Positions 1 to 64,000 of a stretch of DNA of 64,000 bases are shown here, piece by piece (within the stretch, counting starts at the first letter, position 1; the number at the start of each line of letters is the position of its first letter). Below the pieces are notes generated by a model. It saw only the letters and a program-made list of their open reading frames with translations. It did not search any database and was not told the DNA's origin. Made by a program: the position numbers and the translations under genes. The stretch covers positions 248,001 to 312,000 of the forward strand of contig JAXKVY010000001.1 in NCBI GenBank assembly GCA_036172455.1. Direction: 5' to 3'. This DNA comes from Candidatus Izemoplasma sp. Lineage in GTDB: Bacteria; Bacillota_I; Bacilli_A; Izemoplasmatales; Izemoplasmataceae.

Positions 1-262
1 ATTGTGGTTTTAATGCAATAAAATAATGATCAAACTGTTGTGTTTCGTATTCTTTTACCAATGAAACAGTTTCACTTGTCTCTGCCTTCCATTCCCACGT
101 TTCAGGCTCATCTTCTTTTGGTCCCCAGAAAAATGGATCACCATAAATAACATCAATTTGATGAATGTGTTGCTTGCTTGTTTGAACACGCAAATGGACA
201 GTATCTTTATCATACATATAAGCAAATTTACTTTTCGCTTCATGATACACAAAAAATTTCAT
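1..262 (-). CDS. Neopullulanase/cyclomaltodextrinase-type glycosidase, N-terminal part (CBM34), runs off the left edge
   Basis: Only the first 87 codons are present; the gene continues beyond position 1. The protein starts MKFFVYHEAKSKFAYMYDKD, followed by HLRVQTSK and VIYGDPFFWGPK. This pattern is the N-terminal starch-binding CBM34 domain of cytosolic maltogenic amylases, neopullulanases and cyclomaltodextrinases (GH13_20), which hydrolyse imported maltodextrins. The start ATG (260-262) has an AAGGTGA ribosome site 5 bases upstream. There is no signal peptide, as expected for a cytosolic enzyme. It would act downstream of the MalEFG importer and secreted amylases at 39-49 kb. The catalytic GH13 domain is outside the window, so the exact specificity cannot be read. 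Confidence 0.72.
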   Translation of the reverse strand, partial: MKFFVYHEAKSKFAYMYDKDTVHLRVQTSKQHIHQIDVIYGDPFFWGPKEDEPETWEWKAETSETVSLVKEYETQQFDHYFIALKPQ

Positions 263-354
263 ACGTCACCTTCTATCGTATCGTTTACATATTATCGTCA
301 ATAGTATATCACATGCACATCTTTATTGAACCATGGTAGCGGTTTCATATTTAT

Positions 355-380
355 CTAAAAAAAAGAGGCTTATGCCTCTT
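355..380 (-). terminator. Terminator of the GNAT gene
   Basis: On the minus strand, stem AGAGGC, loop ATAA, stem GCCTCT, followed by a run of T. It overlaps the last codons of the acetyltransferase gene. Confidence 0.75.
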
Positions 381-861
381 CTGCTTCTTTAGCTAATGCA
401 ACTAACTCTTTACCATCTAATCGATAAGGAATCCATCCACGTAATGGTTTTGCACCTAATGCCTCATAAAAGCGCATTGATGGTTTATTCCATTCTAGAC
501 AATTCCATTCAAAACGTGAACAATTATTATCAAGTGCTTCTTTAGCTAACCATGATAATACTTTATGTCCAAGACCTTTCCCACGCTCTTCTTTTTCAAC
601 ATAAAAGTCTTCTAAGTGCAACGTTGGCTTAGCTAAAAAGGTTGAAAATGCATAGTAATAAACAGCAAACCCGATTGGTTCATCATCGCGGCATAAAAAG
701 ATAACTTCGGCTCGTTCTTCTTTGAATACGCTATTTAATATATCCTCTTCAGTCGCTTTTACATACTTGCGCATGCGTTCATATTTTGCAAGTGCTTCAA
801 TAAAATATAGCACTTTTGAAACTTCTGATTCTTTTGCCTTTCGAATTGTAAGATTACTCAT
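370..861 (-). CDS. GNAT family N-acetyltransferase (diamine/thialysine acetyltransferase-like)
   Basis: A 163-residue single-domain GNAT protein. The acetyl-CoA binding loop is visible as VEKEERGKGLGHKVL (about residues 88-102), preceded by LHLEDFYV. The segment FEWNCLEWNKPSMRFYEALGA matches the SAT1/thialysine acetyltransferase subgroup, which acetylates primary amines of polyamines or lysine analogues. The start follows a GAAAGGGG ribosome site. It is a single-gene unit with its own terminator. Substrate is inferred from the subgroup only. Confidence 0.8.
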   Translation of the reverse strand: MSNLTIRKAKESEVSKVLYFIEALAKYERMRKYVKATEEDILNSVFKEERAEVIFLCRDDEPIGFAVYYYAFSTFLAKPTLHLEDFYVEKEERGKGLGHKVLSWLAKEALDNNCSRFEWNCLEWNKPSMRFYEALGAKPLRGWIPYRLDGKELVALAKEAEEA

Positions 862-941
862 TATTTCGCCCCTTTCAAAAACAATTTGGTAACATTATTT
901 TATCACATAATGATTAAATTATGAATAGTAAAACTTAATTA

Positions 942-1781
942 TTATGATTTTTTATTGCTTTGTAAAACGAGGTTTAGATATTTAATAACTTTTTTCTTAT
1001 CATTTATCGTAAACCGATGTGACGAATTTTCTTCAAACTCGATAACACGTGCTTCTTCTAAGACACGGTATATCGCTTTAAATTTCTTAAACTTCGTTTG
1101 ACTAAGATTAAGGTTACGTTCAATTTGGCGGAAACGATTGTTCGTGTCTAGTGTTGTATAAATCTTTTCTTCTTGATAAGAACGCATAACCTTTAACATA
1201 GCGGCTAAAGCGCGTTTATTTACCCGATCACTTAAGAATGGTTTCAATTTACTAAAACCACTTCGTGCATTGATTGTTTTTTTCTGTCCATTATGATTTT
1301 TATATTGTACATCACGATAATCATCAATGATGAGTATTTGATCAGTAGATGATTTAAAGACCGTTCTTTGCGAGTCTTCTTCAGTACCTACTAACCACAC
1401 TTGTTTATTAAATCGTCTCAGGGTGTTCATCACAATAGAATAATCTGAGTCACTCGTTAAAAATACAAACAAATCAAACTCAGGGTTTCCAATATGGAGT
1501 TTTTCAAGGGCATCAACACTGATAATTAAATCTGCGCGATTTTTCTTATTTACAATATGGGGTGCATCTTCAATCGTAAAGTTTAGTTCACTTAAATCAC
1601 TTCTAAAACGTTTCAAATTATTACTTTCTCCGATTGCTTTTTTTAATCCAAAAACAACCTTATCAATATTATCAAACTCATTGATAACTTTTAATCTAAT
1701 ATCATCAAGTAAATCTTCAAAATTGATCATCCCTTGGATATTTTCAACATCTAAATAAATGGCAATTGATATCGTATTCAT
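942..1781 (-). CDS. NYN-domain (DUF88/LabA-like) putative ribonuclease with C-terminal winged-helix-like region
   Basis: The first ~150 residues form a NYN/PIN-like fold: IYLDVENIQG with an early acidic residue, RADLIISVDAL in the middle, and FLTSDSDYSIV with the typical paired Asp. These acidic residues bind metal in the family and cut RNA. Residues ~180-270 are a basic helical region (MRSYQEEKIYTTLDTNNRF) resembling a winged-helix RNA- or DNA-binding module. A GAAAGGAG ribosome site precedes the ATG. Nothing in the neighbourhood indicates a specific target; thioredoxin lies upstream on the same strand but has its own terminator. Confidence 0.7.
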   Translation of the reverse strand: MNTISIAIYLDVENIQGMINFEDLLDDIRLKVINEFDNIDKVVFGLKKAIGESNNLKRFRSDLSELNFTIEDAPHIVNKKNRADLIISVDALEKLHIGNPEFDLFVFLTSDSDYSIVMNTLRRFNKQVWLVGTEEDSQRTVFKSSTDQILIIDDYRDVQYKNHNGQKKTINARSGFSKLKPFLSDRVNKRALAAMLKVMRSYQEEKIYTTLDTNNRFRQIERNLNLSQTKFKKFKAIYRVLEEARVIEFEENSSHRFTINDKKKVIKYLNLVLQSNKKS

Positions 1782-1849
1782 AGCATGCTCCTTTCTTTAT
1801 TTAGTTAATATCATTCTAACATATATCATTAAAAAACTCACGCAAAAAA

Positions 1850-1876
1850 GAAAACTCAGGATTACTCCTGAGTTTG
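1850..1876 (-). terminator. Terminator of the thioredoxin gene
   Basis: Perfect 10-bp stem AAACTCAGGA / TCCTGAGTTT with a 4-base loop and a T-rich tail on the minus strand. Confidence 0.8.
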
Positions 1877-1886
1877 TTTTACGCTA

Positions 1887-2225
1887 TTAACTAGCTGGTA
1901 ATTCATCGCGTTCAAGTTTTTTCAGAAAATCTTGCAACGGTTTTTCTGGCACAAAACCTACATTTTGTCCTAATACTTTATCACCGTTAAAGAATAATAG
2001 TGTTGGCACACTAGATACACCATATTCTCTAGCTTGTGGATGTTCATTCGCATTTGCAGCAATAAATACAACATCTTTTAAGTCTGATTTTTTAGATAAT
2101 TTTTCAAATACTGGTTTTAGCATTTTACATGGTGGACATGTTGTAGTCGCAAACTTCACAACCGCAATTTTTCCATTTTCTAAGTAATCTTGCACCCGTT
2201 CATTAGGTTTTAATTCTACTAACAT
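1887..2225 (-). CDS. Thioredoxin-family protein
   Basis: A 112-residue thioredoxin fold with active-site motif TTCPPCKMLKPVF (Cys-Pro-Pro-Cys instead of the usual CGPC) and the cis-Pro loop VSSVPTLLFF. A cytosolic disulfide reductant is the likely role; there is no signal peptide. The CPPC active site differs from housekeeping TrxA and suggests a specialised thioredoxin-like partner. The start has a clear AAAAGGAGTG ribosome site. It is divergently arranged with the MnmM-like gene, with a ~130-bp shared control region. Confidence 0.85.
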   Translation of the reverse strand: MLVELKPNERVQDYLENGKIAVVKFATTTCPPCKMLKPVFEKLSKKSDLKDVVFIAANANEHPQAREYGVSSVPTLLFFNGDKVLGQNVGFVPEKPLQDFLKKLERDELPAS

Positions 2226-2357
2226 TTAAGTCACTCCTTTTCTTAATTCCATAAATATAGTATCTTATTCTATTCAATTTAGCAAATAGTTTGCTTACAA
2301 TCTAATTATAATGGACAACAGTTATATGATGGAGTACAATAACGATAGGTGGTAATA

Positions 2358-2900
2358 ATGAATAACATAATTGACTATGCACATACTCTTGCGAAAAAGC
2401 ATATACAAAAAGACAGTGTTGTTGTGGATGCAACATGCGGAAATGGTCATGATACTGTTTTTTTAGCGAACCTCACGGATACACTTTATGCGTTTGATAT
2501 TCAACAAGATGCAATTAAAAATACACTTAATCGTTTAAATCAAAACGCTATTGGTCATGTGACACTGATTCATGATAGTCACATAAATATTTCACAGCAC
2601 GTTTCTCAAAAAATAGATTTTGTCATGTTTAATCTAGGGTACTTACCCGGTGGTGATAAATCGATTACAACAAAATCTGACTCAACTGTTCAAGCCATTA
2701 AAAATCTATTCCCTAAGCTTAATTCAAAAGGATTAATTGTGCTTGTCGTTTATGTAGGTCACACGGCTGGAGAAATCGAGTCACATGCGTTAATTCACGA
2801 TCTAAAAAGATTATCGAAACTTGAGTATTTTGTTACAATGCATCGATTAATAAATCATGAGACTGCGCCTTATGTCATTTCAATCAAAAAACGGTTTTAA
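2358..2900 (+). CDS. mnmM: MnmM-like (YtqB family, PF06962) tRNA methyltransferase, paralogue 1
   Basis: A 180-residue class I SAM-dependent methyltransferase. Motif I is VVDATCGNGHDTVFLA, acidic motif II is YAFDIQ, and the family-specific NLGYLPGGDKSI and KGLIVLVVYVGH are present. YtqB-type proteins have been identified as MnmM, which methylates nm5s2U34 to mnm5s2U34 in tRNA of Gram-positive bacteria. I chose the ATG after AGGTGGTAATA rather than a GTG three codons upstream because of spacing to the ribosome site. A second copy lies at 32085-32627; which one carries the tRNA activity cannot be told from sequence. Confidence 0.8.
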   Translation: MNNIIDYAHTLAKKHIQKDSVVVDATCGNGHDTVFLANLTDTLYAFDIQQDAIKNTLNRLNQNAIGHVTLIHDSHINISQHVSQKIDFVMFNLGYLPGGDKSITTKSDSTVQAIKNLFPKLNSKGLIVLVVYVGHTAGEIESHALIHDLKRLSKLEYFVTMHRLINHETAPYVISIKKRF

Positions 2901-2958
2901 TAATTGTCTTTTAGCCCCTAAACTGATATAATTTAATGTTAATGGAAAGGTGATTTTA

Positions 2959-4485
2959 ATGAAACGGATACTCATATTATGTTTATCAATACTTTTTTTA
3001 GTTAGTTGCGGGCCTCAAACAGTTGATGATGATATAGATTGTGCTGAATACCCAAACCATATTGACTGTATTGAAGAAACCAATGATCGCGATACTGTAC
3101 CCACCGACTTTATTGATATCTATTATATCAATGACTTACACGGTGCTATTTTATCTGATGGTGAAGAACTTGGCCTTGCTAATATTGCAAATCTCATACT
3201 AACAAAGAAAGCTGACAATCCTGATAATGTACTATTTTTAGGTGGTGGCGACTTATTACAAGGGTCTGCTTTATCCAACTATTATTATGGTGAATCAACG
3301 ATTGAACTATTAAATATGATGGACATGGATGCTATGGTTATTGGTAATCATGAATTTGATTGGGGCTTAGATACTGTATTAGCCTATCAAGATGGCAACT
3401 TAGAAAATGGTGAAGCAGAATTTCCGTTTCTTGGGGCAAATATTTTTTATGAAGGCACTGATGATATTCCAGTTTTATTAGACCCTTATACGATTATTGA
3501 AAAAGGCGATAAACGTGTTGGTGTGATTGGAACGATTGGTGACTCACTTGAGCGCTCTATCGCAACAAAGCGTGTTGAAGGCTACGAATTTAGGGATAGT
3601 GTCTCTTTAATAGCCCAATATAGTCGATATTTAAGAACCGAAGAAAACTGTGATATCATTATTTCACTCGCTCACGAGTCAGGGGATATAAACAGTGCTT
3701 TGAATGAGTTAGAGGGTGAAGAGCGTATAGATGTTATTTTCAATGCCCACTCACATCAATCTTTTGCATCACTTCTTGGTGGGGTACCACAAATCCAATC
3801 AAGCGCAAACGGTGAATTGGTTGGATTTGTTAGAATTCATTTTAACGAAGGCATTGTCTCAACATATGAAATTGACAACTTAAGTCCCTATAAAGAACCG
3901 TTACTCTCAGAAGCAAACAGTGCTGTTAGTGAACAAATCGAGATATATGTTACCGAAACCGATGCAATTTTCAATACACCCATCATTACAAGTGGCGATG
4001 ACTATTCAACATATGAGTTATCTGAATGGCTCACAGAAGTCATGGTACAAGCCACACGTAGTGATATTGCTTTTCATAATTATGGCGGTACACGCTCGTC
4101 AATTGAAGAGAATGACACCATTACAAAAAGTACAATTTATGATATTTGGCCTTTTGATAACATCATAAAAACCGTCGAGCTTAAGGGCTCTGTCATCAAT
4201 GCATTGATTTCTGCCAATCAATTAGCTTATCATACAGATGTTTCAACCTTTGACGATGATACATTATACAAGGTTGCCACCAATGATTACGTTTTTGATA
4301 AACCAACAAATCCATTTCTAGATGGTTCTAATATTGTCAATACTGGGATTATTTTAAGAGATATGGTAGAAGATGAATTATTACTGCAAAGTGAACTCTA
4401 CGATGCCTTTTACATTACTAATGGTCTATTAATTAATCCCCTCATCAACACCACAACCTATCATTATAAATCCAGATACAATTAA
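2959..4485 (+). CDS. 5'-nucleotidase / UDP-sugar hydrolase family lipoprotein (UshA/YfkN-like)
   Basis: A 508-residue secreted metallophosphatase. The N-terminus is a lipoprotein signal peptide with lipobox LVSCG, giving a membrane-anchored outer-surface protein. Residues ~55-300 hold the two-metal phosphatase domain with IYYINDLHG, GGGDLLQGS, GNHEFDWG and NAHSHQSF; the rest is the C-terminal 5'-nucleotidase substrate domain with the NYGGTRSS loop. It would dephosphorylate extracellular nucleotides or nucleotide sugars for salvage. The ATG is placed after AAAGGTGATTTTA; an upstream GTG lies within the ribosome site. It is monocistronic and ends in a strong bidirectional terminator. Confidence 0.85.
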   Translation: MKRILILCLSILFLVSCGPQTVDDDIDCAEYPNHIDCIEETNDRDTVPTDFIDIYYINDLHGAILSDGEELGLANIANLILTKKADNPDNVLFLGGGDLLQGSALSNYYYGESTIELLNMMDMDAMVIGNHEFDWGLDTVLAYQDGNLENGEAEFPFLGANIFYEGTDDIPVLLDPYTIIEKGDKRVGVIGTIGDSLERSIATKRVEGYEFRDSVSLIAQYSRYLRTEENCDIIISLAHESGDINSALNELEGEERIDVIFNAHSHQSFASLLGGVPQIQSSANGELVGFVRIHFNEGIVSTYEIDNLSPYKEPLLSEANSAVSEQIEIYVTETDAIFNTPIITSGDDYSTYELSEWLTEVMVQATRSDIAFHNYGGTRSSIEENDTITKSTIYDIWPFDNIIKTVELKGSVINALISANQLAYHTDVSTFDDDTLYKVATNDYVFDKPTNPFLDGSNIVNTGIILRDMVEDELLLQSELYDAFYITNGLLINPLINTTTYHYKSRYN

Positions 4486-4500
4486 GTATCTGGATTTTTT
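4468..4500. terminator. Bidirectional terminator between convergent genes
   Basis: Perfect 12-bp stem AAATCCAGATAC / GTATCTGGATTT (4468-4479 and 4486-4497), loop AATTAA, T run on the plus strand. The stop codon of the nucleotidase is inside the loop. Confidence 0.85.
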
Positions 4501-4961
4501 TATGTAATAGGATCAAAAATAACATTTTCTGATATGATTGATTCTTTATCGGCATAAATCATATACAATAATACATCATCAGTAGCTTCTTTGGACTGAC
4601 GATAATTAATTACCTCAATACCTTGGGTTGAAAAAGGATGATCAAAGAACGCTGTTGGCGCTTTTGAAATATCTAGTTTTAAATAGATAACGATGACTTG
4701 ATTTGAAAAATATGTCTCATTGATATCATAGTTATCGTTTAATCCGCAATCAGACTTAAACGTTACAAATTCATCGTAGGTGGTAATCTTCTCACGATGA
4801 TACCCTTCACATATAACGGTATTATTCATATTTAGTGTACTTGAATCATTTAAATTCACACGGTTAAATGTCATATCAGTTCCACGATATCCATAGATAC
4901 CAACAAATATAAGCAATATGACAAGTATAATTAAAGACACACCTAAAATTATTTTTCGCAT
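4500..4961 (-). CDS. Hypothetical membrane-anchored protein, 153 residues
   Basis: No family recognised. Residues 6-26 form one N-terminal membrane segment (IILGVSLIILVILLIFVGIY); the remainder is a hydrophilic outward domain with two cysteines (in VICEGYH and SDCGLND) that could form a disulfide. It starts 4 bases after the DUF819 gene ends, so it is the last gene of a three-gene operon with DUF819 and the acetyltransferase-like gene. Function unknown. Confidence 0.65.
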   Translation of the reverse strand: MRKIILGVSLIILVILLIFVGIYGYRGTDMTFNRVNLNDSSTLNMNNTVICEGYHREKITTYDEFVTFKSDCGLNDNYDINETYFSNQVIVIYLKLDISKAPTAFFDHPFSTQGIEVINYRQSKEATDDVLLYMIYADKESIISENVIFDPIT

Positions 4962-4965
4962 AACA

Positions 4966-6150
4966 TCACCCCATATATAAAATAATTAACAATGCACCTA
5001 AGAAGGTCCCCACTGCATATCCAATACTACCTGTGATAAGGCCTGGCACAGTCAAGTCATCATTATCAATCTGTTTTGTAATCGCAGGAACAAATGCGGG
5101 ACCATATAGTCCTGCGGTTAATGTGACCATCGTGCAGTCAGGTCCAATACGTAAGAGTTTACTGAAAAATGTATGCATAACAAATACGCCAACAGTAATC
5201 ACTCCATAAAGAATTAGAATACTGACAAAAAGATTTTGCATGCGGGAAAAGTCTAAACTTGATGCTAAAGCAAAACTAAAGACCAAGATAAAATATTGCC
5301 CCACAACATTCATCCCCTTTGTTTCACGAATCGTTTTATTGAATGATCCAATAATACCTAATATCGTTACTGTGATCATCATGATTGGCACTAATAAATC
5401 AATTAACTGTCCTTGATTACTACCAAGTATGAGCCAAACAAGCACACCACATAAAGCCCCTATAACCGCGATAAAAAAGGCAAGTAACACCCGTTTAAAT
5501 AGGGGTTTAGACAATTTAAAATGTTGCAATTTCAAATCATCGGTATTATCAATATTAGAAGTCTCGACTAAGTATAACGTATCCTTTTCTGTTGGTAAAA
5601 TTTTAACTAATAATGGTTTACACAAAAGTAATAGAAAAACATAAAACACAGCACCAATCATCATGTCTGATAAGTTAGCTATACCAATTGTGGTATTGTC
5701 AAGTTGAAAAATTTTACCTAGCGCATTCAAGTTAGGGGTTCCCCCAGTATATAGTCCAACCGCCATCCCTGAAAGTTCTGCACCATTATCTAAAGTATGG
5801 GCATATAATATAAACGTTAGAGATGACACAATAATGGTTGAGATAATTAATGATGTAAACGAAAGTAATACGGTTTTCGATAGTTTCTTCGCCTCTTTTA
5901 AGTTAGCACTAAAAAGGAGTAATGGAATGGCAATACTAATCGCAAGATGTGAGCCGATTTCACCAACATCTGTTGATAAGGAAATAGCGACACCGAATTG
6001 GTTTAACACATACACACTTAACGCGACAATAATTCCCGCTAAATATGCCGCACCAATCGTCCCAAACCAACGTGTTATCACAAAATCACTATGTCTTAGT
6101 ATGAGCACTGGAATGGTAAAAATGGCTATTAATTGTAAAAATGCAATCAT
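4966..6150 (-). CDS. DUF819 family (YjcL-like) integral membrane protein
   Basis: A 394-residue polytopic membrane protein with about ten or eleven hydrophobic segments. Family hallmarks are the GGTPNLNALGKIF loop (about residue 136), preceded by GMAVGLYTGG, and a second re-entrant-like loop GPAFVPAITKQI near the C-terminus. DUF819 proteins resemble two-repeat secondary transporters, and the substrate is not established. It starts 1 base downstream of the acetyltransferase-like gene, with GGAAAGGATA as ribosome site inside that gene's end, so the two are translated together. Confidence 0.78.
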   Translation of the reverse strand: MIAFLQLIAIFTIPVLILRHSDFVITRWFGTIGAAYLAGIIVALSVYVLNQFGVAISLSTDVGEIGSHLAISIAIPLLLFSANLKEAKKLSKTVLLSFTSLIISTIIVSSLTFILYAHTLDNGAELSGMAVGLYTGGTPNLNALGKIFQLDNTTIGIANLSDMMIGAVFYVFLLLLCKPLLVKILPTEKDTLYLVETSNIDNTDDLKLQHFKLSKPLFKRVLLAFFIAVIGALCGVLVWLILGSNQGQLIDLLVPIMMITVTILGIIGSFNKTIRETKGMNVVGQYFILVFSFALASSLDFSRMQNLFVSILILYGVITVGVFVMHTFFSKLLRIGPDCTMVTLTAGLYGPAFVPAITKQIDNDDLTVPGLITGSIGYAVGTFLGALLIILYMG

Positions 6151-6151
6151 A

Positions 6152-7246
6152 TTAATCTATATCCTTTCCATAAATACGGTAGACTTTTGTAATTTCTCCA
6201 CCAAACTTCTGAAACGCATCAATTGATTTTGTATTCTCTTCAACAATTGTACCCGCTTCAAAATCGGTAATCTCAGCTTCTTTAAAAGCTTGATAGATAT
6301 GATAAAAAAGTTTGCCTAAAAGACCCGAATTTTGATACTCAGGCACCACATACTGCATCATACCACGTGCTCGAGTAATATGCTTTCTCTCCTTGAAAAA
6401 GGTCCATAATTTAAGCTTACCTTGCATTTTTTTAAAAACTTGGTGATAATCTGGTAAAACAAGACAAAATGCTATGGGCCGAGAAGTATTTTCTTCACGT
6501 GCGATGAGAATAAACTTTGGGTTAATAAATGGTTTTAACTGTTTCGCAGCGCGCTCTATCATTGCCATATTAGGTGTTTCTTGATAAATGACATCACTAT
6601 CTGCCTCACTTAAAATCGTATGAACATCTTCTAAGTCAGCGTCTAAATTTTTCATATTCAAATGATCTATTTTAACATTATGATTCCTTTCAAAAAACGA
6701 TGTGATGATTTTTAGGCGTTTACGTGTTGCTTGAGATACATCTGCTTTTAATGCCACTGTATCAATGACTTTATAATATCCGAGTAACTCTAAGTGTGTT
6801 TGATAATACGGTTTGTTATAGGATGAAAATACGACAGGATCATCATGAAACCCTTTAACAAGGACACCTCTTCTTGTATCGGGATCATAAGGCGCAAAGG
6901 TCCCTTCAATATATTGTATGTCTTTTTTGGCTAAATCATTGGTCATAGTGTCAAATAACGCTCTAGAGACATTGATATCATCAATAACATCATAAAAAGA
7001 GAAATAACCAACCGGCTTATTTTTATGTTTACTATGGTCGACTGTATATAATAATCTACCGACAATTTTTTTATTTTTATAGGCTAATAAAGCGGTATAC
7101 TCATTTGTTTTCAAAACCACTTTTTTTAACTCTTGATACACAATAAAAAAAAGCGGTGGCACATAATGAGGATCCTTTTGGTATAACACTTGTTGGAATC
7201 TAATGAATCGTTTTAGATCGCGTTTTGTTGTTACGTGCTTAATCAT
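6152..7246 (-). CDS. GNAT-like acetyltransferase superfamily protein (YghO-type)
   Basis: A 364-residue protein with an N-terminal segment RDLKRFIRFQQVLYQKDPHYVPP that is typical of YghO-like GNAT superfamily members. The central ~GTFAPYDPDTRRGVLVKGF and C-terminal GMMQYVVPEYQNSGLLGKLFY regions contain the acetyl-CoA loop-like part. No substrate can be assigned. It is first in a tight operon with DUF819 and a small membrane protein. The ribosome site is AAAGAGGTAG. Confidence 0.65.
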   Translation of the reverse strand: MIKHVTTKRDLKRFIRFQQVLYQKDPHYVPPLFFIVYQELKKVVLKTNEYTALLAYKNKKIVGRLLYTVDHSKHKNKPVGYFSFYDVIDDINVSRALFDTMTNDLAKKDIQYIEGTFAPYDPDTRRGVLVKGFHDDPVVFSSYNKPYYQTHLELLGYYKVIDTVALKADVSQATRKRLKIITSFFERNHNVKIDHLNMKNLDADLEDVHTILSEADSDVIYQETPNMAMIERAAKQLKPFINPKFILIAREENTSRPIAFCLVLPDYHQVFKKMQGKLKLWTFFKERKHITRARGMMQYVVPEYQNSGLLGKLFYHIYQAFKEAEITDFEAGTIVEENTKSIDAFQKFGGEITKVYRIYGKDID

Positions 7247-7291
7247 AGTATCTACCTCTTTATTATTCTATCATATCCGCGTCTATTGAAC

Positions 7292-7323
7292 AATATAAAA
7301 AAGGCAGTGCTAAGCACTGCCTT
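7292..7323 (-). terminator. Terminator of the opp operon
   Basis: GGCAGTGC stem with GCACTGCC and a T6 tail on the minus strand, immediately after the last gene of the opp operon. Confidence 0.85.
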
Positions 7324-7328
7324 GTGTA

Positions 7329-7676
7329 TTATACAAAGTATATATACGATGTAATAAGTGAAAATGCAATATGGATTAACCCGACAAGTAACGCCGGTAC
7401 ACCCGTTGTCATTTCTTGTTGTTCTTTACTCATATAGTAATCATAGTACGACGCGTGAGTGAGATCTCGATTAAGAAAACGTTTAGCTGAAAATGAGATC
7501 GTACGGAACAATCGTCTTACATTGTTTAATGCGAATATCCCAATAGCAAAATACAATACACCCACAAGCCAAACAATATCAACTAAATAGCGTAACTTAT
7601 AGGTATCATATCGCACGGACATAATCACAAAAATGAGCAATAAACTTGAAAAGAATAAAACAAGAAATCGTTTCAA
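7329..7676 (-). CDS. Small membrane protein at the end of the opp operon (DUF3899-like)
   Basis: 115 residues with three hydrophobic segments (about 4-20, 32-50 and 91-113) and a basic, Tyr-rich cytosolic loop between the last two (FLNRDLTHASYYDYYMSKEQ). It starts 1 base after oppF, so it is co-transcribed and probably coupled. Small DUF3899 proteins sit at this position after peptide ABC operons in Bacillota, which supports the call. A role in assembly or stability of the importer is inference. Confidence 0.55.
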   Translation of the reverse strand: MKRFLVLFFSSLLLIFVIMSVRYDTYKLRYLVDIVWLVGVLYFAIGIFALNNVRRLFRTISFSAKRFLNRDLTHASYYDYYMSKEQQEMTTGVPALLVGLIHIAFSLITSYIYFV

Positions 7677-7677
7677 T

Positions 7678-8751
7678 TTACTTCAATCCTTTTTTGTATT
7701 CTGCCAATTCCTCATCATTTGCTAAGACATAATGTCCTGGCTTGATTTCTTGAAGTGTTGGTTCTTGCTCACTGTAATCATGAACCTCTTCTGGGTTGTA
7801 ACGGATCCGTTTACGATTTTTCTCGTAACGTGGATCTGGAAGTGGTACAGCGGATAAAAGCGAACGAGTGTATGGATGAAGTGGGTTCAAGAATAATTCC
7901 TTACTATCTGCTAACTCGACTAAATTACCATAATACATTACCCCAATCCGGTTACTAAAGTACTTAACAACCGATAAATCGTGGGCAATGAATAGGATTG
8001 TAATACCAAGTTCATCACGTAAATCATTTAATAAGTTCATAACCTGTGCCTGAATTGATACATCTAAGGCACTGATTGGCTCATCGGCAATGATAAAGTC
8101 AGGCGAAACAACTAATGCCCGTGCAATACCAATACGTTGGCGTTGCCCTCCTGAGAACTCATGTGGATAACGCGAGGCATGTTCTGGTAATAACCCAACG
8201 GTTTTTAAGACATCATTAACTTTTTCATTAATTAAGTCTTCATCCCGTTCACCAGCGATTCGTAACCCTTCTGCAATAATTTCTTTTACTGTCATCCGTG
8301 GGTTTAGTGATGCGATTGGATCCTGGAAAATCATTTGCATGTCTTTCATTAAATCAAAATCAACATTATTATTATCGCGAACACGCTCTCTAATTTCCTT
8401 TTGACGTTCGGCAATCATTTGACGTTTTTCTTGATTAGACAATTCCTCGTTCATACGGATTTCTTTAATTTCAGTTTGTAATTGTCTAAATCCAGCACCA
8501 ATTCGTTGTCCTTTGAAATAAATTTCACCATCAGTTGGGTTATGTAATTTAATAATCGTACGTCCAGTTGTTGTTTTACCACAACCAGATTCCCCAACAA
8601 GGCCAAATACTTCACCTTTATATACATCAAAACTGACATTATCAATAGCTTTTACTAACATCCGGTATTTTCCAGTACCGTTAAGGAAATACGTTTTTAA
8701 ATTTCTAACACTCAAAATAGGTGTTTCGTTAGTGCGGTCTTGTGTACTCAT
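7678..8751 (-). CDS. oppF: Oligopeptide ABC transporter ATP-binding protein OppF
   Basis: A 357-residue ATPase with Walker A GESGCGKT (53-60), Q-loop IFQDP (141-145), signature SGGQRQR (200-206), Walker B IIADEP, and the C-terminal [12 protein letters not shown] segment of OppD/F proteins. An extra ~50-residue charged helical segment (about 84-134; [20 protein letters not shown]) lies between Walker A and the Q-loop. Its start overlaps the oppD stop (TAATG), so expression is coupled. With OppD it powers uptake of peptides delivered by OppA. Confidence 0.93.
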
Positions 8752-10199
8752 TAACTTTTCACCTCGCTGCTAGAACTTCTTTTTAACATCCGTTCAATAC
8801 GGTGTTTAATGACTTCAGGCATTTCTACCTTCGGTGCATCTTTGTGTAACAACCATGTTGCTGCATAATGTGAATCACTTATTTTAAACATTGGAGGTTG
8901 TTTTTCAAAATCTATTTTCATTGCATATTTATTACGATCCGCAAAGGCATCACCTTTAGGTGGATATAACATATTTGGTGGTGTACCAGGTATCGCAACT
9001 AAACGGTCAGAACTATCTAAGTCTGGCATTGAACTAAGAAGTGCCCAGGTATATGGGTGACGTGGATCATAGAAGACGTCTTCACTTGTTCCTAATTCAA
9101 CAATCTTACCAGCATACATAACACCGATACGATCTGCCATGTTTGCCACGACACCAAGGTCATGGGTAATAAAAATAACACTTAGATTATGTTCTTTCTT
9201 TAATTGGTTAATTAGTTCTAGAATTTGTGCCTGTATTGTTACATCAAGCGCTGTTGTTGGTTCATCACAAATAAGAATATCAGGATTAAGTGTTAACGCA
9301 ATTGCGATAACAATCCGTTGACGCATACCACCAGAGAATTGGAAAGGATATTGTTTCAACCGTTTTTCTGGTTCTGGAATCCCTACTTCATTCATGACAG
9401 TAATCGCGCGTTCTCTAGCTTCTTTTTTAGTAACTTGTTTAAACCGTGCTAGTTCTTCTTTACGATCAGCAATTTGCTTCTTAATTTGTGTTGCTTGTTC
9501 TTGAGTAGCATTTTGCAATTGTTCCTTTAACTGAGCGATATCTTGGTTTGCCTTTTCTTTTTCGGCATTCCAGATTTCTTTAATCTTTTTCTTGGCTTCA
9601 GCTTTTGCTTTTTTCAACGCTACTTTTGCTGGTTTTAACTCGTTTTTATCTTTTGCAATGCGGTCTTGCATTTTTTGTTTAGCTTCTTCTAAGTTGATTG
9701 TTTCATCTTCTTTTGCTTTCTTTTTTAACGCTTTAAACTCACGTTTAGCACGTTTAATATCACGCTTTAACCAGTCAACTCGCGCTTTTTCATCGTGAAA
9801 CATTTTTTCATATTTGTTTTTTAAACGTTTCCCATTTAAAATCATACCCTCAGTAATTTGTTTACCGATACGCATAATTGGATTCAAACTACTCATTGGA
9901 TCCTGGAAAATCATACCAATTTTATTACCACGAATTTCATGAAATTCTTCTTCTTCTATTTGGGTTAAATCTTCACCTTCATACATGATATTACCTTTAT
10001 CAATAACACCATTTCCAGCTAAGATTCCCATAATTGTACGACTTGTAACAGATTTACCACTACCAGATTCACCTACGATTGCAAGTGTTTCTCCTTCGTA
10101 TAAATCGAAATCAACACCACGTACGGCGCGCACCATTCCTTGAGTTGTCTTAAATGAAATCGTTAAGTCTTTAACTTCAAGTTTTTTATTTTTACTCAT
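8751..10199 (-). CDS. oppD: Oligopeptide ABC transporter ATP-binding protein OppD with long coiled-coil insertion
   Basis: 482 residues against ~330-360 in usual OppD. Walker A GESGSGKS (43-50), Q-loop IFQDP (97-101), signature FSGGMRQR (288-295), Walker B ILICDEP (308-314) and the C-terminal [12 protein letters not shown] are intact. The excess is a ~135-residue Lys/Glu/Ala-rich helical insertion (about 124-258) between Q-loop and signature, predicted by eye as a coiled coil. All catalytic motifs remain, so the ATPase should work; the insertion probably contacts another protein or membrane. It overlaps oppC by one base. Confidence 0.93.
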
Positions 10200-12106
10200 T
10201 ATTCAGACCCCCTTAAAGCAGGATTGAATGCATCACGTAGTGCATTACCAAACATATTAAATGTAATCATAAGTATTGAAATTAATATCGCTGGGAATAA
10301 GGTTAAATATGGACGGTCAACTAAGTAATTACGTGCATCCGATAATAATACACCAACACTTACTCCGGTAAAGGAGAATCCAAAGACTCTAAAGTCCTGT
10401 CCATGTCCAATACCAAACCCTAAATACGATAATGTCGATTCAGAGAATATAACATATGGGATAGAAAGGATACTCGTTGTAATAATCGTTCCGATACCAT
10501 TTGGTAAAATATGTCTGAAAATTAAACGTGAATCTTTTGCACCTAATGTGCGTGATGCAAGGACATATTCACGTCCTTTATATCGATAAAATTGCGTCCG
10601 GGTAATACCGGCTATACCAATCCACCCAGAAATAACTAAAATAAATATCAGCGTTTTCAAACCTGGTCCAAAGAATGCAATAAATATTGCTAGGGTAACT
10701 AACCATGGAATCCGTCCGACAATTTCACTAAAACGCTGCATGAGTAAGTCAACAGTTCCACCATAATATCCTGAAATTGATCCATAAATAATACCAATCG
10801 TAATATTAATAGCACTTACAACAAACCCAATCAATAGTGATGTTCTAGTACCAATCCATAATAATTTGAATAAATCACGACCAGCTTGATCTGTACCAAA
10901 GAGGTAATATGGTAATTCATCATATCCAGCATATAATTGATAATTTAAAATTAATTCATAAGAATAGTATTCAACACCATCTACAACAACACTCTCATTT
11001 TGCTTGATAACCTCTTGGATAGGACAGGTTTCTGGGAAAGTCCAACCATCAGGGTTTTCGCTATCAGGTGCGTTGTCTTGGCGAACACATTGTGGATTTT
11101 CAGCAATGATTTCATCATAGTTATTAGCACTAAATCCAACCTCGCGTTTATTACCAAACTGAGCAATGTAGTTATTAAATTGAAAATCTGCGACAAGTAA
11201 TCCAGCACCAGACCGCACAATACGTCCAGCACCACCTTCTGAAGCATCAATTTCATAATTACTAATCTCATACCCTGTATGTTCAAAAACAGGCTCTTCA
11301 CTTGAATCATCATTTACCGTAATACTCTCAATAGCAACGTGTTGACGGTTGTTCTCGGCTCTGTATTCAAAACGTAATTTAGAACTGATATACGTTGTTG
11401 TATTAAATGTTTCAAATGGTTCAATCGTGAACTCACCAGCTTCAGTGAATGTTTCAAGCAACTGATAATCACTACCTACTAGTAGATATAAGTCCAACTC
11501 AGTTCCATCACTAATATTATCAATATCAATAGTTAGGGTTGGATTTAATCCACGAATAAAAGTAACAAAGTCAGTCGATACAACCCGTACGAATGATGAT
11601 TCTGCATCTATGGCAATTTCAACGAGACCGCCACGACATGATTCATCTTTAGTAGAACATGGAATCTCATAATTGGTTAATGTATCCATATCGATTGATG
11701 CAACAGGATATCCAGTTGGAATTCCTAATCCTTCGGGTATTTCAGGATATTCATCATTATTAATTGTTGAAGGATCAACTGGTTCTTCTGTTTTTAACGA
11801 TGTTCCATCAAAGATTCCATAATTCTCTAAGATTGGAACACGTGGTGGTAAAAACGATAACTCTTCTTCTAATTCCGAAGCATTTTTATTGCTTACAAGT
11901 GGGAAGATAATCGTACCTAAAATAATTGAGAATAAAATAATTGTCGCAATAACATTCGTTCTATTTTTAGAAAAACGAATCATTGCATCTTTAAAATATC
12001 CTATTGGTTTCGTTTCAAACTTTTTATCAAATATTTTTTCTTCTGCTTGAACAAACTCAAAATCCTCAGATGTCAAGTCTAGCTGTTTTTTATCTTTTTC
12101 ATTCAT
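10199..12106 (-). CDS. oppC: Oligopeptide ABC permease OppC with ~330-residue external domain
   Basis: 635 residues; normal OppC has about 300. A cytosolic N-terminus and first membrane segment (about 51-71) are followed by a hydrophilic stretch to about residue 400. The canonical permease core then starts with FGTDQAGRDLFKLLWIG and contains the EAA loop (RYKGREYVLASRTLGAKDSR). The inserted domain is acidic and beta-rich with two close Cys pairs (C150/C157 and C340/C361), pointing to an extracytoplasmic domain. A substrate-guiding or OppA-docking role is inference. It overlaps oppB and oppD by single bases, so it is a true operon member and not a fusion artefact. Confidence 0.92.
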   Translation of the reverse strand: MNEKDKKQLDLTSEDFEFVQAEEKIFDKKFETKPIGYFKDAMIRFSKNRTNVIATIILFSIILGTIIFPLVSNKNASELEEELSFLPPRVPILENYGIFDGTSLKTEEPVDPSTINNDEYPEIPEGLGIPTGYPVASIDMDTLTNYEIPCSTKDESCRGGLVEIAIDAESSFVRVVSTDFVTFIRGLNPTLTIDIDNISDGTELDLYLLVGSDYQLLETFTEAGEFTIEPFETFNTTTYISSKLRFEYRAENNRQHVAIESITVNDDSSEEPVFEHTGYEISNYEIDASEGGAGRIVRSGAGLLVADFQFNNYIAQFGNKREVGFSANNYDEIIAENPQCVRQDNAPDSENPDGWTFPETCPIQEVIKQNESVVVDGVEYYSYELILNYQLYAGYDELPYYLFGTDQAGRDLFKLLWIGTRTSLLIGFVVSAINITIGIIYGSISGYYGGTVDLLMQRFSEIVGRIPWLVTLAIFIAFFGPGLKTLIFILVISGWIGIAGITRTQFYRYKGREYVLASRTLGAKDSRLIFRHILPNGIGTIITTSILSIPYVIFSESTLSYLGFGIGHGQDFRVFGFSFTGVSVGVLLSDARNYLVDRPYLTLFPAILISILMITFNMFGNALRDAFNPALRGSE

Positions 12107-13197
12107 TATTTTCTTGCCCCCATTCTAATTCTAGGATCAACAAGTCCGTAAGAGAGGTCAACGATCAATACTGCAAATAATGAAATAATTGTATAAAACG
12201 CAGTAAGACCTAATAATAAGTTATAATCGTAGTTATTTTTAACAAGTGCTTGTAAATACAATTTACCGGCTCCTGGAATACCATAAATTCGCTCAATAAT
12301 AACTGATCCACTTAATAATCCAACGAATGAGAAAATAATTCCTGGAACAAGTGGTACCATTGAGTTTCTCATCGCATGACGAATAACGGCTTGACGGCGA
12401 GTCAGCCCCTTTGTCCGCGCTAAGAGCAAGAATTCACTGGTAAGAACCTCCGTCAATTCAGCACGAGAAACACGTGTTAAACTTGCGACAGCTGCGAAAC
12501 TCAAACCAAATACTGGTAAGAACATACCCCAGAACTGAATAGCACCACCAAGGTCCGAAGATGGAAACTGAGCGGGGAACCACCCTAACTCATATCCAAA
12601 GAACATAACCAATAACGTCATGACAACGAAACTTGGAACGGAAATGAAAATCATAACCCCCAAAGAAATAATGTTGTCAATCAAAGAGTTTTTATTTAAT
12701 GCAGCTATTATACCTAATGCAAACCCTACAGGTATATAGAAGAAAAGTGAAATAATATTTAAGCGGATTGTAACTGGTAACCGTGTTTTTAATACATCAA
12801 ACACTGGTACATTAACTGCTACTCGAGTTGAGTAGCCCCAGTTCCAATCAGTAATAATGTTTTTGATCCATGTAAAAAATTGAGTGCTTAAAGGAATCGG
12901 TTTGTAAATACGATAGAATGTAGAATCTCCAATATCATCTACTTTTTCACAATACCATTCATTGTTAGCGCACTCCTCCCATTCACCGTTTTCAATTTCT
13001 GCTACCTCAAATGGGTCGTCAACAATAGTTGACGTCATGTAGCCATCATTTACTTGGCGTGTGAAATAAATGGTCCGTGCATCTTCTGTAGTTGGGGGAT
13101 ATTGTGGTGCCAACTTCAATATCGTGAAGTTTAAAGACAAAACAATAAAAATAACAATAAAGATAAACACAGATCTAATTAATATATATCTTCCCAT
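12106..13197 (-). CDS. oppB: Oligopeptide ABC permease OppB
   Basis: 363 residues; first membrane segment IFIVIFIVLSLNFTILKLAP, then an enlarged external loop (about 35-100) with a Cys pair in EECANNEWYC. The conserved permease core follows, with the EAA loop SRAELTEVLTSEFLLLARTKGLTRR and C-terminal LSYGLVDPRIRMG. The loop is ~45 residues longer than in typical OppB. It forms the translocation pore with OppC. A 300-base gap with a stem-loop separates it from oppA. Confidence 0.92.
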   Translation of the reverse strand: MGRYILIRSVFIFIVIFIVLSLNFTILKLAPQYPPTTEDARTIYFTRQVNDGYMTSTIVDDPFEVAEIENGEWEECANNEWYCEKVDDIGDSTFYRIYKPIPLSTQFFTWIKNIITDWNWGYSTRVAVNVPVFDVLKTRLPVTIRLNIISLFFYIPVGFALGIIAALNKNSLIDNIISLGVMIFISVPSFVVMTLLVMFFGYELGWFPAQFPSSDLGGAIQFWGMFLPVFGLSFAAVASLTRVSRAELTEVLTSEFLLLARTKGLTRRQAVIRHAMRNSMVPLVPGIIFSFVGLLSGSVIIERIYGIPGAGKLYLQALVKNNYDYNLLLGLTAFYTIISLFAVLIVDLSYGLVDPRIRMGARK

Positions 13198-13500
13198 ATG
13201 TCACCGTATGATATTTTTTAATACCATACACTCCTTTCTCAAGAATTTATTTATAATAATAATCTTTACTTTAATAGCAAAGTTATATTCAGTATTTATG
13301 GTGAAACAATCAAAATCAACTTGTTTATTAACACATAACCCTTAATTTTCATTAACAATTTAAAACAATTATAAAAATAAATATAAAGTAACATATAACA
13401 TGCAAACCATCAATGCAACAAAGACGGTTTGCATGCTTCTATGTTATTCCTTACTATCTCATGTAATCTTTGTAAAGTTAATTACGCCGAATTACAATAA
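13198..13500. other. oppA-oppB intergenic region with imperfect stem-loop
   Basis: A 303-base AT-rich gap inside the operon. The only structure I see is an inverted repeat, ATGCAAACC (13400-13408) with GGTTTGCAT (13426-13434), extended by ATAACAT/ATGTTAT at the flanks. There is no T run on the minus strand, so it is not a standard terminator; it may be an RNA-processing or 3'-end-stabilising hairpin. No gene is visible here. Confidence 0.5.
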
Positions 13501-16500
13501 TTAGTTTGCGACGATAGTTCTTTCTGCAGTAGTAAATGTAAATGTTTCTACATTACCATCATCGAATGTAACAGTCACTGTGTATTCAGTTCCACCAGTT
13601 AAACCAGTTTCTTCATAAACACCAGATGTAGCTGTTACTACATTTGCTCCAACTTCAAGTGATGTAACAGTTGCGTTACCACTTAAGTTAAGCGTAATAT
13701 CTGCAGTAGTTTCAGTTACATAAACACTAGCGCTAAGTAGATAAGCATTTGTGGTTACATAATACGTATCTGTACTGCCAGCAGTATCATCAAATGTTAC
13801 TTCAACTGCATACATTGTATCAGAATCTAAGACAGAAAGCTCAACAACAGTACCAATTACAGCATCATCTGCATCTTTATAATCAGCAGTAAAGTCAACT
13901 GTAGGTGTAACAGCAGTCCAAATTTCGTTACCTAGTGCATCATAAGTTACTTCATTCACAGTTACAGATGCAACAGCAAGTGTATCAACGTGAGTCAAAC
14001 TTAAGTCAGCAGTAGTTTCTGTAACTTCAGTAGCATCTAATGCGCTAACTGGATCTGGTGTAGGTACAGTAGCAGTTGAGAATGGTACATATTCAACGTT
14101 ACCATCACTAAATGTAAATTCAAGTGTATATGCAGTACCAGCAGTTAAGTTTTCAAGTTCAACTTGATCTAATTCAGCAGGACCAAAGTCAGAACCAGCA
14201 AGTCCAGAAACATCTAATTGTCCTAATGAAGTACCAGTTGGCATACCAGCAGTATCTGCAGCAAATAAATCTACAGTATCTAATACGCTACCAGCAGCTA
14301 AGAAGTCTGCATCTAAAGCGAAGTCAACAACAGCCGTTGTTTGAGTCGCTTCAACAGCAGTGTCAGCTAATACAGGTGTAGTAGTAAATGGTACAGACTC
14401 AACTAGAGTAACACCATCATCAACAAATGTATATTCAACATAGTACATAGTGTTAGAATCTAACGAACCAACAGTTAAGTTAGATAAGTCAGATGCGAAT
14501 ACACCAGAAGTTGAACTACTTAATGTTTCAATAACAGTTGTTCCATCTGCTTCATATAATGTTGCAGTAGTTAATTCACCAGCATAATCACTATCAAGTT
14601 CTACTGCAACATTTGCAGAGTCATACGCTACTTCAACTTCAGAACCAGTAAGAACAGTTAATGTAGTAAATGCGAAGTACTCAACATTACCATCATCATA
14701 AGTTACTTTTACAAGATAATCAGTTCCACTATCTAAATCAATAGTAGTCGACAATGTAAAGTCAGTAACATCTTCATCAGTTCCACTAGCAGGAGTAACA
14801 GCTGTAACACCTAATGTATCAATAGGTGTAAGAACTAAGTCTCCGTTTGCATCATACTCATGCAATGTAGCTGCTGTAATAGCAGGGGTTACATAGAAAT
14901 CAGTATCAATAGGATCGATTAGATCAATAACCATATCTGCATCGCTAAATGCAGGGTCAATCTCTACTGAACCAACTGCAGGAGTACTGAAACGATAGAA
15001 CTCAGTATTTCCATCAGCAAATGATAACAATAATGAATAATCAGTACCACTTACTAGACCATCTAATTCAAGATCATTAGCTAAATCAGTAACTTGTACG
15101 TCAGCAACCAATGTATCTCCAGACCACAATTGAGCATAATCTAGTGTACCAGTGTAATCTGCATCAACACCAACGTTAATTTGTGCATCTGTAGGTGATA
15201 CAACTTCAGTTTGCGCTTCAGGGTCTAAGATAGTTTTGGTAGTGAACCATGGAGATGTAGTAGAACCAGTACGAGGTGTTGTACCATCGTCAAGTGTTTG
15301 CCCAACATATTCAAATTCTACAACGATTTGATAGTCACCTTGATAGACAAGGTTACCGTCTGGATCATATCCATAGAAGTAAGGGTCTAAACCAGTAACT
15401 TCAATATCAGTTCCTGAAGTAGGTGTTACATCTACTAATCCAGCAACATCGTCATAAACACCAGTAAGTATATTATATGTTTGTACTGTGTATGTAATGT
15501 TAGTATATTTCGCTACTTCATCAAATTGGCTAATATCAAATGTAAATGAGGTAGGCGCCTTGCGTACGTTAGTTGCTGCAGGAACGTCTCCTTCTTCACC
15601 ATCAACGAGATAAACTTCACCATTTAATACAGAATGAATTGCATCAAATGACCAGATTTCATAACGTTTTTCACCATCAAATTCGTAAGCAACTTCGATT
15701 TCTGCTACAGAAGTATCAATACCCCAGTTAAGAGTAAATCCACTACGGTTATCAGAACTATAAGTATCTAAGAAGCTTGCCGCATCTAATGTAGAACCAC
15801 TAATACCACCGATTGAAAGATCGAATTGACCAATCATCATGTAGTCATAATAGATTCCAGGGAAGTCTTTTGGATATCCTTCTAATTCAACTTTTACATA
15901 ATTTTCATCATCTACAAATGCACTTTCAAATGCTTGTTTTAAATATTCAAACATTAAGACTTGTGCATTTGAATCAGCAAAGTAGTTAAACTCAATTGTA
16001 ATAACTTCGTACGCATCTGCAGTACCAGCAGTTAAATCACCGTCTGCAATTAAGTCTTCAACAGCACTCTTGAACAATGCTTGCGCTGCATCAAAGTTAT
16101 AACCATGTGTACTTGGAGATAATCCTTCACCAACAGATTCACCTTGTTCAGTTGAACGGTAAGGAATACCTAATTCAGGGTCAACTAAGTAAGCATCACT
16201 GAATAAATACATATTAGTTGTACTTGTTTTCAATACCTCTTCCGCTAATTTTTGACGGTCAATAGCGAAGAACATCGCCATTTTAAAGTCTTGATTAGCT
16301 AAGATTGGCTCTGGAGTCCAATCTCCATCAGGGAATTTGGCATCTTGTGCTTCTTGAGTTCCTAATCCGTTAATCATAATACGGAATGTTGTCGCACCAG
16401 GGATTCGTTTTAAACCTGGATGGTTTTTATATTGATCATACTTCTCAGTTGGAAGTGATACAGCATCAAGTTTTCCAGCTTCAAATTCTTGGAATGCAAT

Positions 16501-17907
16501 TTCAGAGTCATCTATACGTTGATATGTTTTGTGAGTATAGAAGTATAATTCTGGTGTATGGAATACATCATTCTTAACGAAACGGATCATTTTGTCAGCT
16601 TCATAGTAATCCAATACATAAGGTCCAGTCATACCAATCGTTTGTGGACTAGTACCATAAGGGTTAGTTTCTCCCTCTTCTAATCCTTGACCAAGGTACT
16701 CATATAACTCTAAGTTAATTGGTGTCATAACGAATGAACTTAACCAATACTTAACGTTCCATTCAGATTGTTGATCAACAAATTCAAATTTGATTGTATG
16801 ATCATCTACTAATGTAATACCAACATTTGCCCAATTGTCTTCAGTTGGTTCATTAGCATACGTTTCTGCACCAACGATAGCGTTAGAGCTTGTAACAAAG
16901 TCTCCGCCACCAGAAATAGCGCGGAACCAGTTTTCTTTTAGTGCTAGTTTGTATGTTCCAACAAAGTCATTTGCGTCGATTACTTCGTCATATTCAAATG
17001 CGTTAGTATCAACGTCTGGATGCATATACCATTCTAAGTCATCACGGATTGAGATAGACCAAGTATTGGCAACTAATTTACCAGTATCAGTCATTTCTTG
17101 ATCATCACCTGCAACAGGTAACCCGGCAGCCATTGATGGTACAACTTCATAACCAGTTTTGTCATCGTTATAAACATAAACATAAGGCGCGTCATAATAT
17201 TCACCCATTAAGTCACTATCAGTTGATGTGTCATACTTCCATTGGTTGAAAGTACCAGGGTTTGTACTAATCCATGTACGGTATGTGTACTCACCAGCAT
17301 TACCAAACTCACCATCATCCATTAATACAGTAGAGTCGTCTTCACTCATTGTAGCGAATGAAGTACCATACCCCATTACTGCTACATATTCTTCGACAGG
17401 TAATTGCATACGAGAACTATATAATGCGAATCCACCATTAGCAAATAGCGGAACACCTGCATACATATTGTTCATTAAGTACTTTTCAGCCGCAGCCATA
17501 AAGTCATGTCTAAGCTCTGTATCAGCAAATTTAAAGTTGTAGAATCCATCTTCTGGAAGTTCATACGTAATATTTGCATCAGATACAGTAACTTCACGAG
17601 TAACAGTTGTAACTACACCATCACTATCGGTAACTGTATACGTTAATGTATAAGTACCGTTTGTGTTAGCGTCAACTGTACCAGTAACTTCAATGTCTGA
17701 AGTTAAATCTCCATCTTCATCATCAGATGCAGATACACCTTCAAGGGCATCGAATGTCTCTCCTAAAGTAATTGTGATGTCAGTGACACCTGTAATCTCA
17801 GGAGCTTTGTTCTCTTCTTCCGGTGGTGTGTCGTCTCCGCCATTACCACAGGCAGCAAGACCCAACGTTAACGAGAACGCTGCTAGAAATAATAATAATT
17901 TCTTCAA
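13501..17907 (-). CDS. oppA: Giant oligopeptide-binding lipoprotein OppA with Ig-like and FN3-like domains
   Basis: 1468 residues; typical OppA has 540-600. Lipobox GLAAC (Cys20) anchors it. Residues ~35-110 form an Ig-like domain (APEITGVTDITITLGETF ... TYTVTDSDG). Residues ~120-790 form the SBP_bac_5 peptide-binding domain (DDLEWYMHPDVDTNAF, NQDFKMAMFFAIDRQKL). From ~790 to the end there are seven related 80-105-residue beta modules, most ending in a pattern like GTxYxVxVTFDDGNVExFxFTT. The tail is very acidic: from residue 900 onward only two Lys and two Arg. It probably captures peptides and extends well outward, perhaps also binding surfaces. It is first gene of the operon. Confidence 0.9.
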   Translation of the reverse strand: MKKLLLFLAAFSLTLGLAACGNGGDDTPPEEENKAPEITGVTDITITLGETFDALEGVSASDDEDGDLTSDIEVTGTVDANTNGTYTLTYTVTDSDGVVTTVTREVTVSDANITYELPEDGFYNFKFADTELRHDFMAAAEKYLMNNMYAGVPLFANGGFALYSSRMQLPVEEYVAVMGYGTSFATMSEDDSTVLMDDGEFGNAGEYTYRTWISTNPGTFNQWKYDTSTDSDLMGEYYDAPYVYVYNDDKTGYEVVPSMAAGLPVAGDDQEMTDTGKLVANTWSISIRDDLEWYMHPDVDTNAFEYDEVIDANDFVGTYKLALKENWFRAISGGGDFVTSSNAIVGAETYANEPTEDNWANVGITLVDDHTIKFEFVDQQSEWNVKYWLSSFVMTPINLELYEYLGQGLEEGETNPYGTSPQTIGMTGPYVLDYYEADKMIRFVKNDVFHTPELYFYTHKTYQRIDDSEIAFQEFEAGKLDAVSLPTEKYDQYKNHPGLKRIPGATTFRIMINGLGTQEAQDAKFPDGDWTPEPILANQDFKMAMFFAIDRQKLAEEVLKTSTTNMYLFSDAYLVDPELGIPYRSTEQGESVGEGLSPSTHGYNFDAAQALFKSAVEDLIADGDLTAGTADAYEVITIEFNYFADSNAQVLMFEYLKQAFESAFVDDENYVKVELEGYPKDFPGIYYDYMMIGQFDLSIGGISGSTLDAASFLDTYSSDNRSGFTLNWGIDTSVAEIEVAYEFDGEKRYEIWSFDAIHSVLNGEVYLVDGEEGDVPAATNVRKAPTSFTFDISQFDEVAKYTNITYTVQTYNILTGVYDDVAGLVDVTPTSGTDIEVTGLDPYFYGYDPDGNLVYQGDYQIVVEFEYVGQTLDDGTTPRTGSTTSPWFTTKTILDPEAQTEVVSPTDAQINVGVDADYTGTLDYAQLWSGDTLVADVQVTDLANDLELDGLVSGTDYSLLLSFADGNTEFYRFSTPAVGSVEIDPAFSDADMVIDLIDPIDTDFYVTPAITAATLHEYDANGDLVLTPIDTLGVTAVTPASGTDEDVTDFTLSTTIDLDSGTDYLVKVTYDDGNVEYFAFTTLTVLTGSEVEVAYDSANVAVELDSDYAGELTTATLYEADGTTVIETLSSSTSGVFASDLSNLTVGSLDSNTMYYVEYTFVDDGVTLVESVPFTTTPVLADTAVEATQTTAVVDFALDADFLAAGSVLDTVDLFAADTAGMPTGTSLGQLDVSGLAGSDFGPAELDQVELENLTAGTAYTLEFTFSDGNVEYVPFSTATVPTPDPVSALDATEVTETTADLSLTHVDTLAVASVTVNEVTYDALGNEIWTAVTPTVDFTADYKDADDAVIGTVVELSVLDSDTMYAVEVTFDDTAGSTDTYYVTTNAYLLSASVYVTETTADITLNLSGNATVTSLEVGANVVTATSGVYEETGLTGGTEYTVTVTFDDGNVETFTFTTAERTIVAN

Positions 17908-18371
17908 AATATTTTCTCCTCTCTCTTTCTAAAATATTAGATTTTTAGTTAAATCCTTTATTTATATAAATTTTGTTGACCTAATAGAATATATAGGTCA
18001 CAAAAGTTTATATCATGTGAAATTGTTTTGAAAAGTTAAAACAGATATTTCTTGGCACGATTACACGGTTCTAACTTTTTAAAAATTATATCATAAGTTA
18101 TCCAATATGTAAAGATTGTTTTGCTTTTTAACCCTTGAAAGTGCTTACGCTTTTTTTTCTTGCAACTTCTAATGAAAAAGAAAAAACACAGGGTTATATG
18201 AATGTTCAGACATATTATACAATAAATTCATCAAAATATCATCCCCATATTGAGAATTATTTAACTTTTTTGATAAAATTTAATATACCAAGCTTGTTTT
18301 ATCCTTTTATAAAGCGTTATTGATGAATTTATTGTATTTTTATCTGAAATTTTTCTAAATTTTTATCTTCT
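17908..18371 (-). promoter_or_regulatory. oppA promoter and ~170-base leader
   Basis: On the minus strand a good sigma-A promoter is visible: -35 TTTACA (18108-18113), 17-base spacer, -10 TATAAT (18085-18090). This gives a ~170-base untranslated leader. The leader contains an inverted repeat TGACCTA/TAGGTCA (17977-17983 and 17994-18000). About 23 bases upstream of the -35 lies TGAAAGTGCTTAC (18136-18148), which recurs exactly at the malE promoter. A 62-codon plus-strand reading frame here has no family features and is not called. Confidence 0.65.
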
Positions 18372-20561
18372 TTATTCACTTTGATCTTCATTGATGATAC
18401 GGATAATCTCGTCATCACTTGTGACATCACTCATAAGATAATCAGGGTCAACACCATCTTCAATACTAAAGTAATTTTCTCCATCACGGCGACTAAGCAC
18501 ATTATTCGTACTTACCATAATCGCTGAACCTTCTGGTAAAATGATGGTACCAATTGACGATGCGCCACCACTAGATGGTTGTCCCATTGTTGGAATACCC
18601 AGTTCTTGAGCCATGCTTGTCATAAGGTTTGCGGCACTAAAAGTTACACTGGAACTAAGAACATACCAATTATATTCTTCATATGCATTATAACTTGATT
18701 CAATATAATAGGTTACCGCCGAATTATCGGCTGGATTTTGTGAATGGTATTTGATTTGTGATTCTGTCATATACCCAAAGATTCGTAATACAGCGCCTAA
18801 GTTACCGCCTGTATTATACGATAAATCAACGACAATATTTTCCACACTACTTGGCAATCCATTAATAGTACTCTTGAACTCATCTGGTGTATCAATAGTA
18901 AAACCGGTAAGATGAATCACAGCTGTTTTATCATCATCGATTAAACTATACTCAGGAATATTAATATCTGACGAGGTACCACCAAATTTTTCAACTAAGG
19001 CGTCTTGTACATCCCATAATCCTTCATAAAACCGATTTACACGGCTACCAAAATCACTAAGAGAAGGTTGGGTAAAATGTCCTGGATTATGGTAATAATA
19101 ACCGTAGAAGATATGAGAACTATGTAAATCATCTAATCCGTAGGTGAAATCATATATTTCTTCATAAAAGTCCGTTGTACTTGCCCCGATCATGTTGTCG
19201 GCACGTAAGCTTAACTTTTCATAATATGTATCTACACCACGGAATTCTCTTAAACCATAGAAATAATCCATCGCAAAGGCTAAGTAATGATATGTAAACC
19301 ATTGCATATCTTCAGGCATATCTTCACCATTTAAGGCACTGGTTCTAACTTGTGTTTGTAAGGCTTCATTTTCTTCGCCACCACTACTTAACCCAAAGGT
19401 ATCGATACCATATAATGCTTCACCATTATAATAGACATCATAATAGATATTGCCAGCGAATAACATATTCGCAACACTTAACGGCATTAAGTAATATTGT
19501 TCTGTTTCATCAGCATATGGTAAAATATCAATGTTATATTCACCAAGTTCTAAAGTGACTTGGTCGCCATCGACATAATCAGCATCGACATAATCTAAAC
19601 CTTCACCATAGTCACTAGAAGTTGAGGCGATATAATTTTCAAAGAAACCAAAGTTATTCACCGTTACTGTATTACCAGTAAAATCGATTGATGCTGTAAA
19701 TGATTCTGTGACATTCGTTCCATCAAAGTCTTCGTAATCAATATCATAAGAGATTAACATTACATCCTCTTCGGTCATATTATAATTAAGGATGCTTGAA
19801 TCGATTGCACCATCAATCATGGTAATAAATGTTTCTATATCTATATATGGAACAGTCCCATTGTCAACATAAAATATCGGAATATCTGTTTGATCATCAA
19901 CTACATACTCATCACTTGTTCCAGTAAAGTCCATTAATACATTGTTAGTAACAGATACTTCACTATTTGGTGAAACAACATAATCATAGGTAAATGATTC
20001 CCGGTAATCTCCATTTACCGCTGTCATTGTTAAGGTGACAGTTTCTGATCCTGATCCTACTGGTGGATTAATCACAAAACCTTCAGGAGTAATTACCAAT
20101 GGATCACTTGATTGCCAGTAAAACTGTGTCCCATTCGATCCGAATTTCGGCAAGTCGAATTCTTCGGGAGTTGAAGACGGCATCGTAAAATTTTCCATAT
20201 CTAAGATAGCCAATTCTTCGTCTGTGTAAATATATTCAGATACAATGACATCAAATGTTTCTTCAACAGCATTGCCGGCATCATCGGTGACAGTTACGGT
20301 CACTTCATAGGTTCCTGGTGTCTCGAAATCCACTAAATCAGAATCAACGGTAATACTGACATCTTCGGTTGAATCATCTGATGCTTGAACCAATGATTCA
20401 AAATCGGGTAAGTCATCACCTATCGTAAAATGGACATCATCAATTGTGTCAATAACTGGATTTGTCACATCTTCTATCGTCTCAGGCCCACATCCAACTA
20501 AAGCAAAACTGAAACTCAATATCGCTATAAATAAAACAAATTTCTTAAATAAATTTAACAT
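18372..20561 (-). CDS. Secreted S41-family (C-terminal processing type) peptidase, lipoprotein with Ig-like domain
   Basis: 729 residues from the ATG after GGGAGG; a reading frame 22 codons longer lacks a ribosome site. Signal peptide with lipobox LVGCG, then an Ig-like domain (~30-105; VTVTVTDDAGNAVEETFDV) related to that at the front of OppA. The C-terminal third carries S41 features: VVDLSYNTGGNLGAVLRIFG and SSSVTFSAANLMTSMAQELG, where the Ser of TFSAAN aligns with the catalytic Ser. It probably cuts surface or environmental proteins, so peptides could feed the adjacent Opp importer (inference). Catalytic Lys was not identified. Confidence 0.75.
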   Translation of the reverse strand: MLNLFKKFVLFIAILSFSFALVGCGPETIEDVTNPVIDTIDDVHFTIGDDLPDFESLVQASDDSTEDVSITVDSDLVDFETPGTYEVTVTVTDDAGNAVEETFDVIVSEYIYTDEELAILDMENFTMPSSTPEEFDLPKFGSNGTQFYWQSSDPLVITPEGFVINPPVGSGSETVTLTMTAVNGDYRESFTYDYVVSPNSEVSVTNNVLMDFTGTSDEYVVDDQTDIPIFYVDNGTVPYIDIETFITMIDGAIDSSILNYNMTEEDVMLISYDIDYEDFDGTNVTESFTASIDFTGNTVTVNNFGFFENYIASTSSDYGEGLDYVDADYVDGDQVTLELGEYNIDILPYADETEQYYLMPLSVANMLFAGNIYYDVYYNGEALYGIDTFGLSSGGEENEALQTQVRTSALNGEDMPEDMQWFTYHYLAFAMDYFYGLREFRGVDTYYEKLSLRADNMIGASTTDFYEEIYDFTYGLDDLHSSHIFYGYYYHNPGHFTQPSLSDFGSRVNRFYEGLWDVQDALVEKFGGTSSDINIPEYSLIDDDKTAVIHLTGFTIDTPDEFKSTINGLPSSVENIVVDLSYNTGGNLGAVLRIFGYMTESQIKYHSQNPADNSAVTYYIESSYNAYEEYNWYVLSSSVTFSAANLMTSMAQELGIPTMGQPSSGGASSIGTIILPEGSAIMVSTNNVLSRRDGENYFSIEDGVDPDYLMSDVTSDDEIIRIINEDQSE

Positions 20562-20827
20562 TAAAAAGCCTCCCTTTTGATTATGTATATATTTGTTTGT
20601 ACCAACCCATTTTATCATATTTATCATGAAAAGTGAAAATTATTTTTAGTTCTATATAAGGTCCATTTTAACATCATGCTATTTAGACTATTTTGAGACA
20701 AGATGCGATACCCTTTTTAGCGCTTATTAATGCTCTAATATAAATGTAAGCGCAGTCATTAACACTTTGCTTTGTTAAAGGGTTAAAGCATTTTACACAA
20801 GTATTTATTATTTGTCAAATTGGATGG

Positions 20828-21793
20828 TTATATCCAATCTCTTAATTTGAAAAAGAGTATCATTATAATCGCAATAAATCCGCTAAAAGCAAAGAACCAA
20901 GGTAACGCATTTTGTACGGTTAAAATCGGCATATCAATAAAATTCATCCCAAAGACGCCAGCAAAAAACGATAATGGAATGAAAATGGCGCTAAAAATGG
21001 TTAATGTTTTCATTATTTCATTCATTCTATTAGCCATATAATTATTATATAAATCAACAATATTTCTAACCATTTCACGGTCTTCACTTAATAACATGTT
21101 TAACCGGTGGATATGATCGAATACATCTTCGTACTGCTGGGTTAATGACTCTGGTGGATTAAGATACTGTTTAAGTGTTTTTTGAACACTCGGATCGACT
21201 AATGTTTGAGCAAGTATTTTCAAGGTATAACTCTCTTTTCTTAATGTATGCAATGTCGTAATAGATTGATCTTCTTCTTCTAAAAAGCGTTGTTCTAATT
21301 CAAGTAAAGCACTTGCTAAATGGAGTTCCGTTTCTAAATAAAAATCAACCAGATGATCAAGCAATAAATATAGAAAATGATCTCTATCTAAAGAGCTGTC
21401 AGTGTCATCTTCTAAGCGTGATTTCAACTGATTAAACATATCAGTCGGTGTTTCACTGATTGTGATAATTTGATTGTTTCTACATATCACCTGAATATAT
21501 CTAGATATATCTTTTGGATGGTTTTGTGACGTTCCATTCACAACCATATACATACTGTTATTATGTGTTTCAATTTTCGTTCGTTGATTCGGATAAAAGA
21601 TGTCTTCAATCCATAACTTATCAACATTGATGTTAGTCAGTAAAGATTGAATTTGTGTTTGATCTTTAAGTCCATTAATTGAGATCCATTCCAATCCTGG
21701 ATCTTCGTTAATAACATACGTTTGAATCTGTGTGTCATAATACGTTTGATGTAACGATAACCCTGCTCGATTTAATTTTGATAAACGTCTCAT
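20828..21793 (-). CDS. CorA-family divalent metal ion transporter
   Basis: 321 residues from the ATG that follows GGAGGCTACT; an in-frame TTG upstream overlaps the ribosome site and was rejected. A long cytosolic alpha/beta N-terminal domain is followed by two C-terminal membrane helices. The signature GMN is in FAGVFGMNFIDMP and is followed by the acidic external loop and a short basic tail. It would import Mg2+ (or Co2+/Ni2+) as a pentamer. It is a single gene, divergent from mutY. Confidence 0.88.
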   Translation of the reverse strand: MRRLSKLNRAGLSLHQTYYDTQIQTYVINEDPGLEWISINGLKDQTQIQSLLTNINVDKLWIEDIFYPNQRTKIETHNNSMYMVVNGTSQNHPKDISRYIQVICRNNQIITISETPTDMFNQLKSRLEDDTDSSLDRDHFLYLLLDHLVDFYLETELHLASALLELEQRFLEEEDQSITTLHTLRKESYTLKILAQTLVDPSVQKTLKQYLNPPESLTQQYEDVFDHIHRLNMLLSEDREMVRNIVDLYNNYMANRMNEIMKTLTIFSAIFIPLSFFAGVFGMNFIDMPILTVQNALPWFFAFSGFIAIIMILFFKLRDWI

Positions 21794-21927
21794 AGTAGCC
21801 TCCAATAATTAATATACTTCATTATAACACTTTTATAGTATAAATAAAAAACCCTTTATCAAGTATTATTGCAATCAACATAATTGTTTTTTTCATAAAA
21901 ACCTTTTACAATAGGATAGGTGATATT

Positions 21928-22968
21928 ATGGACAAACAACTTTTTACAGATAATCTATTATCATGGTTTCAAAAGAACAAACGTGAATTGCCATGGCGCA
22001 TGAATAAAACACCTTACAAGGTCTGGGTATCTGAGATTATGCTTCAGCAAACCCAGGTTACGACTGTCATTGATTATTTTAATCGGTTTATGACTCAATA
22101 TCCACATGTCAAACATTTAGCTCATGCAAAGCTTGATGATGTATTAAAACTTTGGGAGGGATTAGGCTATTACTCCCGAGCAAGAAACCTGAAAAAGACG
22201 GCAGAAAAAATCGTCTCTGAGAATAATAGCGCATTTCCTAGTGACTATGAGTCATTACTCAAACTCCCTGGTATCGGTCCATATACTGCGGCTGCTATCA
22301 TGTCAATTGCATACAATGAGCCATATGCTGCGGTTGATGGTAATGTATATCGTGTAATGGCACGTGTGTTACGCATCCATAAAACAACCAAAGACCCCCA
22401 GGTTAAAAGAACCATTAAAACAGCTGTAGATGGCTTAATGCCGCGAGAACATGCCAGTGATTTTACAGAAGCCTTAATGGAGTTAGGTGCATTGATCTGT
22501 TTGCCAAAGACATCACCACACTGTGCTATTTGCCCATTACGTTCCCTTTGCTTAGCCTATAAGCATAATGAAGTAGACCTACTTCCCATAAAACAGCCAC
22601 GAAAGAAAAAAGATATACAAGAAAAAACAGTCCTCGTATTTGTTTATAATAATAAACTCTTCATTAAAAAACGAGATGAAAAATTATTAAATCAACTTTA
22701 TGGATTCGTTATGGAAGAAAAACATTTAACAAAAGAATTGATTAAAGCAAAATATTTAGATATATCCATCGATTCCATTGTGCATCTCAAAAACTATACC
22801 CATACCTTTACCCACTTGCAATGGAAAATAAAAGCGTATATCGTATTTACAGATATAGAACTTACCGATGGAATATATGTAACAATTGATGAGATTAAAT
22901 CGACTTACTCATTACCTAGAGCATTTAATCAATTACTGCCCCAAATACAAAAAGCGTTGAAGTCATAA
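21928..22968 (+). CDS. mutY: A/G-specific adenine DNA glycosylase MutY
   Basis: 346 residues, full length. Seen: RELPWRMNKTPYKVWVSEIM with catalytic Glu, QQTQVTTVIDYF, helix-hairpin-helix LPGIGPYTAAAI with catalytic Asp in AVDGNVYRV, and the [4Fe-4S] loop C-x6-C-x2-C-x5-C (CLPKTSPHCAICPLRSLC). The C-terminal ~120 residues are the NUDIX-like 8-oxoG recognition domain. It removes adenine opposite 8-oxoguanine. The ribosome site is AGGTGATATT. Confidence 0.93.
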   Translation: MDKQLFTDNLLSWFQKNKRELPWRMNKTPYKVWVSEIMLQQTQVTTVIDYFNRFMTQYPHVKHLAHAKLDDVLKLWEGLGYYSRARNLKKTAEKIVSENNSAFPSDYESLLKLPGIGPYTAAAIMSIAYNEPYAAVDGNVYRVMARVLRIHKTTKDPQVKRTIKTAVDGLMPREHASDFTEALMELGALICLPKTSPHCAICPLRSLCLAYKHNEVDLLPIKQPRKKKDIQEKTVLVFVYNNKLFIKKRDEKLLNQLYGFVMEEKHLTKELIKAKYLDISIDSIVHLKNYTHTFTHLQWKIKAYIVFTDIELTDGIYVTIDEIKSTYSLPRAFNQLLPQIQKALKS

Positions 22969-22994
22969 AAGTTATGGCTTCAACGCTTTTTTAA
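22951..22994. terminator. Bidirectional terminator between mutY and the DsbA-family gene
   Basis: Perfect 12-bp stem AAAGCGTTGAAG / CTTCAACGCTTT (22951-22962, 22978-22989) followed by T6; it overlaps the mutY stop codon. Confidence 0.85.
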
Positions 22995-22998
22995 TTAT

Positions 22999-23700
22999 TT
23001 AAATTTCACAAGAGTCATCTGTACAAGTTGCGCCACTCGCATCATCATTGAGTGTTTTTAACGGTTGTTCTTCTTCCCATAATTTGTTTAACACTTGGGT
23101 GAAGTAAGCTTCTTGTTGCGCACCACTTACACCATATTTACGATTGAGGACAAAGAATGGAACGCCTCTGACACCAACTTGTCTACCCTCATCAATTTGT
23201 GTTTTTACTGTATCAGCAAATTGATTCGTGTTTAATACATTTTGCGCTTCTTCTTGATCTAACCCCACTTCTCCAGCAAGTGAGACTAAGGTATCACTGT
23301 CACTTAAGTTTTTGCCTTCTGTAAAATAGGCTTTCATAAAACGGGCCGTGATCTCTGGTTCTTTACCAAGCGTATTTGCCCATTTTGCGAGACGATGTGC
23401 ATCAAATGTATTTGTCATTTGAATCTTGTCATAATCATACGTAAGGCCGACTGTTTTCGCATTCTCTTGAAACATTTTGAATCGTTCTTTGGCTTGCGCC
23501 TCGGTCATATTGTGCCCCTTTGCAAATGCCTTAGCAGGACTTGTAGTCATTACTTTTGGGGCATTTGGATTTAACTGATAAGCTTTAAATATGACTTCTA
23601 CTTCATCTTTATGAGGAAACTTATTTAAAGCATTTTCAAATCGCGTTTTTCCAATATAACAGAATGGACACGCGAAATCACTCCATAATTCTATTTTCAT
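22999..23700 (-). CDS. DsbA-family oxidoreductase (FrnE-like), cytosolic
   Basis: 233 residues beginning MKIELWSDFACPFCYIGKTR: thioredoxin-fold start with CPFC active site, followed by the alpha-helical DsbA insertion and the cis-Pro segment GVRGVPFFVLNRKYGVSGAQ. There is no signal peptide, so it acts inside the cell, as in FrnE-type 2-hydroxychromene isomerase-like oxidoreductases. The C-terminus has a Cys-rich tail (GATCTDDSCEI) that might bind metal or form a regulatory disulfide. The ribosome site is AAGGAGTTGG. Confidence 0.85.
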   Translation of the reverse strand: MKIELWSDFACPFCYIGKTRFENALNKFPHKDEVEVIFKAYQLNPNAPKVMTTSPAKAFAKGHNMTEAQAKERFKMFQENAKTVGLTYDYDKIQMTNTFDAHRLAKWANTLGKEPEITARFMKAYFTEGKNLSDSDTLVSLAGEVGLDQEEAQNVLNTNQFADTVKTQIDEGRQVGVRGVPFFVLNRKYGVSGAQQEAYFTQVLNKLWEEEQPLKTLNDDASGATCTDDSCEI

Positions 23701-23765
23701 TTATTCCAACTCCTTTTCCAATACATATTATGCCAAAAAGGTGGTATGTTTCGCAATTAATTTGC

Positions 23766-24668
23766 TTACGAACTATCAGAGTGTCGAGGATAATAACGGG
23801 TATGTAATAAATGATGAGATCGTTCACTAAGTGGTTTCTTCAAATACGTTTTATAGAGTGTTTTAATTGCAGGATTCTCGTGAGACTTACGAATTTCTTT
23901 GTGTAAATCGACTTGATAGGTCGTTTCCATTCGTTCTAATCGCTTTAAGGTGTCTGTCCCATATGGTTGCCCTCCACCACCAATACAACCGCCTGGACAC
24001 GCCATAATTTCGATAAAGGTATAGGGACTATTCCCTGTTTTGATATCTTTGATTAATGTTTCTGCATTACTTAAAGAATGACTAACCGCTACTTTTATCT
24101 CTTTACCATTTAAGTTTACAGTCGCTTCTTTAATACCATTCATCCCTCTTACTGAAGTAAAGTCTAAAGATGATAGTGGCGTGTTTGTCACTATTTCTGT
24201 GACCGTTCTTAAAGCCGCTTCCATGACCCCTCCTGATGCGCCAAATAATTGCGCAGCGCCTGAAGTAATGCCAAATGGTTCATCAAAATCGATGTTTTCT
24301 AACTGATCAAAATTAATCCCCATTTGATTAAGCATTTTTTCAAGTTCTCGCGTGGTTAAAACAACATCGACATCAAGGTGATGATATTGGTCTCTAAACT
24401 CTCGTCGTTTGGCTTCATATTTTTTAGCTGTACATGGCATGATTGAAACAACAAAGATATCTTCTTTGTTTAAGTTATTAAGCTCAGTATAATAGTTTTT
24501 TGCGAGTGAACCAAACATTTGTTGGGGGCTTTTACAACTAGAGATATGTTTGAGTATATCAGGGTGACGCTGTTCAACATAATTAATCCATCCTGGACAG
24601 CAACTTGTCATCATCGGTAATACATCATTGTTTTGAAGTCTATAAATCAGTTCACTGCCTTCTTCCAT
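23766..24668 (-). CDS. hydA: [FeFe]-hydrogenase catalytic (H-cluster) part of HydA, separated from its N-terminus by an indel
   Basis: This reading frame holds the H-cluster domain: TSCCPGWINY (motif 1), MPCTAKKYEAKR (motif 2) and MACPGGCIGGGGQP (motif 3), so all cluster-binding cysteines are present. It starts MEEGSELIYRL, which in intact HydA follows directly on ADLTI. The preceding frame ends at TADLTQLWKKAVN, so the two frames are one gene interrupted by a short indel in an ACACA stretch at about 24671-24676. No ribosome site of quality precedes the ATG. The gene is either a recent pseudogene, a sequencing error or, less likely, frameshifted in translation. Confidence 0.88.
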   Translation of the reverse strand: MEEGSELIYRLQNNDVLPMMTSCCPGWINYVEQRHPDILKHISSCKSPQQMFGSLAKNYYTELNNLNKEDIFVVSIMPCTAKKYEAKRREFRDQYHHLDVDVVLTTRELEKMLNQMGINFDQLENIDFDEPFGITSGAAQLFGASGGVMEAALRTVTEIVTNTPLSSLDFTSVRGMNGIKEATVNLNGKEIKVAVSHSLSNAETLIKDIKTGNSPYTFIEIMACPGGCIGGGGQPYGTDTLKRLERMETTYQVDLHKEIRKSHENPAIKTLYKTYLKKPLSERSHHLLHTRYYPRHSDSS

Positions 24669-25495
24669 AATTGTGTTAGGTCAGCCGTAAAATTGGTATC
24701 ATATACCTCATCAAAACCAAGGTGTTTTAAAGCACTCACCAACTTGCCAATGGGGACCGTATCCGTCTCGCTATGAAATGATTCACCAATTGACACCCTA
24801 ACGGCGGGGGCAACTTGTACGAGTGTCCGTTTTTGAGGATTATGTAAGTTTTCCCAAACCATTTGAGTATCATCTTTTTCCATAATTGCGCCTACTGGAC
24901 ATACATTGGCACACTGTCCACAAAATGTGCAAATCTCATCATTTAAACTTTGATTAAACGGGGGTGTAATCTGCATAGTATGCGATCGTCCGTTGCGTTT
25001 AAGGACATTCATCCCTTGGATGTGTTCGCAAACATCTACGCACCGTCCACACTTGATACATCGGTTCATATTTCTTACAAGTGATGGATTATGATCATCT
25101 ATTGGCATCGCTTTAAATGTTGTCGTGAAGCGATTAGAATCAATTCCTAACGTTTTGGCTAAAGTTTGTAATTCACATCGCATATTCCGCGTACAAGCTG
25201 TACAATCCGCGTCATGTGATGATAAGATTAACTCAGTTATTGTCTTTCTCGCTTGTAAAACTCTTGGTGAGTTTGTTACAATCTCCATTCCCTCTTTCAC
25301 AGGCGTTGAACAGGATGTTTTCAACATCCGTTCACCCTTTAGTTCAACTACGCAGATTCGGCAATCTGAGTTGATTTTTAAATCTGGATAATGGCACAAC
25401 GTCGGGATGCTTATATTGTGCGTTTTTGCAGCATCTAAAATACTGATGCCTTCAGGGACATCTAACGGCGTGTTATTAATGGTAATTCTAGGCAT
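24647..25495 (-). CDS. hydA: HydA N-terminal electron-transfer part (NuoG-like iron-sulfur domains), frame ends early
   Basis: 282 residues from the ATG after AAGGAGGG. Seen: plant-type [2Fe-2S] domain (LCHYPDLKINSDCRICVVEL, TSCSTPV), a His/Cys cluster motif (HDADCTACTRNMRC) and two [4Fe-4S] ferredoxin motifs (CIKCGRCVDVCEHI; CTFCGQCANVCPVGA). The frame stops soon after GFDEVYDTNFTADLT, exactly where the H-cluster domain should begin. In the trimeric HydABC enzyme this subunit passes electrons from NADH and ferredoxin to the H-cluster. It lies 38 bases downstream of hydB. Confidence 0.9.
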   Translation of the reverse strand: MPRITINNTPLDVPEGISILDAAKTHNISIPTLCHYPDLKINSDCRICVVELKGERMLKTSCSTPVKEGMEIVTNSPRVLQARKTITELILSSHDADCTACTRNMRCELQTLAKTLGIDSNRFTTTFKAMPIDDHNPSLVRNMNRCIKCGRCVDVCEHIQGMNVLKRNGRSHTMQITPPFNQSLNDEICTFCGQCANVCPVGAIMEKDDTQMVWENLHNPQKRTLVQVAPAVRVSIGESFHSETDTVPIGKLVSALKHLGFDEVYDTNFTADLTQLWKKAVN

Positions 25496-25532
25496 GTTGA
25501 CCCTCCTTATTACTTTGCTTAATGCGTTTATG

Positions 25533-26756
25533 TTACGCTCGTTCAAAATAGGTTAAAGTGGATATAATGGAAGTTGGCGAGGTTTGTCCTAGACCACATA
25601 AAGTGGTGGTGTGAATCACTTCTGCGAGCGATTTTAATGATTGAAAATCTTTATCTGTAGCTTTGAAATTGACAAATTTCTTTAATAAATGGACTAATTG
25701 AACATGTCCTTCACGACATGGCGTACATTTACCACAAGACTCATGTAAAAAGAAGGTCATATTGCGTAAGACAATATCAAACAAGTCATCATTTTCATCC
25801 ATCACAATAATAGCCCCTGCGCCCATTTTAGCATCAAAAACTTCAAATGCTTCGTTATCGATGCTCATCGTGAGTAAACTAGGCGGAATAATTGGTCCAC
25901 AGGCGCCACCAATCTGAACCATTTGGATTGGAATATCATTCACTGTGCCATTACCTAATTTATTAATAACATCAATAATTGGTGTCCCATAAGGGACTTC
26001 ATAAAGGCCTTTATTTTTTACATGACCTGATAGACAAATAAGCTTTGTACCTGTTGCTAATTCACTACCTACTTTAGCATAGGTCTTACCACCATGTAAG
26101 ATAATGGTAGGCAAATTACAAAATGTTTCTACGTTATTGATCAGTGTTGGTTTACCAAACACCCCTTTGTCCGTTGGATAAGGCGGTTTCACGCGCGTTC
26201 TCCCTGGTTTACCTTCAATACTTTCCATAAGCGCAAATTCTTCACCACACACATACGCGCCTGCCCCTCGCCTTATCTCTAGATGAAAGCTAAAGTCAGT
26301 ATTTAATATTCGCTTACCTAAATATCCTTTATTTTCCGCAATTGAGATCACCCGCTGAAATTGTTTTATTGCCTGGTCATATTCTCCACGAATATACATA
26401 TACCCATGCGATGCGCCTGTAGCATATGCACTGATTAAAATTCCCTCAAGTATTAAGTACGGATCTTTTTCTAATAAATACCGATCCTTAAAGTGCCCAG
26501 GTTCACCTTCATCGGCGTTACATACTAAGATTTTGTCCCCATCCGTTTGAAGCATTGCTTGCATTTTTATATGGGTTGGAAAGCCGGCACCCCCACGTCC
26601 TGTTAAACGTGATGTTTTAATCTCATTTATAATCGCTTCTTTTGGCATCGTTATCGCTTTATGGAACGCAATAAAGCCATCGAGCTTTAAATAATCATTT
26701 ATATTAATACCATCATACTGATTGAATCGTTGTGTTAGCAAGCGTTGTGTTAGCAT
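25533..26756 (-). CDS. hydB: HydB, NADH-binding flavoprotein subunit of bifurcating-type hydrogenase (NuoF-like)
   Basis: 407 residues with the NuoF fold: GRGGAGFPTHIKM (NADH site), NADEGEPGHFKDR (FMN site), GAGAYVCGEEFALMESIEGK, and the [4Fe-4S] motif SCGKCTPCREG with the distant fourth Cys in TLCGLG. It lacks the N-terminal thioredoxin-like [2Fe-2S] and C-terminal double [4Fe-4S] extensions found in longer HydB proteins such as that of Thermotoga. The N-terminus shows a small duplication (LTQRLLTQR). The start overlaps hydC by 7 bases; the ribosome site is AAGGGACC. Confidence 0.9.
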   Translation of the reverse strand: MLTQRLLTQRFNQYDGININDYLKLDGFIAFHKAITMPKEAIINEIKTSRLTGRGGAGFPTHIKMQAMLQTDGDKILVCNADEGEPGHFKDRYLLEKDPYLILEGILISAYATGASHGYMYIRGEYDQAIKQFQRVISIAENKGYLGKRILNTDFSFHLEIRRGAGAYVCGEEFALMESIEGKPGRTRVKPPYPTDKGVFGKPTLINNVETFCNLPTIILHGGKTYAKVGSELATGTKLICLSGHVKNKGLYEVPYGTPIIDVINKLGNGTVNDIPIQMVQIGGACGPIIPPSLLTMSIDNEAFEVFDAKMGAGAIIVMDENDDLFDIVLRNMTFFLHESCGKCTPCREGHVQLVHLLKKFVNFKATDKDFQSLKSLAEVIHTTTLCGLGQTSPTSIISTLTYFERA

Positions 26757-27214
26757 AAGGTCCCTTCTTTACACGACTCAATAATACGAAGAACCTTGCT
26801 CTTTGTTAGATTTGTATATATTTGATGATTAATCCGCATCACGGGTGCCTCATCACAATGTCCGAGGCAAGCAGATTCTTCTAATGTGAAATAGCCATCT
26901 CGTGTTGTTTCACCGGCAGAGATACCTAACGTTATTTCAAGTGTTTTAAGTAAACTAAACTCATCACTCAAATAACAGGGCACACCTTTACATACTTGGA
27001 TGATGTACTTCCCATGTTTCTCACATCTTAGCAAGGTATAAAACGACATAACACTACAGACATGACTCACTGATACATCGAGCGCATCAGCAATTCTTGA
27101 AAGATCTTTGTCAGTCATGTGATGATCGGGTAACGCATGTTGGACATCAATTAAAATTTCAATTAATCTGTCCTTCTTAAACCCATGTTTCTTTAGAATT
27201 TTATGTAAATTCAT
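26750..27214 (-). CDS. hydC: HydC, NuoE-like [2Fe-2S] subunit of the hydrogenase
   Basis: 154 residues, thioredoxin-like ferredoxin. The four cluster ligands are in CKGVPC (Cys-x4-Cys) and CLGHC (Cys-x3-Cys). It is first gene of hydC-hydB-hydA and overlaps hydB, implying coupled translation. The complex would couple NADH (and ferredoxin) oxidation to H2 formation in fermentation. Maturases HydE/F/G are not in this window. Ribosome site AAAGGAGGC. Confidence 0.9.
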   Translation of the reverse strand: MNLHKILKKHGFKKDRLIEILIDVQHALPDHHMTDKDLSRIADALDVSVSHVCSVMSFYTLLRCEKHGKYIIQVCKGVPCYLSDEFSLLKTLEITLGISAGETTRDGYFTLEESACLGHCDEAPVMRINHQIYTNLTKSKVLRIIESCKEGTLC

Positions 27215-27258
27215 CGTTGCCTCCTTTTATTGTTTTGTTTGCAAATTAAACCATGTTA

Positions 27259-27287
27259 ATTATATCTTAGAGAACGCTTTCATACAA
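27259..27287 (-). promoter_or_regulatory. hydCBA promoter with a cre box in the spacer
   Basis: Minus strand: -35 TTGTAT (27282-27287), 17-base spacer, -10 TATAAT (27259-27264). The 15-base ATGAAAGCGTTCTCT (27269-27283) matches the Bacillus CcpA consensus WTGNAANCGNWNNCW at all positions and covers the spacer, a geometry expected for repression. Confidence 0.68.
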
Positions 27288-27388
27288 CTGAATATTAATG
27301 GATATTAGATTAAATAAATATGAAAAATTTAAAAAATAAAAAAAATCGATAAATTAGGTGTTTTTAATGACATTTATCGGTATTTTGC

Positions 27389-27394
27389 TATAAT
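27389..27394 (+). promoter_or_regulatory. Extended -10 promoter of the DMT permease gene
   Basis: TGCTATAAT: TATAAT preceded by TG at the extended position, 17 bases before the ATG. No convincing -35. Confidence 0.5.
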
Positions 27395-27410
27395 AGATTT
27401 TGGTGATTAT

Positions 27411-28268
27411 ATGGCACATTTATCAAGCAAAATGAAAGGTATACTATTTTTACTTCTCTCAGCATTCGGCTTTGCGGTGATGAGTATTTTTGTGAAACTT
27501 TCTGGTGACTTACCAACCATACAAAAAGTTTTTTTTAGAAATCTAATTACAATGATCTTTTCGTTATCTTTAATTCTTTATTATCGGAGTAAATTGATTA
27601 ATGATGTTCAACATATCCCACCGTTATTGTTACGAAGTATATTCGGAACATTGGGAATGATTGCTTATTTTTATGCGATGGATAATATGGTCCTAAGTGA
27701 TGCCAATATGTTAAACAAGCTGTCAACATTCTTTTTACTTATCTTTAGTGCTGTATTTCTAAAAGAACGCTTAAAAGCTTATCAAGTAATTAGCGTTTTT
27801 ATCGCCTTTATAGGGGCATTATTTATTATCAAGCCAGCCTTTCAGGTTGACTTGATTCCCTACTTAGCCAGCATCTCTGCCGCTATGTTAGCAGGTGCGG
27901 CTTACACCGTATTAAGATATCTACGCAATAAAGAAGCCTATTATTCAATCACCTTCTTCTTTTCAACTTTTAGTGTGATTGTTATTTTACCCTTTATGAT
28001 GATCTATTATGAACAAATGAATGTATACCAAGTCATATATCTGCTTTTAGCAGGAATGTTCGCATCTATTGGTCAGTTCGGTATTACTATCGCTTATCAA
28101 TACGCGCCAGCTAGAGACATTTCTATTTTCAACTATTTCAATGTTATATTTGTTACGGTTCTCAGTTACATTGTCTTTTTTAACTTCCCGGACATCTACA
28201 GCATCATTGGATATATCATTATTTTCTCTGCGAGTATTTATATGTTTCAAAAAAATAAAAGAATATAA
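27411..28268 (+). CDS. DMT superfamily (EamA) transporter
   Basis: 285 residues with ten hydrophobic segments in two EamA repeats; MKGILFLLLSAFGFAVMSIF opens repeat 1 and AAMLAGAAYTVLRYL opens repeat 2, and RSIFGTLGMIAYFYAMDNM is typical of the family. It is probably an exporter or importer of a small metabolite; the substrate cannot be read. It is divergent from hydCBA and followed by its own terminator. The ribosome site TTGGTGATT is close to the ATG. Confidence 0.85.
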   Translation: MAHLSSKMKGILFLLLSAFGFAVMSIFVKLSGDLPTIQKVFFRNLITMIFSLSLILYYRSKLINDVQHIPPLLLRSIFGTLGMIAYFYAMDNMVLSDANMLNKLSTFFLLIFSAVFLKERLKAYQVISVFIAFIGALFIIKPAFQVDLIPYLASISAAMLAGAAYTVLRYLRNKEAYYSITFFFSTFSVIVILPFMMIYYEQMNVYQVIYLLLAGMFASIGQFGITIAYQYAPARDISIFNYFNVIFVTVLSYIVFFNFPDIYSIIGYIIIFSASIYMFQKNKRI

Positions 28269-28277
28269 TCAATGATT

Positions 28278-28320
28278 AATGGTTCCTTATTGTATCGGAC
28301 AAAAAAGGAACCATTTTTTT
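28278..28320 (+). terminator. Terminator of the DMT gene
   Basis: AATGGTTCCTT / AAGGAACCATT stem (11 bp) with T7 tail. Confidence 0.85.
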
Positions 28321-28430
28321 TACTTTCAAAACATCATGAAAGAGTTTTCAAAAAAGTCTAAAAATAGCACATTTATCTTTTAAATTTAGGCACTTTAATG
28401 ATATACTATTTATTGAGAAAGGATGATACG

Positions 28431-29663
28431 ATGAACGATAATTTATTAGAAAAGTTTGCTGATTTAGCAGTAAACGTTGGTGCTAATGTTCAACAAGACC
28501 AAGTTGTTGTTATTAATGCATCAACTGAGACAAAAACATTAGCTAGAAAAATAACTGAATCTGCCTATAAAGCAGGCGCAAAGAAAGTAATTGTACAATG
28601 GAGTGACGACTATGTCAGTCGCTATGGATATGATCACATGAATGTTGATACACTGACAGATATCCCTGAATATGCGATTAATAAGTACCAGTATTTTGTT
28701 GATCAAGGCGCGTGTGTAATAAGTATAACTTCACCAATTCCTGGATTAAACAAAGGCGTTGATCCAAAGAAAATGCAAGAAACTACAAAAGCCCGCTCAC
28801 AAGCATTATCATTTTACAGAGAACATATGATGGGGAATAAGAGTCAATGGAGTATTGTAGCGGCACCAAATGTTCCTTGGGCGAATAAAATCTTTCCTGA
28901 TTTAGACGATACAGAAGCTGTTGAAGCATTATGGGACGCTATTTTAAAAGCGTCACGTGTAACTGAAGATAACGATCCCATCCAAGAATGGAAAGAACAT
29001 AATGAACGGTTATTGCACCACAATACCATCTTAAATGATTATCAGTTTAAAAGTCTCCACTTTAAAAACAGCTTAGGAACTGATATTACAATTGACTTAG
29101 TAGAAAACCATGTATGGGCTGGTGGTGGAGAGACCTCAGCAAAGGGTGTTTATTTTAATCCTAACATACCAACAGAAGAAACCTTCACAATGCCACATAA
29201 AGATGGCGTAAACGGTAAGGTTGTAGCGACCAAACCCCTTAACTATCAAGGGAATGTCATTGAAGATTTCTGGTTAAAATTTGAGCATGGTAAAGTCATT
29301 GATTACGATGCCAAAAAAGAAAAAGATACCTTAACTAACCTTTTAGAGTTAGATGAAGGTAGTTCCCGTTTAGGTGAAATTGCCTTAATCAGTCATGACT
29401 CACCAATTTCAAATATGGATATCTTATTCTTTAATACCTTGTTTGACGAAAATGCATCATGTCATATGGCCTTAGGACGTGCATACCCAATGAATATTGC
29501 TGGGGGAACACAGATGGATAAAGAAGAACTTACGAAAAAGGGCTATAATGATTCACTCGCACATTCTGACTTCATGTTCGGTAGTGAAGACTTAGCGGTT
29601 ACCGGTATTACAAAAGATGGACAAAAAGTACCCATCTTTGAAAAAGGAAACTTTATTATATAA
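28431..29663 (+). CDS. M29-family metallo-aminopeptidase (AmpS/AmpT-like)
   Basis: 410 residues from the ATG after AGAAAGGATGATACG, the normal length of the family; a frame 11 codons longer has no ribosome site. Family features: N-terminal GANVQQDQVVVINAS, EFHH-like metal region ENHVWAGGGETSAKGV, and the C-terminal metal ligands around HMALGRAYP and HSDFMFGSEDL. It releases N-terminal residues from peptides in the cytosol and would process peptides imported by the Opp system. Confidence 0.88.
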   Translation: MNDNLLEKFADLAVNVGANVQQDQVVVINASTETKTLARKITESAYKAGAKKVIVQWSDDYVSRYGYDHMNVDTLTDIPEYAINKYQYFVDQGACVISITSPIPGLNKGVDPKKMQETTKARSQALSFYREHMMGNKSQWSIVAAPNVPWANKIFPDLDDTEAVEALWDAILKASRVTEDNDPIQEWKEHNERLLHHNTILNDYQFKSLHFKNSLGTDITIDLVENHVWAGGGETSAKGVYFNPNIPTEETFTMPHKDGVNGKVVATKPLNYQGNVIEDFWLKFEHGKVIDYDAKKEKDTLTNLLELDEGSSRLGEIALISHDSPISNMDILFFNTLFDENASCHMALGRAYPMNIAGGTQMDKEELTKKGYNDSLAHSDFMFGSEDLAVTGITKDGQKVPIFEKGNFII

Positions 29664-29669
29664 TCTACA

Positions 29670-29709
29670 AAAAATAGACACTTTAGGATAACTAAAGTGT
29701 CTATTTTTA
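29670..29709. terminator. Bidirectional terminator
   Basis: AATAGACACTTTA / TAAAGTGTCTATT stem (13 bp), loop GGATAAC, T tract on both strands, between the convergent aminopeptidase and EF-G-like genes. Confidence 0.88.
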
Positions 29710-29716
29710 ATAAGCT

Positions 29717-31801
29717 TTACTCTTCTTCTTGATCACGCTTAACCTGCGCGACAATATCATCAATCAAGTTACGTGGGACTTCTTCATAACGGACAAACTC
29801 ACGTTTGAAGACACCGGTTCCTTGTGTCATTTGGTTTAAGTCAATTGCATAACTTACAATCTCAGCTTCAGGTACTTCAGCAGTGATTTGTTGTTTGCCA
29901 CCATTTAACGGATCCATACCTAACACTTTACCACGACGTTTATTAATATCACCCATAACATCGCCAACATAATCATCATGAGAGATGATTTCAAGTCGCA
30001 TGATTGGTTCAAGTAATGTTGGCATCGCTTTTTTAATTGCATCTTTAAAAGCTAAACTCGCCGCAATTTTAAATGAAATTTCATTTGAATCAACAGGATG
30101 GTATTTCCCATCATACAAGACAGCTCTTACACCTATCACTGGGAATCCAGCCAATGGGCCACTTTCAAAGGTGTCAATTAATCCTTTTTCTACTGCTGGG
30201 AAATATCCTTTTGGTACACTACCACCATGAATCTCTTCTTCAAACTCAAACTCTTCTTCATTTGGATTCATTGGTTCAAATCGGATATCGACAACACCAA
30301 ATTGTCCACTTCCACCTGATTGTTTCTTATGACGTCCGTGACCTTCAGCTTTCTTACGAATAGATTCACGATAGACAATTTTTTGATCGAGAATATCCAC
30401 TTCTACATCAAAAGCATTTTTCAATTTTTCTAAGGTATAATTAATATGTGCCATACCTTGTCCACCAATGAGTAATTGTGATGTTTCTCGATTACGTTTA
30501 TACTCAATCGATGGGTCTTCAATAACAAGTTTATGTAATGACGATGAAATTTTATCTTCATCGCGTTTTTGTTTAGGATGGATTGCCACATAAATGGTTG
30601 GGGTTGGAATTTCTGGGCCACGATAAATGATTGGATGTTTTGGCGCACATAACGTATGGCCTGTTTGGATATCATCTAATTTAACGAGCACCCCGATATC
30701 TCCAGCATTTAAAGAATCAGTATCTAATTGTTCTTTCCCGCGTAAGAAACAAATCTGGTTGACTTTAATTTCCTCTTTTGTGACTGGGTTATATATTTTA
30801 TCACCAGATTTAACAGTCCCACTATAGACTTTAATATAGTTCAAGGTTCCAATATATGGGTCGATACTGGTTTTAAATACATAGGCACTAAACGGAGCAT
30901 CATTCACTGTTTTACGACGAATTTTTTCTGCCGTATCAGGATGCATACCCGCTTTTGGCTTTAAATCATTTGGTGCTGGCATGAACATTTCAAACATCTC
31001 TAACAAGTCACGCACACCGATATCTTTCAAGACAGATCCAACAACGACAGGTTTTAAATCCCCATTTAATACGCCTTCACGTAATCCGCCTGTAATTTCT
31101 TCATAAGTTAACTCAATACCATCAAAATGCTTTTCAAGTAATGCTTCACTACTCATTGCAACACTTTCAACAATATTTTCACGTGGTTCTTCGACTAATG
31201 ATGCATAATTATCATCAATTTCTTCATCAACTACTTTACCTTCTTTTAAGACACGTTTTTTCATATCTACAAGATTGATATATCCTTTAAAGTCGTCATC
31301 TTCTATGACGGGATATAAAAATGGTACAGCTTTGCTACCTAAGATTTCTGTTAGGCTATCTAGTACTTTATCATACTTTACATTTTCTTTGTCCATTTTA
31401 TTAATAAAAATGAATGTTGGTACATTTCGATCATTTAAACTATGTAAAATCTGTTCAGTTTGTAAATCAATCCCACGTTGTCCGTCTATAATCATGACAG
31501 CGCCTTTTACAACACTCAATGCTTGATTAACCTCATTAACCATACCTTTAGCACCTGGCGTGTCTAAGAAGTTAAATTTGAACCCTTCATATTCAACAGG
31601 AATGACTGATGTTGAATATGATGATGAATGACCTTTTTCTTCTTCTAAGAAATCTGAAGTGGTGTTCTCATCTTCAACGGTTCCTTTAACACCTTTTACA
31701 TTTGTAACATGGAGCACAGATTCCATAAAGGAAGTTTTTCCCGAACTTTGCGGCCCCACAACAGCAATCGTCCGGATTTTTTCAATATCATATTTTTTCA
31801 T
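29717..31801 (-). CDS. Elongation factor G-like GTPase (FusA2-type)
   Basis: 694 residues from the ATG after TTGGAGGGAC; a 50-codon upstream extension lacks a ribosome site and is not counted. All EF-G domains are present: P-loop GPQSSGKT (16-23), NKMD (134-137), domain II, and domain IV/V (GGSVPKGYFPAVEKG, RRGKVLGMD). Switch II reads DTPGAKG where translational EF-G has DTPGH, so the catalytic His is Ala. This marks it as the EF-G-like paralogue (FusA2) and not the housekeeping factor. Its precise role is unknown. A cre-like box lies in its leader. Confidence 0.85.
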   Translation of the reverse strand: MKKYDIEKIRTIAVVGPQSSGKTSFMESVLHVTNVKGVKGTVEDENTTSDFLEEEKGHSSSYSTSVIPVEYEGFKFNFLDTPGAKGMVNEVNQALSVVKGAVMIIDGQRGIDLQTEQILHSLNDRNVPTFIFINKMDKENVKYDKVLDSLTEILGSKAVPFLYPVIEDDDFKGYINLVDMKKRVLKEGKVVDEEIDDNYASLVEEPRENIVESVAMSSEALLEKHFDGIELTYEEITGGLREGVLNGDLKPVVVGSVLKDIGVRDLLEMFEMFMPAPNDLKPKAGMHPDTAEKIRRKTVNDAPFSAYVFKTSIDPYIGTLNYIKVYSGTVKSGDKIYNPVTKEEIKVNQICFLRGKEQLDTDSLNAGDIGVLVKLDDIQTGHTLCAPKHPIIYRGPEIPTPTIYVAIHPKQKRDEDKISSSLHKLVIEDPSIEYKRNRETSQLLIGGQGMAHINYTLEKLKNAFDVEVDILDQKIVYRESIRKKAEGHGRHKKQSGGSGQFGVVDIRFEPMNPNEEEFEFEEEIHGGSVPKGYFPAVEKGLIDTFESGPLAGFPVIGVRAVLYDGKYHPVDSNEISFKIAASLAFKDAIKKAMPTLLEPIMRLEIISHDDYVGDVMGDINKRRGKVLGMDPLNGGKQQITAEVPEAEIVSYAIDLNQMTQGTGVFKREFVRYEEVPRNLIDDIVAQVKRDQEEE

Positions 31802-31844
31802 AATTGTGTCCCTCCAAATTAGTTTCTTATGTAATGAATTGTGT

Positions 31845-31859
31845 TTGTAAACGGTTTCT
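31845..31859 (+). promoter_or_regulatory. cre-like box upstream of the EF-G-like gene
   Basis: TTGTAAACGGTTTCT agrees with WTGNAANCGNWNNCW at every position. It lies 44 bases upstream of the EF-G-like start. A related AAACCGTTT follows at 31896-31904. About one perfect match to this consensus is expected by chance in a window of this size, so support is moderate. Confidence 0.45.
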
Positions 31860-32059
31860 CTATTCTTTATTCTAACATAAAATATAAAGAATTGGTAAAC
31901 CGTTTTCATTTTTTTTGTGTCCACAATGGAAAAATCACATGGGTTGTTCATATAACTATGCCGTTATTATTCTTTGAAAAGCAAAATGGTCTTTGGAGTA
32001 TGATGTAAAAGCGCTTGCAAAAAATTATAATTATCTCTTAAAAATCACTTGTTTCATGT

Positions 32060-32065
32060 TATAAT
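32060..32065 (+). promoter_or_regulatory. Extended -10 promoter of the second mnmM-like gene
   Basis: ATGTTATAAT: TATAAT with an extended TG, 19 bases before the chosen ATG. Confidence 0.5.
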
Positions 32066-32084
32066 GTGTGTAGAGGTGATAACA

Positions 32085-32627
32085 ATGATAAAGAAAGTAA
32101 TTCCTTTTGTACATAACAAACTTAAGGAAATTATTACCAACGATGACTATGTCATTGATGGAACATGCGGGAACGGATATGACACATTATTCTTGGCTAG
32201 ACAAGCTCGAAAAGTGTATGCGTTCGATATCCAAGAACTCGCTATAGAAAACACAGAAGAACGCATGAAACGCAATAAAATTCATAATGTAGAAACGATT
32301 TTAGATTCGCACGAAAATCTCGACAAGTATGTCGAAGAAGACATTAAAGCTGCTTTATTTAACCTTGGTCATCTACCAGGTAGTGACCAACGAATCGTAA
32401 CCCAAGGTCCATCGACAATTTCTGCCATTAAAAAGGTACAAGAACGCTTGGTACCAGGTGGTATGATTGCCCTTGTTGTGTATGTTGGTAAATTTGGTGG
32501 ACAAGAAGAAAGCGATGACGTATTAACCTATGTTGAATCGTTAGACTTCGATGATTATCATGTCATTAAATATAGTTATTATAATAAACCGCAAGGTCCT
32601 TATGTGATCTGCATTGAAAAACAATAA
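32085..32627 (+). CDS. mnmM: MnmM-like (YtqB family, PF06962) tRNA methyltransferase, paralogue 2
   Basis: 180 residues from the ATG after AGAGGTGATAACA; 12 further upstream codons belong to the promoter. SAM motif VIDGTCGNGYDTLFLA, acidic VYAFDIQ, then NLGHLPGSDQRIV and MIALVVYVGKFGG. It has the same length and layout as the gene at 2358-2900, clearly a paralogue but well diverged. One copy probably does the mnm5s2U34 methylation. It has its own promoter and terminator. Confidence 0.82.
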   Translation: MIKKVIPFVHNKLKEIITNDDYVIDGTCGNGYDTLFLARQARKVYAFDIQELAIENTEERMKRNKIHNVETILDSHENLDKYVEEDIKAALFNLGHLPGSDQRIVTQGPSTISAIKKVQERLVPGGMIALVVYVGKFGGQEESDDVLTYVESLDFDDYHVIKYSYYNKPQGPYVICIEKQ

Positions 32628-32640
32628 TGATGAAAATAAC

Positions 32641-32668
32641 ACCCTACTTTTTTAAGTAGGGTTTTTTG
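32641..32668 (+). terminator. Terminator of the second mnmM-like gene
   Basis: ACCCTACTT / AAGTAGGGT stem with T4 loop and T6 tail. Confidence 0.85.
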
Positions 32669-32671
32669 AAT

Positions 32672-32714
32672 CAAAAAATGACATCCAACCATCATTTATT
32701 GATTGGTTGGATGT
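32672..32714 (-). terminator. Terminator of the SRAP gene
   Basis: CATCCAACCA / TGGTTGGATG stem (10 bp) with T6 downstream on the minus strand; it overlaps the end of the gene. Confidence 0.8.
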
Positions 32715-33360
32715 TTTCTTGTGTATTATTATGAACATTATTGACGCGTTGACTAACTGGATGGTGTTCTAATGTCACCTCATCACTTTCTATTAGCGAT
32801 CGTAGTGCCTCGATTGATGTATCTTTACGCAACCACGTCTCTGCGGCTTCTTTGGTAAATATAACAGGCATTCTATCATGTAAAGACTGCATCTGTTTAT
32901 TGGCATTTTTTGTTACAATTGCGACTGAAAAATGACTATTACCATCACGATCTTCATAGTCCGTATAGATTCCTGCAAAAATTAACATTGTGTCTATTTT
33001 AGGATGAATATAATAGGGTTGTTTCGCGTGTCCTTGTGTTTGCCACTCGTAAAAGCCATTAGCTAAAATTAAACAGCGGCGATGTTGAAATGCATGACGA
33101 TAAATGGGTTTGTCATTAATTGTTTCAGAGCGGACATTGATAATCGGATATTTGAATTTTTCAAATGGTTTAAAGCCCCATTTAATGGTTCCTATCCGGT
33201 AAGTTTCTGCGCTTGTGATAACTGATATAATATTGTTTGAAGGGGCAATATTATAATTAGGCACTTCTAACTGATGCCGAATCTCATATGGTGAAAAGAC
33301 ATCATCTAAGTACGCAAGTAATTCATCATAGGTATAATGAATAACAAAACGACCACACAT
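32692..33360 (-). CDS. SRAP-domain protein (HMCES/YedK family)
   Basis: 222 residues beginning MCGRF, where Cys2 becomes the catalytic N-terminus after Met removal. Other SRAP hallmarks: YNIAPSNNI, KWGFKPF, NVRSETI, RCLILANGFYEW, and HDRMPVIF. The family forms a thiazolidine crosslink with abasic sites in single-stranded DNA and protects replication. It starts 10 bases after the orphan permease gene, so they are probably co-transcribed. Confidence 0.92.
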   Translation of the reverse strand: MCGRFVIHYTYDELLAYLDDVFSPYEIRHQLEVPNYNIAPSNNIISVITSAETYRIGTIKWGFKPFEKFKYPIINVRSETINDKPIYRHAFQHRRCLILANGFYEWQTQGHAKQPYYIHPKIDTMLIFAGIYTDYEDRDGNSHFSVAIVTKNANKQMQSLHDRMPVIFTKEAAETWLRKDTSIEALRSLIESDEVTLEHHPVSQRVNNVHNNTQENIQPINK

Positions 33361-33370
33361 AGAATCACTC

Positions 33371-34312
33371 CTAACGTTTTACGCCCATTTTGATCCGGGG
33401 ATCAATCAGAGGTAAAATCATATCGTTTATAAACCCAATTAATAATGCTAAAAAGGCATAAAACCCACCAACAACAATCACATTTGCTAAATCAAGATAT
33501 ACGGTATTCCCAAACCCACTAGATGTCACAATTGAGTCATACATTAATTTGGCAACGCCTGGTACTTGATACACAATTTCCATTAAAAATGAAAAACTTA
33601 AAATCACGACAAACGTATTGGTCATCTCTGGAATAATTGTCGTTAACACATGTTTGATGGTATGTCTAAAAATAATCTGCCGTCTGGTTAATCCCTTTGC
33701 ACGTAAAATGTAGATAAATTCATCACTTAACTCATCAATTACTTCTGCACGTGTTAAACGAATGATATTGGCCATCGGCCAAAAGGATAAGGCTAAAACG
33801 GGAATAATAAGTCCTTTAAGTTGTTCAATTAACCCTTCTCCAACTTGCGTATACAAGGGATCTAGTATGAACAATCGATATCCAAAAAATAAAATAAGAG
33901 CCAATATCATGATATATATGGGAATCGATCCTATAGCTAAAATCGCATTGACAACCACCTTATCGAATACAGAATTTTTATAGACTGCGGCTAAGATGCC
34001 AAGCGTAAATCCAAAACTAACATAAAAAACATAGGCAGCTAAGTTAATCTTAACAGTCACCCACATTTTACTGATCGCGAGTTCCCATGCATCTTGGTTA
34101 TATAAAAAGCTATCTCCAAAATACCAGTCTGAAACAACATCACTTAAAAACACTTTATATCTTCCCCATGCTAATATAAAATCTTCATATAAAGGGTGTT
34201 GCATACTCCACTTAGAAAACATCGCTACATTACCAAAGAACTGCACCAAAGAAACAATTAAAAATAGCGTCACAACCATTAAAAACATTCGTATTAAACT
34301 ATACCGTAACAC
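33371..34312 (-). CDS. Orphan Opp/Dpp-type ABC permease (OppB-like)
   Basis: 313 residues from a GTG preceded by GAAAGGCGTG; a TTG six codons earlier overlaps that ribosome site. Six membrane segments, EAA loop RLTRAEVIDELSDEFIYILR followed by AKGLTRRQIIFRHT, and a C-terminal LPLIDPRIKMGVKR like OppB. No OppC, ATPase or binding protein accompanies it; the nearest Opp genes are over 15 kb away. It may replace OppB in the main transporter or be a relic. The only downstream partner is the SRAP gene. Confidence 0.83.
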   Translation of the reverse strand: MLRYSLIRMFLMVVTLFLIVSLVQFFGNVAMFSKWSMQHPLYEDFILAWGRYKVFLSDVVSDWYFGDSFLYNQDAWELAISKMWVTVKINLAAYVFYVSFGFTLGILAAVYKNSVFDKVVVNAILAIGSIPIYIMILALILFFGYRLFILDPLYTQVGEGLIEQLKGLIIPVLALSFWPMANIIRLTRAEVIDELSDEFIYILRAKGLTRRQIIFRHTIKHVLTTIIPEMTNTFVVILSFSFLMEIVYQVPGVAKLMYDSIVTSSGFGNTVYLDLANVIVVGGFYAFLALLIGFINDMILPLIDPRIKMGVKR

Positions 34313-34458
34313 ATAAAACACGCCTTTCAATACATCAAAACCATCTAATGATGTCGTTTTCTGTCAAATATAATGTACTCTTTAGACTGGTAATTATTAT
34401 CACATTTGTAATCTATGATGCATGATTACATACCACTATATTATAACAAGTTTATTGA

Positions 34459-34488
34459 ATAAAAAAAAGAGTGTTTTCACACTCTTTT
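34459..34488 (-). terminator. Terminator of the Trk/Ktr gene
   Basis: AAAAGAGTGT / ACACTCTTTT stem with T8 tail on the minus strand. Confidence 0.85.
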
Positions 34489-35836
34489 AACCAATCATAA
34501 TATGTTCATCTGGATAAGCAATCGCACTACTAACTTGGCGTCTTTCTGCTAATGCCATAAAGACTGTAAGTGGCCCAACACGACCAAAGAACATTGTTAA
34601 AGTGATAACAATTTTACCAACAGTACTCAACTCTTGTGTAATTCCTAATGATAATCCAACAGTTCCAAATGCACTGACTGTTTCAAAAATGATTTCCTTA
34701 AAGGTCGCATCTTCAGTGATACTTAAAATAAAGGCGACTAAAATCACTAAAGCTAATGATAAGGCGATAACGGTTAAGGAACGATTCACAAGATCCCTCG
34801 GTAACTTACGTTTAAAACTTTCTGTATCTTGTTTCCCTTTAATCACAGACGAAATTGTTGCGACAATCACACCTAATGTCGTAACTTTAACACCACCAGC
34901 GGTACTGGCACTACTTCCTCCGATAAACATAAAGACAATTGTCATGACAATCGTTCCCATCATCAATTTATCCATTGGCAAAGTATTAAACCCCGCTGTT
35001 CTTGGGGTCACGGAATGGAAAAATCCACTTAACAGTTTACCACCAATACCAAGATTTCCCATTGTTTCAGGATTATCAAATTCTAATGCCAATACAATGA
35101 TAAACCCAAGCAAGAGTAAAATTCCGGTGATGGATAACGTCATTTTCGAATGTAAACTTAACTTTTTAAGACTTTTTTTCTCCATTAATTCAAGTAAGAC
35201 AACAAATCCAATCCCACCTAAAATAATTAATAAGGCAATAACAATACTAACAACTGGATCTCCAACAAATGGGGTAAGACTTCGGAAATTCCCAATTAAA
35301 TCAAATCCAGCATTACAAAAGGCACTGATTGAATGGAACACACTCAACCATAACCCTTTCCCAAACCCATATATTGGAATAAACCGTGTGGCGAGAATTA
35401 ATGCCCCAATCCCTTCGAATAAAAACGTCAAAATTAAGACATATTTAGCCAAACGAACAACCCCACTAACAGATATTTTGTTCATTGCCTCTTGCATTAT
35501 AACGCGTTCTCTAAAATTTATTTTTCGGCCAAGTACCAAGGCAAACAAGGTTCCCATAGTAATGATTCCGAGGCCGCCCACTTGAATTAACACCAAAATA
35601 ACAACATGGCCAAATGTCGTCCAGTGTGTCAAGGTATCGACAACGACTAATCCTGTCACAGCAACAGCACTCGCTGAAGTAAATAGTGCGTTAACAAAAC
35701 CAACACTTTCACCACTTTTACTCGCGATTGGTAAGGCAAGAAACACACTACCAATCAAAATTAACCCCGCAAAACCAAGGACAAGTATTTCAGCAGTATT
35801 CAATTTTATCAATTTAACTTTGTTTAGTAGATTCAT
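34487..35836 (-). CDS. Trk/Ktr-type potassium uptake protein (TrkH/KtrB family)
   Basis: 449 residues with about ten membrane helices and four P-loop-like selectivity segments, including SASAVAVTGLVVVDT, HSISAFCNAGFD, HSVTPRTAGFNT and ETVSAFGTVGLSLG. It forms the K+ (or Na+-coupled K+) translocating subunit. The regulatory RCK subunit (KtrA/TrkA) is not in the window. A long antisense reading frame opposite this gene is a shadow. The ribosome site is GGGAAAGGG. Confidence 0.9.
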   Translation of the reverse strand: MNLLNKVKLIKLNTAEILVLGFAGLILIGSVFLALPIASKSGESVGFVNALFTSASAVAVTGLVVVDTLTHWTTFGHVVILVLIQVGGLGIITMGTLFALVLGRKINFRERVIMQEAMNKISVSGVVRLAKYVLILTFLFEGIGALILATRFIPIYGFGKGLWLSVFHSISAFCNAGFDLIGNFRSLTPFVGDPVVSIVIALLIILGGIGFVVLLELMEKKSLKKLSLHSKMTLSITGILLLLGFIIVLALEFDNPETMGNLGIGGKLLSGFFHSVTPRTAGFNTLPMDKLMMGTIVMTIVFMFIGGSSASTAGGVKVTTLGVIVATISSVIKGKQDTESFKRKLPRDLVNRSLTVIALSLALVILVAFILSITEDATFKEIIFETVSAFGTVGLSLGITQELSTVGKIVITLTMFFGRVGPLTVFMALAERRQVSSAIAYPDEHIMIG

Positions 35837-35866
35837 AATAAACCCTTTCCCTCATATATAATGACA

Positions 35867-36688
35867 TTAATTCGGTATATTTGTCACTATAAAGTATACC
35901 ACAACTACAATTCCCAGTGCAATTCGATAGTAACCAAAAACTTTAAAATCATGTTTTTTTACATACCCGATTAGGAAACGTATAGCCACAATACTCATTA
36001 AAAATGACACAAGCATGCCAACAACTAACGCAATAATTTGATCAGATGTAAAATCAAACCCGTATTTATAGAGTTTTAATAAACTCGCGCCAACCATTGC
36101 GGGAATACTTAAAAAGAAACTGAACTCAGCGGCAACAAAACGACTTGCCCCCACAATTAGACCACCAATAATGGTTGCGCCAGAACGAGAAGTTCCTGGA
36201 ATTAACGCTAAAACTTGAAACAAACCAATCAAAAAAGCAGTTTTAAACGGCAGTGTTTCAATACTCGTAATATTCGCTTTTTTATCACTCATATGATTTT
36301 CAACGACAATAAATACAACACCATATACTATTAACATCAGTGCGACAGTGATATAATTATAGAGTTTCGCCGTTAACCAATCATCCAATAACAATCCAAG
36401 AACGGCGACAGGTAAAGACGCAAACGCTATTTTTAACCATGTCATAATGACATTCATACGCTCTTTTTTATCTTTAATAAACGGATTTAACTTTTTAAAA
36501 AACAACACGCCTACAGCCGATATAGCCCCTAATTGAATAACGACTAAGAAAAGTTCTCTAAATGATGGTGACATATTCATATTAATCCATTCATCAGCTA
36601 AAATCATATGTCCTGTGCTACTGATCGGTAACCATTCAGTAATTCCTTCAATAATACCAATAATCATTATTTTTAATACTTCAATCAT
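35867..36688 (-). CDS. uppP: Undecaprenyl-diphosphatase UppP (BacA family)
   Basis: 273 residues from the ATG after AGGGGGAAC; a 10-codon upstream extension was dropped. Motifs: [17 protein letters not shown] (catalytic Glu region) and [10 protein letters not shown]. It is an integral membrane phosphatase with about seven helices that recycles undecaprenyl diphosphate to the lipid carrier. Its presence implies use of undecaprenyl-linked glycans, such as peptidoglycan or surface polysaccharide. It also confers bacitracin tolerance in many bacteria. Confidence 0.92.
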
Positions 36689-36752
36689 ATTGTTCCCCCT
36701 AATAAAAATTCTACTCAATTATACACCATTTTTATCTTAAACTCAAAAAGAA

Positions 36753-37616
36753 TTAGAACAATGATAACTGCCTTGTTTTTTTAGGGAATGTCTTCATATA
36801 AGTAAACACCTCATCAATGTCATAAAGGATGCCATGTGCTTCACACGTCTTTTCAACAAGATCTTTTATTTTAGTATGATTTGGTGAGCGGCATTCGTAT
36901 CGATTGCCATATATCCGCTGATACCGTTGTTTCATCCCAGGAAAATGTTTATCAAGTTGCTGATAAAAGTACTCTCTATTCCCTTCACGCAGTGTCAGTC
37001 CCGCACCAAAAAAAATAACCCCTTTAACTTTTGCTTTCACACAATACATTAATAATCCTTGCATGTTTTCTACCGTATCATTAATAAATGGTAACAAAGG
37101 CGATAGCCACACAACTGTCCCAATCCCTGCTTGTTGAAACTCACACAACGCTTCAAACCGCTCTTTAGTTGTCGAAACATTCGGCTCTAACACTTGAGAT
37201 AAGGCATCATCATAAGTAGTCAGTGTCATTTGAACAATCGCTTTACTGCGTTGGTTAATCTTTTTTAATAGATTTAAGTCATCTAAGATACGCGCAGATT
37301 TTGTTTGAATTGCAACACCAAAACCATACTTATAAATTACCTCTAAGGCTTGATGGGTGTATTTAATAGTTGTTTCAAGGGGGATATATGGGTCTGTCAT
37401 TGCGCCTGTTCCAATCATACATTTTTGGTGTTTGCGGATCAATTCTGTTTCCAGTAGTTTTAGCCCATTCTCTTTCACATTGATATCTTCAAACCGGTGA
37501 TTCATTTGGTAACATGTACTTCTAGAATCACAATAAATGCATCCATGGGTACATCCTCGATATAAATTCATGCCATTATGATTGGATAGAAATCCTTTTA
37601 CTTGCGTATAATGCAT
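36753..37616 (-). CDS. Radical SAM protein of the SPL (spore photolyase-like) group
   Basis: 287 residues. The cluster motif is CTHGCIYC (Cys-x3-Cys-x2-Cys), preceded by NLYRG and followed by DSRSTCYQ. Then come MIGTGAMTDPYIPLE and the radical SAM barrel strands (GVAIQTKSARILDDL, QMTLTTYDD). This is the SplB-related group of proteins found in non-sporulating bacteria, with substrate unknown. A bona fide spore photolyase would have a different C-terminus. It sits between uppP and the flavodiiron gene without obvious linkage. Confidence 0.82.
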   Translation of the reverse strand: MHYTQVKGFLSNHNGMNLYRGCTHGCIYCDSRSTCYQMNHRFEDINVKENGLKLLETELIRKHQKCMIGTGAMTDPYIPLETTIKYTHQALEVIYKYGFGVAIQTKSARILDDLNLLKKINQRSKAIVQMTLTTYDDALSQVLEPNVSTTKERFEALCEFQQAGIGTVVWLSPLLPFINDTVENMQGLLMYCVKAKVKGVIFFGAGLTLREGNREYFYQQLDKHFPGMKQRYQRIYGNRYECRSPNHTKIKDLVEKTCEAHGILYDIDEVFTYMKTFPKKTRQLSLF

Positions 37617-37662
37617 ATAACACTCTCCATGATTGTATTATACACGCTTAAGAAGTTGGATT

Positions 37663-37692
37663 CAAAAAAAGAATTCAAAAATTGAATTCTTT
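37663..37692 (-). terminator. Terminator of the flavodiiron gene
   Basis: AAAAGAATTCAA / TTGAATTCTTTT stem with T7 tail on the minus strand. Confidence 0.8.
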
Positions 37693-37700
37693 TCGTTGAC

Positions 37701-38912
37701 TTATTGCATACTTTCTAAAAGGGCATCGACACCTGATTTAATCTTATGAATAGTCTCTTTATTGGCTGCGCCTTCAAAAGAAATAGGATCAACAAACGTC
37801 CATTTCATCCGGTAATTTGAAATAATCCCCATTAAATCTTTTTCAGCACTTGCATTCCATCCATATGAACCAAAGTATAATGCTTTTTTATTCGTTATTT
37901 TCTTACGACCACATTCATCAATCGCATGCGCTACAGGGGGGAACATACGATATTCATACGTTGATGCGGCAACAATAATTCCTTTAGCTGTAAAGACTTC
38001 TGTAACTACATCACTCTTAGTCGCATATGGTAACTTCAGTGTCGATACGGTAATATCTTTATCTGATAAATAGCTTTCAATAGCCGCTACTGCTTTTTCT
38101 GTGACACCATACATAGAGCCAACAAGAATGGTAATCTTATTGTCTCCATCACCGTTCGCATACTCACAATATTGTTTATATTGATCAATAATTTTGTTCA
38201 CACTGTCTTTATATACCGGACCATGTCCTGGCGCGATCATATTGACATTAAGCTCTTCTGTTTTTTGAATTGCCCGTTTTACCATCGGTGAAAACGTTGT
38301 AAGAACATTAGAAAAGTATCGCACTGTTTCATAATCAAAATGGGCTTGATCGGACTCACTTAATTCTTGATAAAACACAGACGCTTGTAACGTACCAAAC
38401 CCGCCATACATATCACACGAGAATAAGGTTTGTGTTGACTGTTCATACGTTAACATAGTTTCTGGCCAATGCACATTAGGCGTTGGATGAAAACTGAGTA
38501 CTTTTCCTTGTCCTAAATCAACAGTGTCCCCTTCTTCAACAACTTGAATATGAAACGCATCCCCATAATAAGATGAAATAAACTGTGCGCCTTTTGCGGT
38601 GACTAAAATTGTAAAATCTGTCGTTATTTCTTTTAGGTTTTCAAGCCAACCAGAATGATCGGGTTCCATATGATTTACCACAACGTAATCAATATCATCT
38701 ACTGTTATATCCATCGTCTTCAAATGCGCATAAAGTGTTTCTGGGACACCGTCCCATCCAATCACACCATCGACAATAGCGACCTTATCTCCTTTAACGA
38801 GATAAGAATTCATACTGACGCCATCTGGCAACTCCCACATACTTTCGAATAAGATATCATCTAAGTTCATTGTGAACATGAATATGCCGTCATTAATCCT
38901 CACATTATTCAT
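37701..38912 (-). CDS. Flavodiiron protein (FprA/A-type flavoprotein)
   Basis: 403 residues: N-terminal beta-lactamase-like diiron domain with H81-x-E83-x-D85-H86 (HMEPDHSGW), H in PNVHWPETM, D in FSCDMYGGFG and H in APGHGPVY, then a flavodoxin domain (ILVGSMYGVTEKAV, FGSYGWNASAEKD). The family reduces O2 to water or NO to N2O, protecting anaerobes. It fits the oxygen-sensitive hydrogenase encoded nearby. Ribosome site AGGAGG. Confidence 0.93.
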   Translation of the reverse strand: MNNVRINDGIFMFTMNLDDILFESMWELPDGVSMNSYLVKGDKVAIVDGVIGWDGVPETLYAHLKTMDITVDDIDYVVVNHMEPDHSGWLENLKEITTDFTILVTAKGAQFISSYYGDAFHIQVVEEGDTVDLGQGKVLSFHPTPNVHWPETMLTYEQSTQTLFSCDMYGGFGTLQASVFYQELSESDQAHFDYETVRYFSNVLTTFSPMVKRAIQKTEELNVNMIAPGHGPVYKDSVNKIIDQYKQYCEYANGDGDNKITILVGSMYGVTEKAVAAIESYLSDKDITVSTLKLPYATKSDVVTEVFTAKGIIVAASTYEYRMFPPVAHAIDECGRKKITNKKALYFGSYGWNASAEKDLMGIISNYRMKWTFVDPISFEGAANKETIHKIKSGVDALLESMQ

Positions 38913-38956
38913 CGTGTTTCCTCCTAAATTATCACTGTTTCTATTCTTTCTATCGT

Positions 38957-38985
38957 ATTATATCGAACTCTTAATGTTTATTCAA
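38957..38985 (-). promoter_or_regulatory. Promoter of the flavodiiron gene
   Basis: Minus strand -35 TTGAAT (38980-38985), 17-base spacer, -10 TATAAT (38957-38962). Confidence 0.65.
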
Positions 38986-39062
38986 GTTATTCAATCAACA
39001 TTTTAGTACGTTATCTTAAGCAATCGTATCCAGAATATGATTAGATGTAGTCATTAAAAAAG

Positions 39063-39102
39063 TTGTAACCGTTATCACAATGTAAAATGATAACGATTAC
39101 AT
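39063..39102. promoter_or_regulatory. Pair of inverted cre-like operators upstream of pullulanase
   Basis: TTGTAACCGTTATCA on the plus strand (39063-39077) and ATGTAATCGTTATCA on the minus strand (39088-39102). The two differ only at the first base and one inner base, and both match WTGNAANCGNWNNCW completely. The second box overlaps the -35 position. CcpA or a LacI-family maltose regulator is the likely binder. Confidence 0.62.
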
Positions 39103-39110
39103 ACCTTGTT

Positions 39111-39121
39111 TATGCTATAAT
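39111..39121 (+). promoter_or_regulatory. Extended -10 promoter of the pullulanase gene
   Basis: TATGCTATAAT is a full TRTGN-TATAAT extended -10 element, with no good -35; it sits 30 bases before the start codon. Confidence 0.65.
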
Positions 39122-39150
39122 GGAAGTATCTAATTAAGGAGGAGTTATTT

Positions 39151-42036
39151 ATGAAATTAATAAAAAAATTAGTGATGATGATAACGCTAATCACGGCGCT
39201 ATTTGTCTCAACGCATATGACCGTTCATGCAGCGGATGCTACTGAACTGGTGGTACACTATTTCCGTTACGATCAATCGTATGATGACTGGTCGTTATGG
39301 TTATGGCAATATCAACCAAACGCTGGAGAAGGTCAACAATACGACTTTAACGGGACCGATGATTATGGGGTTTACTATGAACATACTTTAGCCGATACCC
39401 ATTTAGAGGGGGCGAGCCAAGTTGGTGTCATTGTCAGAACCGATGACTGGGCAAAAGATGTTGGACAAGATCGCTATATTGATATGTCAAGTCCTAATAG
39501 TTCTGGAGAGGTTCATGTTTACTTAGTACAAAATGACCCAACGATCTACTATTCACTAGAGAATGCAGATGTTTCGAACAAAATCTTATCGGCAGCTTTT
39601 GAAGATGAAAATACGATATCGTTTAATGCAACAAGCAATGTATCATCTGATAAAGTTACGTTGTTAAAAGGTGATACATCTGTCCCAATATCTAATTTTA
39701 GTATGTCTGACTGGACGGGATCATTTGATATTGATGAGCCTGTTGATTTATCTAAAAAATATACCCTTGAGATCGACTTTGGGGACGACACCAATGCGAC
39801 ATCATCTGTCGGCTTTGATGGATTTTATGAAAGTGATGCGTTCAATGAAGCGTATGGTTACGATGGTGAACTGGGTGCAATTTATTCTGAAACAGAAACG
39901 ACCTTTAAATTATGGGCACCAATCAGTGATGCTATTACATTAAACCTTTATACTGCTGGACATGATGCCAGTACTACTGACTATCAAGGAAATGTCGGTG
40001 TTGATGATCCGTATGAAACACATACAATGACTTTAGGTGATAAAGGGGTATGGTCAGTGACTGTATCTGGTGACTTAGATAAGGTGTATTATACATTTTC
40101 TGTCACAAATGGTGAGTATACAAATGAGTTAGTTGATCCGTATGCCTACTCTACTGGTGTTAATGGAGACCGGGGTATGGTTATTAACTTTGATCGATAC
40201 AATCCCGATAATTGGTCATCCGACACCCGACCAGATACTATTGACAGCTATACAGACGCGATTATATATGAGCTTCATGTCAGAGATTTAACCAGTCATG
40301 AAACATGGAATGGTACAGAGGATTTACGTGGTAAGTTCTTAGGCTTGGTTGAAGAGGGGACAACATATCAAAATGTAACAACAGGCTTTGATCATATACG
40401 TGATTTAGGTGTTACCCACGTTCAATTATTACCTGTTTTCGATCACGGTATTATTGATGAGACAAGATTAAATGATCCAAGTTATTATGATATTCAAGAC
40501 GGTATCTTCAATTGGGGATATATGCCTGAAAACTTTAATGCGTTAGAAGGTAGTTACTCAACCGATCCATTTAATGGTGAAGTGCGCGTTGAAGAATATA
40601 AAGAAATGATTCAAACTTTCCACGAAAATGATATTCGCGTTATTATGGATGTTGTTTATAACCATACTGGAAAATCAGCTGACTCAAACTTTGATATGAT
40701 ATTACCTGGTTACTACTTTAGAATGAATGATGATGGTACATTTTCTAATGGTAGTGGCACGGGGAATGAAACAGCGAGTGAGCGTTATATGTTTAATAAA
40801 TATATGGTTGATTCATTAACCTATTGGGTCGAGGAATTTCACATTGATGGATTCCGCTTTGATTTAATGAAACTTCATGATGTCGATACAATGAATGATA
40901 TCGAAGCTGCCTTACATGCAATTGATCCAACCATTATGATTTATGGTGAACCATGGACTGGCGGTACATCACAGTTACCAGACAGTGAAGCAGCTTATAA
41001 TGCCAATTTAGGCGAGATGCCTGGTGTCGCTGTATTTAATGATGATACCCGTGATGGGATAAAAGGTAGTGTCTTTGAAGCCGCTGATAAAGGGTTTGTA
41101 CAAGGAAATAACTATGCCGATGCAAGAGTGTTACTCGGCATTACAGGTGCGACTGAGCAACCTAATTTACCATTAGGTGCTTTACCTAAAGGACCTTGGG
41201 CACACAGTCCAAATCAAGCAATAAACTACGTTACTGCACACGATAATAATACCTTACATGATAAATTGTTCTTATCTACGTTTGCCTCACCTGAGACCTT
41301 AGTCAGAATGCAAAGGCAAGCAAATGCCTTAATCTTAACATCGCAAGGTGTTCCGTTCTTACATGCTGGGGTTGAAATGATGCGCACTAAACCATGTGTT
41401 GTCATAGATGGCGTTGCACAAGGGGAATGTGATAGCCAAAATCGTTTTGATCATAACAGCTATCGTTCGCCAGATGAAACCAACCAAATTAATTGGAACT
41501 GGAAAGTGGACTATTATGAAACATATGAATATTATCGTGCACTCATTCATCTACGTAAAACAAAGGATGTCTTCACACTCGAAACAACAGAAGCGATAAC
41601 CGAGCATTTACAGTTAATCTTAGATGATCAATCAGGTTTTGTCTCGTTCTTACTCCATGACGATGATGACCCATGGAAAACAACTTACTTCCTGTATAAT
41701 AATGGCTATGAGTCACGTGATGTGACATTATTAGAAGGTACATGGCATGTTGTTGCGACAACAGATGATATTGGAGCCATTGAAGAAAATGGACTCTCTA
41801 CATTATATGTTCAAGAAGGGGGGCAAACAATTACCCTTGGTGTCAATGATACTCTCATAATGTATTCTGAAGAACGGGTTGAGTATGATGGTGATTTAAT
41901 CGGAGCCGATACCCCTACAGAAGACAATAGTACAGGGTTTTTCTCATCGACAAACTTTACTGCTCTTGTAATTGTTGGAACCGCTGTAATTGGCGCGTTA
42001 GTCTTGTTTATCGTCAGAAAGAAACAGTCATTATAA
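39151..42036 (+). CDS. pulA: Secreted, membrane-anchored type I pullulanase (GH13_14)
   Basis: 961 residues. Signal peptide 1-27 (cut near VHA-ADA), CBM41 starch-binding domain (~30-125; LVVHYFRYDQSYDDWSLWLW), an Ig-like segment, CBM48 (~235-330), and GH13 catalytic domain with FNWGYMPENFNALEGSYS characteristic of type I pullulanase. Catalytic residues: nucleophile D571 (GFRFD), acid/base E600 (YGEPW) and D698 (TAHDN). The C-terminus has a membrane helix (~935-955) plus RKKQSL, so it stays on the cell surface; there is no LPxTG. It cleaves alpha-1,6 bonds of starch or glycogen. It is convergent with the amylase gene. Confidence 0.92.
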   Translation: MKLIKKLVMMITLITALFVSTHMTVHAADATELVVHYFRYDQSYDDWSLWLWQYQPNAGEGQQYDFNGTDDYGVYYEHTLADTHLEGASQVGVIVRTDDWAKDVGQDRYIDMSSPNSSGEVHVYLVQNDPTIYYSLENADVSNKILSAAFEDENTISFNATSNVSSDKVTLLKGDTSVPISNFSMSDWTGSFDIDEPVDLSKKYTLEIDFGDDTNATSSVGFDGFYESDAFNEAYGYDGELGAIYSETETTFKLWAPISDAITLNLYTAGHDASTTDYQGNVGVDDPYETHTMTLGDKGVWSVTVSGDLDKVYYTFSVTNGEYTNELVDPYAYSTGVNGDRGMVINFDRYNPDNWSSDTRPDTIDSYTDAIIYELHVRDLTSHETWNGTEDLRGKFLGLVEEGTTYQNVTTGFDHIRDLGVTHVQLLPVFDHGIIDETRLNDPSYYDIQDGIFNWGYMPENFNALEGSYSTDPFNGEVRVEEYKEMIQTFHENDIRVIMDVVYNHTGKSADSNFDMILPGYYFRMNDDGTFSNGSGTGNETASERYMFNKYMVDSLTYWVEEFHIDGFRFDLMKLHDVDTMNDIEAALHAIDPTIMIYGEPWTGGTSQLPDSEAAYNANLGEMPGVAVFNDDTRDGIKGSVFEAADKGFVQGNNYADARVLLGITGATEQPNLPLGALPKGPWAHSPNQAINYVTAHDNNTLHDKLFLSTFASPETLVRMQRQANALILTSQGVPFLHAGVEMMRTKPCVVIDGVAQGECDSQNRFDHNSYRSPDETNQINWNWKVDYYETYEYYRALIHLRKTKDVFTLETTEAITEHLQLILDDQSGFVSFLLHDDDDPWKTTYFLYNNGYESRDVTLLEGTWHVVATTDDIGAIEENGLSTLYVQEGGQTITLGVNDTLIMYSEERVEYDGDLIGADTPTEDNSTGFFSSTNFTALVIVGTAVIGALVLFIVRKKQSL

Positions 42037-42045
42037 ATAACCAAA

Positions 42046-42076
42046 AAAAATCATATCAGACAATCTGATATGATTT
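42046..42076. terminator. Bidirectional terminator between pullulanase and amylase
   Basis: AAAAATCATATCAGA / TCTGATATGATTTTT stem (15 bp) with a 3-base loop and T tracts on both strands. Confidence 0.88.
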
Positions 42077-42080
42077 TTTA

Positions 42081-43712
42081 TTATTCAGTCAATGTCACAT
42101 CCGTCTCATCAATCTCAATCACCACTGATTCTAAAGGATCGAGTGTTAACATACTATCAGTGAGATTGATTGTGTCACTGCCATAAAGTACAGTGTGTGT
42201 ACTCAGTGTATGTGATACAGATTGTTCTAATTGACTCATGTTATGGATGATCAATAGGGTTTGATTGTCTGCGACCATAAGATATGCCAACAACCGACTA
42301 TGATCATTATTCACCATCATGAAATCACCATGTGCCAATGCTTGATTGGTTTGTTTTAAAGTGATCAAGGTTTGGTAATGGTTAAGCATTGAAGAGGTGT
42401 TCGCTAATTGCTTAATGACTCCGTCTAATGCGGCATTATAAGGATTCCAATCTGCAATACCACCACTCTGTCCTTGGACATTACGGGGATCATCTTCTCC
42501 CCAAATAAATGGTTGACGGATACTTTCATCTGGTTTAACACCTGTCATGCCTAATTCTTCACCATAATACACCCAAGATATACCCGGTAAGGTGAAGTTA
42601 ATAGCTGCGGCAAGTTGTGCTTTTTCAAGATTACCATTGAGTTGATCAATAATACGGTTTTGATCATGGTTTGTTAGAAAGATTGAGTCAATATAAGTTT
42701 CACGGGTTTCGCTGTATTCGGCATCTAAATCCACCATCACATCTGTAATCGGGGTAGCGGTCCCTGTGAGTAATCCATCAATAATTGCCTCACTCAATGG
42801 AAAGTTAAAAGTGGAGTCCATACCCTCATAAAAATTTCCAATGTAACTTGATGATTCACTCCAAATCTCGCCAACAATAAAACTATCTGGATTGATTGAT
42901 TTGATATGAGCATTGAGTTCTTTAAAGAAACCTGTATTTTCCTCTAATAAATTGGTTCCTCGGGGATATTCATTTAAATCATATAAATGTTTGGCCGCAT
43001 CAATACGAAATCCATCCACACCTTTATCTAACCAAAATGTAGCGATAGATTTCAGTTCTTCACGAACCTCTGGATTATCTAAATTGAGTTCTGGCATTTG
43101 ATCCCAAAAACTGGCATAATAGTATTCTCCATTATCAAAATACCACCCATCTTGTGAAGGATACGCTGCTTTATCACTTAAGTCATTCCAGATGTACCAA
43201 TCTCTATAATCACTTTCTTTCGAACTTCGTGAATTAATAAACCATGGATGGTCATCTGCGGTATGATTAACAACAAAGTCCATTAAGACTTTAATCCCTC
43301 TTGTTTCTGCTTCTTCAAGTAATGTTTCATAATCGTCTAATGTTCCTAAGCGATCATCTATGGCATAATAATCTATGACATCATATTTATGGTAAGTATT
43401 CGATGGATGAATTGGGTTTAACCATAAACAATCAACGTTCAACGTTTCGCTTAAATAATCTAGATTGTTTGTGATGCCTTGTAGGTCACCATAGCCATCA
43501 TTATTGCTATCGGCATAAGATATTGGGAAAATTTGGTAGCACACATCAACATTTTCTTCAAAATGAGGTGATGTGTCAACCATATCATACTCTTTTTTCC
43601 AAGACATATCATCATCATTATTATCGTTATCCTTTGGATCTGTGGTCTGTTGACATGCGGCTAATGTCAAAGACAATAACAAGATTCCAAGTAATGTTAG
43701 TATTTTTTTCAT
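42081..43712 (-). CDS. Alpha-amylase family lipoprotein (GH13)
   Basis: 543 residues from the ATG after AGAGGTGACTAAC. Lipobox LAACQ gives a surface lipoprotein. GH13 motifs: DFVVNHTADDHPW (region I), GFRIDAAKHLY (nucleophile Asp), VGEIWSES (acid/base Glu) and FLTNHDQNR (transition-state Asp). The segment around YYGEELGMTG with DESIRQPFIWGEDD resembles small AmyC-like or GH13_36 enzymes acting on oligosaccharides. It probably trims maltodextrins at the surface for the MalE binding protein, encoded just upstream. A hairpin terminator between malE and this gene should lower its expression. Confidence 0.88.
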   Translation of the reverse strand: MKKILTLLGILLLSLTLAACQQTTDPKDNDNNDDDMSWKKEYDMVDTSPHFEENVDVCYQIFPISYADSNNDGYGDLQGITNNLDYLSETLNVDCLWLNPIHPSNTYHKYDVIDYYAIDDRLGTLDDYETLLEEAETRGIKVLMDFVVNHTADDHPWFINSRSSKESDYRDWYIWNDLSDKAAYPSQDGWYFDNGEYYYASFWDQMPELNLDNPEVREELKSIATFWLDKGVDGFRIDAAKHLYDLNEYPRGTNLLEENTGFFKELNAHIKSINPDSFIVGEIWSESSSYIGNFYEGMDSTFNFPLSEAIIDGLLTGTATPITDVMVDLDAEYSETRETYIDSIFLTNHDQNRIIDQLNGNLEKAQLAAAINFTLPGISWVYYGEELGMTGVKPDESIRQPFIWGEDDPRNVQGQSGGIADWNPYNAALDGVIKQLANTSSMLNHYQTLITLKQTNQALAHGDFMMVNNDHSRLLAYLMVADNQTLLIIHNMSQLEQSVSHTLSTHTVLYGSDTINLTDSMLTLDPLESVVIEIDETDVTLTE

Positions 43713-43732
43713 GTTAGTCACCTCTTTGAATG

Positions 43733-43757
43733 AAAAAGGCTCCCACAGGAGCCTTTA
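43733..43757 (-). terminator. Hairpin terminator between malE and amylase
   Basis: AAAGGCTCC / GGAGCCTTT stem, loop TGTG-like, T5 tail on the minus strand. It probably reduces read-through into the amylase gene. Confidence 0.8.
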
Positions 43758-43774
43758 AACATATTTAAACGTTG

Positions 43775-45172
43775 TTATTCCGATACGTTGTTATCGTTAA
43801 CCCATTGTTCCGCAGCACTGTGTATATCGGTTTGTGCAGCTGCAGGCGTCATTGTACCATCCCATACTTCACGGTAGAAGTTTTCAATAGAAATACTATA
43901 GTAAACATTCATTGCGCGAACAGTATCAGCATTTGGTAATGAACCAGCAGGTTCTAATGTATTAAAGCGCATACCATATGCAAACTCTTCTTTGTTTTCA
44001 GAATCAATTACAGGGTAGATACTTGCATCCGTTTGTAATGCAGGCAAGTAAGCTGAACTATTGATCATAACTTCTATAGTGTCTTGAGTATATAACCATC
44101 TTAAGACTTCACTAGCTGCAGATGGATACTCTGTAAAGGCATTAACAACAAACCCTTTGGTTTTCATTAATGGTGTTAATTGAACACCATCATATGTTGG
44201 CATTGCAGAGAATTTAAAGTCATATCCATGTTCTGCTTCTTTACCATCAACGTTCATCCAAGTTCCGACAAGTGAGAATGGATACGCACCATCTAAGTAT
44301 GCATCCCATCTCCAACCCATAGAGGCTGCTGCTTTTTTAGTTCCGGTTTCATCAACACTCATATCATGGCTAGCAAATTCTTTGATAAATGCTAATCCCT
44401 CTTGGAATGCTGGGTCATCAAACCCTGGGTCAGTTAAATCTCCTGATGAGAATAATTGCCATCCACCAGCAGTTAAACTAGAGTAAGCACTCCATGGTTC
44501 ACCTAAAGAGATAGGATACCATTCTAAAATGTCTTTACCTTCGAATTGTGGACGATCAGTTGTTTCATCAGCCATTGCGAAAATTTCTTCCCAAGTGTCA
44601 AATGCTTCTGGTAATCCATCTTCATTTTCATCTGTTAAATCAACATTTAATGCTTCTAACATTGTCTTGTTCCAAGAGAATGTCATACCATCATAAAATG
44701 CCGGTAAGTAATAATCTCCTTTGGCATTGATTGTTTCATATACAACTTCGTGCGTTTGTTCTGAACCTAAATCACCAAAGTATTCATGTAATGGTAATAA
44801 GTTAGCAACGCGTCCAGTCACCTCGTTATCAATAACTAAAGCAACATCTGGTGCTTCACCTTGACCAGTTTCGATACCTTGAACACCACTAGAATCTCCA
44901 TTAGCTGATCCATAGTTTCTAAAGACAACTTTATCCTGTAGTTCAGGATATGCTGCGTTCCATGCTGCAACTAAAGCTGCACCCATATCGTCATTATCGA
45001 CACCAATCTCAATGACTGCGCCTTCTTCCCAACGGAAGCGTTCATCTTCTGAACTCCAACATGCTTGCGTTCCATCTGGCGTTTCACAATCTGTGTATCC
45101 ACGGTCAGTGTTACATGCAGATAATGCAAATACGGCCACAAAGGAAGCTACTACTAATAATAATTTTCTCAT
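43775..45172 (-). CDS. malE: Sugar (maltodextrin) ABC transporter substrate-binding lipoprotein MalE-like
   Basis: 465 residues of the SBP_bac_1 (CUT1) family. Lipobox ALSACN, then IEIGVDNDDMGAALVAAWNA. The sugar-binding domain includes LPAFYDGMTFSWNKTM and SLVGTWMN, and TKGFVVNAF near the hinge. Context (malF, malG, amylase, pullulanase) points to maltodextrin. It has its own promoter, separating it from malFG, so the binding protein can be made in excess. The ribosome site is AGGAGG-like before ATGAGAAAA. Confidence 0.88.
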   Translation of the reverse strand: MRKLLLVVASFVAVFALSACNTDRGYTDCETPDGTQACWSSEDERFRWEEGAVIEIGVDNDDMGAALVAAWNAAYPELQDKVVFRNYGSANGDSSGVQGIETGQGEAPDVALVIDNEVTGRVANLLPLHEYFGDLGSEQTHEVVYETINAKGDYYLPAFYDGMTFSWNKTMLEALNVDLTDENEDGLPEAFDTWEEIFAMADETTDRPQFEGKDILEWYPISLGEPWSAYSSLTAGGWQLFSSGDLTDPGFDDPAFQEGLAFIKEFASHDMSVDETGTKKAAASMGWRWDAYLDGAYPFSLVGTWMNVDGKEAEHGYDFKFSAMPTYDGVQLTPLMKTKGFVVNAFTEYPSAASEVLRWLYTQDTIEVMINSSAYLPALQTDASIYPVIDSENKEEFAYGMRFNTLEPAGSLPNADTVRAMNVYYSISIENFYREVWDGTMTPAAAQTDIHSAAEQWVNDNNVSE

Positions 45173-45225
45173 TTTTCTCCTCCTATTTTGTTTCTTGGTT
45201 TGATTTATTTTGATTCTACAATTAT

Positions 45226-45254
45226 ATTATAGCACAACCTGAAAGTGCTTACAA
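45226..45254 (-). promoter_or_regulatory. malE promoter
   Basis: Minus strand -35 TTGTAA (45249-45254), 17-base spacer, -10 TATAAT (45226-45231) with TGTGC giving an extended -10. TGAAAGTGCTTAC (plus strand, 45240-45252), shared with the oppA upstream region, covers the spacer and -35. Confidence 0.72.
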
Positions 45255-45265
45255 AGCAAATTGAT

Positions 45266-45280
45266 GTGTAATCGGTTTCT
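45266..45280 (+). promoter_or_regulatory. cre-like box upstream of the malE promoter
   Basis: GTGTAATCGGTTTCT matches the CcpA consensus at all but the first position and lies just upstream of the -35 on the malE side. Confidence 0.45.
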
Positions 45281-45342
45281 TTTTGCTTTATAAAGGGATT
45301 TTTACTTGATTCATGCCCTTTATAGTTTGTGTACTATCAATA

Positions 45343-46167
45343 TTAATAGATAACGCTATCGTGGTTATTTATTCGATAATAGATAAACATCATTCTAAGC
45401 CCGTAAGCTAGAATAAATATAATACCAGCATATCCCATGATAAAGAGTCCTAATAATGCTGTTAAAAGCGCTGGTCCTGTCATGGCAACAATTACAATTT
45501 TAATCGCGGCTAAATATGAAATCTTTTTAATCGCAGCTTTGTAATTTAAGATCATTAACATGATAGATAAAATTATGACATAGATAGCTGTTTGTGCAAA
45601 TTGTGTTGTATATACCATATAGACTTGTTGACTGAAGTTGCTATAATATACATTTTGTAAAAATACATCAGTAATGTATTCTGTATAATCCGCTTCTGAC
45701 ATATCTGCGTCAGCGAAATTAACATTTCGAAAATCAAACTCATCTAACAATCGATAATCGCCACTTAAGATATATGCCGTATCTGATTCATCTACATAGA
45801 TAATTGCGAGGTAATCTTCTCCAAAATAGATAATACTCTCTGTCACATTATCTGTGTCGAGTTCACCTCGATATTGTAATCGATAATCGCCATAATAATC
45901 ATTAAGATTGGATTCATCGCAGACCATTGCCTCATTGCGTACTTCACACGGCAAGTCATCATCAATCATCGTGTCAAATGTTTCATAGATACCGTCAAGT
46001 CGATTGATAATCCGCACACCATCTGCTAGTCCATAGTAATTGGGCACTGTAATCAAACTCACGTTAACAAATAATAATAAAAACACGATAACGATATTAA
46101 ACTGGTTTGCTTTCAGTATTGCTTTATTACTGAACATCATTCTAAAAAATAGTTTAAGTTTGTCCAT
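45343..46167 (-). CDS. DUF1189-like membrane protein in the maltodextrin operon
   Basis: 274 residues from the ATG after AAGGATGTG; 13 further upstream codons lie in a terminator hairpin. The layout is a basic N-terminus (FFRMMFSNKAILKANQF), one membrane helix, an external domain of ~120 residues with a Cys pair (LPCEVRNEAMVCDE), then three or four C-terminal helices. This resembles DUF1189 proteins that accompany maltose transporter operons in Bacillota. A role in transporter assembly or regulation is inference. Hairpins or promoters separate it from both malG and malE. Confidence 0.55.
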   Translation of the reverse strand: MDKLKLFFRMMFSNKAILKANQFNIVIVFLLLFVNVSLITVPNYYGLADGVRIINRLDGIYETFDTMIDDDLPCEVRNEAMVCDESNLNDYYGDYRLQYRGELDTDNVTESIIYFGEDYLAIIYVDESDTAYILSGDYRLLDEFDFRNVNFADADMSEADYTEYITDVFLQNVYYSNFSQQVYMVYTTQFAQTAIYVIILSIMLMILNYKAAIKKISYLAAIKIVIVAMTGPALLTALLGLFIMGYAGIIFILAYGLRMMFIYYRINNHDSVIY

Positions 46168-46184
46168 ACAAACACATCCTTCTA

Positions 46185-46212
46185 AAAAAGTGTGGCTTGC
46201 CCACACTTTTTA
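46185..46212 (-). terminator. Hairpin terminator after malG
   Basis: AAAAGTGTGG / CCACACTTTT stem, loop GCAAG, T6 tail on the minus strand, between malG and the DUF1189-like gene. Confidence 0.8.
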
Positions 46213-46216
46213 TATT

Positions 46217-47113
46217 TTATCCTTTTTCGGCACCTTGTGTTAAACCATAAACAAGATATTTTTGCATATAAATTTGTACCAACATAATCGGTACAGCTAA
46301 GAATAAAGCACCGGTCATAAATTTAATTGGATCATATTCATGCCCTAATGGATCCATAAATCTAAATAGCCAAATGGCAACAGTATCACGTTGTGGCATG
46401 ATAACTGATGGTAAGATATAATCTAACCATGGTTGCATGAAGGCATTAACCGCAATGAATCCCATAATCGGTACTGCAAGTGGGATAATAATTCTAATGA
46501 GTACCTGTAAGTTCGTCGCGCCATCAATGGCTGCTGCCTCATCCAATGACTTCGGAATATTACGCATAAATCCTCGTACTATAAACGTATTATATGGAAT
46601 ACTTCCCGCCACATAAATTAACGTTAAAGCAAAGGGATTATTGAGTAATCCAAATTGTCTAAAGAACATAAACAATGCAAGCATTCCCATAAATGATGGG
46701 AACATTTGAAGACCCATCATTGTCAGTAAGACACGTTTTTTTCCTTTAAAGCGATAACGCGAAAAAGCAAACCCTACTAAGGACGACAATGATACAACTA
46801 AGATCGTATTCGTCACAGCAATCATAAGAGTTGTTAAGAATGCTTGAATATAATCACTAAATGCTTGAGTATTTGTAGATTTTTCAGTAAATAATTCTTT
46901 ATAGTTTACAATACTCCACTCACTAAACTTAGGAATAACGGGCACTTGAGATAATTGTGTTGCATCTGTGAATGATGCTGATATCATCCATAATACTGGT
47001 GTGAAGACAATCACTAACATTAATCCAAGCCATCCATACACTAATACGCCGATTATGACTTTTTTAACCGTTAGCCTTCTAAAGAAACGGTTTATACGTT
47101 CTTTTACTGTCAT
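46217..47113 (-). CDS. malG: Sugar ABC permease MalG-like
   Basis: 298 residues from the ATG after GGGAGGAGGAATA; a 20-codon upstream extension overlaps malF. Six membrane helices and the CUT1 EAA loop RNIPKSLDEAAAIDGATNLQ, followed by RIIIPLAVPIMGF. It pairs with MalF to form the maltodextrin channel. The start is next to the malF stop, so translation is coupled. Confidence 0.92.
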   Translation of the reverse strand: MTVKERINRFFRRLTVKKVIIGVLVYGWLGLMLVIVFTPVLWMISASFTDATQLSQVPVIPKFSEWSIVNYKELFTEKSTNTQAFSDYIQAFLTTLMIAVTNTILVVSLSSLVGFAFSRYRFKGKKRVLLTMMGLQMFPSFMGMLALFMFFRQFGLLNNPFALTLIYVAGSIPYNTFIVRGFMRNIPKSLDEAAAIDGATNLQVLIRIIIPLAVPIMGFIAVNAFMQPWLDYILPSVIMPQRDTVAIWLFRFMDPLGHEYDPIKFMTGALFLAVPIMLVQIYMQKYLVYGLTQGAEKG

Positions 47114-47114
47114 A

Positions 47115-48827
47115 TTATTCCTCCTCCCAGAATGATTTAAGTTTACTGAGATTATATACAGCAACAAGTCCAATAAAGATGAAGATTAAAATCGAATAGA
47201 CACTTGCTAAATTATATTGATTAACAGTTGATTGGAAAGTTAGTTTATAAATCCACGAAATTAAAATATCTGTTTGTCCAGGCGCAGCTCCTAAGACACG
47301 AACACTCTGAGGTATGGCTTCAGTTGGATAACCTGGTCCACCACCACTAAGGAAATAAATCGCTCCAAAGTTGTTAAAATTAAAGGTAAACGTGGTTATA
47401 ATAACAGGCGCTGTTGCACGTAACACCCAAGGGAACGTAATATATCGAAATTTCTGGGTGTCTGTCGCACCATCAATATCGGCCGCTTCATACAGACTCG
47501 CTGGAATAGTGCCAAGTACTCCTGTTGTTAACATCATGAAGTATGGATACCCTATCCACAAGTTAACGATAATAATAATTGATTTAGCAAGCAATCCATT
47601 ATCTGGGGAAGTTAACCATAGGACATTTCCGTTACTAGCTTGTCCAACGAGTGGTTTACCAAAGATTGAAATACCTCGTAAGAACTCTCTGACAGTATCG
47701 GTCATATCCGCTTCATATAATATCTGATTCATAAGACCAAAGTTGTCCGCAAATACATTTCTAAATAACATTAAACTAATTAACGCCGGTATCGCCCATG
47801 GAATAATTAACATCACACGGAAGAAGCGTTTAAAGACAACATATTTACTTTCAATGATCAATGCTTGAATTAATCCAAGGACATAGACTGTCACACTACT
47901 CATAAAGGCATAGAATATTGTCCACCATAATACATCCCCGAAGAACTTCAACCAGTCAGGATTGGCAAATACCAGTTTAAAGGTCTCTAATCCTTGCCAG
48001 GAAAAGAGTTGTTCACCGATTGACACACGGCCTGTCCAGCTTGTAAAAGCAACTAAGAAACTGAACAAGAATGGAATCAATGTAAAGAAGACAATCAATA
48101 TCACTGCGGGGATAATAATGATATATGCAAAGAAATCATCCCATACACGGCGAATAAATGTTTTGTAGTCTTCAACTTCACCAGTTTCGCGGATATCTAT
48201 GTGAGATTGAAATGCATCTTTTATTGCAAAATACCATGTTGCGCCAAGCAACAATAATAATGATATGGCAATCGTACCCTCACCGAGTAAAACTTGTGAG
48301 TTATCAGCACTTTTCCAAGTAAAGATCTTATCAAAAATGACTATGGTTTCACCACGATAAGTATCACCTAAGACCAATTTACCTAACGTAAATAAGCCCC
48401 AAATACCTTTTGTAAAGAATCCGCCGTAATCACGGAAAAAATAAAATGGTTCTCCAGCGGCTGCTGGAAACTCCTGAATTTCACCAGATATTGCATAAAT
48501 ATAATTGCTGGTAAAAATCTCAATTAAAATAAAGATGAAAAACACTAAAAAGATTGGTAATGCTTTATACCATTGCTTGTTTCTAACTTGTCCAAGTCCA
48601 GGTAATAAGAAACTACTAATTCCCTTTAATGCCGCTTTTGGTTCTTCTTTAATCGCGTGATATATTTTAGGGAAAAAGTTAACAATGCCTAAAAAAAGCC
48701 GCTTAAAGAAATTATATATTCCTAAGACTAACTGCTTGAAAAACCGCCAAACAGACATAAGAATCCTTTCATGCAAAAAAGAGCCCACTTTGATGAGTCC
48801 TCTTTTGAATCTGCTTTCCTGATCCAT
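47115..48827 (-). CDS. malF: Sugar ABC permease MalF-like with long N-terminal extension
   Basis: 570 residues. The C-terminal ~320 residues are the CUT1 permease with EAA loop IPASLYEAADIDGATDTQKF. The N-terminal ~240 residues add amphipathic and hydrophobic segments (SSFLLPGLGQVRNKQWYKAL and further helices). Two starts are possible: ATG at 48827 with TAGGAGTGATGAC, or an internal ATG at 48758 with GAAAGGATTCTT. I keep the upstream one for its stronger ribosome site. A terminator-like hairpin lies within the first 20 codons. No ATPase (MsmK/MalK) is in the window; a shared ATPase elsewhere is likely. Confidence 0.88.
   Translation of the reverse strand: MDQESRFKRGLIKVGSFLHERILMSVWRFFKQLVLGIYNFFKRLFLGIVNFFPKIYHAIKEEPKAALKGISSFLLPGLGQVRNKQWYKALPIFLVFFIFILIEIFTSNYIYAISGEIQEFPAAAGEPFYFFRDYGGFFTKGIWGLFTLGKLVLGDTYRGETIVIFDKIFTWKSADNSQVLLGEGTIAISLLLLLGATWYFAIKDAFQSHIDIRETGEVEDYKTFIRRVWDDFFAYIIIIPAVILIVFFTLIPFLFSFLVAFTSWTGRVSIGEQLFSWQGLETFKLVFANPDWLKFFGDVLWWTIFYAFMSSVTVYVLGLIQALIIESKYVVFKRFFRVMLIIPWAIPALISLMLFRNVFADNFGLMNQILYEADMTDTVREFLRGISIFGKPLVGQASNGNVLWLTSPDNGLLAKSIIIIVNLWIGYPYFMMLTTGVLGTIPASLYEAADIDGATDTQKFRYITFPWVLRATAPVIITTFTFNFNNFGAIYFLSGGGPGYPTEAIPQSVRVLGAAPGQTDILISWIYKLTFQSTVNQYNLASVYSILIFIFIGLVAVYNLSKLKSFWEEE
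48775..48806 (-). terminator. Terminator-like hairpin in the first codons of malF
   Basis: AAAAGAG...CTCA / TGGG.CTCTTTT with a T6 run on the minus strand, 50-80 bases after the predicted transcription start. It could be an attenuator of the malFG operon. Confidence 0.45.
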
Positions 48828-48859
48828 GTCATCACTCCTAAGTTCTTAAAGATATTTCA

Positions 48860-48889
48860 ATTGTACCATAGGTTAACTTTATTTGTAAA
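48860..48889 (-). promoter_or_regulatory. malFG promoter
   Basis: Minus strand -35 TTTACA (48884-48889), 18-base spacer, -10 TACAAT (48860-48865). AAAGCGTTTACA overlaps the -35 and resembles a cre box with two mismatches. Confidence 0.55.
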
Positions 48890-48935
48890 CGCTTTAGGTC
48901 ATATCGATTTATGAAACGGGTATCATATTTTTACT

Positions 48936-48966
48936 CAAAAAAACTGAAGTCAGCTGACTTCAGTTT
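48936..48966 (-). terminator. Terminator of the ligD gene cluster
   Basis: Perfect 26-base palindrome AAACTGAAGTCAG / CTGACTTCAGTTT followed by T7 on the minus strand. Confidence 0.85.
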
Positions 48967-49846
48967 ATAATTTGTCAATTAATTTATTAAGGGATACCTG
49001 TGAACGATTAATATTTCGCCATGGATCTTTGATTTGTCCTAATCGGTTAAAAATATTATGGTAAGTATACCGTTTTGGATCAAATGATTTCACCTTAAAT
49101 TCTCTCCACGTTAAAGGGGTTGCCACAGCGGCTTCTTTTACCGTTCTTATACTATAAGGCGCCACGCTTGTTTGCCCATAGGCATTTCTTAATGTGTCAA
49201 TAAAAACTTTACCGTTTCGTTTTTGCTTGCGTTGTTCCAACGTTGTTTTTTGGGGTAACTTTTCAACTAACAATTGTGCGAAATAATCAGCAACATCTTT
49301 TACTTTATCAAATGTTAATTCTGGTTTGATTGGTACAACAATATGGACGCCTTGTGAACCTGTTGTCATAATATACGGGGTTAGCCCATTTTTCTCTAAT
49401 ACATCTTTTAATGTGAGTGCAATTGATTTTACCACTTTGAGATTGTTTTGATTGGGATCTAAATCAAATATCATTTTATTAGGGGTTGTTAGTGATGATG
49501 TGTCTGATAACCAAGTGTGTAGTGTTATCACCCCTTGATTAATTAAATAACTTAATATTTTCTTTTTATTACATAAAATTTGCTGTTGCATCTCCCCCTC
49601 TTTCAAATCAATGGCAGTCGTATGTATCCAGTTTGGAAAATAATCAGGAACTTGTTTCATGTAAAAACCTTTTTTATGAACCCCTTCTGGATACCGTTCT
49701 AATGTAACAGGACGATTTTTGATATGGGGTAACATAAAAGCCGCTATTTTTTGATAGTAGGTAATAATGTCTTCTTTTGTTAGATTATTCTCAGGAAAAT
49801 ACATTTTGTCAAGATGTGAATATTCAAAATCTTTATAGTGTTTCAT
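48965..49846 (-). CDS. ligD: Stand-alone LigD polymerase/primase (POL) domain protein
   Basis: 293 residues, equal to the archaeo-eukaryotic primase-type POL domain of LigD. Seen: YYQKIAAFMLPHIKNRPVTLERYPEG at the N-terminus, catalytic Asp pair in FDLDPNQN, TTGSQGVHIVVP, and the basic KVFIDTLRNAYGQTSVAPYS. It adds nucleotides, often ribonucleotides, at broken ends. It is the last of three genes that together equal a complete LigD, only 3 bases after the ligase gene. No Ku gene lies in the window. Confidence 0.9.
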   Translation of the reverse strand: MKHYKDFEYSHLDKMYFPENNLTKEDIITYYQKIAAFMLPHIKNRPVTLERYPEGVHKKGFYMKQVPDYFPNWIHTTAIDLKEGEMQQQILCNKKKILSYLINQGVITLHTWLSDTSSLTTPNKMIFDLDPNQNNLKVVKSIALTLKDVLEKNGLTPYIMTTGSQGVHIVVPIKPELTFDKVKDVADYFAQLLVEKLPQKTTLEQRKQKRNGKVFIDTLRNAYGQTSVAPYSIRTVKEAAVATPLTWREFKVKSFDPKRYTYHNIFNRLGQIKDPWRNINRSQVSLNKLIDKL

Positions 49847-49849
49847 GTT

Positions 49850-50860
49850 TTATTCACCACTTTCTTTATGGATATCATTAATCGGTTTATCATCTCGAAG
49901 TCCAATAAAACTAGGGTGTCTTAACTTTGAATTTTCAGTCCATTCTGTAAACGTCACCTCAGCAACGTATTTTGGTTTAACCCAATGAACATTATGAGTA
50001 TCCATTGTTTTGATATTTTGAAGCGGCGAAGAGGATTGTTCGATTGCTCTTAAATCGTTAATAAAGGTGTCTAAAAAGTGATTGGTATATCCTGTGCCAA
50101 CCTTTCCAGCATACTGTAATGTCTGGTGCTCGAAGTATCCAACCAATAGAGCGCCAAAGCCAATTCGCTTACCACTTGGATCGGTATAGCCTATAATCAC
50201 AAACTCTTGCCTGTTTATACATTTGAATTTAAGCCATTTCTTACTTCGAGAACTAAGGTATTTGCTATCATAGTCTTTAGCGATAATACCTTCCCAGTTT
50301 TTCTCGCATGCTTCTTTTAAATATGTTTTTCCTGCTTGCTTAATATGTTGAACATAATGGATTGGCTCGCCAAATTGAACCATTTCTTTCAGTAATTTTT
50401 TGCGGGTTTTTAGTGGCAATGCTCTAATATCATAGTTATCAATATAAAGTATATCAAATATATAACAATATACTTTTATATTGTTATTTTTAATCGTTGT
50501 TTCATCCTCAAGATGCATACGTTTTTGTAATTTTGAGAAACTTGTTACACCATCTTCAAAGGCAACAATTTCAGTATCCAAGATAGCTCCCGATATAGCT
50601 TGATTTTGAAACGCTTTTACAATCTCCGGATAGCGCTTATTCAAAATTTTATGATTCCTTGATAATAAGGAGATATGACGTGATTCATCAATCTGTATCA
50701 TAACTCTTTGACCATCTAGTTTACGTTCATAAATCCAGTTTTCATCATCAAAATATTCATCTGTCAATGTTGCTAGCATGAATGAAACATTATTAGGAAG
50801 ATCAGAGGTTTTGAGATCATTCACGATGCCATCATCTAAGATATCTGTTAATTTAGTCAT
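49850..50860 (-). CDS. ligD: Stand-alone ATP-dependent DNA ligase (LigD LIG domain)
   Basis: About 336 residues. The nucleotidyltransferase motif with the AMP-accepting Lys is ERKLDGQR; other motifs are LLSRNHKILN, AILDTEIVAF, EGIIAKDYDSKY and WLKFK. The OB-fold follows with GKVGTGYT. Two ATGs six bases apart are possible; I chose the second for ribosome-site spacing (AAAGGA). It overlaps the phosphoesterase gene by a few bases, so translation is coupled. It seals double-strand break ends, probably with Ku from elsewhere. Confidence 0.9.
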   Translation of the reverse strand: MTKLTDILDDGIVNDLKTSDLPNNVSFMLATLTDEYFDDENWIYERKLDGQRVMIQIDESRHISLLSRNHKILNKRYPEIVKAFQNQAISGAILDTEIVAFEDGVTSFSKLQKRMHLEDETTIKNNNIKVYCYIFDILYIDNYDIRALPLKTRKKLLKEMVQFGEPIHYVQHIKQAGKTYLKEACEKNWEGIIAKDYDSKYLSSRSKKWLKFKCINRQEFVIIGYTDPSGKRIGFGALLVGYFEHQTLQYAGKVGTGYTNHFLDTFINDLRAIEQSSSPLQNIKTMDTHNVHWVKPKYVAEVTFTEWTENSKLRHPSFIGLRDDKPINDIHKESGE

Positions 50861-51443
50861 TGTCATTGTCCTTTAAGTTTTCTATTGTTTGATCACTTAC
50901 AATGGATTTTGGTTCTGTTTTTGTCGGTTTTCGTCTACGATCTGCTGCTTTGTCATCTTCTTTGATTAATAACCATTGATCGTCGCCACGATCAATATCG
51001 ACTAGTGAGTAGCCGCCGTTAAGTTTTTCCCCTTCAAGCCATATCGAAATATGGCCCTTGTCATAAGCTGTTTTCATCGAAATAGACTCACCATCTTTTT
51101 TTGTGTTGTTCTCATATGTCCCCTTATCCCATATGATAACTTCTCCGGCCCCATAATTATCTTCGGGTATGACGCCTTCAAAGTCAGCGTATTTTAGTGG
51201 ATGATCTTCTGTCGCAATTGCTAACCGTTTGTCTGATGGATTTGTAGAAGGACCTTTGGGAACAGCCCACGACTTTAAAACACCCTCCACTTCTAAGCGA
51301 AAATCGTAATGCTCATTTGATGCATTATGTTTTTGAATAACAAAGATTGGATTATCATATGATGTATTAGCTTTCTTTTTGGGTTCAGGTGTCTGATCAA
51401 AATCTCGTTTTTTCTTATATGTATCTAATGATTTTTTTACCAT
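50853..51443 (-). CDS. Stand-alone 3'-phosphoesterase (LigD PE domain)
   Basis: 196 residues with the PE signature FVIQKHNASNEHYDFRLE, SWAVPKGPST, TEDHPLKYADFEG and YGAGEVIIWDKGTYE. The His/Asp/Arg residues bind Mn and remove 3' phosphates or terminal ribonucleotides. It has basic tails at both ends. It is first in the operon PE-LIG-POL with its own promoter and AAAGGTGATG ribosome site. Confidence 0.9.
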   Translation of the reverse strand: MVKKSLDTYKKKRDFDQTPEPKKKANTSYDNPIFVIQKHNASNEHYDFRLEVEGVLKSWAVPKGPSTNPSDKRLAIATEDHPLKYADFEGVIPEDNYGAGEVIIWDKGTYENNTKKDGESISMKTAYDKGHISIWLEGEKLNGGYSLVDIDRGDDQWLLIKEDDKAADRRRKPTKTEPKSIVSDQTIENLKDNDND

Positions 51444-51466
51444 GAACTCATCACCTTTCTAATTTT

Positions 51467-51495
51467 ATAATAACATTTAAATTATTCTGATTCAA
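51467..51495 (-). promoter_or_regulatory. Promoter of the PE-LIG-POL operon
   Basis: Minus strand -35 TTGAAT (51490-51495), 17-base spacer, -10 TATTAT (51467-51472) preceded by TG. Confidence 0.6.
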
Positions 51496-51520
51496 TTTTA
51501 ACGATACAGCTTATTTTAAA

Positions 51521-51546
51521 TAAGACACCAAAAAGGTGTCTCATTA
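51521..51546 (-). terminator. Terminator of the DUF2785 gene
   Basis: GAGACACC / GGTGTCTT stem with T5 loop and a weak T tail (TTATTT) on the minus strand. Confidence 0.6.
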
Positions 51547-51548
51547 TG

Positions 51549-52371
51549 CTATTCATTAACGCTTAAATTATGAATCGCTTTTTTTATATGATTTTTCAAT
51601 TCATAATTTGTCTCATCTAAACCGAAATATAGTGTGCTTAAAACATGCTTAACGTTTACATACACGATTAAATCATCAGGTAATTCTTTAGTTCTTTTAT
51701 AATTCGTTAAGGAGTGGATGAAGTCATAAAGTAATGTTTTATCAATATCAGGTCGTTCAACAAGTTTTAAAAATGCGTTTTTAAAACGTTCCTCTTGATT
51801 ATGATGGAACGCATAAAATGGGTTTTGTACAATAGACGATACAGTGTCAAGATATCGTTTTATCCACTCATTTGTAAAAGTTGGCTCTTTAAAAATTGTC
51901 GCAAAACATCTGAACTATGCGCAAAGAAATGTGCCCATCCTTTATGAGTTACATAGCCTCTATAATCATATTCGTGCTTGAGATACTCCAGATATGCCTG
52001 ATATAAGCGCTTCAACTCTTGACTAGATAAAACAACTTCTTTATTTGGTATAAGAAACAACATAGCGATCATAAGCGACGTAAATGTTCTTTTAAATACA
52101 CTATTCTCTTGTTTGTTTTTCAACCCATAAAATAAGTAATCTTCAGATATTAATATCTGATTTAGATTCTTTAGTTCAGTGTCTGACAGATAATCTTTAT
52201 ATACCATGTAAGCGGCTATTTCTAAAGCTAAATTATCTCGTATATAGGGATCTAAATTCCTGATTCTGACAAAGCAACTTCAAGAATTTCTTTAGCGCTT
52301 TGCGTCTCTTTTAATACATATTTTGGGTCACGTATTTGTTCAAATAATGCTATTTTTTGTTGTAGGGTCAT
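51549..52371 (-). pseudogene. DUF2785 family protein, frameshifted twice
   Basis: Three reading frames make up one ~270-residue gene. The start MTLQQKIALFEQIRDP runs to LSESGI and stop near 52256; the second frame (NLDPYIRDNLALEIAAYMVY ... GYVTHKGWAHFFAHSSDVL) stops at 51860; the third (FKEPTFTNEWIKRYLDTV ... IHNLSVNE) ends at TAG 51549. GWAHFFAHSSD is the DUF2785 hallmark. The second break is in a TTTTT run and both are fixed by one added base, so either the gene is decayed or the consensus has indel errors. Its ATG overlaps the upstream TGA stop (ATGA). Function of the family is unknown. Confidence 0.75.
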
Positions 52372-52952
52372 TGTTCACTCCCCTTTGAATCATGTTGTTT
52401 AAATGCAAAAAATAAACAGAAGGTATTTAGTATATAAAAATAACTCACATTATATATCAAAGTGAATAAACTATTTTCATAGATCATTGCCAAATATTCA
52501 AATAGATACAGTAATAATATATAGCCAAGGATAAAAACAACTAGACGAATAATCATTTGTTTCATACTCATTCGGTACCAAAGGTACACATTGATGAGAA
52601 TCAATTGTGCTGGTATGGCCAAAAAAATCATTGGTATAAAATACCCTAGATTATCACTGAATGATCGTATAATATCATACATGCCCAAAAGCGGCGTCAG
52701 AATAACCAACGGCACTACCATACTTATAGCAGCATATGCTAGTGACAACTGTTTCATGTTTGTAAAAGATATGAGTGAGATTATGCCAGGTATAATCATG
52801 ATGTATAATGTAACGAAGATGACATCTACAGGGACATCAATACTATTCATACCAAGTACCATAAATAAACTAAATGATAAAATTGTCACCATTGAAAAAC
52901 CCTGAAGAATACGTTTATTTCTATCGAAATATTGTATCAATAATGCTTTCAT
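52368..52952 (-). CDS. Hypothetical integral membrane protein, 194 residues
   Basis: About six membrane segments (SMVTILSFSLFMVLGM, VIFVTLYIMIIPGIISL, and others) with short charged loops and a Lys/Asp tail. No family recognised. Ribosome site AAGGAGACAGG. It ends in TGA that overlaps the start of the DUF2785 gene, which forms a two-gene operon and also shows that TGA is read as stop. Confidence 0.68.
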   Translation of the reverse strand: MKALLIQYFDRNKRILQGFSMVTILSFSLFMVLGMNSIDVPVDVIFVTLYIMIIPGIISLISFTNMKQLSLAYAAISMVVPLVILTPLLGMYDIIRSFSDNLGYFIPMIFLAIPAQLILINVYLWYRMSMKQMIIRLVVFILGYILLLYLFEYLAMIYENSLFTLIYNVSYFYILNTFCLFFAFKQHDSKGSEQ

Positions 52953-53301
52953 TTACCTGTCTCCTTCTTAAACAATCATGACACATCATTTCATAAAAAA
53001 ACTAGAACAAAAGTGCATCCAGTATTTATATATTAGTCAATTTAAATACGATTACGATTGCTTTTTATCGTCCATTAAAGCCTCTTAATATGGAACTTTG
53101 TTAATTAGGAATTAATAATATTTCTTTTTCGAACACTTGTTACTCACGGTTAAGAAGATGTTTAAATTGTGGCGTTAGGTAGTGTTGAATTCTTTCTCAA
53201 TACAAACGAACACATACATAGTGTGGACAAAAATGTTTAATACGCAAAAGTGCACCATGCTTAGCCCAAAAATAAACACACCATAATTGATGTGTGAGTT
53301 C
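52953..53301. other. AT-rich intergenic region without recognisable gene
   Basis: 349 bases separating two minus-strand units. I see no reading frame with family features, no tRNA and no repeat. A weak CACAC/GTGTG hairpin at 53278-53299 followed by TTTATTTTT on the minus strand may end the DsrE operon. Confidence 0.5.
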
Positions 53302-53652
53302 TTAAAATACTAATACTTTATCAGCTTCTGATGTTAGCGTTGCTAATTGACTCATTGTACTTCGTTTAGCACCCTTAACAATGCCTGTTTCATTCATCCC
53401 TCTAGCATCCATACATGTCCCACATAAATAGACATGACCTTTACGTAAGATAACCGATTTCACCATGCGTTCCATATTATAATACCCATCAGGTGTTTTT
53501 TGCCCAAGTGCCGCACTAACAACACTATCTCCCATTAGGAATACATTCACATCAGCTTTTTGTTCTTTTTGTAATGTCATCGCTAGGCGCAAGGCATTAT
53601 ATGGTTTTTCGTTTCCATAAGGTGGTTCATTGATAATAAATAGATACCTCAT
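53302..53652 (-). CDS. DsrE family protein
   Basis: 116 residues with the DsrE/TusD-like Rossmann-type fold: YLFIINEPPYGNEKPYNALR at the N-terminus, VNVFLMGDSVVSAALGQ, and a conserved-Cys region LRKGHVYLCGTCMDARGM. Family members handle persulfide or polysulfide sulfur; a sulfur relay role is plausible but partners are absent. It lies 32 bases after the DUF2975 gene. Ribosome site AGGAGG. Confidence 0.85.
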   Translation of the reverse strand: MRYLFIINEPPYGNEKPYNALRLAMTLQKEQKADVNVFLMGDSVVSAALGQKTPDGYYNMERMVKSVILRKGHVYLCGTCMDARGMNETGIVKGAKRSTMSQLATLTSEADKVLVF

Positions 53653-53684
53653 TCTTAATCCTCCTAATTAATTGAATTATACTA

Positions 53685-54152
53685 CTACTTAAGGTTTATT
53701 TTTTCGGCAAGAATACGTTTACACAACGCCGCAAGTAATGTAAGAGTAAAAGCAATACCCATCACATAGCTCATGATAAGGATTAACCCAGGCGCATCAT
53801 CCCACTGGGCGATGATAAACCAATATGGTAACTGAATAAAAAAGATCACTGTAATGATAAATAGACGCGACATAATTTGATGAACTCTTTGATAGGTTTC
53901 TTCTGTGAACAAAGCATTCTTCTCATATGCTAAGACCACTTGAAAACTGGGTACTAGCGTATAGGTGAACAATGCAGCTGCAGCCATCACTAAGATATAT
54001 ACTGGATATAAAAACCATGGTGCCAATCCATCTACTAATCCCAAAACAACATTATAGCCAATAAACCCAAATAAAAAGAGGGCGGGAAATGCTAAAAAAA
54101 TCAATGCAATTTTGAGTAATAAAGGACTATACATTTCTAACTTTTGATACAT
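53685..54152 (-). CDS. DUF2975 family membrane protein
   Basis: 155 residues with four membrane helices: ALIFLAFPALFLFGFIGY, LYPVYILVMAAAALFTYTLV, LFIITVIFFIQLPYWFII and LILIMSYVMGIAFTLTLLAA. The QVVLAYEKNALFTEETYQRV loop between helices 2 and 3 is typical of DUF2975 proteins. These often pair with a small XRE regulator, but none is next to it here. Function unknown. Confidence 0.72.
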   Translation of the reverse strand: MYQKLEMYSPLLLKIALIFLAFPALFLFGFIGYNVVLGLVDGLAPWFLYPVYILVMAAAALFTYTLVPSFQVVLAYEKNALFTEETYQRVHQIMSRLFIITVIFFIQLPYWFIIAQWDDAPGLILIMSYVMGIAFTLTLLAALCKRILAEKINLK

Positions 54153-54546
54153 GGACTCACTTACTTTCTTATCGATACTATGACATGCTCTTATAGTAGC
54201 GTTAATTTGGTATGAATAATTTTATCATAAAAAAGTGTCTTGTGCAATTTTTAATAGGACAAAGAAGCAATATCTGAGTATGTATTTTAACTACACTATG
54301 TGCTCATTAGTCTGATTTTTTGATATACTATCAATCAATATTTTTTAAGATCTATTTTATTAAATTGATAATTCACTTAGCGTATCCATATCAATACCAA
54401 TGGCGGATTTAAAACTGTTTGATTCATCTGTTAAATATTGTATATGACAGAATAGAATTGTAGAAATATGACGGAAAGAAATGTCGGTTCTACAATTCTA
54501 TTTTTTTGATATAATCGAATCAGTAAAATGATTGGAGGATATCAAA
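54153..54546. other. Region upstream of the IS21 element with long inverted repeat and promoter
   Basis: No gene. At 54452-54465 and 54488-54501 a perfect 14-bp inverted repeat, ATAGAATTGTAGAA / TTCTACAATTCTAT, is followed by T7, which would act as a plus-strand terminator ahead of the element. A TATAAT (54510-54515) lies 31 bases before the istA start. Near-repeats TGACAGAATAGAA and TGACGGAAAGAAA may be transposase-binding repeats of the left end. Confidence 0.5.
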
Positions 54547-55993
<1,447 letters not shown>

Positions 55994-56046
55994 TTTACCT
56001 ACATTTTTTACCGCTATATTTAAACAATTTTTAGTTGACTTTTACA

Positions 56047-56179
56047 TAAATATAATACGCCTGAAGAATATGAAAAAATCTCTAAATAAAGCCAAAAAAA
56101 GACCATCATTGCTGATGGTTTTTCTATTTGAATGGGTAAAATTCCCAAAATAAGTGTTGGAAATACCCTATACAGTCCA
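56047..56179 (+). mobile_element. IS3-family right-end remnant, copy 1 (direct repeat)
   Basis: 133 bases: the last 13 codons of an IS3-type OrfB (YNTPEEYEKISK then stop), a CCATCA/TGATGG hairpin with T5, and the element end CTATACAGTCCA. About 95% identical to 57679-57812, in the same orientation. The sequence left of TAAATATAATAC differs from copy 2, so the break point is there. Confidence 0.78.
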
Positions 56180-56280
56180 TTTTGTTTATTAAATAATTCT
56201 AAGAATTGATACTCATTTTCAAAAGCTTTGTTATATAAGCTTTCAAATTTATTACTACACAAAAGTTTATTGTCTTTATA

Positions 56281-56802
56281 CTAAAAAATTCCGTGTTGTA
56301 CATCAGAAACGAAATAGTAATCATATTCAATATCTGTAAATACATGAATCATATAGTTTTCTCCAATAATAAAATTAAAGATATTTTTATAAAACACTAC
56401 ATCAATTTTCTCATTTGTGTTTAAATCTTCAAAAGTATACATATTTGAATAAATAGAAAAATCTTTGATTTCTTCTAGCTTAAGGTATCTAAATTCACCT
56501 TTATCTGAGGCAAGCATACTTTCGAACGTTGGATAAAGTTCGATATGACTAAAGTTGTAATTAGTTACTATTCCATTATCATTTTCTATTGTTAAATTGA
56601 CTTGAATTATTTCAGGTTCAAGATTACTATCTACAGTTTTTTCAAAATCATTTTGCGTAGAAGTAATTTCAGGAACATTTATTGTGCTATTAGAATTATC
56701 TGCAAATTCCTGATTACTTTCGTTATTCAATTCTTCTTCAGGTATTGAATTGCACCCAACTAATAAAAATGATATAAAAAACAAAAATAATATCTTCTTC
56801 AT
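56281..56802 (-). CDS. Hypothetical lipoprotein in IS-flanked cargo
   Basis: 173 residues with lipobox LLVGCN, then a Ser/Asn/Glu-rich linker (~20-65) and a small beta-rich domain (~68-173; IIQVNLTIENDNGIVTNYNF). No family recognised. It starts 15 bases after the metalloprotease gene, so the two form an operon and may work together at the surface, for example as inhibitor, anchor or substrate. Start preceded by AAGGAGAAAA. Confidence 0.68.
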   Translation of the reverse strand: MKKILFLFFISFLLVGCNSIPEEELNNESNQEFADNSNSTINVPEITSTQNDFEKTVDSNLEPEIIQVNLTIENDNGIVTNYNFSHIELYPTFESMLASDKGEFRYLKLEEIKDFSIYSNMYTFEDLNTNEKIDVVFYKNIFNFIIGENYMIHVFTDIEYDYYFVSDVQHGIF

Positions 56803-56817
56803 AAATTTTCTCCTTCC

Positions 56818-57468
56818 TTATTGATAGGCTAGTTTAAGATGTGCAATATCGTTGTACTGCGGTTCTTCATATGCATTTTGTACATATGGGTACATTAGTT
56901 GATTAGTTGAAGTTGCATGTCCAAAGTATCCTAAAGCATGTCCCATTTCATGGCACGAAACCTCATTCCATTGACTTTCTGAAAAGTCGCTTGTTTGTGC
57001 TGAATTCATTCCGGAAGTATCCCATATTAAGAAAATTTGGCTGTAGGCCATTCTATAAATATATATTAGTTTATCGTCAAGGTTCATATAAGTATAATCA
57101 GGTATGGAATAGTGTGACATAAAAGTAACCCCCACAGCATAAGGATTTATTCCTAGTCCCGAAGCCTGACTTCTTGTAAAACACCCTAGCGATATATCTT
57201 CGTTAGAAGTAACTTCATTCATTGTAAAAGAAAAATTAGATTCCCATCTATAGATTGCATTATCAAAAGTGTTTTCAAAATCAGCTGAATCCATTCCGCA
57301 TGTGATATTTTGATACTCATAAGATATTGTCGACGAGTCAAAATATCCAACTTTGTTATCATCTGAATGCCAATATGGAGTAACTAAGTACGGATAAGCA
57401 TTAACTTCAATAAAACTGCTTGCAAAGAAAACACACATGAATGTAATAATAATTAATACTTTTCTCAA
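56818..57468 (-). CDS. Secreted matrixin-like (metzincin) zinc metalloprotease
   Basis: 216 residues from a TTG that follows GGGAGGTTATCTA; signal peptide VLIIITFMCVFFASSFIEVNA. The catalytic region is HEMGHALGYFGHA with a downstream Met-turn-like NQLMYPY, as in matrixins (M10). The third His is one residue later than in the standard HExxHxxGxxH motif. The upstream region has AIYRWESNFSF-like and SQASGLGINP segments seen in small bacterial matrixins. It lies between two IS3 ends with a lipoprotein gene, suggesting horizontal arrival. Confidence 0.75.
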   Translation of the reverse strand: MRKVLIIITFMCVFFASSFIEVNAYPYLVTPYWHSDDNKVGYFDSSTISYEYQNITCGMDSADFENTFDNAIYRWESNFSFTMNEVTSNEDISLGCFTRSQASGLGINPYAVGVTFMSHYSIPDYTYMNLDDKLIYIYRMAYSQIFLIWDTSGMNSAQTSDFSESQWNEVSCHEMGHALGYFGHATSTNQLMYPYVQNAYEEPQYNDIAHLKLAYQ

Positions 57469-57616
57469 TAGATAACCTCCCCTCCTATAATAAAATAAGA
57501 CCAACATACAACTATGTCAGTCTTGGTGTTAAATTCAAATTTAACATATCATACATCCTAAATTTTGTCAATACTAAAGAAGCAATATATTTCACATTTA
57601 AATTAGTGATGATTAA

Positions 57617-57812
57617 CTAGAAAAAGCTATTGACGAATACATTATCTTTTTTAACACACTTCGCCCACATGCATCTCTTAAATATAATACTCCTGAAGAA
57701 TATGAAAAAATCTCTAAATAAAGCCAAAAAAAATGCCATCATTGCTGATGGTTTTTCTATTAAAATGGGTATAATTCCCAAAATAAGTGTTGGAAATACC
57801 CTATACAGTCCA
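57617..57812 (+). mobile_element. IS3-family OrfB C-terminal fragment and right end, copy 2
   Basis: Positions 57617-57721 encode the end of an IS3-type transposase: EKAIDEYIIFFNTLRPHASL, then KYNTPEEYEKISK and TAA; an in-frame stop lies immediately upstream, so it is a relic. A CCATCA/TGATGG hairpin with T5 and the terminal CTATACAGTCCA follow. Bases 57679-57812 repeat 56047-56179. The element end abuts a hairpin AAAATCTGT / ACAGATTTT (57812-57838). Confidence 0.82.
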
Positions 57813-57842
57813 AAATCTGTCTTATCATAACAGATTTTTACT

Positions 57843-58432
57843 CTATTTCATAGCAACAAATATAATAGCAAAATCGGTTTCAAATTTATCAATTAATTTC
57901 ATCCCAGAGTTAATAATGTATTTTTCCGTCGCTATCGGATCATCTGGATAAATTTCAATAATCCTATTGCCATTATTTATTGTTGAACTTTGATTCTTAT
58001 CAATAGATAAAACAAATCTACCGTTTTCATTGATCAAATCATATATTTTTAATATAGCATCTTTTTTATTCTTAAAGTGCATGAATGTTAGAGATGAGTA
58101 AACAACATCATATTTTGATGTGAAATGGTATTTTAAAAAATCATCACAAATTAGAATAACATTTTCATAAGCGAGATTTTTTTAGCTCTTTCAATTGTTT
58201 TTTCAGAAAAATCAATTCCTGTAAAGCTCCTACAAAATGGTACAACATTTGTTGCAATTCGTCCCGTTCCTACGCCTACTTCTAAAACTGTTTTAGTCGG
58301 ATCTAATTTCATTGCGTTAAGAAAACTTTGACCATCCCACTTTTTTATGTGCTCTTTCATTTCTATAGAATCATAAAATGGATCATTATTTTCTTCTATC
58401 AACATATCACAATGTTTCATTATTTTACTCAT
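57843..58432 (-). pseudogene. Class I SAM-dependent methyltransferase, frameshifted
   Basis: Frame 1 starts MSKIMKHCDMLIEENNDPFY and holds SAM motif I, TVLEVGVGTGRIATNV, and FTGIDFSEKTIERAKK. It breaks at an A7 run (58177-58183); the other frame resumes with NLAYENVILICDDFLKYHF, YDVVYSSLTFMHFKNK and GRFVLSIDKNQ and ends at TAG 57843. One added A restores a ~196-residue protein with all methyltransferase motifs. Decay after IS activity and sequencing error are both possible. The substrate cannot be told. Confidence 0.78.
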
Positions 58433-58520
58433 ATTTAAATCTCCTTCTTCAAGGTTAACTGAGTTTATCTAATATACTCTATAAGAAAAACTGTTCAATT
58501 AAATGTAACCGATTCACATA

Positions 58521-58841
58521 TTATTTATCTAATTTATACAACAAGTCTGGTATATTTACTGTAGCAATGTCATAAATGATATTTAGTTTAATACCTTCGT
58601 ACTCATGTGATATCATATTTCTTAATCCAATGATACTTGGCCAATGAATAGAATTATAAAATTGTTTTGTCTCATTTGAAAGTTTCTTTGCTGTTTCACC
58701 GATTTGTTCTAGGTTTAATATAACTGCATCGACTTTCTCGTCGTTGTACTCAAAGTCTGTGAATGTATCGACTTCTTCCATATATCTGCCGATTTTCTTT
58801 GCATACTTAATGATACGATCAATATATGTCTTATCTTTCAT
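58521..58841 (-). CDS. hepT: HepT-like HEPN ribonuclease toxin (DUF86)
   Basis: 106 residues, all-helical HEPN domain. The RNase motif is R74-NMIS-H79 followed by E-Y81, giving Rx4HxY; in HepT/MntA systems this Tyr is the site modified by the antitoxin with AMP. The segment VDAVILNLEQIGETAKKLS is typical of DUF86. It overlaps the antitoxin gene by 11 bases, so translation is coupled. The toxin would cut RNA (tRNA in studied cases) when not modified. Confidence 0.9.
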   Translation of the reverse strand: MKDKTYIDRIIKYAKKIGRYMEEVDTFTDFEYNDEKVDAVILNLEQIGETAKKLSNETKQFYNSIHWPSIIGLRNMISHEYEGIKLNIIYDIATVNIPDLLYKLDK

Positions 58842-59325
58842 AAATCAGTACTCCTGTCTTATTAATTTCCTCATCTATTTTTGAATATTCTTGAATAGTT
58901 TTATTACTTAGCACTTCAACTTTCTTCTTCAATTTTCCTCTTAGTTGTTCAACAAATTCAAAATACTCTAAACCGTATAAATCAGACTCCATATATAGAT
59001 CAACATCACTATTTTGTGTAGCTTGACCTTTGACATATGATCCAAACAAATATACTTTTTCAATATCATAATTTTTAGCTATTTTACTTATATTTTCTTT
59101 TATTGTTAAGTATGACAAAACACCCGTGAATTCATCGATCTTAGCATATTCTTCCAATTTTACTCTTAGTAATCTATCCATAACTAAGTCAATTGTCCAC
59201 TCGCTGGGTTTCCTTACTTCTTGTTCCCAGTTTCTTAATGTTTTTACTGGTACGCCAGTTAATAATGAAACCTGCTCTTGTGTTAGTTCTAAATTGTCTC
59301 TTATTATTTTAATATTATTAGACAT
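58831..59325 (-). CDS. mntA: MntA-like nucleotidyltransferase antitoxin fused to an N-terminal HTH
   Basis: 164 residues from the ATG after TAGGTGGTG. Residues ~5-45 form an XRE-type HTH (LTQEQVSLLTGVPVKTLRNW), ~80-164 the minimal nucleotidyltransferase with GS-x10-DVD (95-109; LFGSYVKGQATQNSDVDLY). MntA proteins add AMP to the HepT tyrosine to neutralise it. Here the fused HTH can bind the palindromes in its own promoter, giving autoregulation that stand-alone MntA lacks. Antitoxin first, toxin second, overlapping. Confidence 0.88.
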   Translation of the reverse strand: MSNNIKIIRDNLELTQEQVSLLTGVPVKTLRNWEQEVRKPSEWTIDLVMDRLLRVKLEEYAKIDEFTGVLSYLTIKENISKIAKNYDIEKVYLFGSYVKGQATQNSDVDLYMESDLYGLEYFEFVEQLRGKLKKKVEVLSNKTIQEYSKIDEEINKTGVLIYER

Positions 59326-59347
59326 AGTATTCACCACCTACAGCATT

Positions 59348-59376
59348 ATTATATACCCCAATGGGGTATTTGTCAA
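59348..59376 (-). promoter_or_regulatory. mntA-hepT promoter with operator in the spacer
   Basis: Minus strand consensus promoter: -35 TTGACA (59371-59376), exactly 17 bases, -10 TATAAT (59348-59353). The spacer is filled by the palindrome described next. Predicted transcription start is ~15 bases before the ATG. Confidence 0.85.
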
Positions 59377-59400
59377 TGGATTTATACCCCATTGAGGTAT
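59353..59400. promoter_or_regulatory. Two palindromic operators of the mntA-hepT system
   Basis: ATACCCCAATGGGGTAT (59353-59369) and ATACCCCATTGAGGTAT (59384-59400). Their centres are 31 bases apart, about three helical turns, so two HTH dimers could bind on one face. The first blocks the -10/-35 spacer and the second lies just upstream of the -35. Confidence 0.8.
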
Positions 59401-59480
59401 AAAATAAAAGGCTCCCATTGATCAGAGTGTATGGTTTCTATACCATATCTCCAACTTTTGGAAGCAACTTCAAATTCAAA

Positions 59481-59831
59481 TGGTGGAGTTGAGGGGAGTT
59501 GAACCCCTGTCCAAAGTAGCCGACACTACAGTTTCTACATGTTTAGTTTGATGTAAGTTTTAATCTACCTCCAAGCATCAAACAACCAAGAAGCAGACGA
59601 GCCTTATTACGTTCAATAACGTTCTGAAGGCGGTAGAACGCTATTAGATCCTAGATCTCTGTACTCAACAATAACGCCCTAGGCGGCATCATGCTGAGCG
59701 CATGCTTATATTAAGCGTATGCTAATTGTGAATTATTGTTTCCGGTTATATTTAACCTAGTGTTTTTACAGCCACAACGCTGACATGCTTCTCTAGCTCT
59801 AAACTACCCTGTCGAATCCATAAACAACCCC
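59481..59831 (-). ncRNA. ssrA: Transfer-messenger RNA (tmRNA)
   Basis: 351 bases. The 5' end GGGGTTG pairs with CAACTCC before the encoded 3' ACCA; GGATTCGACAGGG and GACAGGGGTTCAACTCCCC are the conserved tRNA-like parts. The tag reading frame reads GNNNSQLAYA then TAA (with the charged Ala in front), ending in YA instead of the usual AA. It sits directly downstream of smpB, its protein partner, for rescue of stalled ribosomes. Resume codon GGA is inferred by comparison with Bacillus. Confidence 0.93.
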
Positions 59832-59842
59832 ATGTGTATGAT

Positions 59843-59848
59843 AGTATA
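59843..59848 (-). promoter_or_regulatory. Probable -10 of the tmRNA promoter
   Basis: TGGTATACT on the minus strand: TATACT with an extended TG, 12 bases before the mature 5' end. No clear -35. Confidence 0.5.
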
Positions 59849-59856
59849 CCATACAT

Positions 59857-60300
59857 TTAGTAATTTTTTAATGATTTTTGCATATCTCTTTTTGCTTGTT
59901 TTGCTTTTAAAGCTTGACGTTTATCATATTGACGTTTACCTCTAGCTAGTGCAATCTTCAATTTACATAATCCCTTATCAATGTACACACTCAGTGGTAT
60001 CACTGATAAGCGGTCTTGATTGATGGTGTTTTCTAATTTAATAATTTCTTTTTTATGCAGCAATACCTTGCGACTTCTTCTTTCATCATGGTTAAATTGA
60101 TTACCATGTCTATATTTTGCAATATGCATATTGATGATATAAAGTTCACCATTTCTGGGGACACAATAGGTATCTTTAATATTGACTTTTCCAGCACGAA
60201 CACTTTTAATCTCTGTCCCTTTCAAGACAATACCTGCTTCATAAGTATCTAAAATCTCATAATCGTGCTTAGCTTTTTTATTACGGGCTATGACTTGCAT
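59857..60300 (-). CDS. smpB: SsrA-binding protein SmpB
   Basis: 147 residues from the ATG after GAGGTGAGACCT; a GTG three codons upstream overlaps the ribosome site. Typical SmpB: ARNKKAKHDYEILDTYEAG, GIVLKGTEIKSVRAGKVN, and the basic C-terminal tail KRQYDKRQALKAKQAKRDM. It delivers tmRNA to stalled ribosomes. The gene follows rnr closely and precedes ssrA, the common order in Bacillota. Confidence 0.96.
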   Translation of the reverse strand: MQVIARNKKAKHDYEILDTYEAGIVLKGTEIKSVRAGKVNIKDTYCVPRNGELYIINMHIAKYRHGNQFNHDERRSRKVLLHKKEIIKLENTINQDRLSVIPLSVYIDKGLCKLKIALARGKRQYDKRQALKAKQAKRDMQKSLKNY

Positions 60301-60305
60301 AGGTC

Positions 60306-62414
60306 TCACCTCTTTTTCAATAATCTAAAGTCAATTTCACCATCTTTAACATTGACTTTCATGACTTTAACTTGGACATGTTCTCCAATTTTATGAACCG
60401 TTTTAGTGCGTTCTCCAACGAGTAGCATCATTTTCTCGTCATAATGGTAATAATCATCTTTTAAGTTTGATATGTGAACAAGTCCTTCAATGGTATTCTC
60501 TAATCCAACATAAAGTCCAAATGGTGTCACACTTGTGATGACTCCTTCAAAGACTTCATGGATATAACCACTCATATACTCCGCTTTTTTCATATCATTG
60601 ACATCACGTTCTAAAAGCATTGCATTACGTTCTGTTTCACTGCTGTGTTTAGCGATATCAGGCATCGCTTTATCGTAATGATTAATCGCTTCAATACGGC
60701 CTTCTTTATTAAACAAGTACTTACGCAATAACCGGTGTACTATTAAGTCAGGATACCGTCTTATTGGACTGGTAAAATGTGTATAGTATTTAAATGCTAA
60801 ACCAAAGTGACCAATATTTTCAGCACTGTAAATCGCTTTTTGCATACTTCTTAGCATTAACATATTGACACCCATCTCAGCATCTGTACCTTCTACTTTA
60901 TTATGTAGACGTTGTAGTTCTCGATGACTAATTTCTTTACCCCCTCTGACTTGATATCCTAACGCATTACTCAAGGCAATTAAACGCTGTAATTTCTCTG
61001 GTTTGGGTTTATCATGAACCCGGTAAATAAAGGGTAACTCCATCCAAAAAACATGTTCTGCGACCACTTGGTTCGCTTTTAACATGAACTCTTCAATAAT
61101 CCGTTCACTATCGCCACGTTCATTCACGTAAACATCTGAAACATGTCCTTCTTGATCAAATGAGAAAGACGCTTCCTTGGTGTCAAAATTAACACTACCA
61201 TTTTTATTACGGTGGCGTCTTAATATATCCGCTATGACTTGCATTAAATGAAAATCATCTACCAATGTATTATATTCTTTAGTTAAGTTTTTGTCTCCAT
61301 TTAAGATTTTATTAACATTTGTATATGTCATACGAGCATAAGAGTGAATCACACTTGGATAAATATCGTATTTAACAACGTCTCCTGATTCATTGATTTC
61401 CATATCACATGTAATCGTTAAACGGTCTATATCTGGCTTTAAACTACAAATGCCATTGCTCAAGTGTTCTGGCAACATAGGAATCACACGGTCCGGTAAA
61501 TAAACGCTCGTTCCGCGTTTATAAGCCTCTTCATCTAAGATGCTGTTTTGTGTAACATAGTAACTCACATCAGCAATATGCACGCCTAATTTAAAATGCC
61601 CATTATCTAATTGCTTCACATGGATCGCATCATCAAAATCTTTGGCATTATCGCCATCAATCGTGACTATTTTTTCATTTCTTAAATCTTTGCGTCTTTC
61701 TAAATCAGCGTCACTCACTTCATCGAAGCCTTTCGCAGATTTGATAACCTTATCAGGGAAGACAGGATCAATATCAAATTGGATAATTTTACTTAACGTA
61801 TTAATCCCTACATCATCTTTGTTTCCTAAAATATCAATGACTTCAACACGGATTTTACCTTGGTCATCATAATTGGTAATCTTAGCGTGTACGACGTCAT
61901 CTTTACTTGCATTTTTCAATCCTTTTTGTGATATAGCAACTGTTTTCTTTATCGTTTTATCATCCGGATTAATAAATGGTTTGTTATGTTTAAAATAGAC
62001 CACACCAACAAGGGTTTTTATATTACGGTCTAATACTTTTTTAACATGTCCTTCTTGTCGTGCACCATATGAAAAATCGGTGACATAAACTAAAACATGA
62101 TCTTTATTCATTGCCCCATTAATATTGTCGGCAGGAATAAAGACATCTTCTTCTTTTACATCATCTGGAATTAAAAAGCCAAACCCTTTTTCTTTTAAAT
62201 CAAGTTTACCCGTCATGTAATTGGTATATTCAATTAATTGGACATTATTTTGATTACTTTCAATAACACGTGCATCTTCAATTAACCCATTGAGGGTTTT
62301 CATAAAGGTCACGATCTCATCACTGTCAGTAATATTCATTTTTGCTTTTAATATATCTATACCAACAGGTTCTTCTTGATACGATTCAAGAGCATTTATA
62401 ATGCGTTCTTTCAT
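60306..62414 (-). CDS. rnr: Ribonuclease R
   Basis: 702 residues. Domains in order: N-terminal winged helix (~1-60), cold-shock domains (LDLKEKGFGFLIPDD, DVFIPADNINGA), RNB catalytic domain with VTIDGDNAKDFDDAIHV (metal-binding Asp residues), TSPIRRYPDLIVHRLL, and C-terminal S1 domain (EGVITSVTPFGLYVGLENT). It is a processive 3'-5' exoribonuclease that degrades structured RNA and works with tmRNA and SmpB. It ends in TGA. Ribosome site AGGAGGTGGG. Confidence 0.96.
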   Translation of the reverse strand: MKERIINALESYQEEPVGIDILKAKMNITDSDEIVTFMKTLNGLIEDARVIESNQNNVQLIEYTNYMTGKLDLKEKGFGFLIPDDVKEEDVFIPADNINGAMNKDHVLVYVTDFSYGARQEGHVKKVLDRNIKTLVGVVYFKHNKPFINPDDKTIKKTVAISQKGLKNASKDDVVHAKITNYDDQGKIRVEVIDILGNKDDVGINTLSKIIQFDIDPVFPDKVIKSAKGFDEVSDADLERRKDLRNEKIVTIDGDNAKDFDDAIHVKQLDNGHFKLGVHIADVSYYVTQNSILDEEAYKRGTSVYLPDRVIPMLPEHLSNGICSLKPDIDRLTITCDMEINESGDVVKYDIYPSVIHSYARMTYTNVNKILNGDKNLTKEYNTLVDDFHLMQVIADILRRHRNKNGSVNFDTKEASFSFDQEGHVSDVYVNERGDSERIIEEFMLKANQVVAEHVFWMELPFIYRVHDKPKPEKLQRLIALSNALGYQVRGGKEISHRELQRLHNKVEGTDAEMGVNMLMLRSMQKAIYSAENIGHFGLAFKYYTHFTSPIRRYPDLIVHRLLRKYLFNKEGRIEAINHYDKAMPDIAKHSSETERNAMLLERDVNDMKKAEYMSGYIHEVFEGVITSVTPFGLYVGLENTIEGLVHISNLKDDYYHYDEKMMLLVGERTKTVHKIGEHVQVKVMKVNVKDGEIDFRLLKKR

Positions 62415-62438
62415 TTTCCCACCTCCTAATTAGTAGAG

Positions 62439-62465
62439 AAAAAAAACACTCTACACGAGTGTTCT
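62439..62465 (-). terminator. Hairpin terminator after secG
   Basis: AACACTC / GAGTGTT stem with T8 tail on the minus strand, between secG and rnr; partial read-through would link the genes. Confidence 0.75.
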
Positions 62466-62686
62466 TAAAGGACAATTGCAATAATACTAACAACAAAGAA
62501 TACAACGCTTGTTCCAAGTGTTAGCCGGGTCATTAACAATTCAAACCCTCGTTGTTTTTGGTTATTGAACAACTCGCTTTTTTCACCGGAAAAGGCATTG
62601 GCTGCATTATCTTTTGTACTTTGTAAAACAACTAACGTGATTAATAACATACTTACGATTAACAGTATAATATCTATTGATCTCAT
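62465..62686 (-). CDS. secG: Preprotein translocase subunit SecG
   Basis: 73 residues with two membrane helices (IILLIVSMLLITLVVLQ; VVFFVVSIIAIVL) and the linking loop TKDNAANAFSGEKSELFNNQ, typical of SecG (the GG-x-x-LFG-like segment is ELFNNQKQRGFE). It is the small accessory subunit of the SecYEG channel. It lies in the conserved eno-secG-rnr-smpB order. Ribosome site AGGAGG. Confidence 0.9.
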   Translation of the reverse strand: MRSIDIILLIVSMLLITLVVLQSTKDNAANAFSGEKSELFNNQKQRGFELLMTRLTLGTSVVFFVVSIIAIVL

Positions 62687-62805
62687 TTTGATTCCTCCTA
62701 CGCTTTGATGACTGCAATAATCATTTTATCGTGTTTATGGCATTATGTCAATACATATTGCCTGAATTCACCATACTTATTATAGAGAAAAAATGCGTAA
62801 ATTTC

Positions 62806-62834
62806 AAGAAAAAAGGAACGATTACTCGTTCCTT
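62806..62834 (-). terminator. Terminator of enolase
   Basis: AAGGAACG / CGTTCCTT stem with T6 tail on the minus strand. Confidence 0.82.
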
Positions 62835-62840
62835 ATGAAT

Positions 62841-64000
<1,160 letters not shown>

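Follow-up and report, generated by a model that had tools for sequence, protein, structure and literature searches.

The window, that is, the whole stretch of 64,000 nucleotides analysed here, encodes a 1468-residue OppA-like protein that is probably (at roughly 0.83 by our estimate) the substrate-binding lipoprotein of an oligopeptide (Opp) ABC importer, with a naturally circularly permuted OppA fold as its core. An earlier note on this DNA had described a peptide-binding domain flanked by an Ig module on its N-terminal side and by a chain of FN3-like beta modules on its C-terminal side. This arrangement was borne out by Pfam, AlphaFold2, and VIA-align, but the note took the core for a plain peptide-binding domain, overlooking its permutation.

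The oppA gene and its operon

The oppA gene (13501–17907; ORF, ribosome-binding site, and Pfam) lies on the minus strand, as do all features described below. Its reading frame is uninterrupted over 1468 codons from a TTG start, with AGGAG (17916–17920) 8 nt before the TTG. A promoter-like TTTACA-17-TATAAT sequence with TG upstream of oppA (18085–18113) was recognized by consensus match only, and an Rfam search over 17800–21900, which contains the 464-nt leader upstream of oppA, returned nothing above gathering. The protein starts with a lipoprotein signal peptide (residues 1–20; 17848–17907), in which the lipobox LAAC marks Cys20 as the predicted lipid-carrying residue, followed by a Bact_surface_Ig-like domain (residues 37–108; 17584–17799; Pfam PF16403, 2.7e-20, 72.6 bits against a cut-off of 27). 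Next come a stretch termed segment C (residues 120–190, or ~118–190 at its widest; 17338–17550; profile matches and pLDDT) and then the rest of the core, comprising the canonical N-terminal part and the main body (residues 201–775; 15583–17307; Pfam and VIA-align), in which SBP_bac_5 (Pfam PF00496) was matched at residues 309–722 (4.4e-29; 102.2 bits against a cut-off of 32.4). The core ends at residue 775, where tail-less orthologues also stop, and is followed by module M1 (residues 776–890; 15238–15582; alignment, pLDDT mostly >90) and modules M2–M7 (residues 891–1461; 13525–15237; leave-one-out HMM, all-beta model, and FN3 structural matches). This OppA is the sole SBP_bac_5 protein of the genome.

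Directly downstream of oppA lie the genes for the permeases OppB (363 aa; 12106–13197; Pfam/NCBIfam) and OppC (635 aa; 10199–12106; Pfam/NCBIfam) and the ATPases OppD (482 aa; 8751–10199; Pfam and NCBIfam) and OppF (357 aa; 7678–8751; NCBIfam MMSYN1_0168, 2e-125, and OppF models), making this an OppABCDF operon of the Opp type; a terminator-like hairpin after oppF (7301–7323) was again a consensus match only. The Opp3 / MMSYN1_0165-0168 oligopeptide permeases of NCBIfam were the best models for the window's OppB, OppC, OppD, and OppF, although all matches were under the curated cut-off and the window's OppC differs by an insertion of ~300 residues. This insertion (residues about 89–400; 10907–11842) separates OppC_N from the permease domain, had no Pfam match, and is expected to be outside the cell. 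In OppD, Walker A and the signature motif are separated by a Lys/Glu-rich insertion. Peptide capture and import is the most likely function predicted for the system. The gene next to oppA encodes an S41-peptidase-like lipoprotein with Ig-like domains (18372–20627; Pfam and synteny), and such a gene also adjoins oppA in several FN3-tailed relatives.

Evidence for a circular permutation of the core

In the ordinary chain order of OppA proteins, the last helix/strand element is at the C-terminus. The window's OppA departs from this order while otherwise belonging to the family: segment C, located between the Ig domain and the rest of the core, corresponds to the C-terminal element of an ordinary OppA relocated to the front. 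The old C-terminal junction was severed in the loop between ...IHSVLNGE and FYNFKFADTELRH, and since the body ends at residue 775, at the same cut, the new N- and C-termini stem from one point of the fold. A segment-C profile matched the C-termini of four related OppAs (L077, L078, L074, and L030; E 5.6e-9 to 7e-6). Overall, segment C formed the extreme C-terminus in 16 related OppAs, a number that a second profile raised to 18, and lay ahead of the body in 64 ORFs, and none of these 64 permuted and 16 canonical proteins had it mid-protein or in two copies. A duplication in place of a permutation was rejected because no protein contained two copies.

When the profile was built only from permuted proteins outside the window's order, all canonical C-termini were recovered and two more (L135 and L128) were added. 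Reciprocally, a canonical profile matched 63 of the 64 permuted proteins, in front in every case, with the window's protein at 1.5e-12. A class-wide scan with a junction profile gave a single contiguous match in permuted ORFs; in G308, G220, G087, G329, G381, G137, and G009, the profile matched twice within one ORF, in reversed order and ~2 kb apart. With segment C included, matches to the sister profile scored 7–8 bits higher on average, whereas shuffled segments brought no gain.

The structure models were consistent with these profiles. The AlphaFold2 core model had a pLDDT of 87.6 (84–94 in segment C), and VIA-align placed it in the OppA/DppA fold, with Z scores of 19–25 over 406–478 residues against OppA/DppA/AmiA structures. 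The known OppA structures aligned from their first residues to about 30–70 residues short of their ends, and none aligned with the front of the core model. We infer where segment C sits in the fold from the profiles together with the model confidence; searched against the PDB, neither segment C by itself nor profile A4 retrieved a substrate-binding protein or a solved permuted OppA.

We considered whether the core might instead be an ordinary OppA preceded by an unrelated linker domain between the Ig domain and the SBP, the likeness being due to convergence or a mobile motif. The matching stretch is indeed short (about 50–70 residues), and among 27 ordinary, more distant OppAs of the same order, hhalign of segment C gave no significant match and a doubled-core hmmsearch with their profile gave no permutation signal, the homology of segment C apparently being visible only with nearer canonical relatives. 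Against such a linker stand the reciprocal profile matches and the strict partition of the element, which is C-terminal in one group, before the body in the other, and never both. In addition, positions 631–689 of the sister profile matched ahead of positions 60–525, and the permuted cores have no C-terminal element after the body. We therefore regard an unrelated linker as highly improbable and retain the circular permutation.

Distribution of the permuted form and permease size

Permuted OppAs constitute a large family, and both chain orders coexist within one bacterial class. In a tree of the shared body, the permuted form was one clade (99/95; 98% of bootstraps), and the distant ordinary OppAs joined on the canonical side. 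As the permuted form is one clade, a single event suffices, and all permuted transporters seem to derive from one ancient event. The OppABCDF operon with a shorter or no oppA tail is present across the order, which had escaped the earlier note.

Enlarged OppB and OppC were seen only alongside permuted OppA, in nearly all permuted systems except the basal branch; OppB has 363 aa in the window versus 317–332 aa in canonical-order systems. C-terminal tails of >100 aa occurred in 29 of 48 permuted proteins and in 0 of 16 canonical ones, although both the permease-size and the tail correlations rest on clades rather than on independent events. Because the larger OppB and OppC of the permuted clade are missing from its basal branch, their enlargement probably came later than the permutation.

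Modules and composition of the tail

The earlier note had counted seven alike tail modules of 80–105 residues with a recurring end motif. Seven segments were delimited (M1, 776–890; M2, 891–976; M3, 977–1083; M4, 1084–1177; M5, 1178–1279; M6, 1280–1387; M7, 1388–1461), measuring 74–115 aa, but the leave-one-out HMM resolved them into one separate M1 and six mutually homologous modules. Each of M2–M7 scored above all 2000 shuffles (0/2000), whereas 268/2000 shuffles scored as well as M1, indicating that M1 is a separate domain. M1 is well kept in FN3-tailed relatives, with invariant residues, and M2–M7 are poorly conserved by comparison. The end motif was clear in M2, M3, M5, and M7 and degenerate in M4 and M6.

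Structure prediction supported a beta-module tail: the AlphaFold2 model was all-beta (mean pLDDT 71.8, a moderate confidence), and its best VIA-align rows were fibronectin/tenascin FN3 domains (Z 9.5–10.4), the rows listed for the tail being FN3-like chains only; other Ig-like folds are possible. The proposed domain search succeeded for the Ig family (PF16403) and not for fn3 in the window's own tail, where no Pfam model, fn3 included, matched at E<=1; fn3 was weakly matched in six of nine aligned tails (best 2.4e-4). The likeness to Pfam fn3 domains lies in the all-beta modules and in a Z of about 10 to fibronectin FN3 pairs. One to five FN3-like modules were found at the same place in relatives, as the earlier note had suggested looking for. 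These variable counts, the absence of any tandem repeat in TRF, and the low identity of the longer DNA repeat copies (only about 60–79% alike) make repeat collapse or misassembly unlikely. No second copy of the tail sequence was found in the rest of the genome, and PHROGs gave none for the tail.

The last 570 residues do contain only four basic residues (2 K and 2 R versus 66 D and 34 E), but this acidity is not distinctive: every lipoprotein-like exported protein of the window is acidic (net charge per 100 residues, about -10 to -15), as is the tail of every relative, including relatives from seeps and lakes. Acidity as a halophile-specific trait was rejected, the relatives' tails and the window's lipoprotein-like proteins being similarly acidic.

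Discussion

We propose the following working scheme for the permuted importer. The lipid on Cys20 and the Ig spacer would keep OppA at the membrane, where, like other OppA proteins, it would close its two lobes around a peptide. Loaded OppA would dock on the permeases OppB and OppC, which have larger extracellular parts in almost every permuted system, and import would be powered by ATP hydrolysis by OppD/OppF. Since the cut falls within domain III, the part that makes up the second lobe in known OppAs, the tether would pass from the first lobe to the second. The new C-terminus would be free, and lineages have attached different domains there, such as FN3-like chains, carbohydrate-binding domains, or helical repeats; in the window's protein, M1 and the six FN3-like modules may project from the wall-less cell as an extended acidic arm. 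We tentatively suggest, at somewhat less than even odds, that a single permutation moved the tether from lobe 1 to lobe 2 and re-oriented OppA, that the OppB/OppC ectodomains then grew, and that the freed C-terminus became a platform for arms. If true, wall-less bacteria and their relatives would have re-engineered an ABC importer step by step.

The role of the presumably surface-exposed arm can be read in several ways. Our best guess, held at somewhat less than even odds, is a device for reach or spacing and low-affinity contact, by which the cell would stay close to neighbours or to particles bearing peptides. The earlier note had proposed a dual function of peptide capture and adhesion, the latter here assigned to the FN3 tail. 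FN3-like chains are a common component of adhesive surface proteins, the module number varies from 1 to 6 among relatives like that of surface arms, and in the relative L070 (G052) a permuted SBP of this kind ends in CBM_4_9 carbohydrate-binding domains. However, the tail has neither a known binding motif nor a family match, many orthologues without a tail retain the operon, and the analogy drawn with Mycoplasma OppA fails because adhesion by the M. hominis protein needs a P-loop (PMC3179953) that the window's protein lacks, leaving adhesion a somewhat doubtful option. Similar doubt attaches to the idea that the tail acts passively, as a soluble acidic spacer or shield by which the protein would stay open and hydrated in saline water. 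The tail's acidic composition, typical of all exported lipoproteins in the window, and the low conservation of M2–M7 relative to M1 would suit such a role, whereas the equal acidity of tails from seeps and lakes, the Izemoplasma MAG from Dead Sea springs without an unusually acidic proteome (PMC12993556), the conserved M1 with its invariant residues, and the presence of six folded modules, unnecessary for a spacer, argue against it. Docking of the tail on the enlarged extracellular parts of OppC/OppB, aiding permease loading, is improbable: enlarged OppB/OppC do occur only with permuted OppA, but tail-less permuted orthologues, including that of Fusibacter tunisiensis, have an equally large OppC (L039, 630 aa; L083, 629 aa). 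The OppC ectodomain was accordingly rejected as a tail partner, OppC size being independent of the tail.

The permutation itself has wider implications. Since both chain orders are alive in one bacterial class, a before/after comparison is possible, and the tree gives a probable sequence of events: permutation, then larger OppB/OppC ectodomains, with new C-terminal arms on permuted proteins only. Whether the position of the tether governs how a binding protein meets its permease thereby becomes directly testable. The case is also a warning for annotation, as sequential searches label the core a normal SBP_bac_5 and overlook the rearranged piece.

Comparison with known systems

The pneumococcal AmiA/AliB/AliC/AliD proteins (e.g. 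PDB 8qlc; PMC11192437), which gave the best PDB profile match (AliD, 3.8e-30) and the top Foldseek match, share the lipoprotein OppA fold and the large peptide cavity but have the ordinary chain order and neither an Ig domain nor an FN3 tail; the known pneumococcal structure aligned only to about residue 554 of the 624 modelled. OppA (P100) of Mycoplasma hominis, at 961 aa, is likewise a large OppA lipoprotein of a wall-less bacterium serving an Opp importer, and it is an ecto-ATPase whose adhesion depends on a C-terminal Walker A/P-loop region (PMC3179953). The Walker A pattern [AG]x4GK[ST] is absent from the window's OppA, and an ecto-ATPase of this kind was rejected.

Natural circular permutations of ABC substrate-binding proteins are rare, and the open-access literature yielded no permuted OppA or peptide-binding protein, which is weak evidence of novelty. 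The one precedent found there is the Treponema pallidum glucose-binding lipoprotein Tp0684 (MglB-2), a naturally circularly permuted 'Type Ic / Cluster Bc' sugar-binding lipoprotein, whose permuted type is present in Gram-positive bacteria too and for which a link to membrane tethering was suggested (PMC4990184). Both proteins have the fold of a canonical family with a terminal segment at the other end, in our case as judged by sequence. They differ in cluster and in cut: Tp0684 belongs to cluster B (glucose), and its N-terminal strands moved to the C-terminus, whereas the window's OppA is a family-5 peptide-binding protein whose C-terminal segment moved forward. The OppA permutation is independent of the Tp0684 event, and the predicted OppA case is a second, independent permuted substrate-binding protein, within the large OppA family.

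OppA gene and its surroundings

The oppA ORF (13501–17907, minus strand; 4407 bases, 1468 residues) begins with a TTG start codon preceded by a good ribosome-binding site, and oppB, oppC, oppD and oppF lie downstream on the same strand. Its product displays a lipoprotein signal (Cys20), a single Pfam Bact_surface_Ig-like domain (residues 37–108) and an SBP_bac_5 match (residues 309–722). No other SBP_bac_5 protein is encoded in the 1.69-Mb genome, the assembly of which (1,688,629 bases, 10 contigs, longest 571,536) is 99.01% complete with 0% contamination. The 464-nt leader 5′ of oppA (17908–18371) contains an extended −10 promoter-like site and had no family match in Rfam. It is bordered by the gene for an S41-peptidase-like lipoprotein that carries both Ig-like and aBig_2 domains (18372–20627), which perhaps supplies peptides to OppA; such a gene also adjoins oppA in the FN3-tailed relatives L033, L035, L037, L038, L071, L072 and L081. 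Elsewhere in the window, DNA ligase D is encoded as three adjacent single-domain genes (3′-phosphoesterase, ligase and polymerase; 48965–51443), and two apparent paralogues (2349–2900 and 32049–32627) both score above the cut-off for the tRNA U34 methyltransferase MnmM (206 and 210 bits vs 135).

Evidence for a circular permutation

When known OppA structures were aligned to a model of residues 24–980 (pLDDT 87.6), the alignments ran from the start of the known chains to about 30–70 residues short of their ends, and covered model positions from about 161/183 up to 743 (184/206 to 766 in the protein). The front of the model, where the Ig domain is followed by one helix and two strands predicted with confidence, was used by none of the known OppA structures aligned. 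Together, these results suggest that the missing OppA end has moved to the front of the chain in the model. A family profile of residues 112–192 matched four related OppAs at their extreme C-termini only (best example, 1125–1171 of 1184; E 5.6e-9), and TELRHDFMAAAEKYLMNNMYAGVPLFANGGFALYSSRMQLPVEEYVAVMGYG of the window's segment (residues ~118–190) pairs with DDFDNITGALEGELLRQMINIPLFTTVSATTYSDRIVFEANAYHAWMAWG of the related protein L074 in the alignment. L108, a relative with the canonical order, ends in TYYDWSVALDGSGGEYSAAKADKETRLTILSAVELALCQQYRFVSVYARGDAYLLSYKVEEGVDEYVPVMGYGG, which corresponds to the window's core end (...YEIWSFDAIHSVLNGE, 752–767) fused to its front (FYNFKFADTELRH..., 122 onward); read from these sequences, the permutation cut is therefore within one loop. 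Appending the segment gained a mean of 7–8 bits against the sister profile, and shuffled segments gave no gain. The segment was not significantly similar to ordinary OppAs of a more distant set and had no sequence match among PDB chains.

A profile of residues 112–300 was then run over 395 genomes of the class. Permuted ORFs gave a single unbroken match, and seven ORFs contained the two halves in reversed order, ~2 kb apart. Among the fetched examples, 64 ORFs, including some genes fetched twice, had the segment before the body and 16 had it at their extreme C-terminus; none had it mid-protein or in two copies. A profile built only from permuted proteins outside the window's order found the same canonical C-termini, plus L135 and L128. 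Conversely, a profile built only from canonical C-termini matched 63 of the 64 permuted proteins, always in front (window, 1.5e-12).

Order of events

In a phylogeny built from the common body region (66 rows and four ordinary OppAs), the permuted proteins formed one clade (support 99/95), consistent with one change in 98% of bootstrap trees. Since the four ordinary OppAs join among the canonical proteins, the canonical order is, on this sequence tree, ancestral. The Fusibacter tunisiensis copy nests within the tailed Izemoplasma clade, suggesting lateral transfer.

OppC and OppB measure 427–563 and 318–332 aa in canonical systems, 441–525 and 317–319 aa in the basal permuted branch (L075, L116, L136 and L137), and 616–917 and 344–378 aa in the other permuted systems. 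The simplest reading is that permutation came first and growth of the permease ectodomains second. In the window's OppC, TM1 is followed by ~300 inserted residues (about 89–400; 10907–11842) before the permease domain begins; this insertion contains four cysteines, matches nothing in Pfam and recurs in Fusibacter and almost every permuted system. Between Walker A and its signature motif, OppD (8751–10199) carries ~120 inserted residues that are rich in Lys/Glu and probably coiled; the OppD proteins of relatives range from 343 to about 720 aa.

C-terminal extensions of >100 aa, of several unrelated kinds, were found in 29 of 48 permuted and 0 of 16 canonical proteins (Fisher p 1.4e-5, descriptive only as the proteins share descent). 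One family of ~175 aa (L062, L063, L111–L113 and L123) is not FN3-like and ends in ...YY(I/V)GW(A/Y)WL or similar. A 1981-aa permuted SBP (L070:600-6545(-), genome G052) has N-terminal Listeria-Bacteroides repeats and two C-terminal copies of the carbohydrate-binding domain CBM_4_9, and the permuted OppAs L082 and L083 (G026 and G043) have 500–900 residues of Big_2/Ig-like sequence before the core and no C-terminal tail.

Tail modules

The core of the window's OppA extends to about residue 775, the point at which tail-less orthologues (752–792 aa) terminate. M1 (776–890) opens the tail; it is conserved among relatives with FN3-like tails, nine columns of the tail alignment being invariant, and most of its residues are predicted with pLDDT >90. 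The earlier note counted seven like modules. Six of them (M2–M7) were each scored by a profile of the other modules above all 2000 shuffles, but M1 was not recognized in the same test. The architecture recurs in related genomes, where M1 is followed by 1–5 FN3-like modules; the window's six are the highest count seen. Structure prediction, which the note had proposed, gave an all-beta tail. "FN3-like" is a fair description and "FN3" unproven, because FN3 chains are the best matches among solved structures but Pfam fn3 matches are weak and confined to relatives' tails. The acidity singled out earlier is no special trait, being common to all relatives' tails and the window's lipoprotein-like proteins.

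Proposed arrangement and comparison with known systems

OppA proteins shut two lobes over the peptide and then dock on OppBC. In AliD, domain III comprises residues 297–582, and domain III of OppA/AliD belongs to lobe 2 (PMC11192437). The cut would fall late in domain III, and the new C-terminus, like the lipid tether, would therefore exit from lobe 2. The Ig domain may be a spacer between OppA and the membrane, and the tail an arm directed away from the cell. The segment order, operon, family and relatives are established here; the tail may serve for contact, to extend reach or as a passive spacer.

We found no report of permutation in OppA-type proteins in the open-access literature, within which this case is apparently new. 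Natural circular permutation is known in one binding lipoprotein, Tp0684 (PMC4990184); unlike the OppA described here, Tp0684 belongs to another cluster and has another cut.

Follow-up and report, generated by a model that had tools for sequence, protein, structure and literature searches.

In the 64,000-nt stretch of Candidatus Izemoplasma DNA analyzed here (the window), two direct repeats flank an operon for a metalloprotease and a lipoprotein. On balance, we favor the view that these repeats are separate relics of IS3-family elements, lying on a decayed cassette array, similar to a staphylococcal cassette chromosome (SCC), that is anchored at ssrA and has been struck by insertion sequences (ISs). 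Related wall-less bacteria show the same array layout behind their tRNA and tmRNA genes; there, co-oriented genes are separated by a common repeat, joints coincide with the 3' ends of tRNA or tmRNA genes, and recombinase genes stand beside some of the arrays.

Layout of the window behind ssrA

Read from the tmRNA gene, the window contains, in order, the tmRNA gene itself, an IS end 8 nt downstream of it, an MNT-HepT gene pair, the relic of a methyltransferase gene, and the M10 protease-lipoprotein operon. All genes from tmRNA through the lipoprotein point in one direction. The features of this region and of its left flank are as follows.

54361..54438, minus strand: remains of a two-domain sensor/HD-GYP gene that border the IS21 relic on the left, identical at 64/78 positions to a gene of the congener G001 (L036)
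54439..56046, plus strand: IS21-family relic with istA and fused/deleted istB remains (Pfam PF22483 [Mu-transpos_C_2] and rve)
56047..56179, plus strand: left repeat, an IS3-family right end, cut at 56047 by the IS21 relic and abutting the lipoprotein 3' end
56281..56802, minus strand: lipoprotein gene, a 173-aa frame with an early stop relative to a 209-aa relative; the matching frame continues towards 56180
56818..57507, minus strand: M10 (matrixin) metalloprotease, 229 aa (Pfam PF00413, E 2.8e-10; collagenase alignment)
57478..57576, minus strand: 5' region of the protease gene, 81% identical over 100 nt to G008, whose homology ends at 57576
57576..57812, plus strand: right repeat, an IS3 transposase gene end with the right end of the element
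57816..57842, minus strand: weak likeness to a terminus, TTATGATAAGACA in gene sense, also a hairpin, directly 3' of the methyltransferase relic
57843..58432, minus strand: broken methyltransferase gene, in two frames
58470..58516, no strand assigned: element end interrupting the repeat behind HepT; contigs C4 and C7 of this genome also carry it (87%)
58517..59407, minus strand: MNT-HepT pair, a sharply bounded cassette (Pfam HepT-like and Polbeta; 92.4% identity over 891 nt, ungapped, in G040)
59406..59483, minus strand: element A, an IS3-family left end whose distance to the tmRNA CCA is exactly 8 nt
59481..59831, minus strand: ssrA (tmRNA), presumed anchor of the array (Rfam RF00023, 174 bits; ARAGORN)

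The adjacent MNT and HepT genes, as recognized by Pfam, constitute a predicted MNT-HepT toxin-antitoxin pair. The 3' edge of this cassette is where the array repeat starts in the relatives G040, G005, and G008, and the element end that cuts the repeat in the window (58470 to 58516) also cuts it in G005. Upstream of MNT, positions 59346 to 59407 form a near-perfect 24-nt inverted repeat with two TATACCCC..GGGGTAT palindromes, which is probably the MNT operator.

We interpret the DNA from 59481 leftwards to 56180 as a decayed array of small mobile cassettes running in the tmRNA direction, which would consist, in order, of element A with MNT-HepT, the methyltransferase relic, and the protease-lipoprotein pair. 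IS3-family elements would have inserted into cassette joints or close to them, all in the same orientation, and then decayed, leaving two co-oriented right ends around one cassette, and an IS21 element would have landed in the left IS3 scrap at a later step. No clear terminus of the kind that ends the cassettes of relatives was found in the window. The stretch at 57816 to 57842 is a single match at ≤2 mismatches, for which the chance expectation is ∼0.6 per 10 kb, and is thus no better than chance.

The flanking repeats, their insertion sequences, and the cargo

The direct repeats described in the earlier note proved real. They consist of two blocks in the same orientation, 56047-56100/57679-57732 (98% identity over 54 nt) and 56094-56179/57727-57812 (94% identity over 86 nt). 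Since a whole-genome search found them in exactly two places of the 1.69-Mb genome, with E-values of 1.7e-74 and 1.2e-54, chance is excluded. As had been claimed, both contain the last part of an IS3 transposase gene, a terminator hairpin, and an element end, and the right copy extends left to ∼57576, making it longer than the 133 bases originally assigned to it. The window holds the last codons of the transposase gene, and the assignment to the IS3 type comes from the nearest full gene: positions 57576 to 57763 share 87.8% identity with the closing stretch of an IS3 gene from genome G044, and this gene reaches 306 bits with the IS3-family transposase model, whose cut-off is 160. The element end ...TACAGTCCA was found in 11 places in 8 of the 90 genomes of the order (≤1 mismatch), compared with 1 place for the reversed pattern, and had no match in viral contigs. 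The view that these are decayed IS3 ends also held, both being right-end scraps that lack the left end. Upstream of intact genes in G058 and G044, no left inverted repeat matching the right end rose above shuffled DNA, and the left ends of this IS3 kind may have been lost.

The IS21 relic likewise proved real, and the earlier suggestion of an insertion hot spot was supported. The relic shows the hallmarks of the IS21 family, namely, IstA/IstB domains (with istB mostly deleted), inverted end repeats identical at 31/45 positions, and a short target duplication, the 7-bp TAAATAT at 54432 to 54438 and 56047 to 56053. On its left side, the match of the sensor relic to congener G001 stops at the exact base where the IS21 element starts. 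Rejoining the empty site without the IS21 element brings the sensor relic straight into the IS3 scrap, and the 14 nt before this joint also resemble the IS3 gene. It was probably through this short likeness that the left portion of the left scrap was deleted.

Between the repeats lie the predicted metalloprotease and lipoprotein genes. M10 proteases are marked by a matrixin domain with HExxHxxGxxH and a Met-turn; the predicted protease matches the Pfam domain, but its zinc-binding motif has one extra residue before the third histidine compared to collagenase. The lipoprotein is 86% identical to L019:11524-12153, and an alignment model reads through 1 stop. The distribution of both genes agrees with a horizontally acquired cargo. 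The protease matched 1 of the 90 genomes of the order, its own, with no relatives elsewhere among 61 and 90 genomes or in genome contigs, plasmids, and viral contigs. Strong lipoprotein matches were confined to 2 of the 395 genomes of the class, its own and G008 (439 and 454 bits), the six further matches being weak (≤23 bits). G008 (UBA3566) is the one other operon carrier among the 90 genomes. Its lipoprotein is intact (209 aa) and its protease gene has been cut down to short pieces and nearly deleted; the window shows the opposite state, an intact protease and a shortened lipoprotein frame. Therefore, different halves of the operon have been lost in the two genomes.

The earlier note had read the operon as cargo caught between two decayed IS copies. 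As a single unit, this corresponds to a composite transposon in which two direct IS3 copies captured the operon, moved it here, and decayed, and it fits the observation that the sole two genomic copies of the repeat lie 1.6 kb apart, co-oriented, around one operon. We nevertheless regard this origin as quite improbable. The left copy is cut by IS21 and the right copy ends within the transposase gene, at the point where the operon homology starts. The two outer IS ends and the single target duplication of a composite transposon were not found, the left flank having been replaced by the IS21 element; as both scraps lack a left end, there is no outer boundary or duplication to compare, and a composite transposon is not demonstrable. 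In G008, the operon is found at a different place, between two termini (11268 and 12387) and without the left scrap. An IS3 right end of the same kind lies upstream of it at 12581 to 12693. The right end at the lipoprotein side, however, is of another IS3 kind and is placed 9 bp farther outward, which makes separate hits the better reading of the two flanks. The bases common to the right scraps of the window and G008 are also present in G044 and are therefore ancestral; the two scraps may be orthologous or independent.

A relative with the cargo at the same place and no repeats, which the earlier note had named as evidence against capture, was not cleanly found, the cargo being absent from the three congeners compared and placed elsewhere in G008. 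Deletion of the cargo by recombination between the repeats, another earlier suggestion, is possible, and no instance was seen.

The positions of IS3 right ends may offer a different explanation for the paired scraps. We examined 10 such ends. Two of them follow the CCA of a tRNA-Ser gene at a distance of 2 nt (G056 and G058), and one follows a terminus at the same distance (G044); the right scrap of the window is 5 nt from the weak terminus-like stretch, and the remaining ends have no recognized neighbor. Small as these numbers are, they hint that IS3 elements prefer cassette joints, which would account for two co-oriented scraps around one cassette. The 16-bp IS3 right end was also seen on bodies without an IS3 gene (G058:C104 at 19408, 26844, and 34286; G042:C63), among which it cuts an istA gene once.

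Cassette arrays behind tRNA and tmRNA genes in relatives

In the array of G008, the co-oriented genes are set apart by a ∼105-bp repeat whose end is TAATGACAAGACA. This repeat sits 3' of the genes, with a terminator-like hairpin after it in several copies, has inner direct motifs, and has a sharp far edge of the TG...CA type. Several repeat bodies, located on the opposite strand to the genes, have the 13-bp edge TGTSTTGTCATTA in common. The G008 contig with the operon carries 7 exact termini, all on a single strand, and one more lies on another contig; the array (C52) and the tmRNA gene (C89) of this genome are on separate contigs. Whole-genome counts of the exact 13-mer on the two strands were 8:0 in G008, 4:1 in G040, 4:0 in G044, 3:0 in G038, 2:0 in G025, 0:4 in G059, 2:10 in OKU6, 2:12 in MO-XQ, 2:3 in the L145 genome, 0:1 in Acholeplasma equifetale, 2:0 in zrk7, 3:0 in a viral record, and 1:0 in the genome of the window, where the single copy lies within a gene on C5. 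The reversed pattern gave 0 to 1 match per genome and 1 in all. In MO-XQ, 12 of the 14 exact 13-mers lie on one strand within 37 kb (652224 to 689307). Evidence against the array reading comes from G011 and G031, in which, despite their belonging to the same family, the whole-genome count of exact termini was zero.

Gene orientation within the arrays is strongly biased as well. Open reading frames of at least 100 aa pointed one way versus the other in ratios of 46:5, 15:1, and 24:2 in three arrays, the G008 array having 15/16 in one direction. Blocks of gene plus repeat are common to different surroundings and break at the terminus. For a cation-transporter cassette, for example, identity amounts to 100% over 781 bp in G025 and to 99.95% over 2112 bp between G044 and L155, breaking off exactly at the terminus; identity of this degree between G044, G025, and L155 indicates recent transfer.

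The DNA beyond the termini points to tRNA and tmRNA genes. We compared up to 400 bp after each of 60 distinct termini with the assembled array and tRNA sequences. For 15/60 termini, a relative of the downstream DNA starts exactly at the 3' end of a tRNA or tmRNA gene, compared to 0/600 random controls; the anchors comprise tmRNA and the tRNAs for Ser, Cys, Gly, Ala, and Leu. The other 45/60 had no tRNA-anchored relative among the sequences compared. Within G008 itself, the 298 bp that follow one terminus match the sequence behind the tmRNA gene of this genome at 94% identity. The joints share only CA, with which both the CCA and the terminus end.

These observations suggest how the arrays may form. 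In relatives, such cassettes carry the ∼105-bp repeat directly behind the last gene, and the end of this repeat, TAATGACAASACA in gene sense, is the joint, whose partner is either the next cassette or the DNA flanking a tRNA or tmRNA gene. A large serine recombinase would probably join each cassette conservatively and site-specifically, in the manner of SCC elements, either to a tRNA or tmRNA 3' end or to an earlier cassette at its terminus. We infer that the recombinases act on the terminus and tRNA sites and that the window once carried the same repeats.

Candidates for such a recombinase were found beside some arrays. A large serine recombinase gene lies between tRNA-Cys and the array in G044, two lie in tandem beside a terminus in MO-XQ (L191:5487-8848; MO-XQ 1487486-1490847), and one is present in L145. 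In each of these cases, Resolvase, Recombinase, and Zn-ribbon domains are combined next to an array, as in SCC-like elements. Recombinase fragments were found near termini in MO-XQ and L149, and no serine recombinase was found in the window. The best NCBIfam matches are CcrB and CcrC, NCBIfam possibly lacking closer models, and the scores are far from those of Ccr equivalogs (84 to 162 bits for CcrB, compared with a cut-off of 900). It is conceivable, though we advance it tentatively, that these Mollicute relatives possess a cassette system of their own, with the 13-bp terminus TAATGACAASACA, paired serine recombinases, and integron-like arrays of up to ∼37 kb, whose cassettes join to tRNA or tmRNA ends or to each other without target duplication.

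Element A, the 78-bp sequence between MNT and the tmRNA gene, recurs in 22/90 genomes. Among 40 distinct copies, all 15 that are linked to a tRNA or tmRNA gene, that of the window included, lie exactly 8 nt from the CCA; of the remaining copies, 6 follow a terminus, 15 have a CA at the same distance, and 4 do not. It corresponds to the left end of an IS3-family IS that measures 1481 bp, and two copies of this IS (L048:2022-3502 and L069:1513-2992) are 99.66% identical and have imperfect end repeats, with a 3-bp duplication in L048 and none in L069. Most copies of element A, like that of the window, are followed by cargo in place of a transposase. AAA ATPases of the MRRVGKSYLL type are a recurrent first gene after element A (L048, L057, L047, and L086). 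A reading of the 8-nt spacer as a target duplication of the cassettes was not supported, because neighboring spacers differ within one array.

The ∼105-bp repeat could likewise be a miniature transposon or a transposon end, moved by an IS3- or IS21-type transposase that favors the 3' side of genes, in which case the arrays would be nested insertions in a tRNA-flank hot spot. The inner motifs and TG...CA-type edge of the repeat would suit such an origin, as would the IS identity of element A with its 3-bp duplication in L048. Some termini lie within genes (L147, G008 20615, and MO-XQ 656050), which is consistent with a transposon end as well as with a site-specific joint. We consider this origin rather unlikely, given that no terminus was found on the opposite strand within arrays beyond chance, that several bodies have one 13-bp terminus in common, and that at the junctions with tRNA-flank DNA the match runs from the first base, with no target duplication seen.

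A classical integron, with the repeats as attC sites and an integron integrase acting on them, would likewise yield cassettes of one gene each, co-oriented and each trailed by a repeat. This reading is largely refuted and, to us, highly improbable. In four folding tests, the repeat did not surpass shuffled DNA (z −0.11 to −0.35), and the integron integrase model exceeded its cut-off in 1/90 genomes, G076, where the repeat had no match. Weaker matches of this model (89/90 genomes and 14/14 controls) are ordinary tyrosine recombinases. The G076 integrase itself (G076:C174:2319-3263; 433 bits) may be real or a contamination, the genome being listed at 6% contamination.

Relation to known systems and significance

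SCC elements lie in tandem behind a single conserved gene, rlmH; some carry recombinase genes and others do not, and these encode large serine recombinases, ccrAB being a tandem pair. The arrays described here resemble them in the tandem placement of cassettes behind one gene, in the presence of recombinase genes in some cases and their absence in others, and in the large serine recombinases, including the tandem pair of MO-XQ, which is reminiscent of ccrAB. They differ from SCC in their anchor, which is a tRNA gene or ssrA instead of rlmH, in cassettes of ∼1 kb, and in recombinases far below the Ccr cut-offs. With integron arrays they share small co-oriented cassettes and a repeat 3' of the gene, but neither attC-like folding nor an integron integrase was found in array-bearing genomes.

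In tycheposons and other tRNA-anchored islands, tRNA 3' ends anchor cargo. The arrays have this use of tRNA 3' ends in common with them, but most cassettes here are without a recombinase and the joint shares only CA instead of a long repeat. Mobile insertion cassettes (MICs) are IS ends with cargo replacing the transposase. Element A, an IS left end mostly followed by cargo, is similar to MICs, but the right ends here do not match the IS right end, and the cassettes are arrayed at tRNA ends. The IS3 and IS21 elements belong to the known transposase families, of which the window holds relics only. Titles and abstract openings retrieved in a literature search included no paper on such arrays in this group.

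The cassette-array reading would account for an IS-repeat pattern that might otherwise be classed as a composite transposon. If it is true, these bacteria would exchange small genes through arrays behind tRNA and tmRNA genes, a role played elsewhere by integrons and SCC, and the exchanged genes would include toxin-antitoxin pairs, acetyltransferases, metal ATPases, ATPases, and proteases. It would also provide a simple sequence rule for spotting such cassettes, together with a testable pair of recombinase and site.

Follow-up and report, generated by a model that had tools for sequence, protein, structure and literature searches.

A HepT/MntA toxin-antitoxin module with a Cro/Xre-type domain in its nucleotidyltransferase antitoxin and paired predicted operators at its promoter

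Organization of the locus

The window analyzed here, a stretch of 64,000 nucleotides from Candidatus Izemoplasma sp., carries a HepT/MntA pair in which the MNT antitoxin also bears a Cro/Xre HTH. This confirms an observation made in a first-pass annotation of the sequence, which had also given the coordinates of the module correctly. The antitoxin gene comes first and the toxin gene second, with an overlap of 11 nt (Table 1). The promoter had been described as a perfect TTGACA-17-TATAAT, and both hexamers do match the consensus throughout (12/12). Its spacer (AATACCCCATTGGGGTA) had been called a palindrome; a perfect 17-nt palindrome, the predicted operator O1, is indeed present, but it does not coincide exactly with the spacer, comprising spacer bases 2 to 17 and the first T of TATAAT. 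The second palindrome noted 31 bases upstream was also recovered (predicted operator O2), with 7 of 8 arm pairs intact and one broken. A hairpin or attenuator function in the transcript was ruled out for both palindromes, since they lie inside and upstream of the promoter and therefore cannot act as RNA hairpins.

Taken alone, a palindrome of this kind proves little, as ~3% of dinucleotide shuffles of AT-rich DNA also yield one (perfect 8-bp arms in 120 nt; P ~0.03). The pair of similar palindromes at the locus gave P = 0.003, the lowest value attainable with 300 shuffles. In a scan of the whole genome with the operator pattern, allowing up to two mismatches, only O1 and O2 matched exactly, and one site with two mismatches was found elsewhere.

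Table 1. Positions of the module, its predicted control elements, and the adjacent ssrA gene (window coordinates unless residues are given)
Feature	Position	Strand	Details
Antitoxin gene	58831..59325	minus	ATG at 59325, stop at 58831; 164 aa
Cro/Xre-type HTH	antitoxin residues 5-42	minus	Pfam HTH_3, 29.5 bits (cut-off, 23)
Recognition helix	within antitoxin HTH		P26-VKTLRNWEQ
Minimal nucleotidyltransferase	antitoxin residues 77-164	minus	Polbeta, 55.2 bits (cut-off, 26.9); NTP_transf_2, 37.7 bits (cut-off, 21)
Toxin gene	58521..58841	minus	106 aa; HepT-like HEPN ribonuclease; PF01934
Shine-Dalgarno region AGGTGGTGA (SD AGGTGG)	59330..59338	minus	Ahead of antitoxin ATG 59325; read from sequence
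-10 hexamer TATAAT	59348..59353	minus	
-35 hexamer TTGACA	59371..59376	minus	
Operator O1 (predicted)	59353..59369	.	Perfect 17-nt palindrome ATACCCCATTGGGGTAT (minus-strand reading), in promoter spacer
Operator O2 (predicted)	59384..59400	.	Near-perfect palindrome ATACCTCAATGGGGTAT, 31 bp upstream of O1
Intrinsic terminator of ssrA, structured	59407..59480	minus	Ends just before O2; context, outside module
ssrA (tmRNA) gene	59481..59831	minus	Directly upstream of module; ARAGORN, Rfam; context

Antitoxin and toxin proteins

Both domains attributed to the antitoxin in the first-pass annotation, an XRE-type HTH and a GS-x10-DxD nucleotidyltransferase, scored above their Pfam cut-offs, and the motif could be read directly as G95-S96-x10-D107-x-D109, with E137 as the third acidic residue. 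In an alignment of 26 relatives, G95, S96, D107, and D109 were invariant. Five close relatives from subfamily A (L003 to L007; subfamilies are described below) carried a glycine at the E137 position, and catalysis may therefore not be conserved in all relatives. Judged by motif spacing rather than by structural superposition, E137 would be equivalent to D71 of Shewanella MntA, which helps to hold a magnesium ion (PMC7641770). An AlphaFold2 model of the antitoxin (pLDDT, 87.8) gave 8xeo, 8xeh, and 7bxo, representing Legionella MNT and Shewanella MntA, as top Foldseek matches (E values down to 1.5e-5); among the matches listed in this search, no solved structure matched the HTH half together with the MNT.

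The toxin scored 74.2 bits against the HepT-like family PF01934 (cut-off, 23.5). The Rx4HxY motif claimed for it was read directly from RNMISHEY as R74-x4-H79-x-Y81, and Y81 had been correctly named as its tyrosine. Across 20 aligned relatives H79 and Y81 were invariant and R74 nearly so. Foldseek E values for the toxin structure model (pLDDT, 93.4) were weak (best, 7.9e-3), and the best 25 matches were all HepT/HEPN chains from HEPN-MNT systems. The protein is presumed to have RNase activity and to be toxic.

Class I HEPN/MNT systems (HepT/MntA, type VII) are defined by adjacent genes for a PF01934 protein with RX4HXY and a PF01909 protein with GSX10DXD (PMC7641770). The neighboring genes in the window matched PF01934 (74.2 bits) and PF01909 (37.7 bits), both over the cut-off; both motifs were present, and in Foldseek comparisons the folds of the antitoxin and toxin resembled those of MntA and HepT, respectively. 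At the level of sequence, the pair qualifies as class I HepT/MntA (type VII) in the published sense. Scores against the NCBIfam models for MntA (NF047752; 44.4 bits) and HepT (NF047751; 40.5 bits) remained below the equivalog cut-off of 60 bits, and by these profile scores both proteins are homologous to, yet outside, the named NCBI families. No other HepT-like genes were found in this genome (99% complete).

In Shewanella, the GSX10DXD protein transfers three AMPs onto Y104 of RX4HXY (PMC7641770). The module anatomy, together with this work, makes AMP transfer to Y81 the most likely activity of the antitoxin: the nucleotidyltransferase domain would adenylylate Y81 of the HepT-like RNase, beside the R-x4-H site, and thereby block the RNase. 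Alternatively, the HTH-MNT protein could neutralize HepT by binding only, in the style of a type II system, with a weak or inactive nucleotidyltransferase and tight transcriptional control instead. The glycine that replaces the third acidic residue in five close relatives would suit such an arrangement, as would the stable complex that Shewanella MntA also makes with HepT, but in Shewanella binding without adenylylation neutralizes poorly (PMC7641770), the alignments show no variation in the antitoxin motif residues or in toxin H79 and Y81, and the window antitoxin retains E137. Neutralization by binding alone is thus considered unlikely at this locus.

Genomic surroundings

The terminator of ssrA separates the module from ssrA transcription. 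A repeat after ssrA (59420-59506) was considered as a possible att or cassette repeat enclosing the module, a reading that arose because the repeat occurs in multiple copies in relatives, one of which (G056) has it flanking the module. The reading was dropped when alignment identified the repeat as a structured intrinsic terminator, copies of which follow tRNA, ssrA, and protein genes. This ~65-nt terminator (GGCTTCC...TTGGAGATATGGTATA...CTCTAAT...GGGAGCC-TTTTT; window positions 59407-59480, minus strand, and L101 and L104 to L110) combines nested helices with a highly conserved interior, and relatives at the order level have several copies of it per genome; none of the Rfam families met its threshold there. 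In one genome (G052), some copies lie directly 5′ of transposase-like genes.

Just downstream of HepT (57843-58432, minus strand), a methyltransferase-like gene is apparently split into two frames, of which searches support the first half only; it is probably a pseudogene. Pieces of an IS21-like transposase gene, recognized by eye, and a matrixin-type metalloprotease are present at 54532-55784 and 56818-57507, which suggests a variable region downstream of ssrA.

Distribution and mobility of the fusion

Homologues with both domains were found in many of 150 relatives, and 52 of 392 genomes from the phylum had matches at an E value of ≤1e-15, mostly near full length. From the 58 HepT-like matches in the 150 relatives, 38 adjoined an HTH-MNT fusion, 7 adjoined an MNT match without the HTH stretch, and 13 were without a BLAST match to the window antitoxin. 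Conversely, 37 of 48 near-full-length fusion matches had an adjacent HepT match; no HepT was called alongside the other 11, some of which may represent contig ends or degraded partners. The survey for HTH-MNT beside HepT that the first-pass annotation had proposed shows an arrangement that is not unique and is common within this part of the Bacilli/Mycoplasmatota (38/58), and no published characterization of it was found in the open-access literature.

L012 (G109:C55) and other HepT-less fusions are apparent orphan HTH-MNT genes with an operator still in the promoter; at L012 the fusion is followed by an apparent acetyltransferase gene. At L021 (G082:C5), a HepT-like reading frame lies beside a fusion antitoxin that is degraded by internal stop codons. 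Two further MNT antitoxins beside HepT (L126, G059:C120; L130, G057:C192) carry a different N-terminal extension (YIxKYNKENYK...R.RK...), and their promoters contain tandem TATGATAnCATA repeats. The extension looks like a ribbon-helix-helix domain, an assignment for which searches of Pfam, NCBIfam, and PDB gave no confirmation; if true, it would constitute a second, independent DNA-binding fusion.

Whereas the window module follows ssrA, that of G056 lies behind a protein gene and that of G254 behind a tRNA-like 3′ end. Among the ssrA loci examined, that of the window was the only one with the module. Similar proteins (nearest, 77 to 91%) were found in other families of the order, which, together with the varied contexts, fits a horizontally moving TA module. 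A scan for related loci with a single protein returned 10 named relatives, and the same method found no relatives in viral contigs. Among plasmids, the window protein gave MNT-only matches in Methanosphaera and the proteins of the two other subfamilies gave none. Among phages there was one full-length HTH-MNT relative (MT836394.1:9486-9947), 52% identical to a subfamily-B protein and encoded in a 10.6-kb record named "Bacteriophage sp." from human faeces.

Comparative analysis of the operators

A total of 49 nonredundant family promoters, including that of the window, were compared with coding stretches of the same genes (n = 49). Paired similar palindromes beat shuffled DNA (P ≤ 0.05) in 38/49 promoters versus 2/49 coding controls, with P values that overstate the evidence because the promoters and loci are related and are not independent samples. 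The two sites of a pair were 30 to 33 bp apart, or approximately three helical turns, in 36 of the 38 significant promoters.

Operator sequences differed between subfamilies. The subfamily A operator, TACCyCAnTGrGGTA, was centered at +9 and about −22 from the spacer start. Its inner-site center fell on the same spacer base in almost every tabulated member, with the exception of a degenerate copy (L047), and the outer site, where present, was usually ~31 bp upstream. Subfamily B had the operator ATGCAATwATTGCAT at about −53 and −21 from the spacer start together with a half-site in the spacer, and subfamily C had one site, CCACTCAATGAGTGG, in the spacer. Among the relatives, L009, L010, L012, and L061 retained the spacer site alone. 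At the level of sequence, the promoter grid is conserved while the operator letters change.

Distances between operators correlated more closely with distances between HTH domains (Mantel r, 0.74) than with those between MNT domains (0.67), and the partial correlations were 0.45 for HTH given MNT and 0.22 for MNT given HTH. Within subfamily B, the residue equivalent to R31 of the window protein tracked the outer dinucleotide of the half-sites: outer bases were AT in 21/32 half-sites where position 31 was I, L, or V, GT in 14/20 where it was K, and AC in 11/12 where it was Q. Both K and Q recurred on separate branches of an MNT-domain-only tree, although the number of independent code events is uncertain, as branch supports were modest and the code was spotted in the same data.

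Covariation between operator and HTH is the mark expected of a protein that reads its own operator. An autoregulated antitoxin would combine a DNA-binding domain with matching operators at the operon promoter, and the module has an HTH_3 domain over the cut-off and predicted operators that are paired, held in register, and covary with the HTH. Autorepression is a reading well supported by comparison. An HTH by itself is no proof of self-regulation, and the palindromes could instead be bound by another host regulator, leaving the antitoxin HTH for another purpose, for instance the sensing or binding of foreign DNA. This is improbable, considering that the operator occurs within the genome only at the module promoter, that operator sequences vary between subfamilies in step with the recognition helix of the antitoxin itself, and that the same layout recurs in unrelated flanks, downstream of ssrA, tRNA, and protein genes. 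Although single palindromes do arise in shuffled DNA at the frequency given above, the matched pairs with constant spacing in promoters, set against their rarity in coding controls, leave almost no room for chance or for a promoter-composition artefact of AT-rich DNA.

Proposed mechanism

Overall, the locus is likely to be a type VII (HepT/MntA class I) module whose antitoxin adenylylates Y81 and, through its built-in Cro/Xre domain, represses the operon via O1 and O2. Given a fused DNA-reading domain and a matching double site in the promoter, a single small protein probably does double duty, disarming the toxin and shutting its own genes off. The HTH, probably as a dimer per palindrome, would bind O1 in the −35/−10 spacer, where RNA polymerase binds, and also O2, which lies on the same face of the helix three turns farther upstream. 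Occupancy of O1 and O2 would cover the promoter and repress the operon, probably cooperatively and probably with HepT bound. More speculatively, a HepT core could join two DNA-bound antitoxin dimers, which would explain the fixed spacing. The first-pass proposal that one protein modifies the toxin and represses the operon has thus gained strong comparative support in its HepT/MntA identity, HTH fusion, and operator reading, while autorepression by an MNT antitoxin proved to have a precedent in SO_3165, as described below.

A broader interpretation is offered tentatively: the module may belong to a widespread Bacilli/Mycoplasmatota branch of type VII systems in which enzymatic neutralization and transcription control are merged in one protein, with exchangeable DNA-reading modules, a position-31 code, a promoter grid of ~31 to 33 bp, and a toxin occupancy or AMPylation state that could be reported to transcription. 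If true, the readable code and fixed grid would let either state reach transcription directly. The module offers a compact system for asking whether a chemically acting antitoxin senses its toxin and reports to the promoter, and the natural HTH/operator pairs form a set for predicting DNA specificity from single residues.

Comparison with known systems

Among predicted TA systems, HEPN/MNT has been described as the most abundant (PMC7641770). Makarova and colleagues noted in 2009 that HEPN/MNT pairs were without an obvious DNA-binding part and suggested a third component in trans (PMC2701414); the HTH-fused branch supplies the missing part in cis. An Xre fusion is not mentioned in the 2013 HEPN survey, from which the word "Xre" is absent. 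No account of an HTH-fused MntA/HepT was found in the open-access literature.

The Shewanella oneidensis pair SO_3166/SO_3165 shares with the window module an antitoxin gene placed first, a gene overlap, GSX10DXD, RX4HXY, and the same folds, and its products assemble as a hetero-octamer containing six copies of HepT and two of MntA (PMC7641770). It also has a two-palindrome promoter: SO_3165, the MntA, has no recognized DNA-binding domain and was reported to bind and repress its own promoter, the activity of which rose 1.6-fold upon operon deletion (PMC4621449). Shewanella MntA differs in being without an HTH and in having two dissimilar palindromes, whereas the window module has a fused HTH and matched predicted operators three turns apart. 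The HEPN-MNT system of Legionella pneumophila (8xeh, 8xeo; PMC11586414) provides the best structural match to the nucleotidyltransferase domain (TM, 0.79 by target length) and likewise has a short MNT, but it is without a DNA-binding domain; no DNA-binding, transcription, or operon-promoter study was found in that paper. In the Xre-MNT TA system of Streptococcus suis, Xre and MNT domains share one locus described as autoregulating, but they are reported to be separate proteins with opposite roles, Xre being the antitoxin and MNT the toxin (PMC8406773).

The type II antitoxin MqsA (YgiT) resembles the window antitoxin in having two domains and a Cro-type HTH like that of the window protein (3fmy/3gn5, matched by the family profile). 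MqsA is not known to carry a nucleotidyltransferase domain, and its cognate toxin belongs to a family other than HEPN. Class I HepT/MntA pairs and autorepression by an MNT antitoxin are already known; the novelty here is the DNA-binding domain built into the antitoxin.
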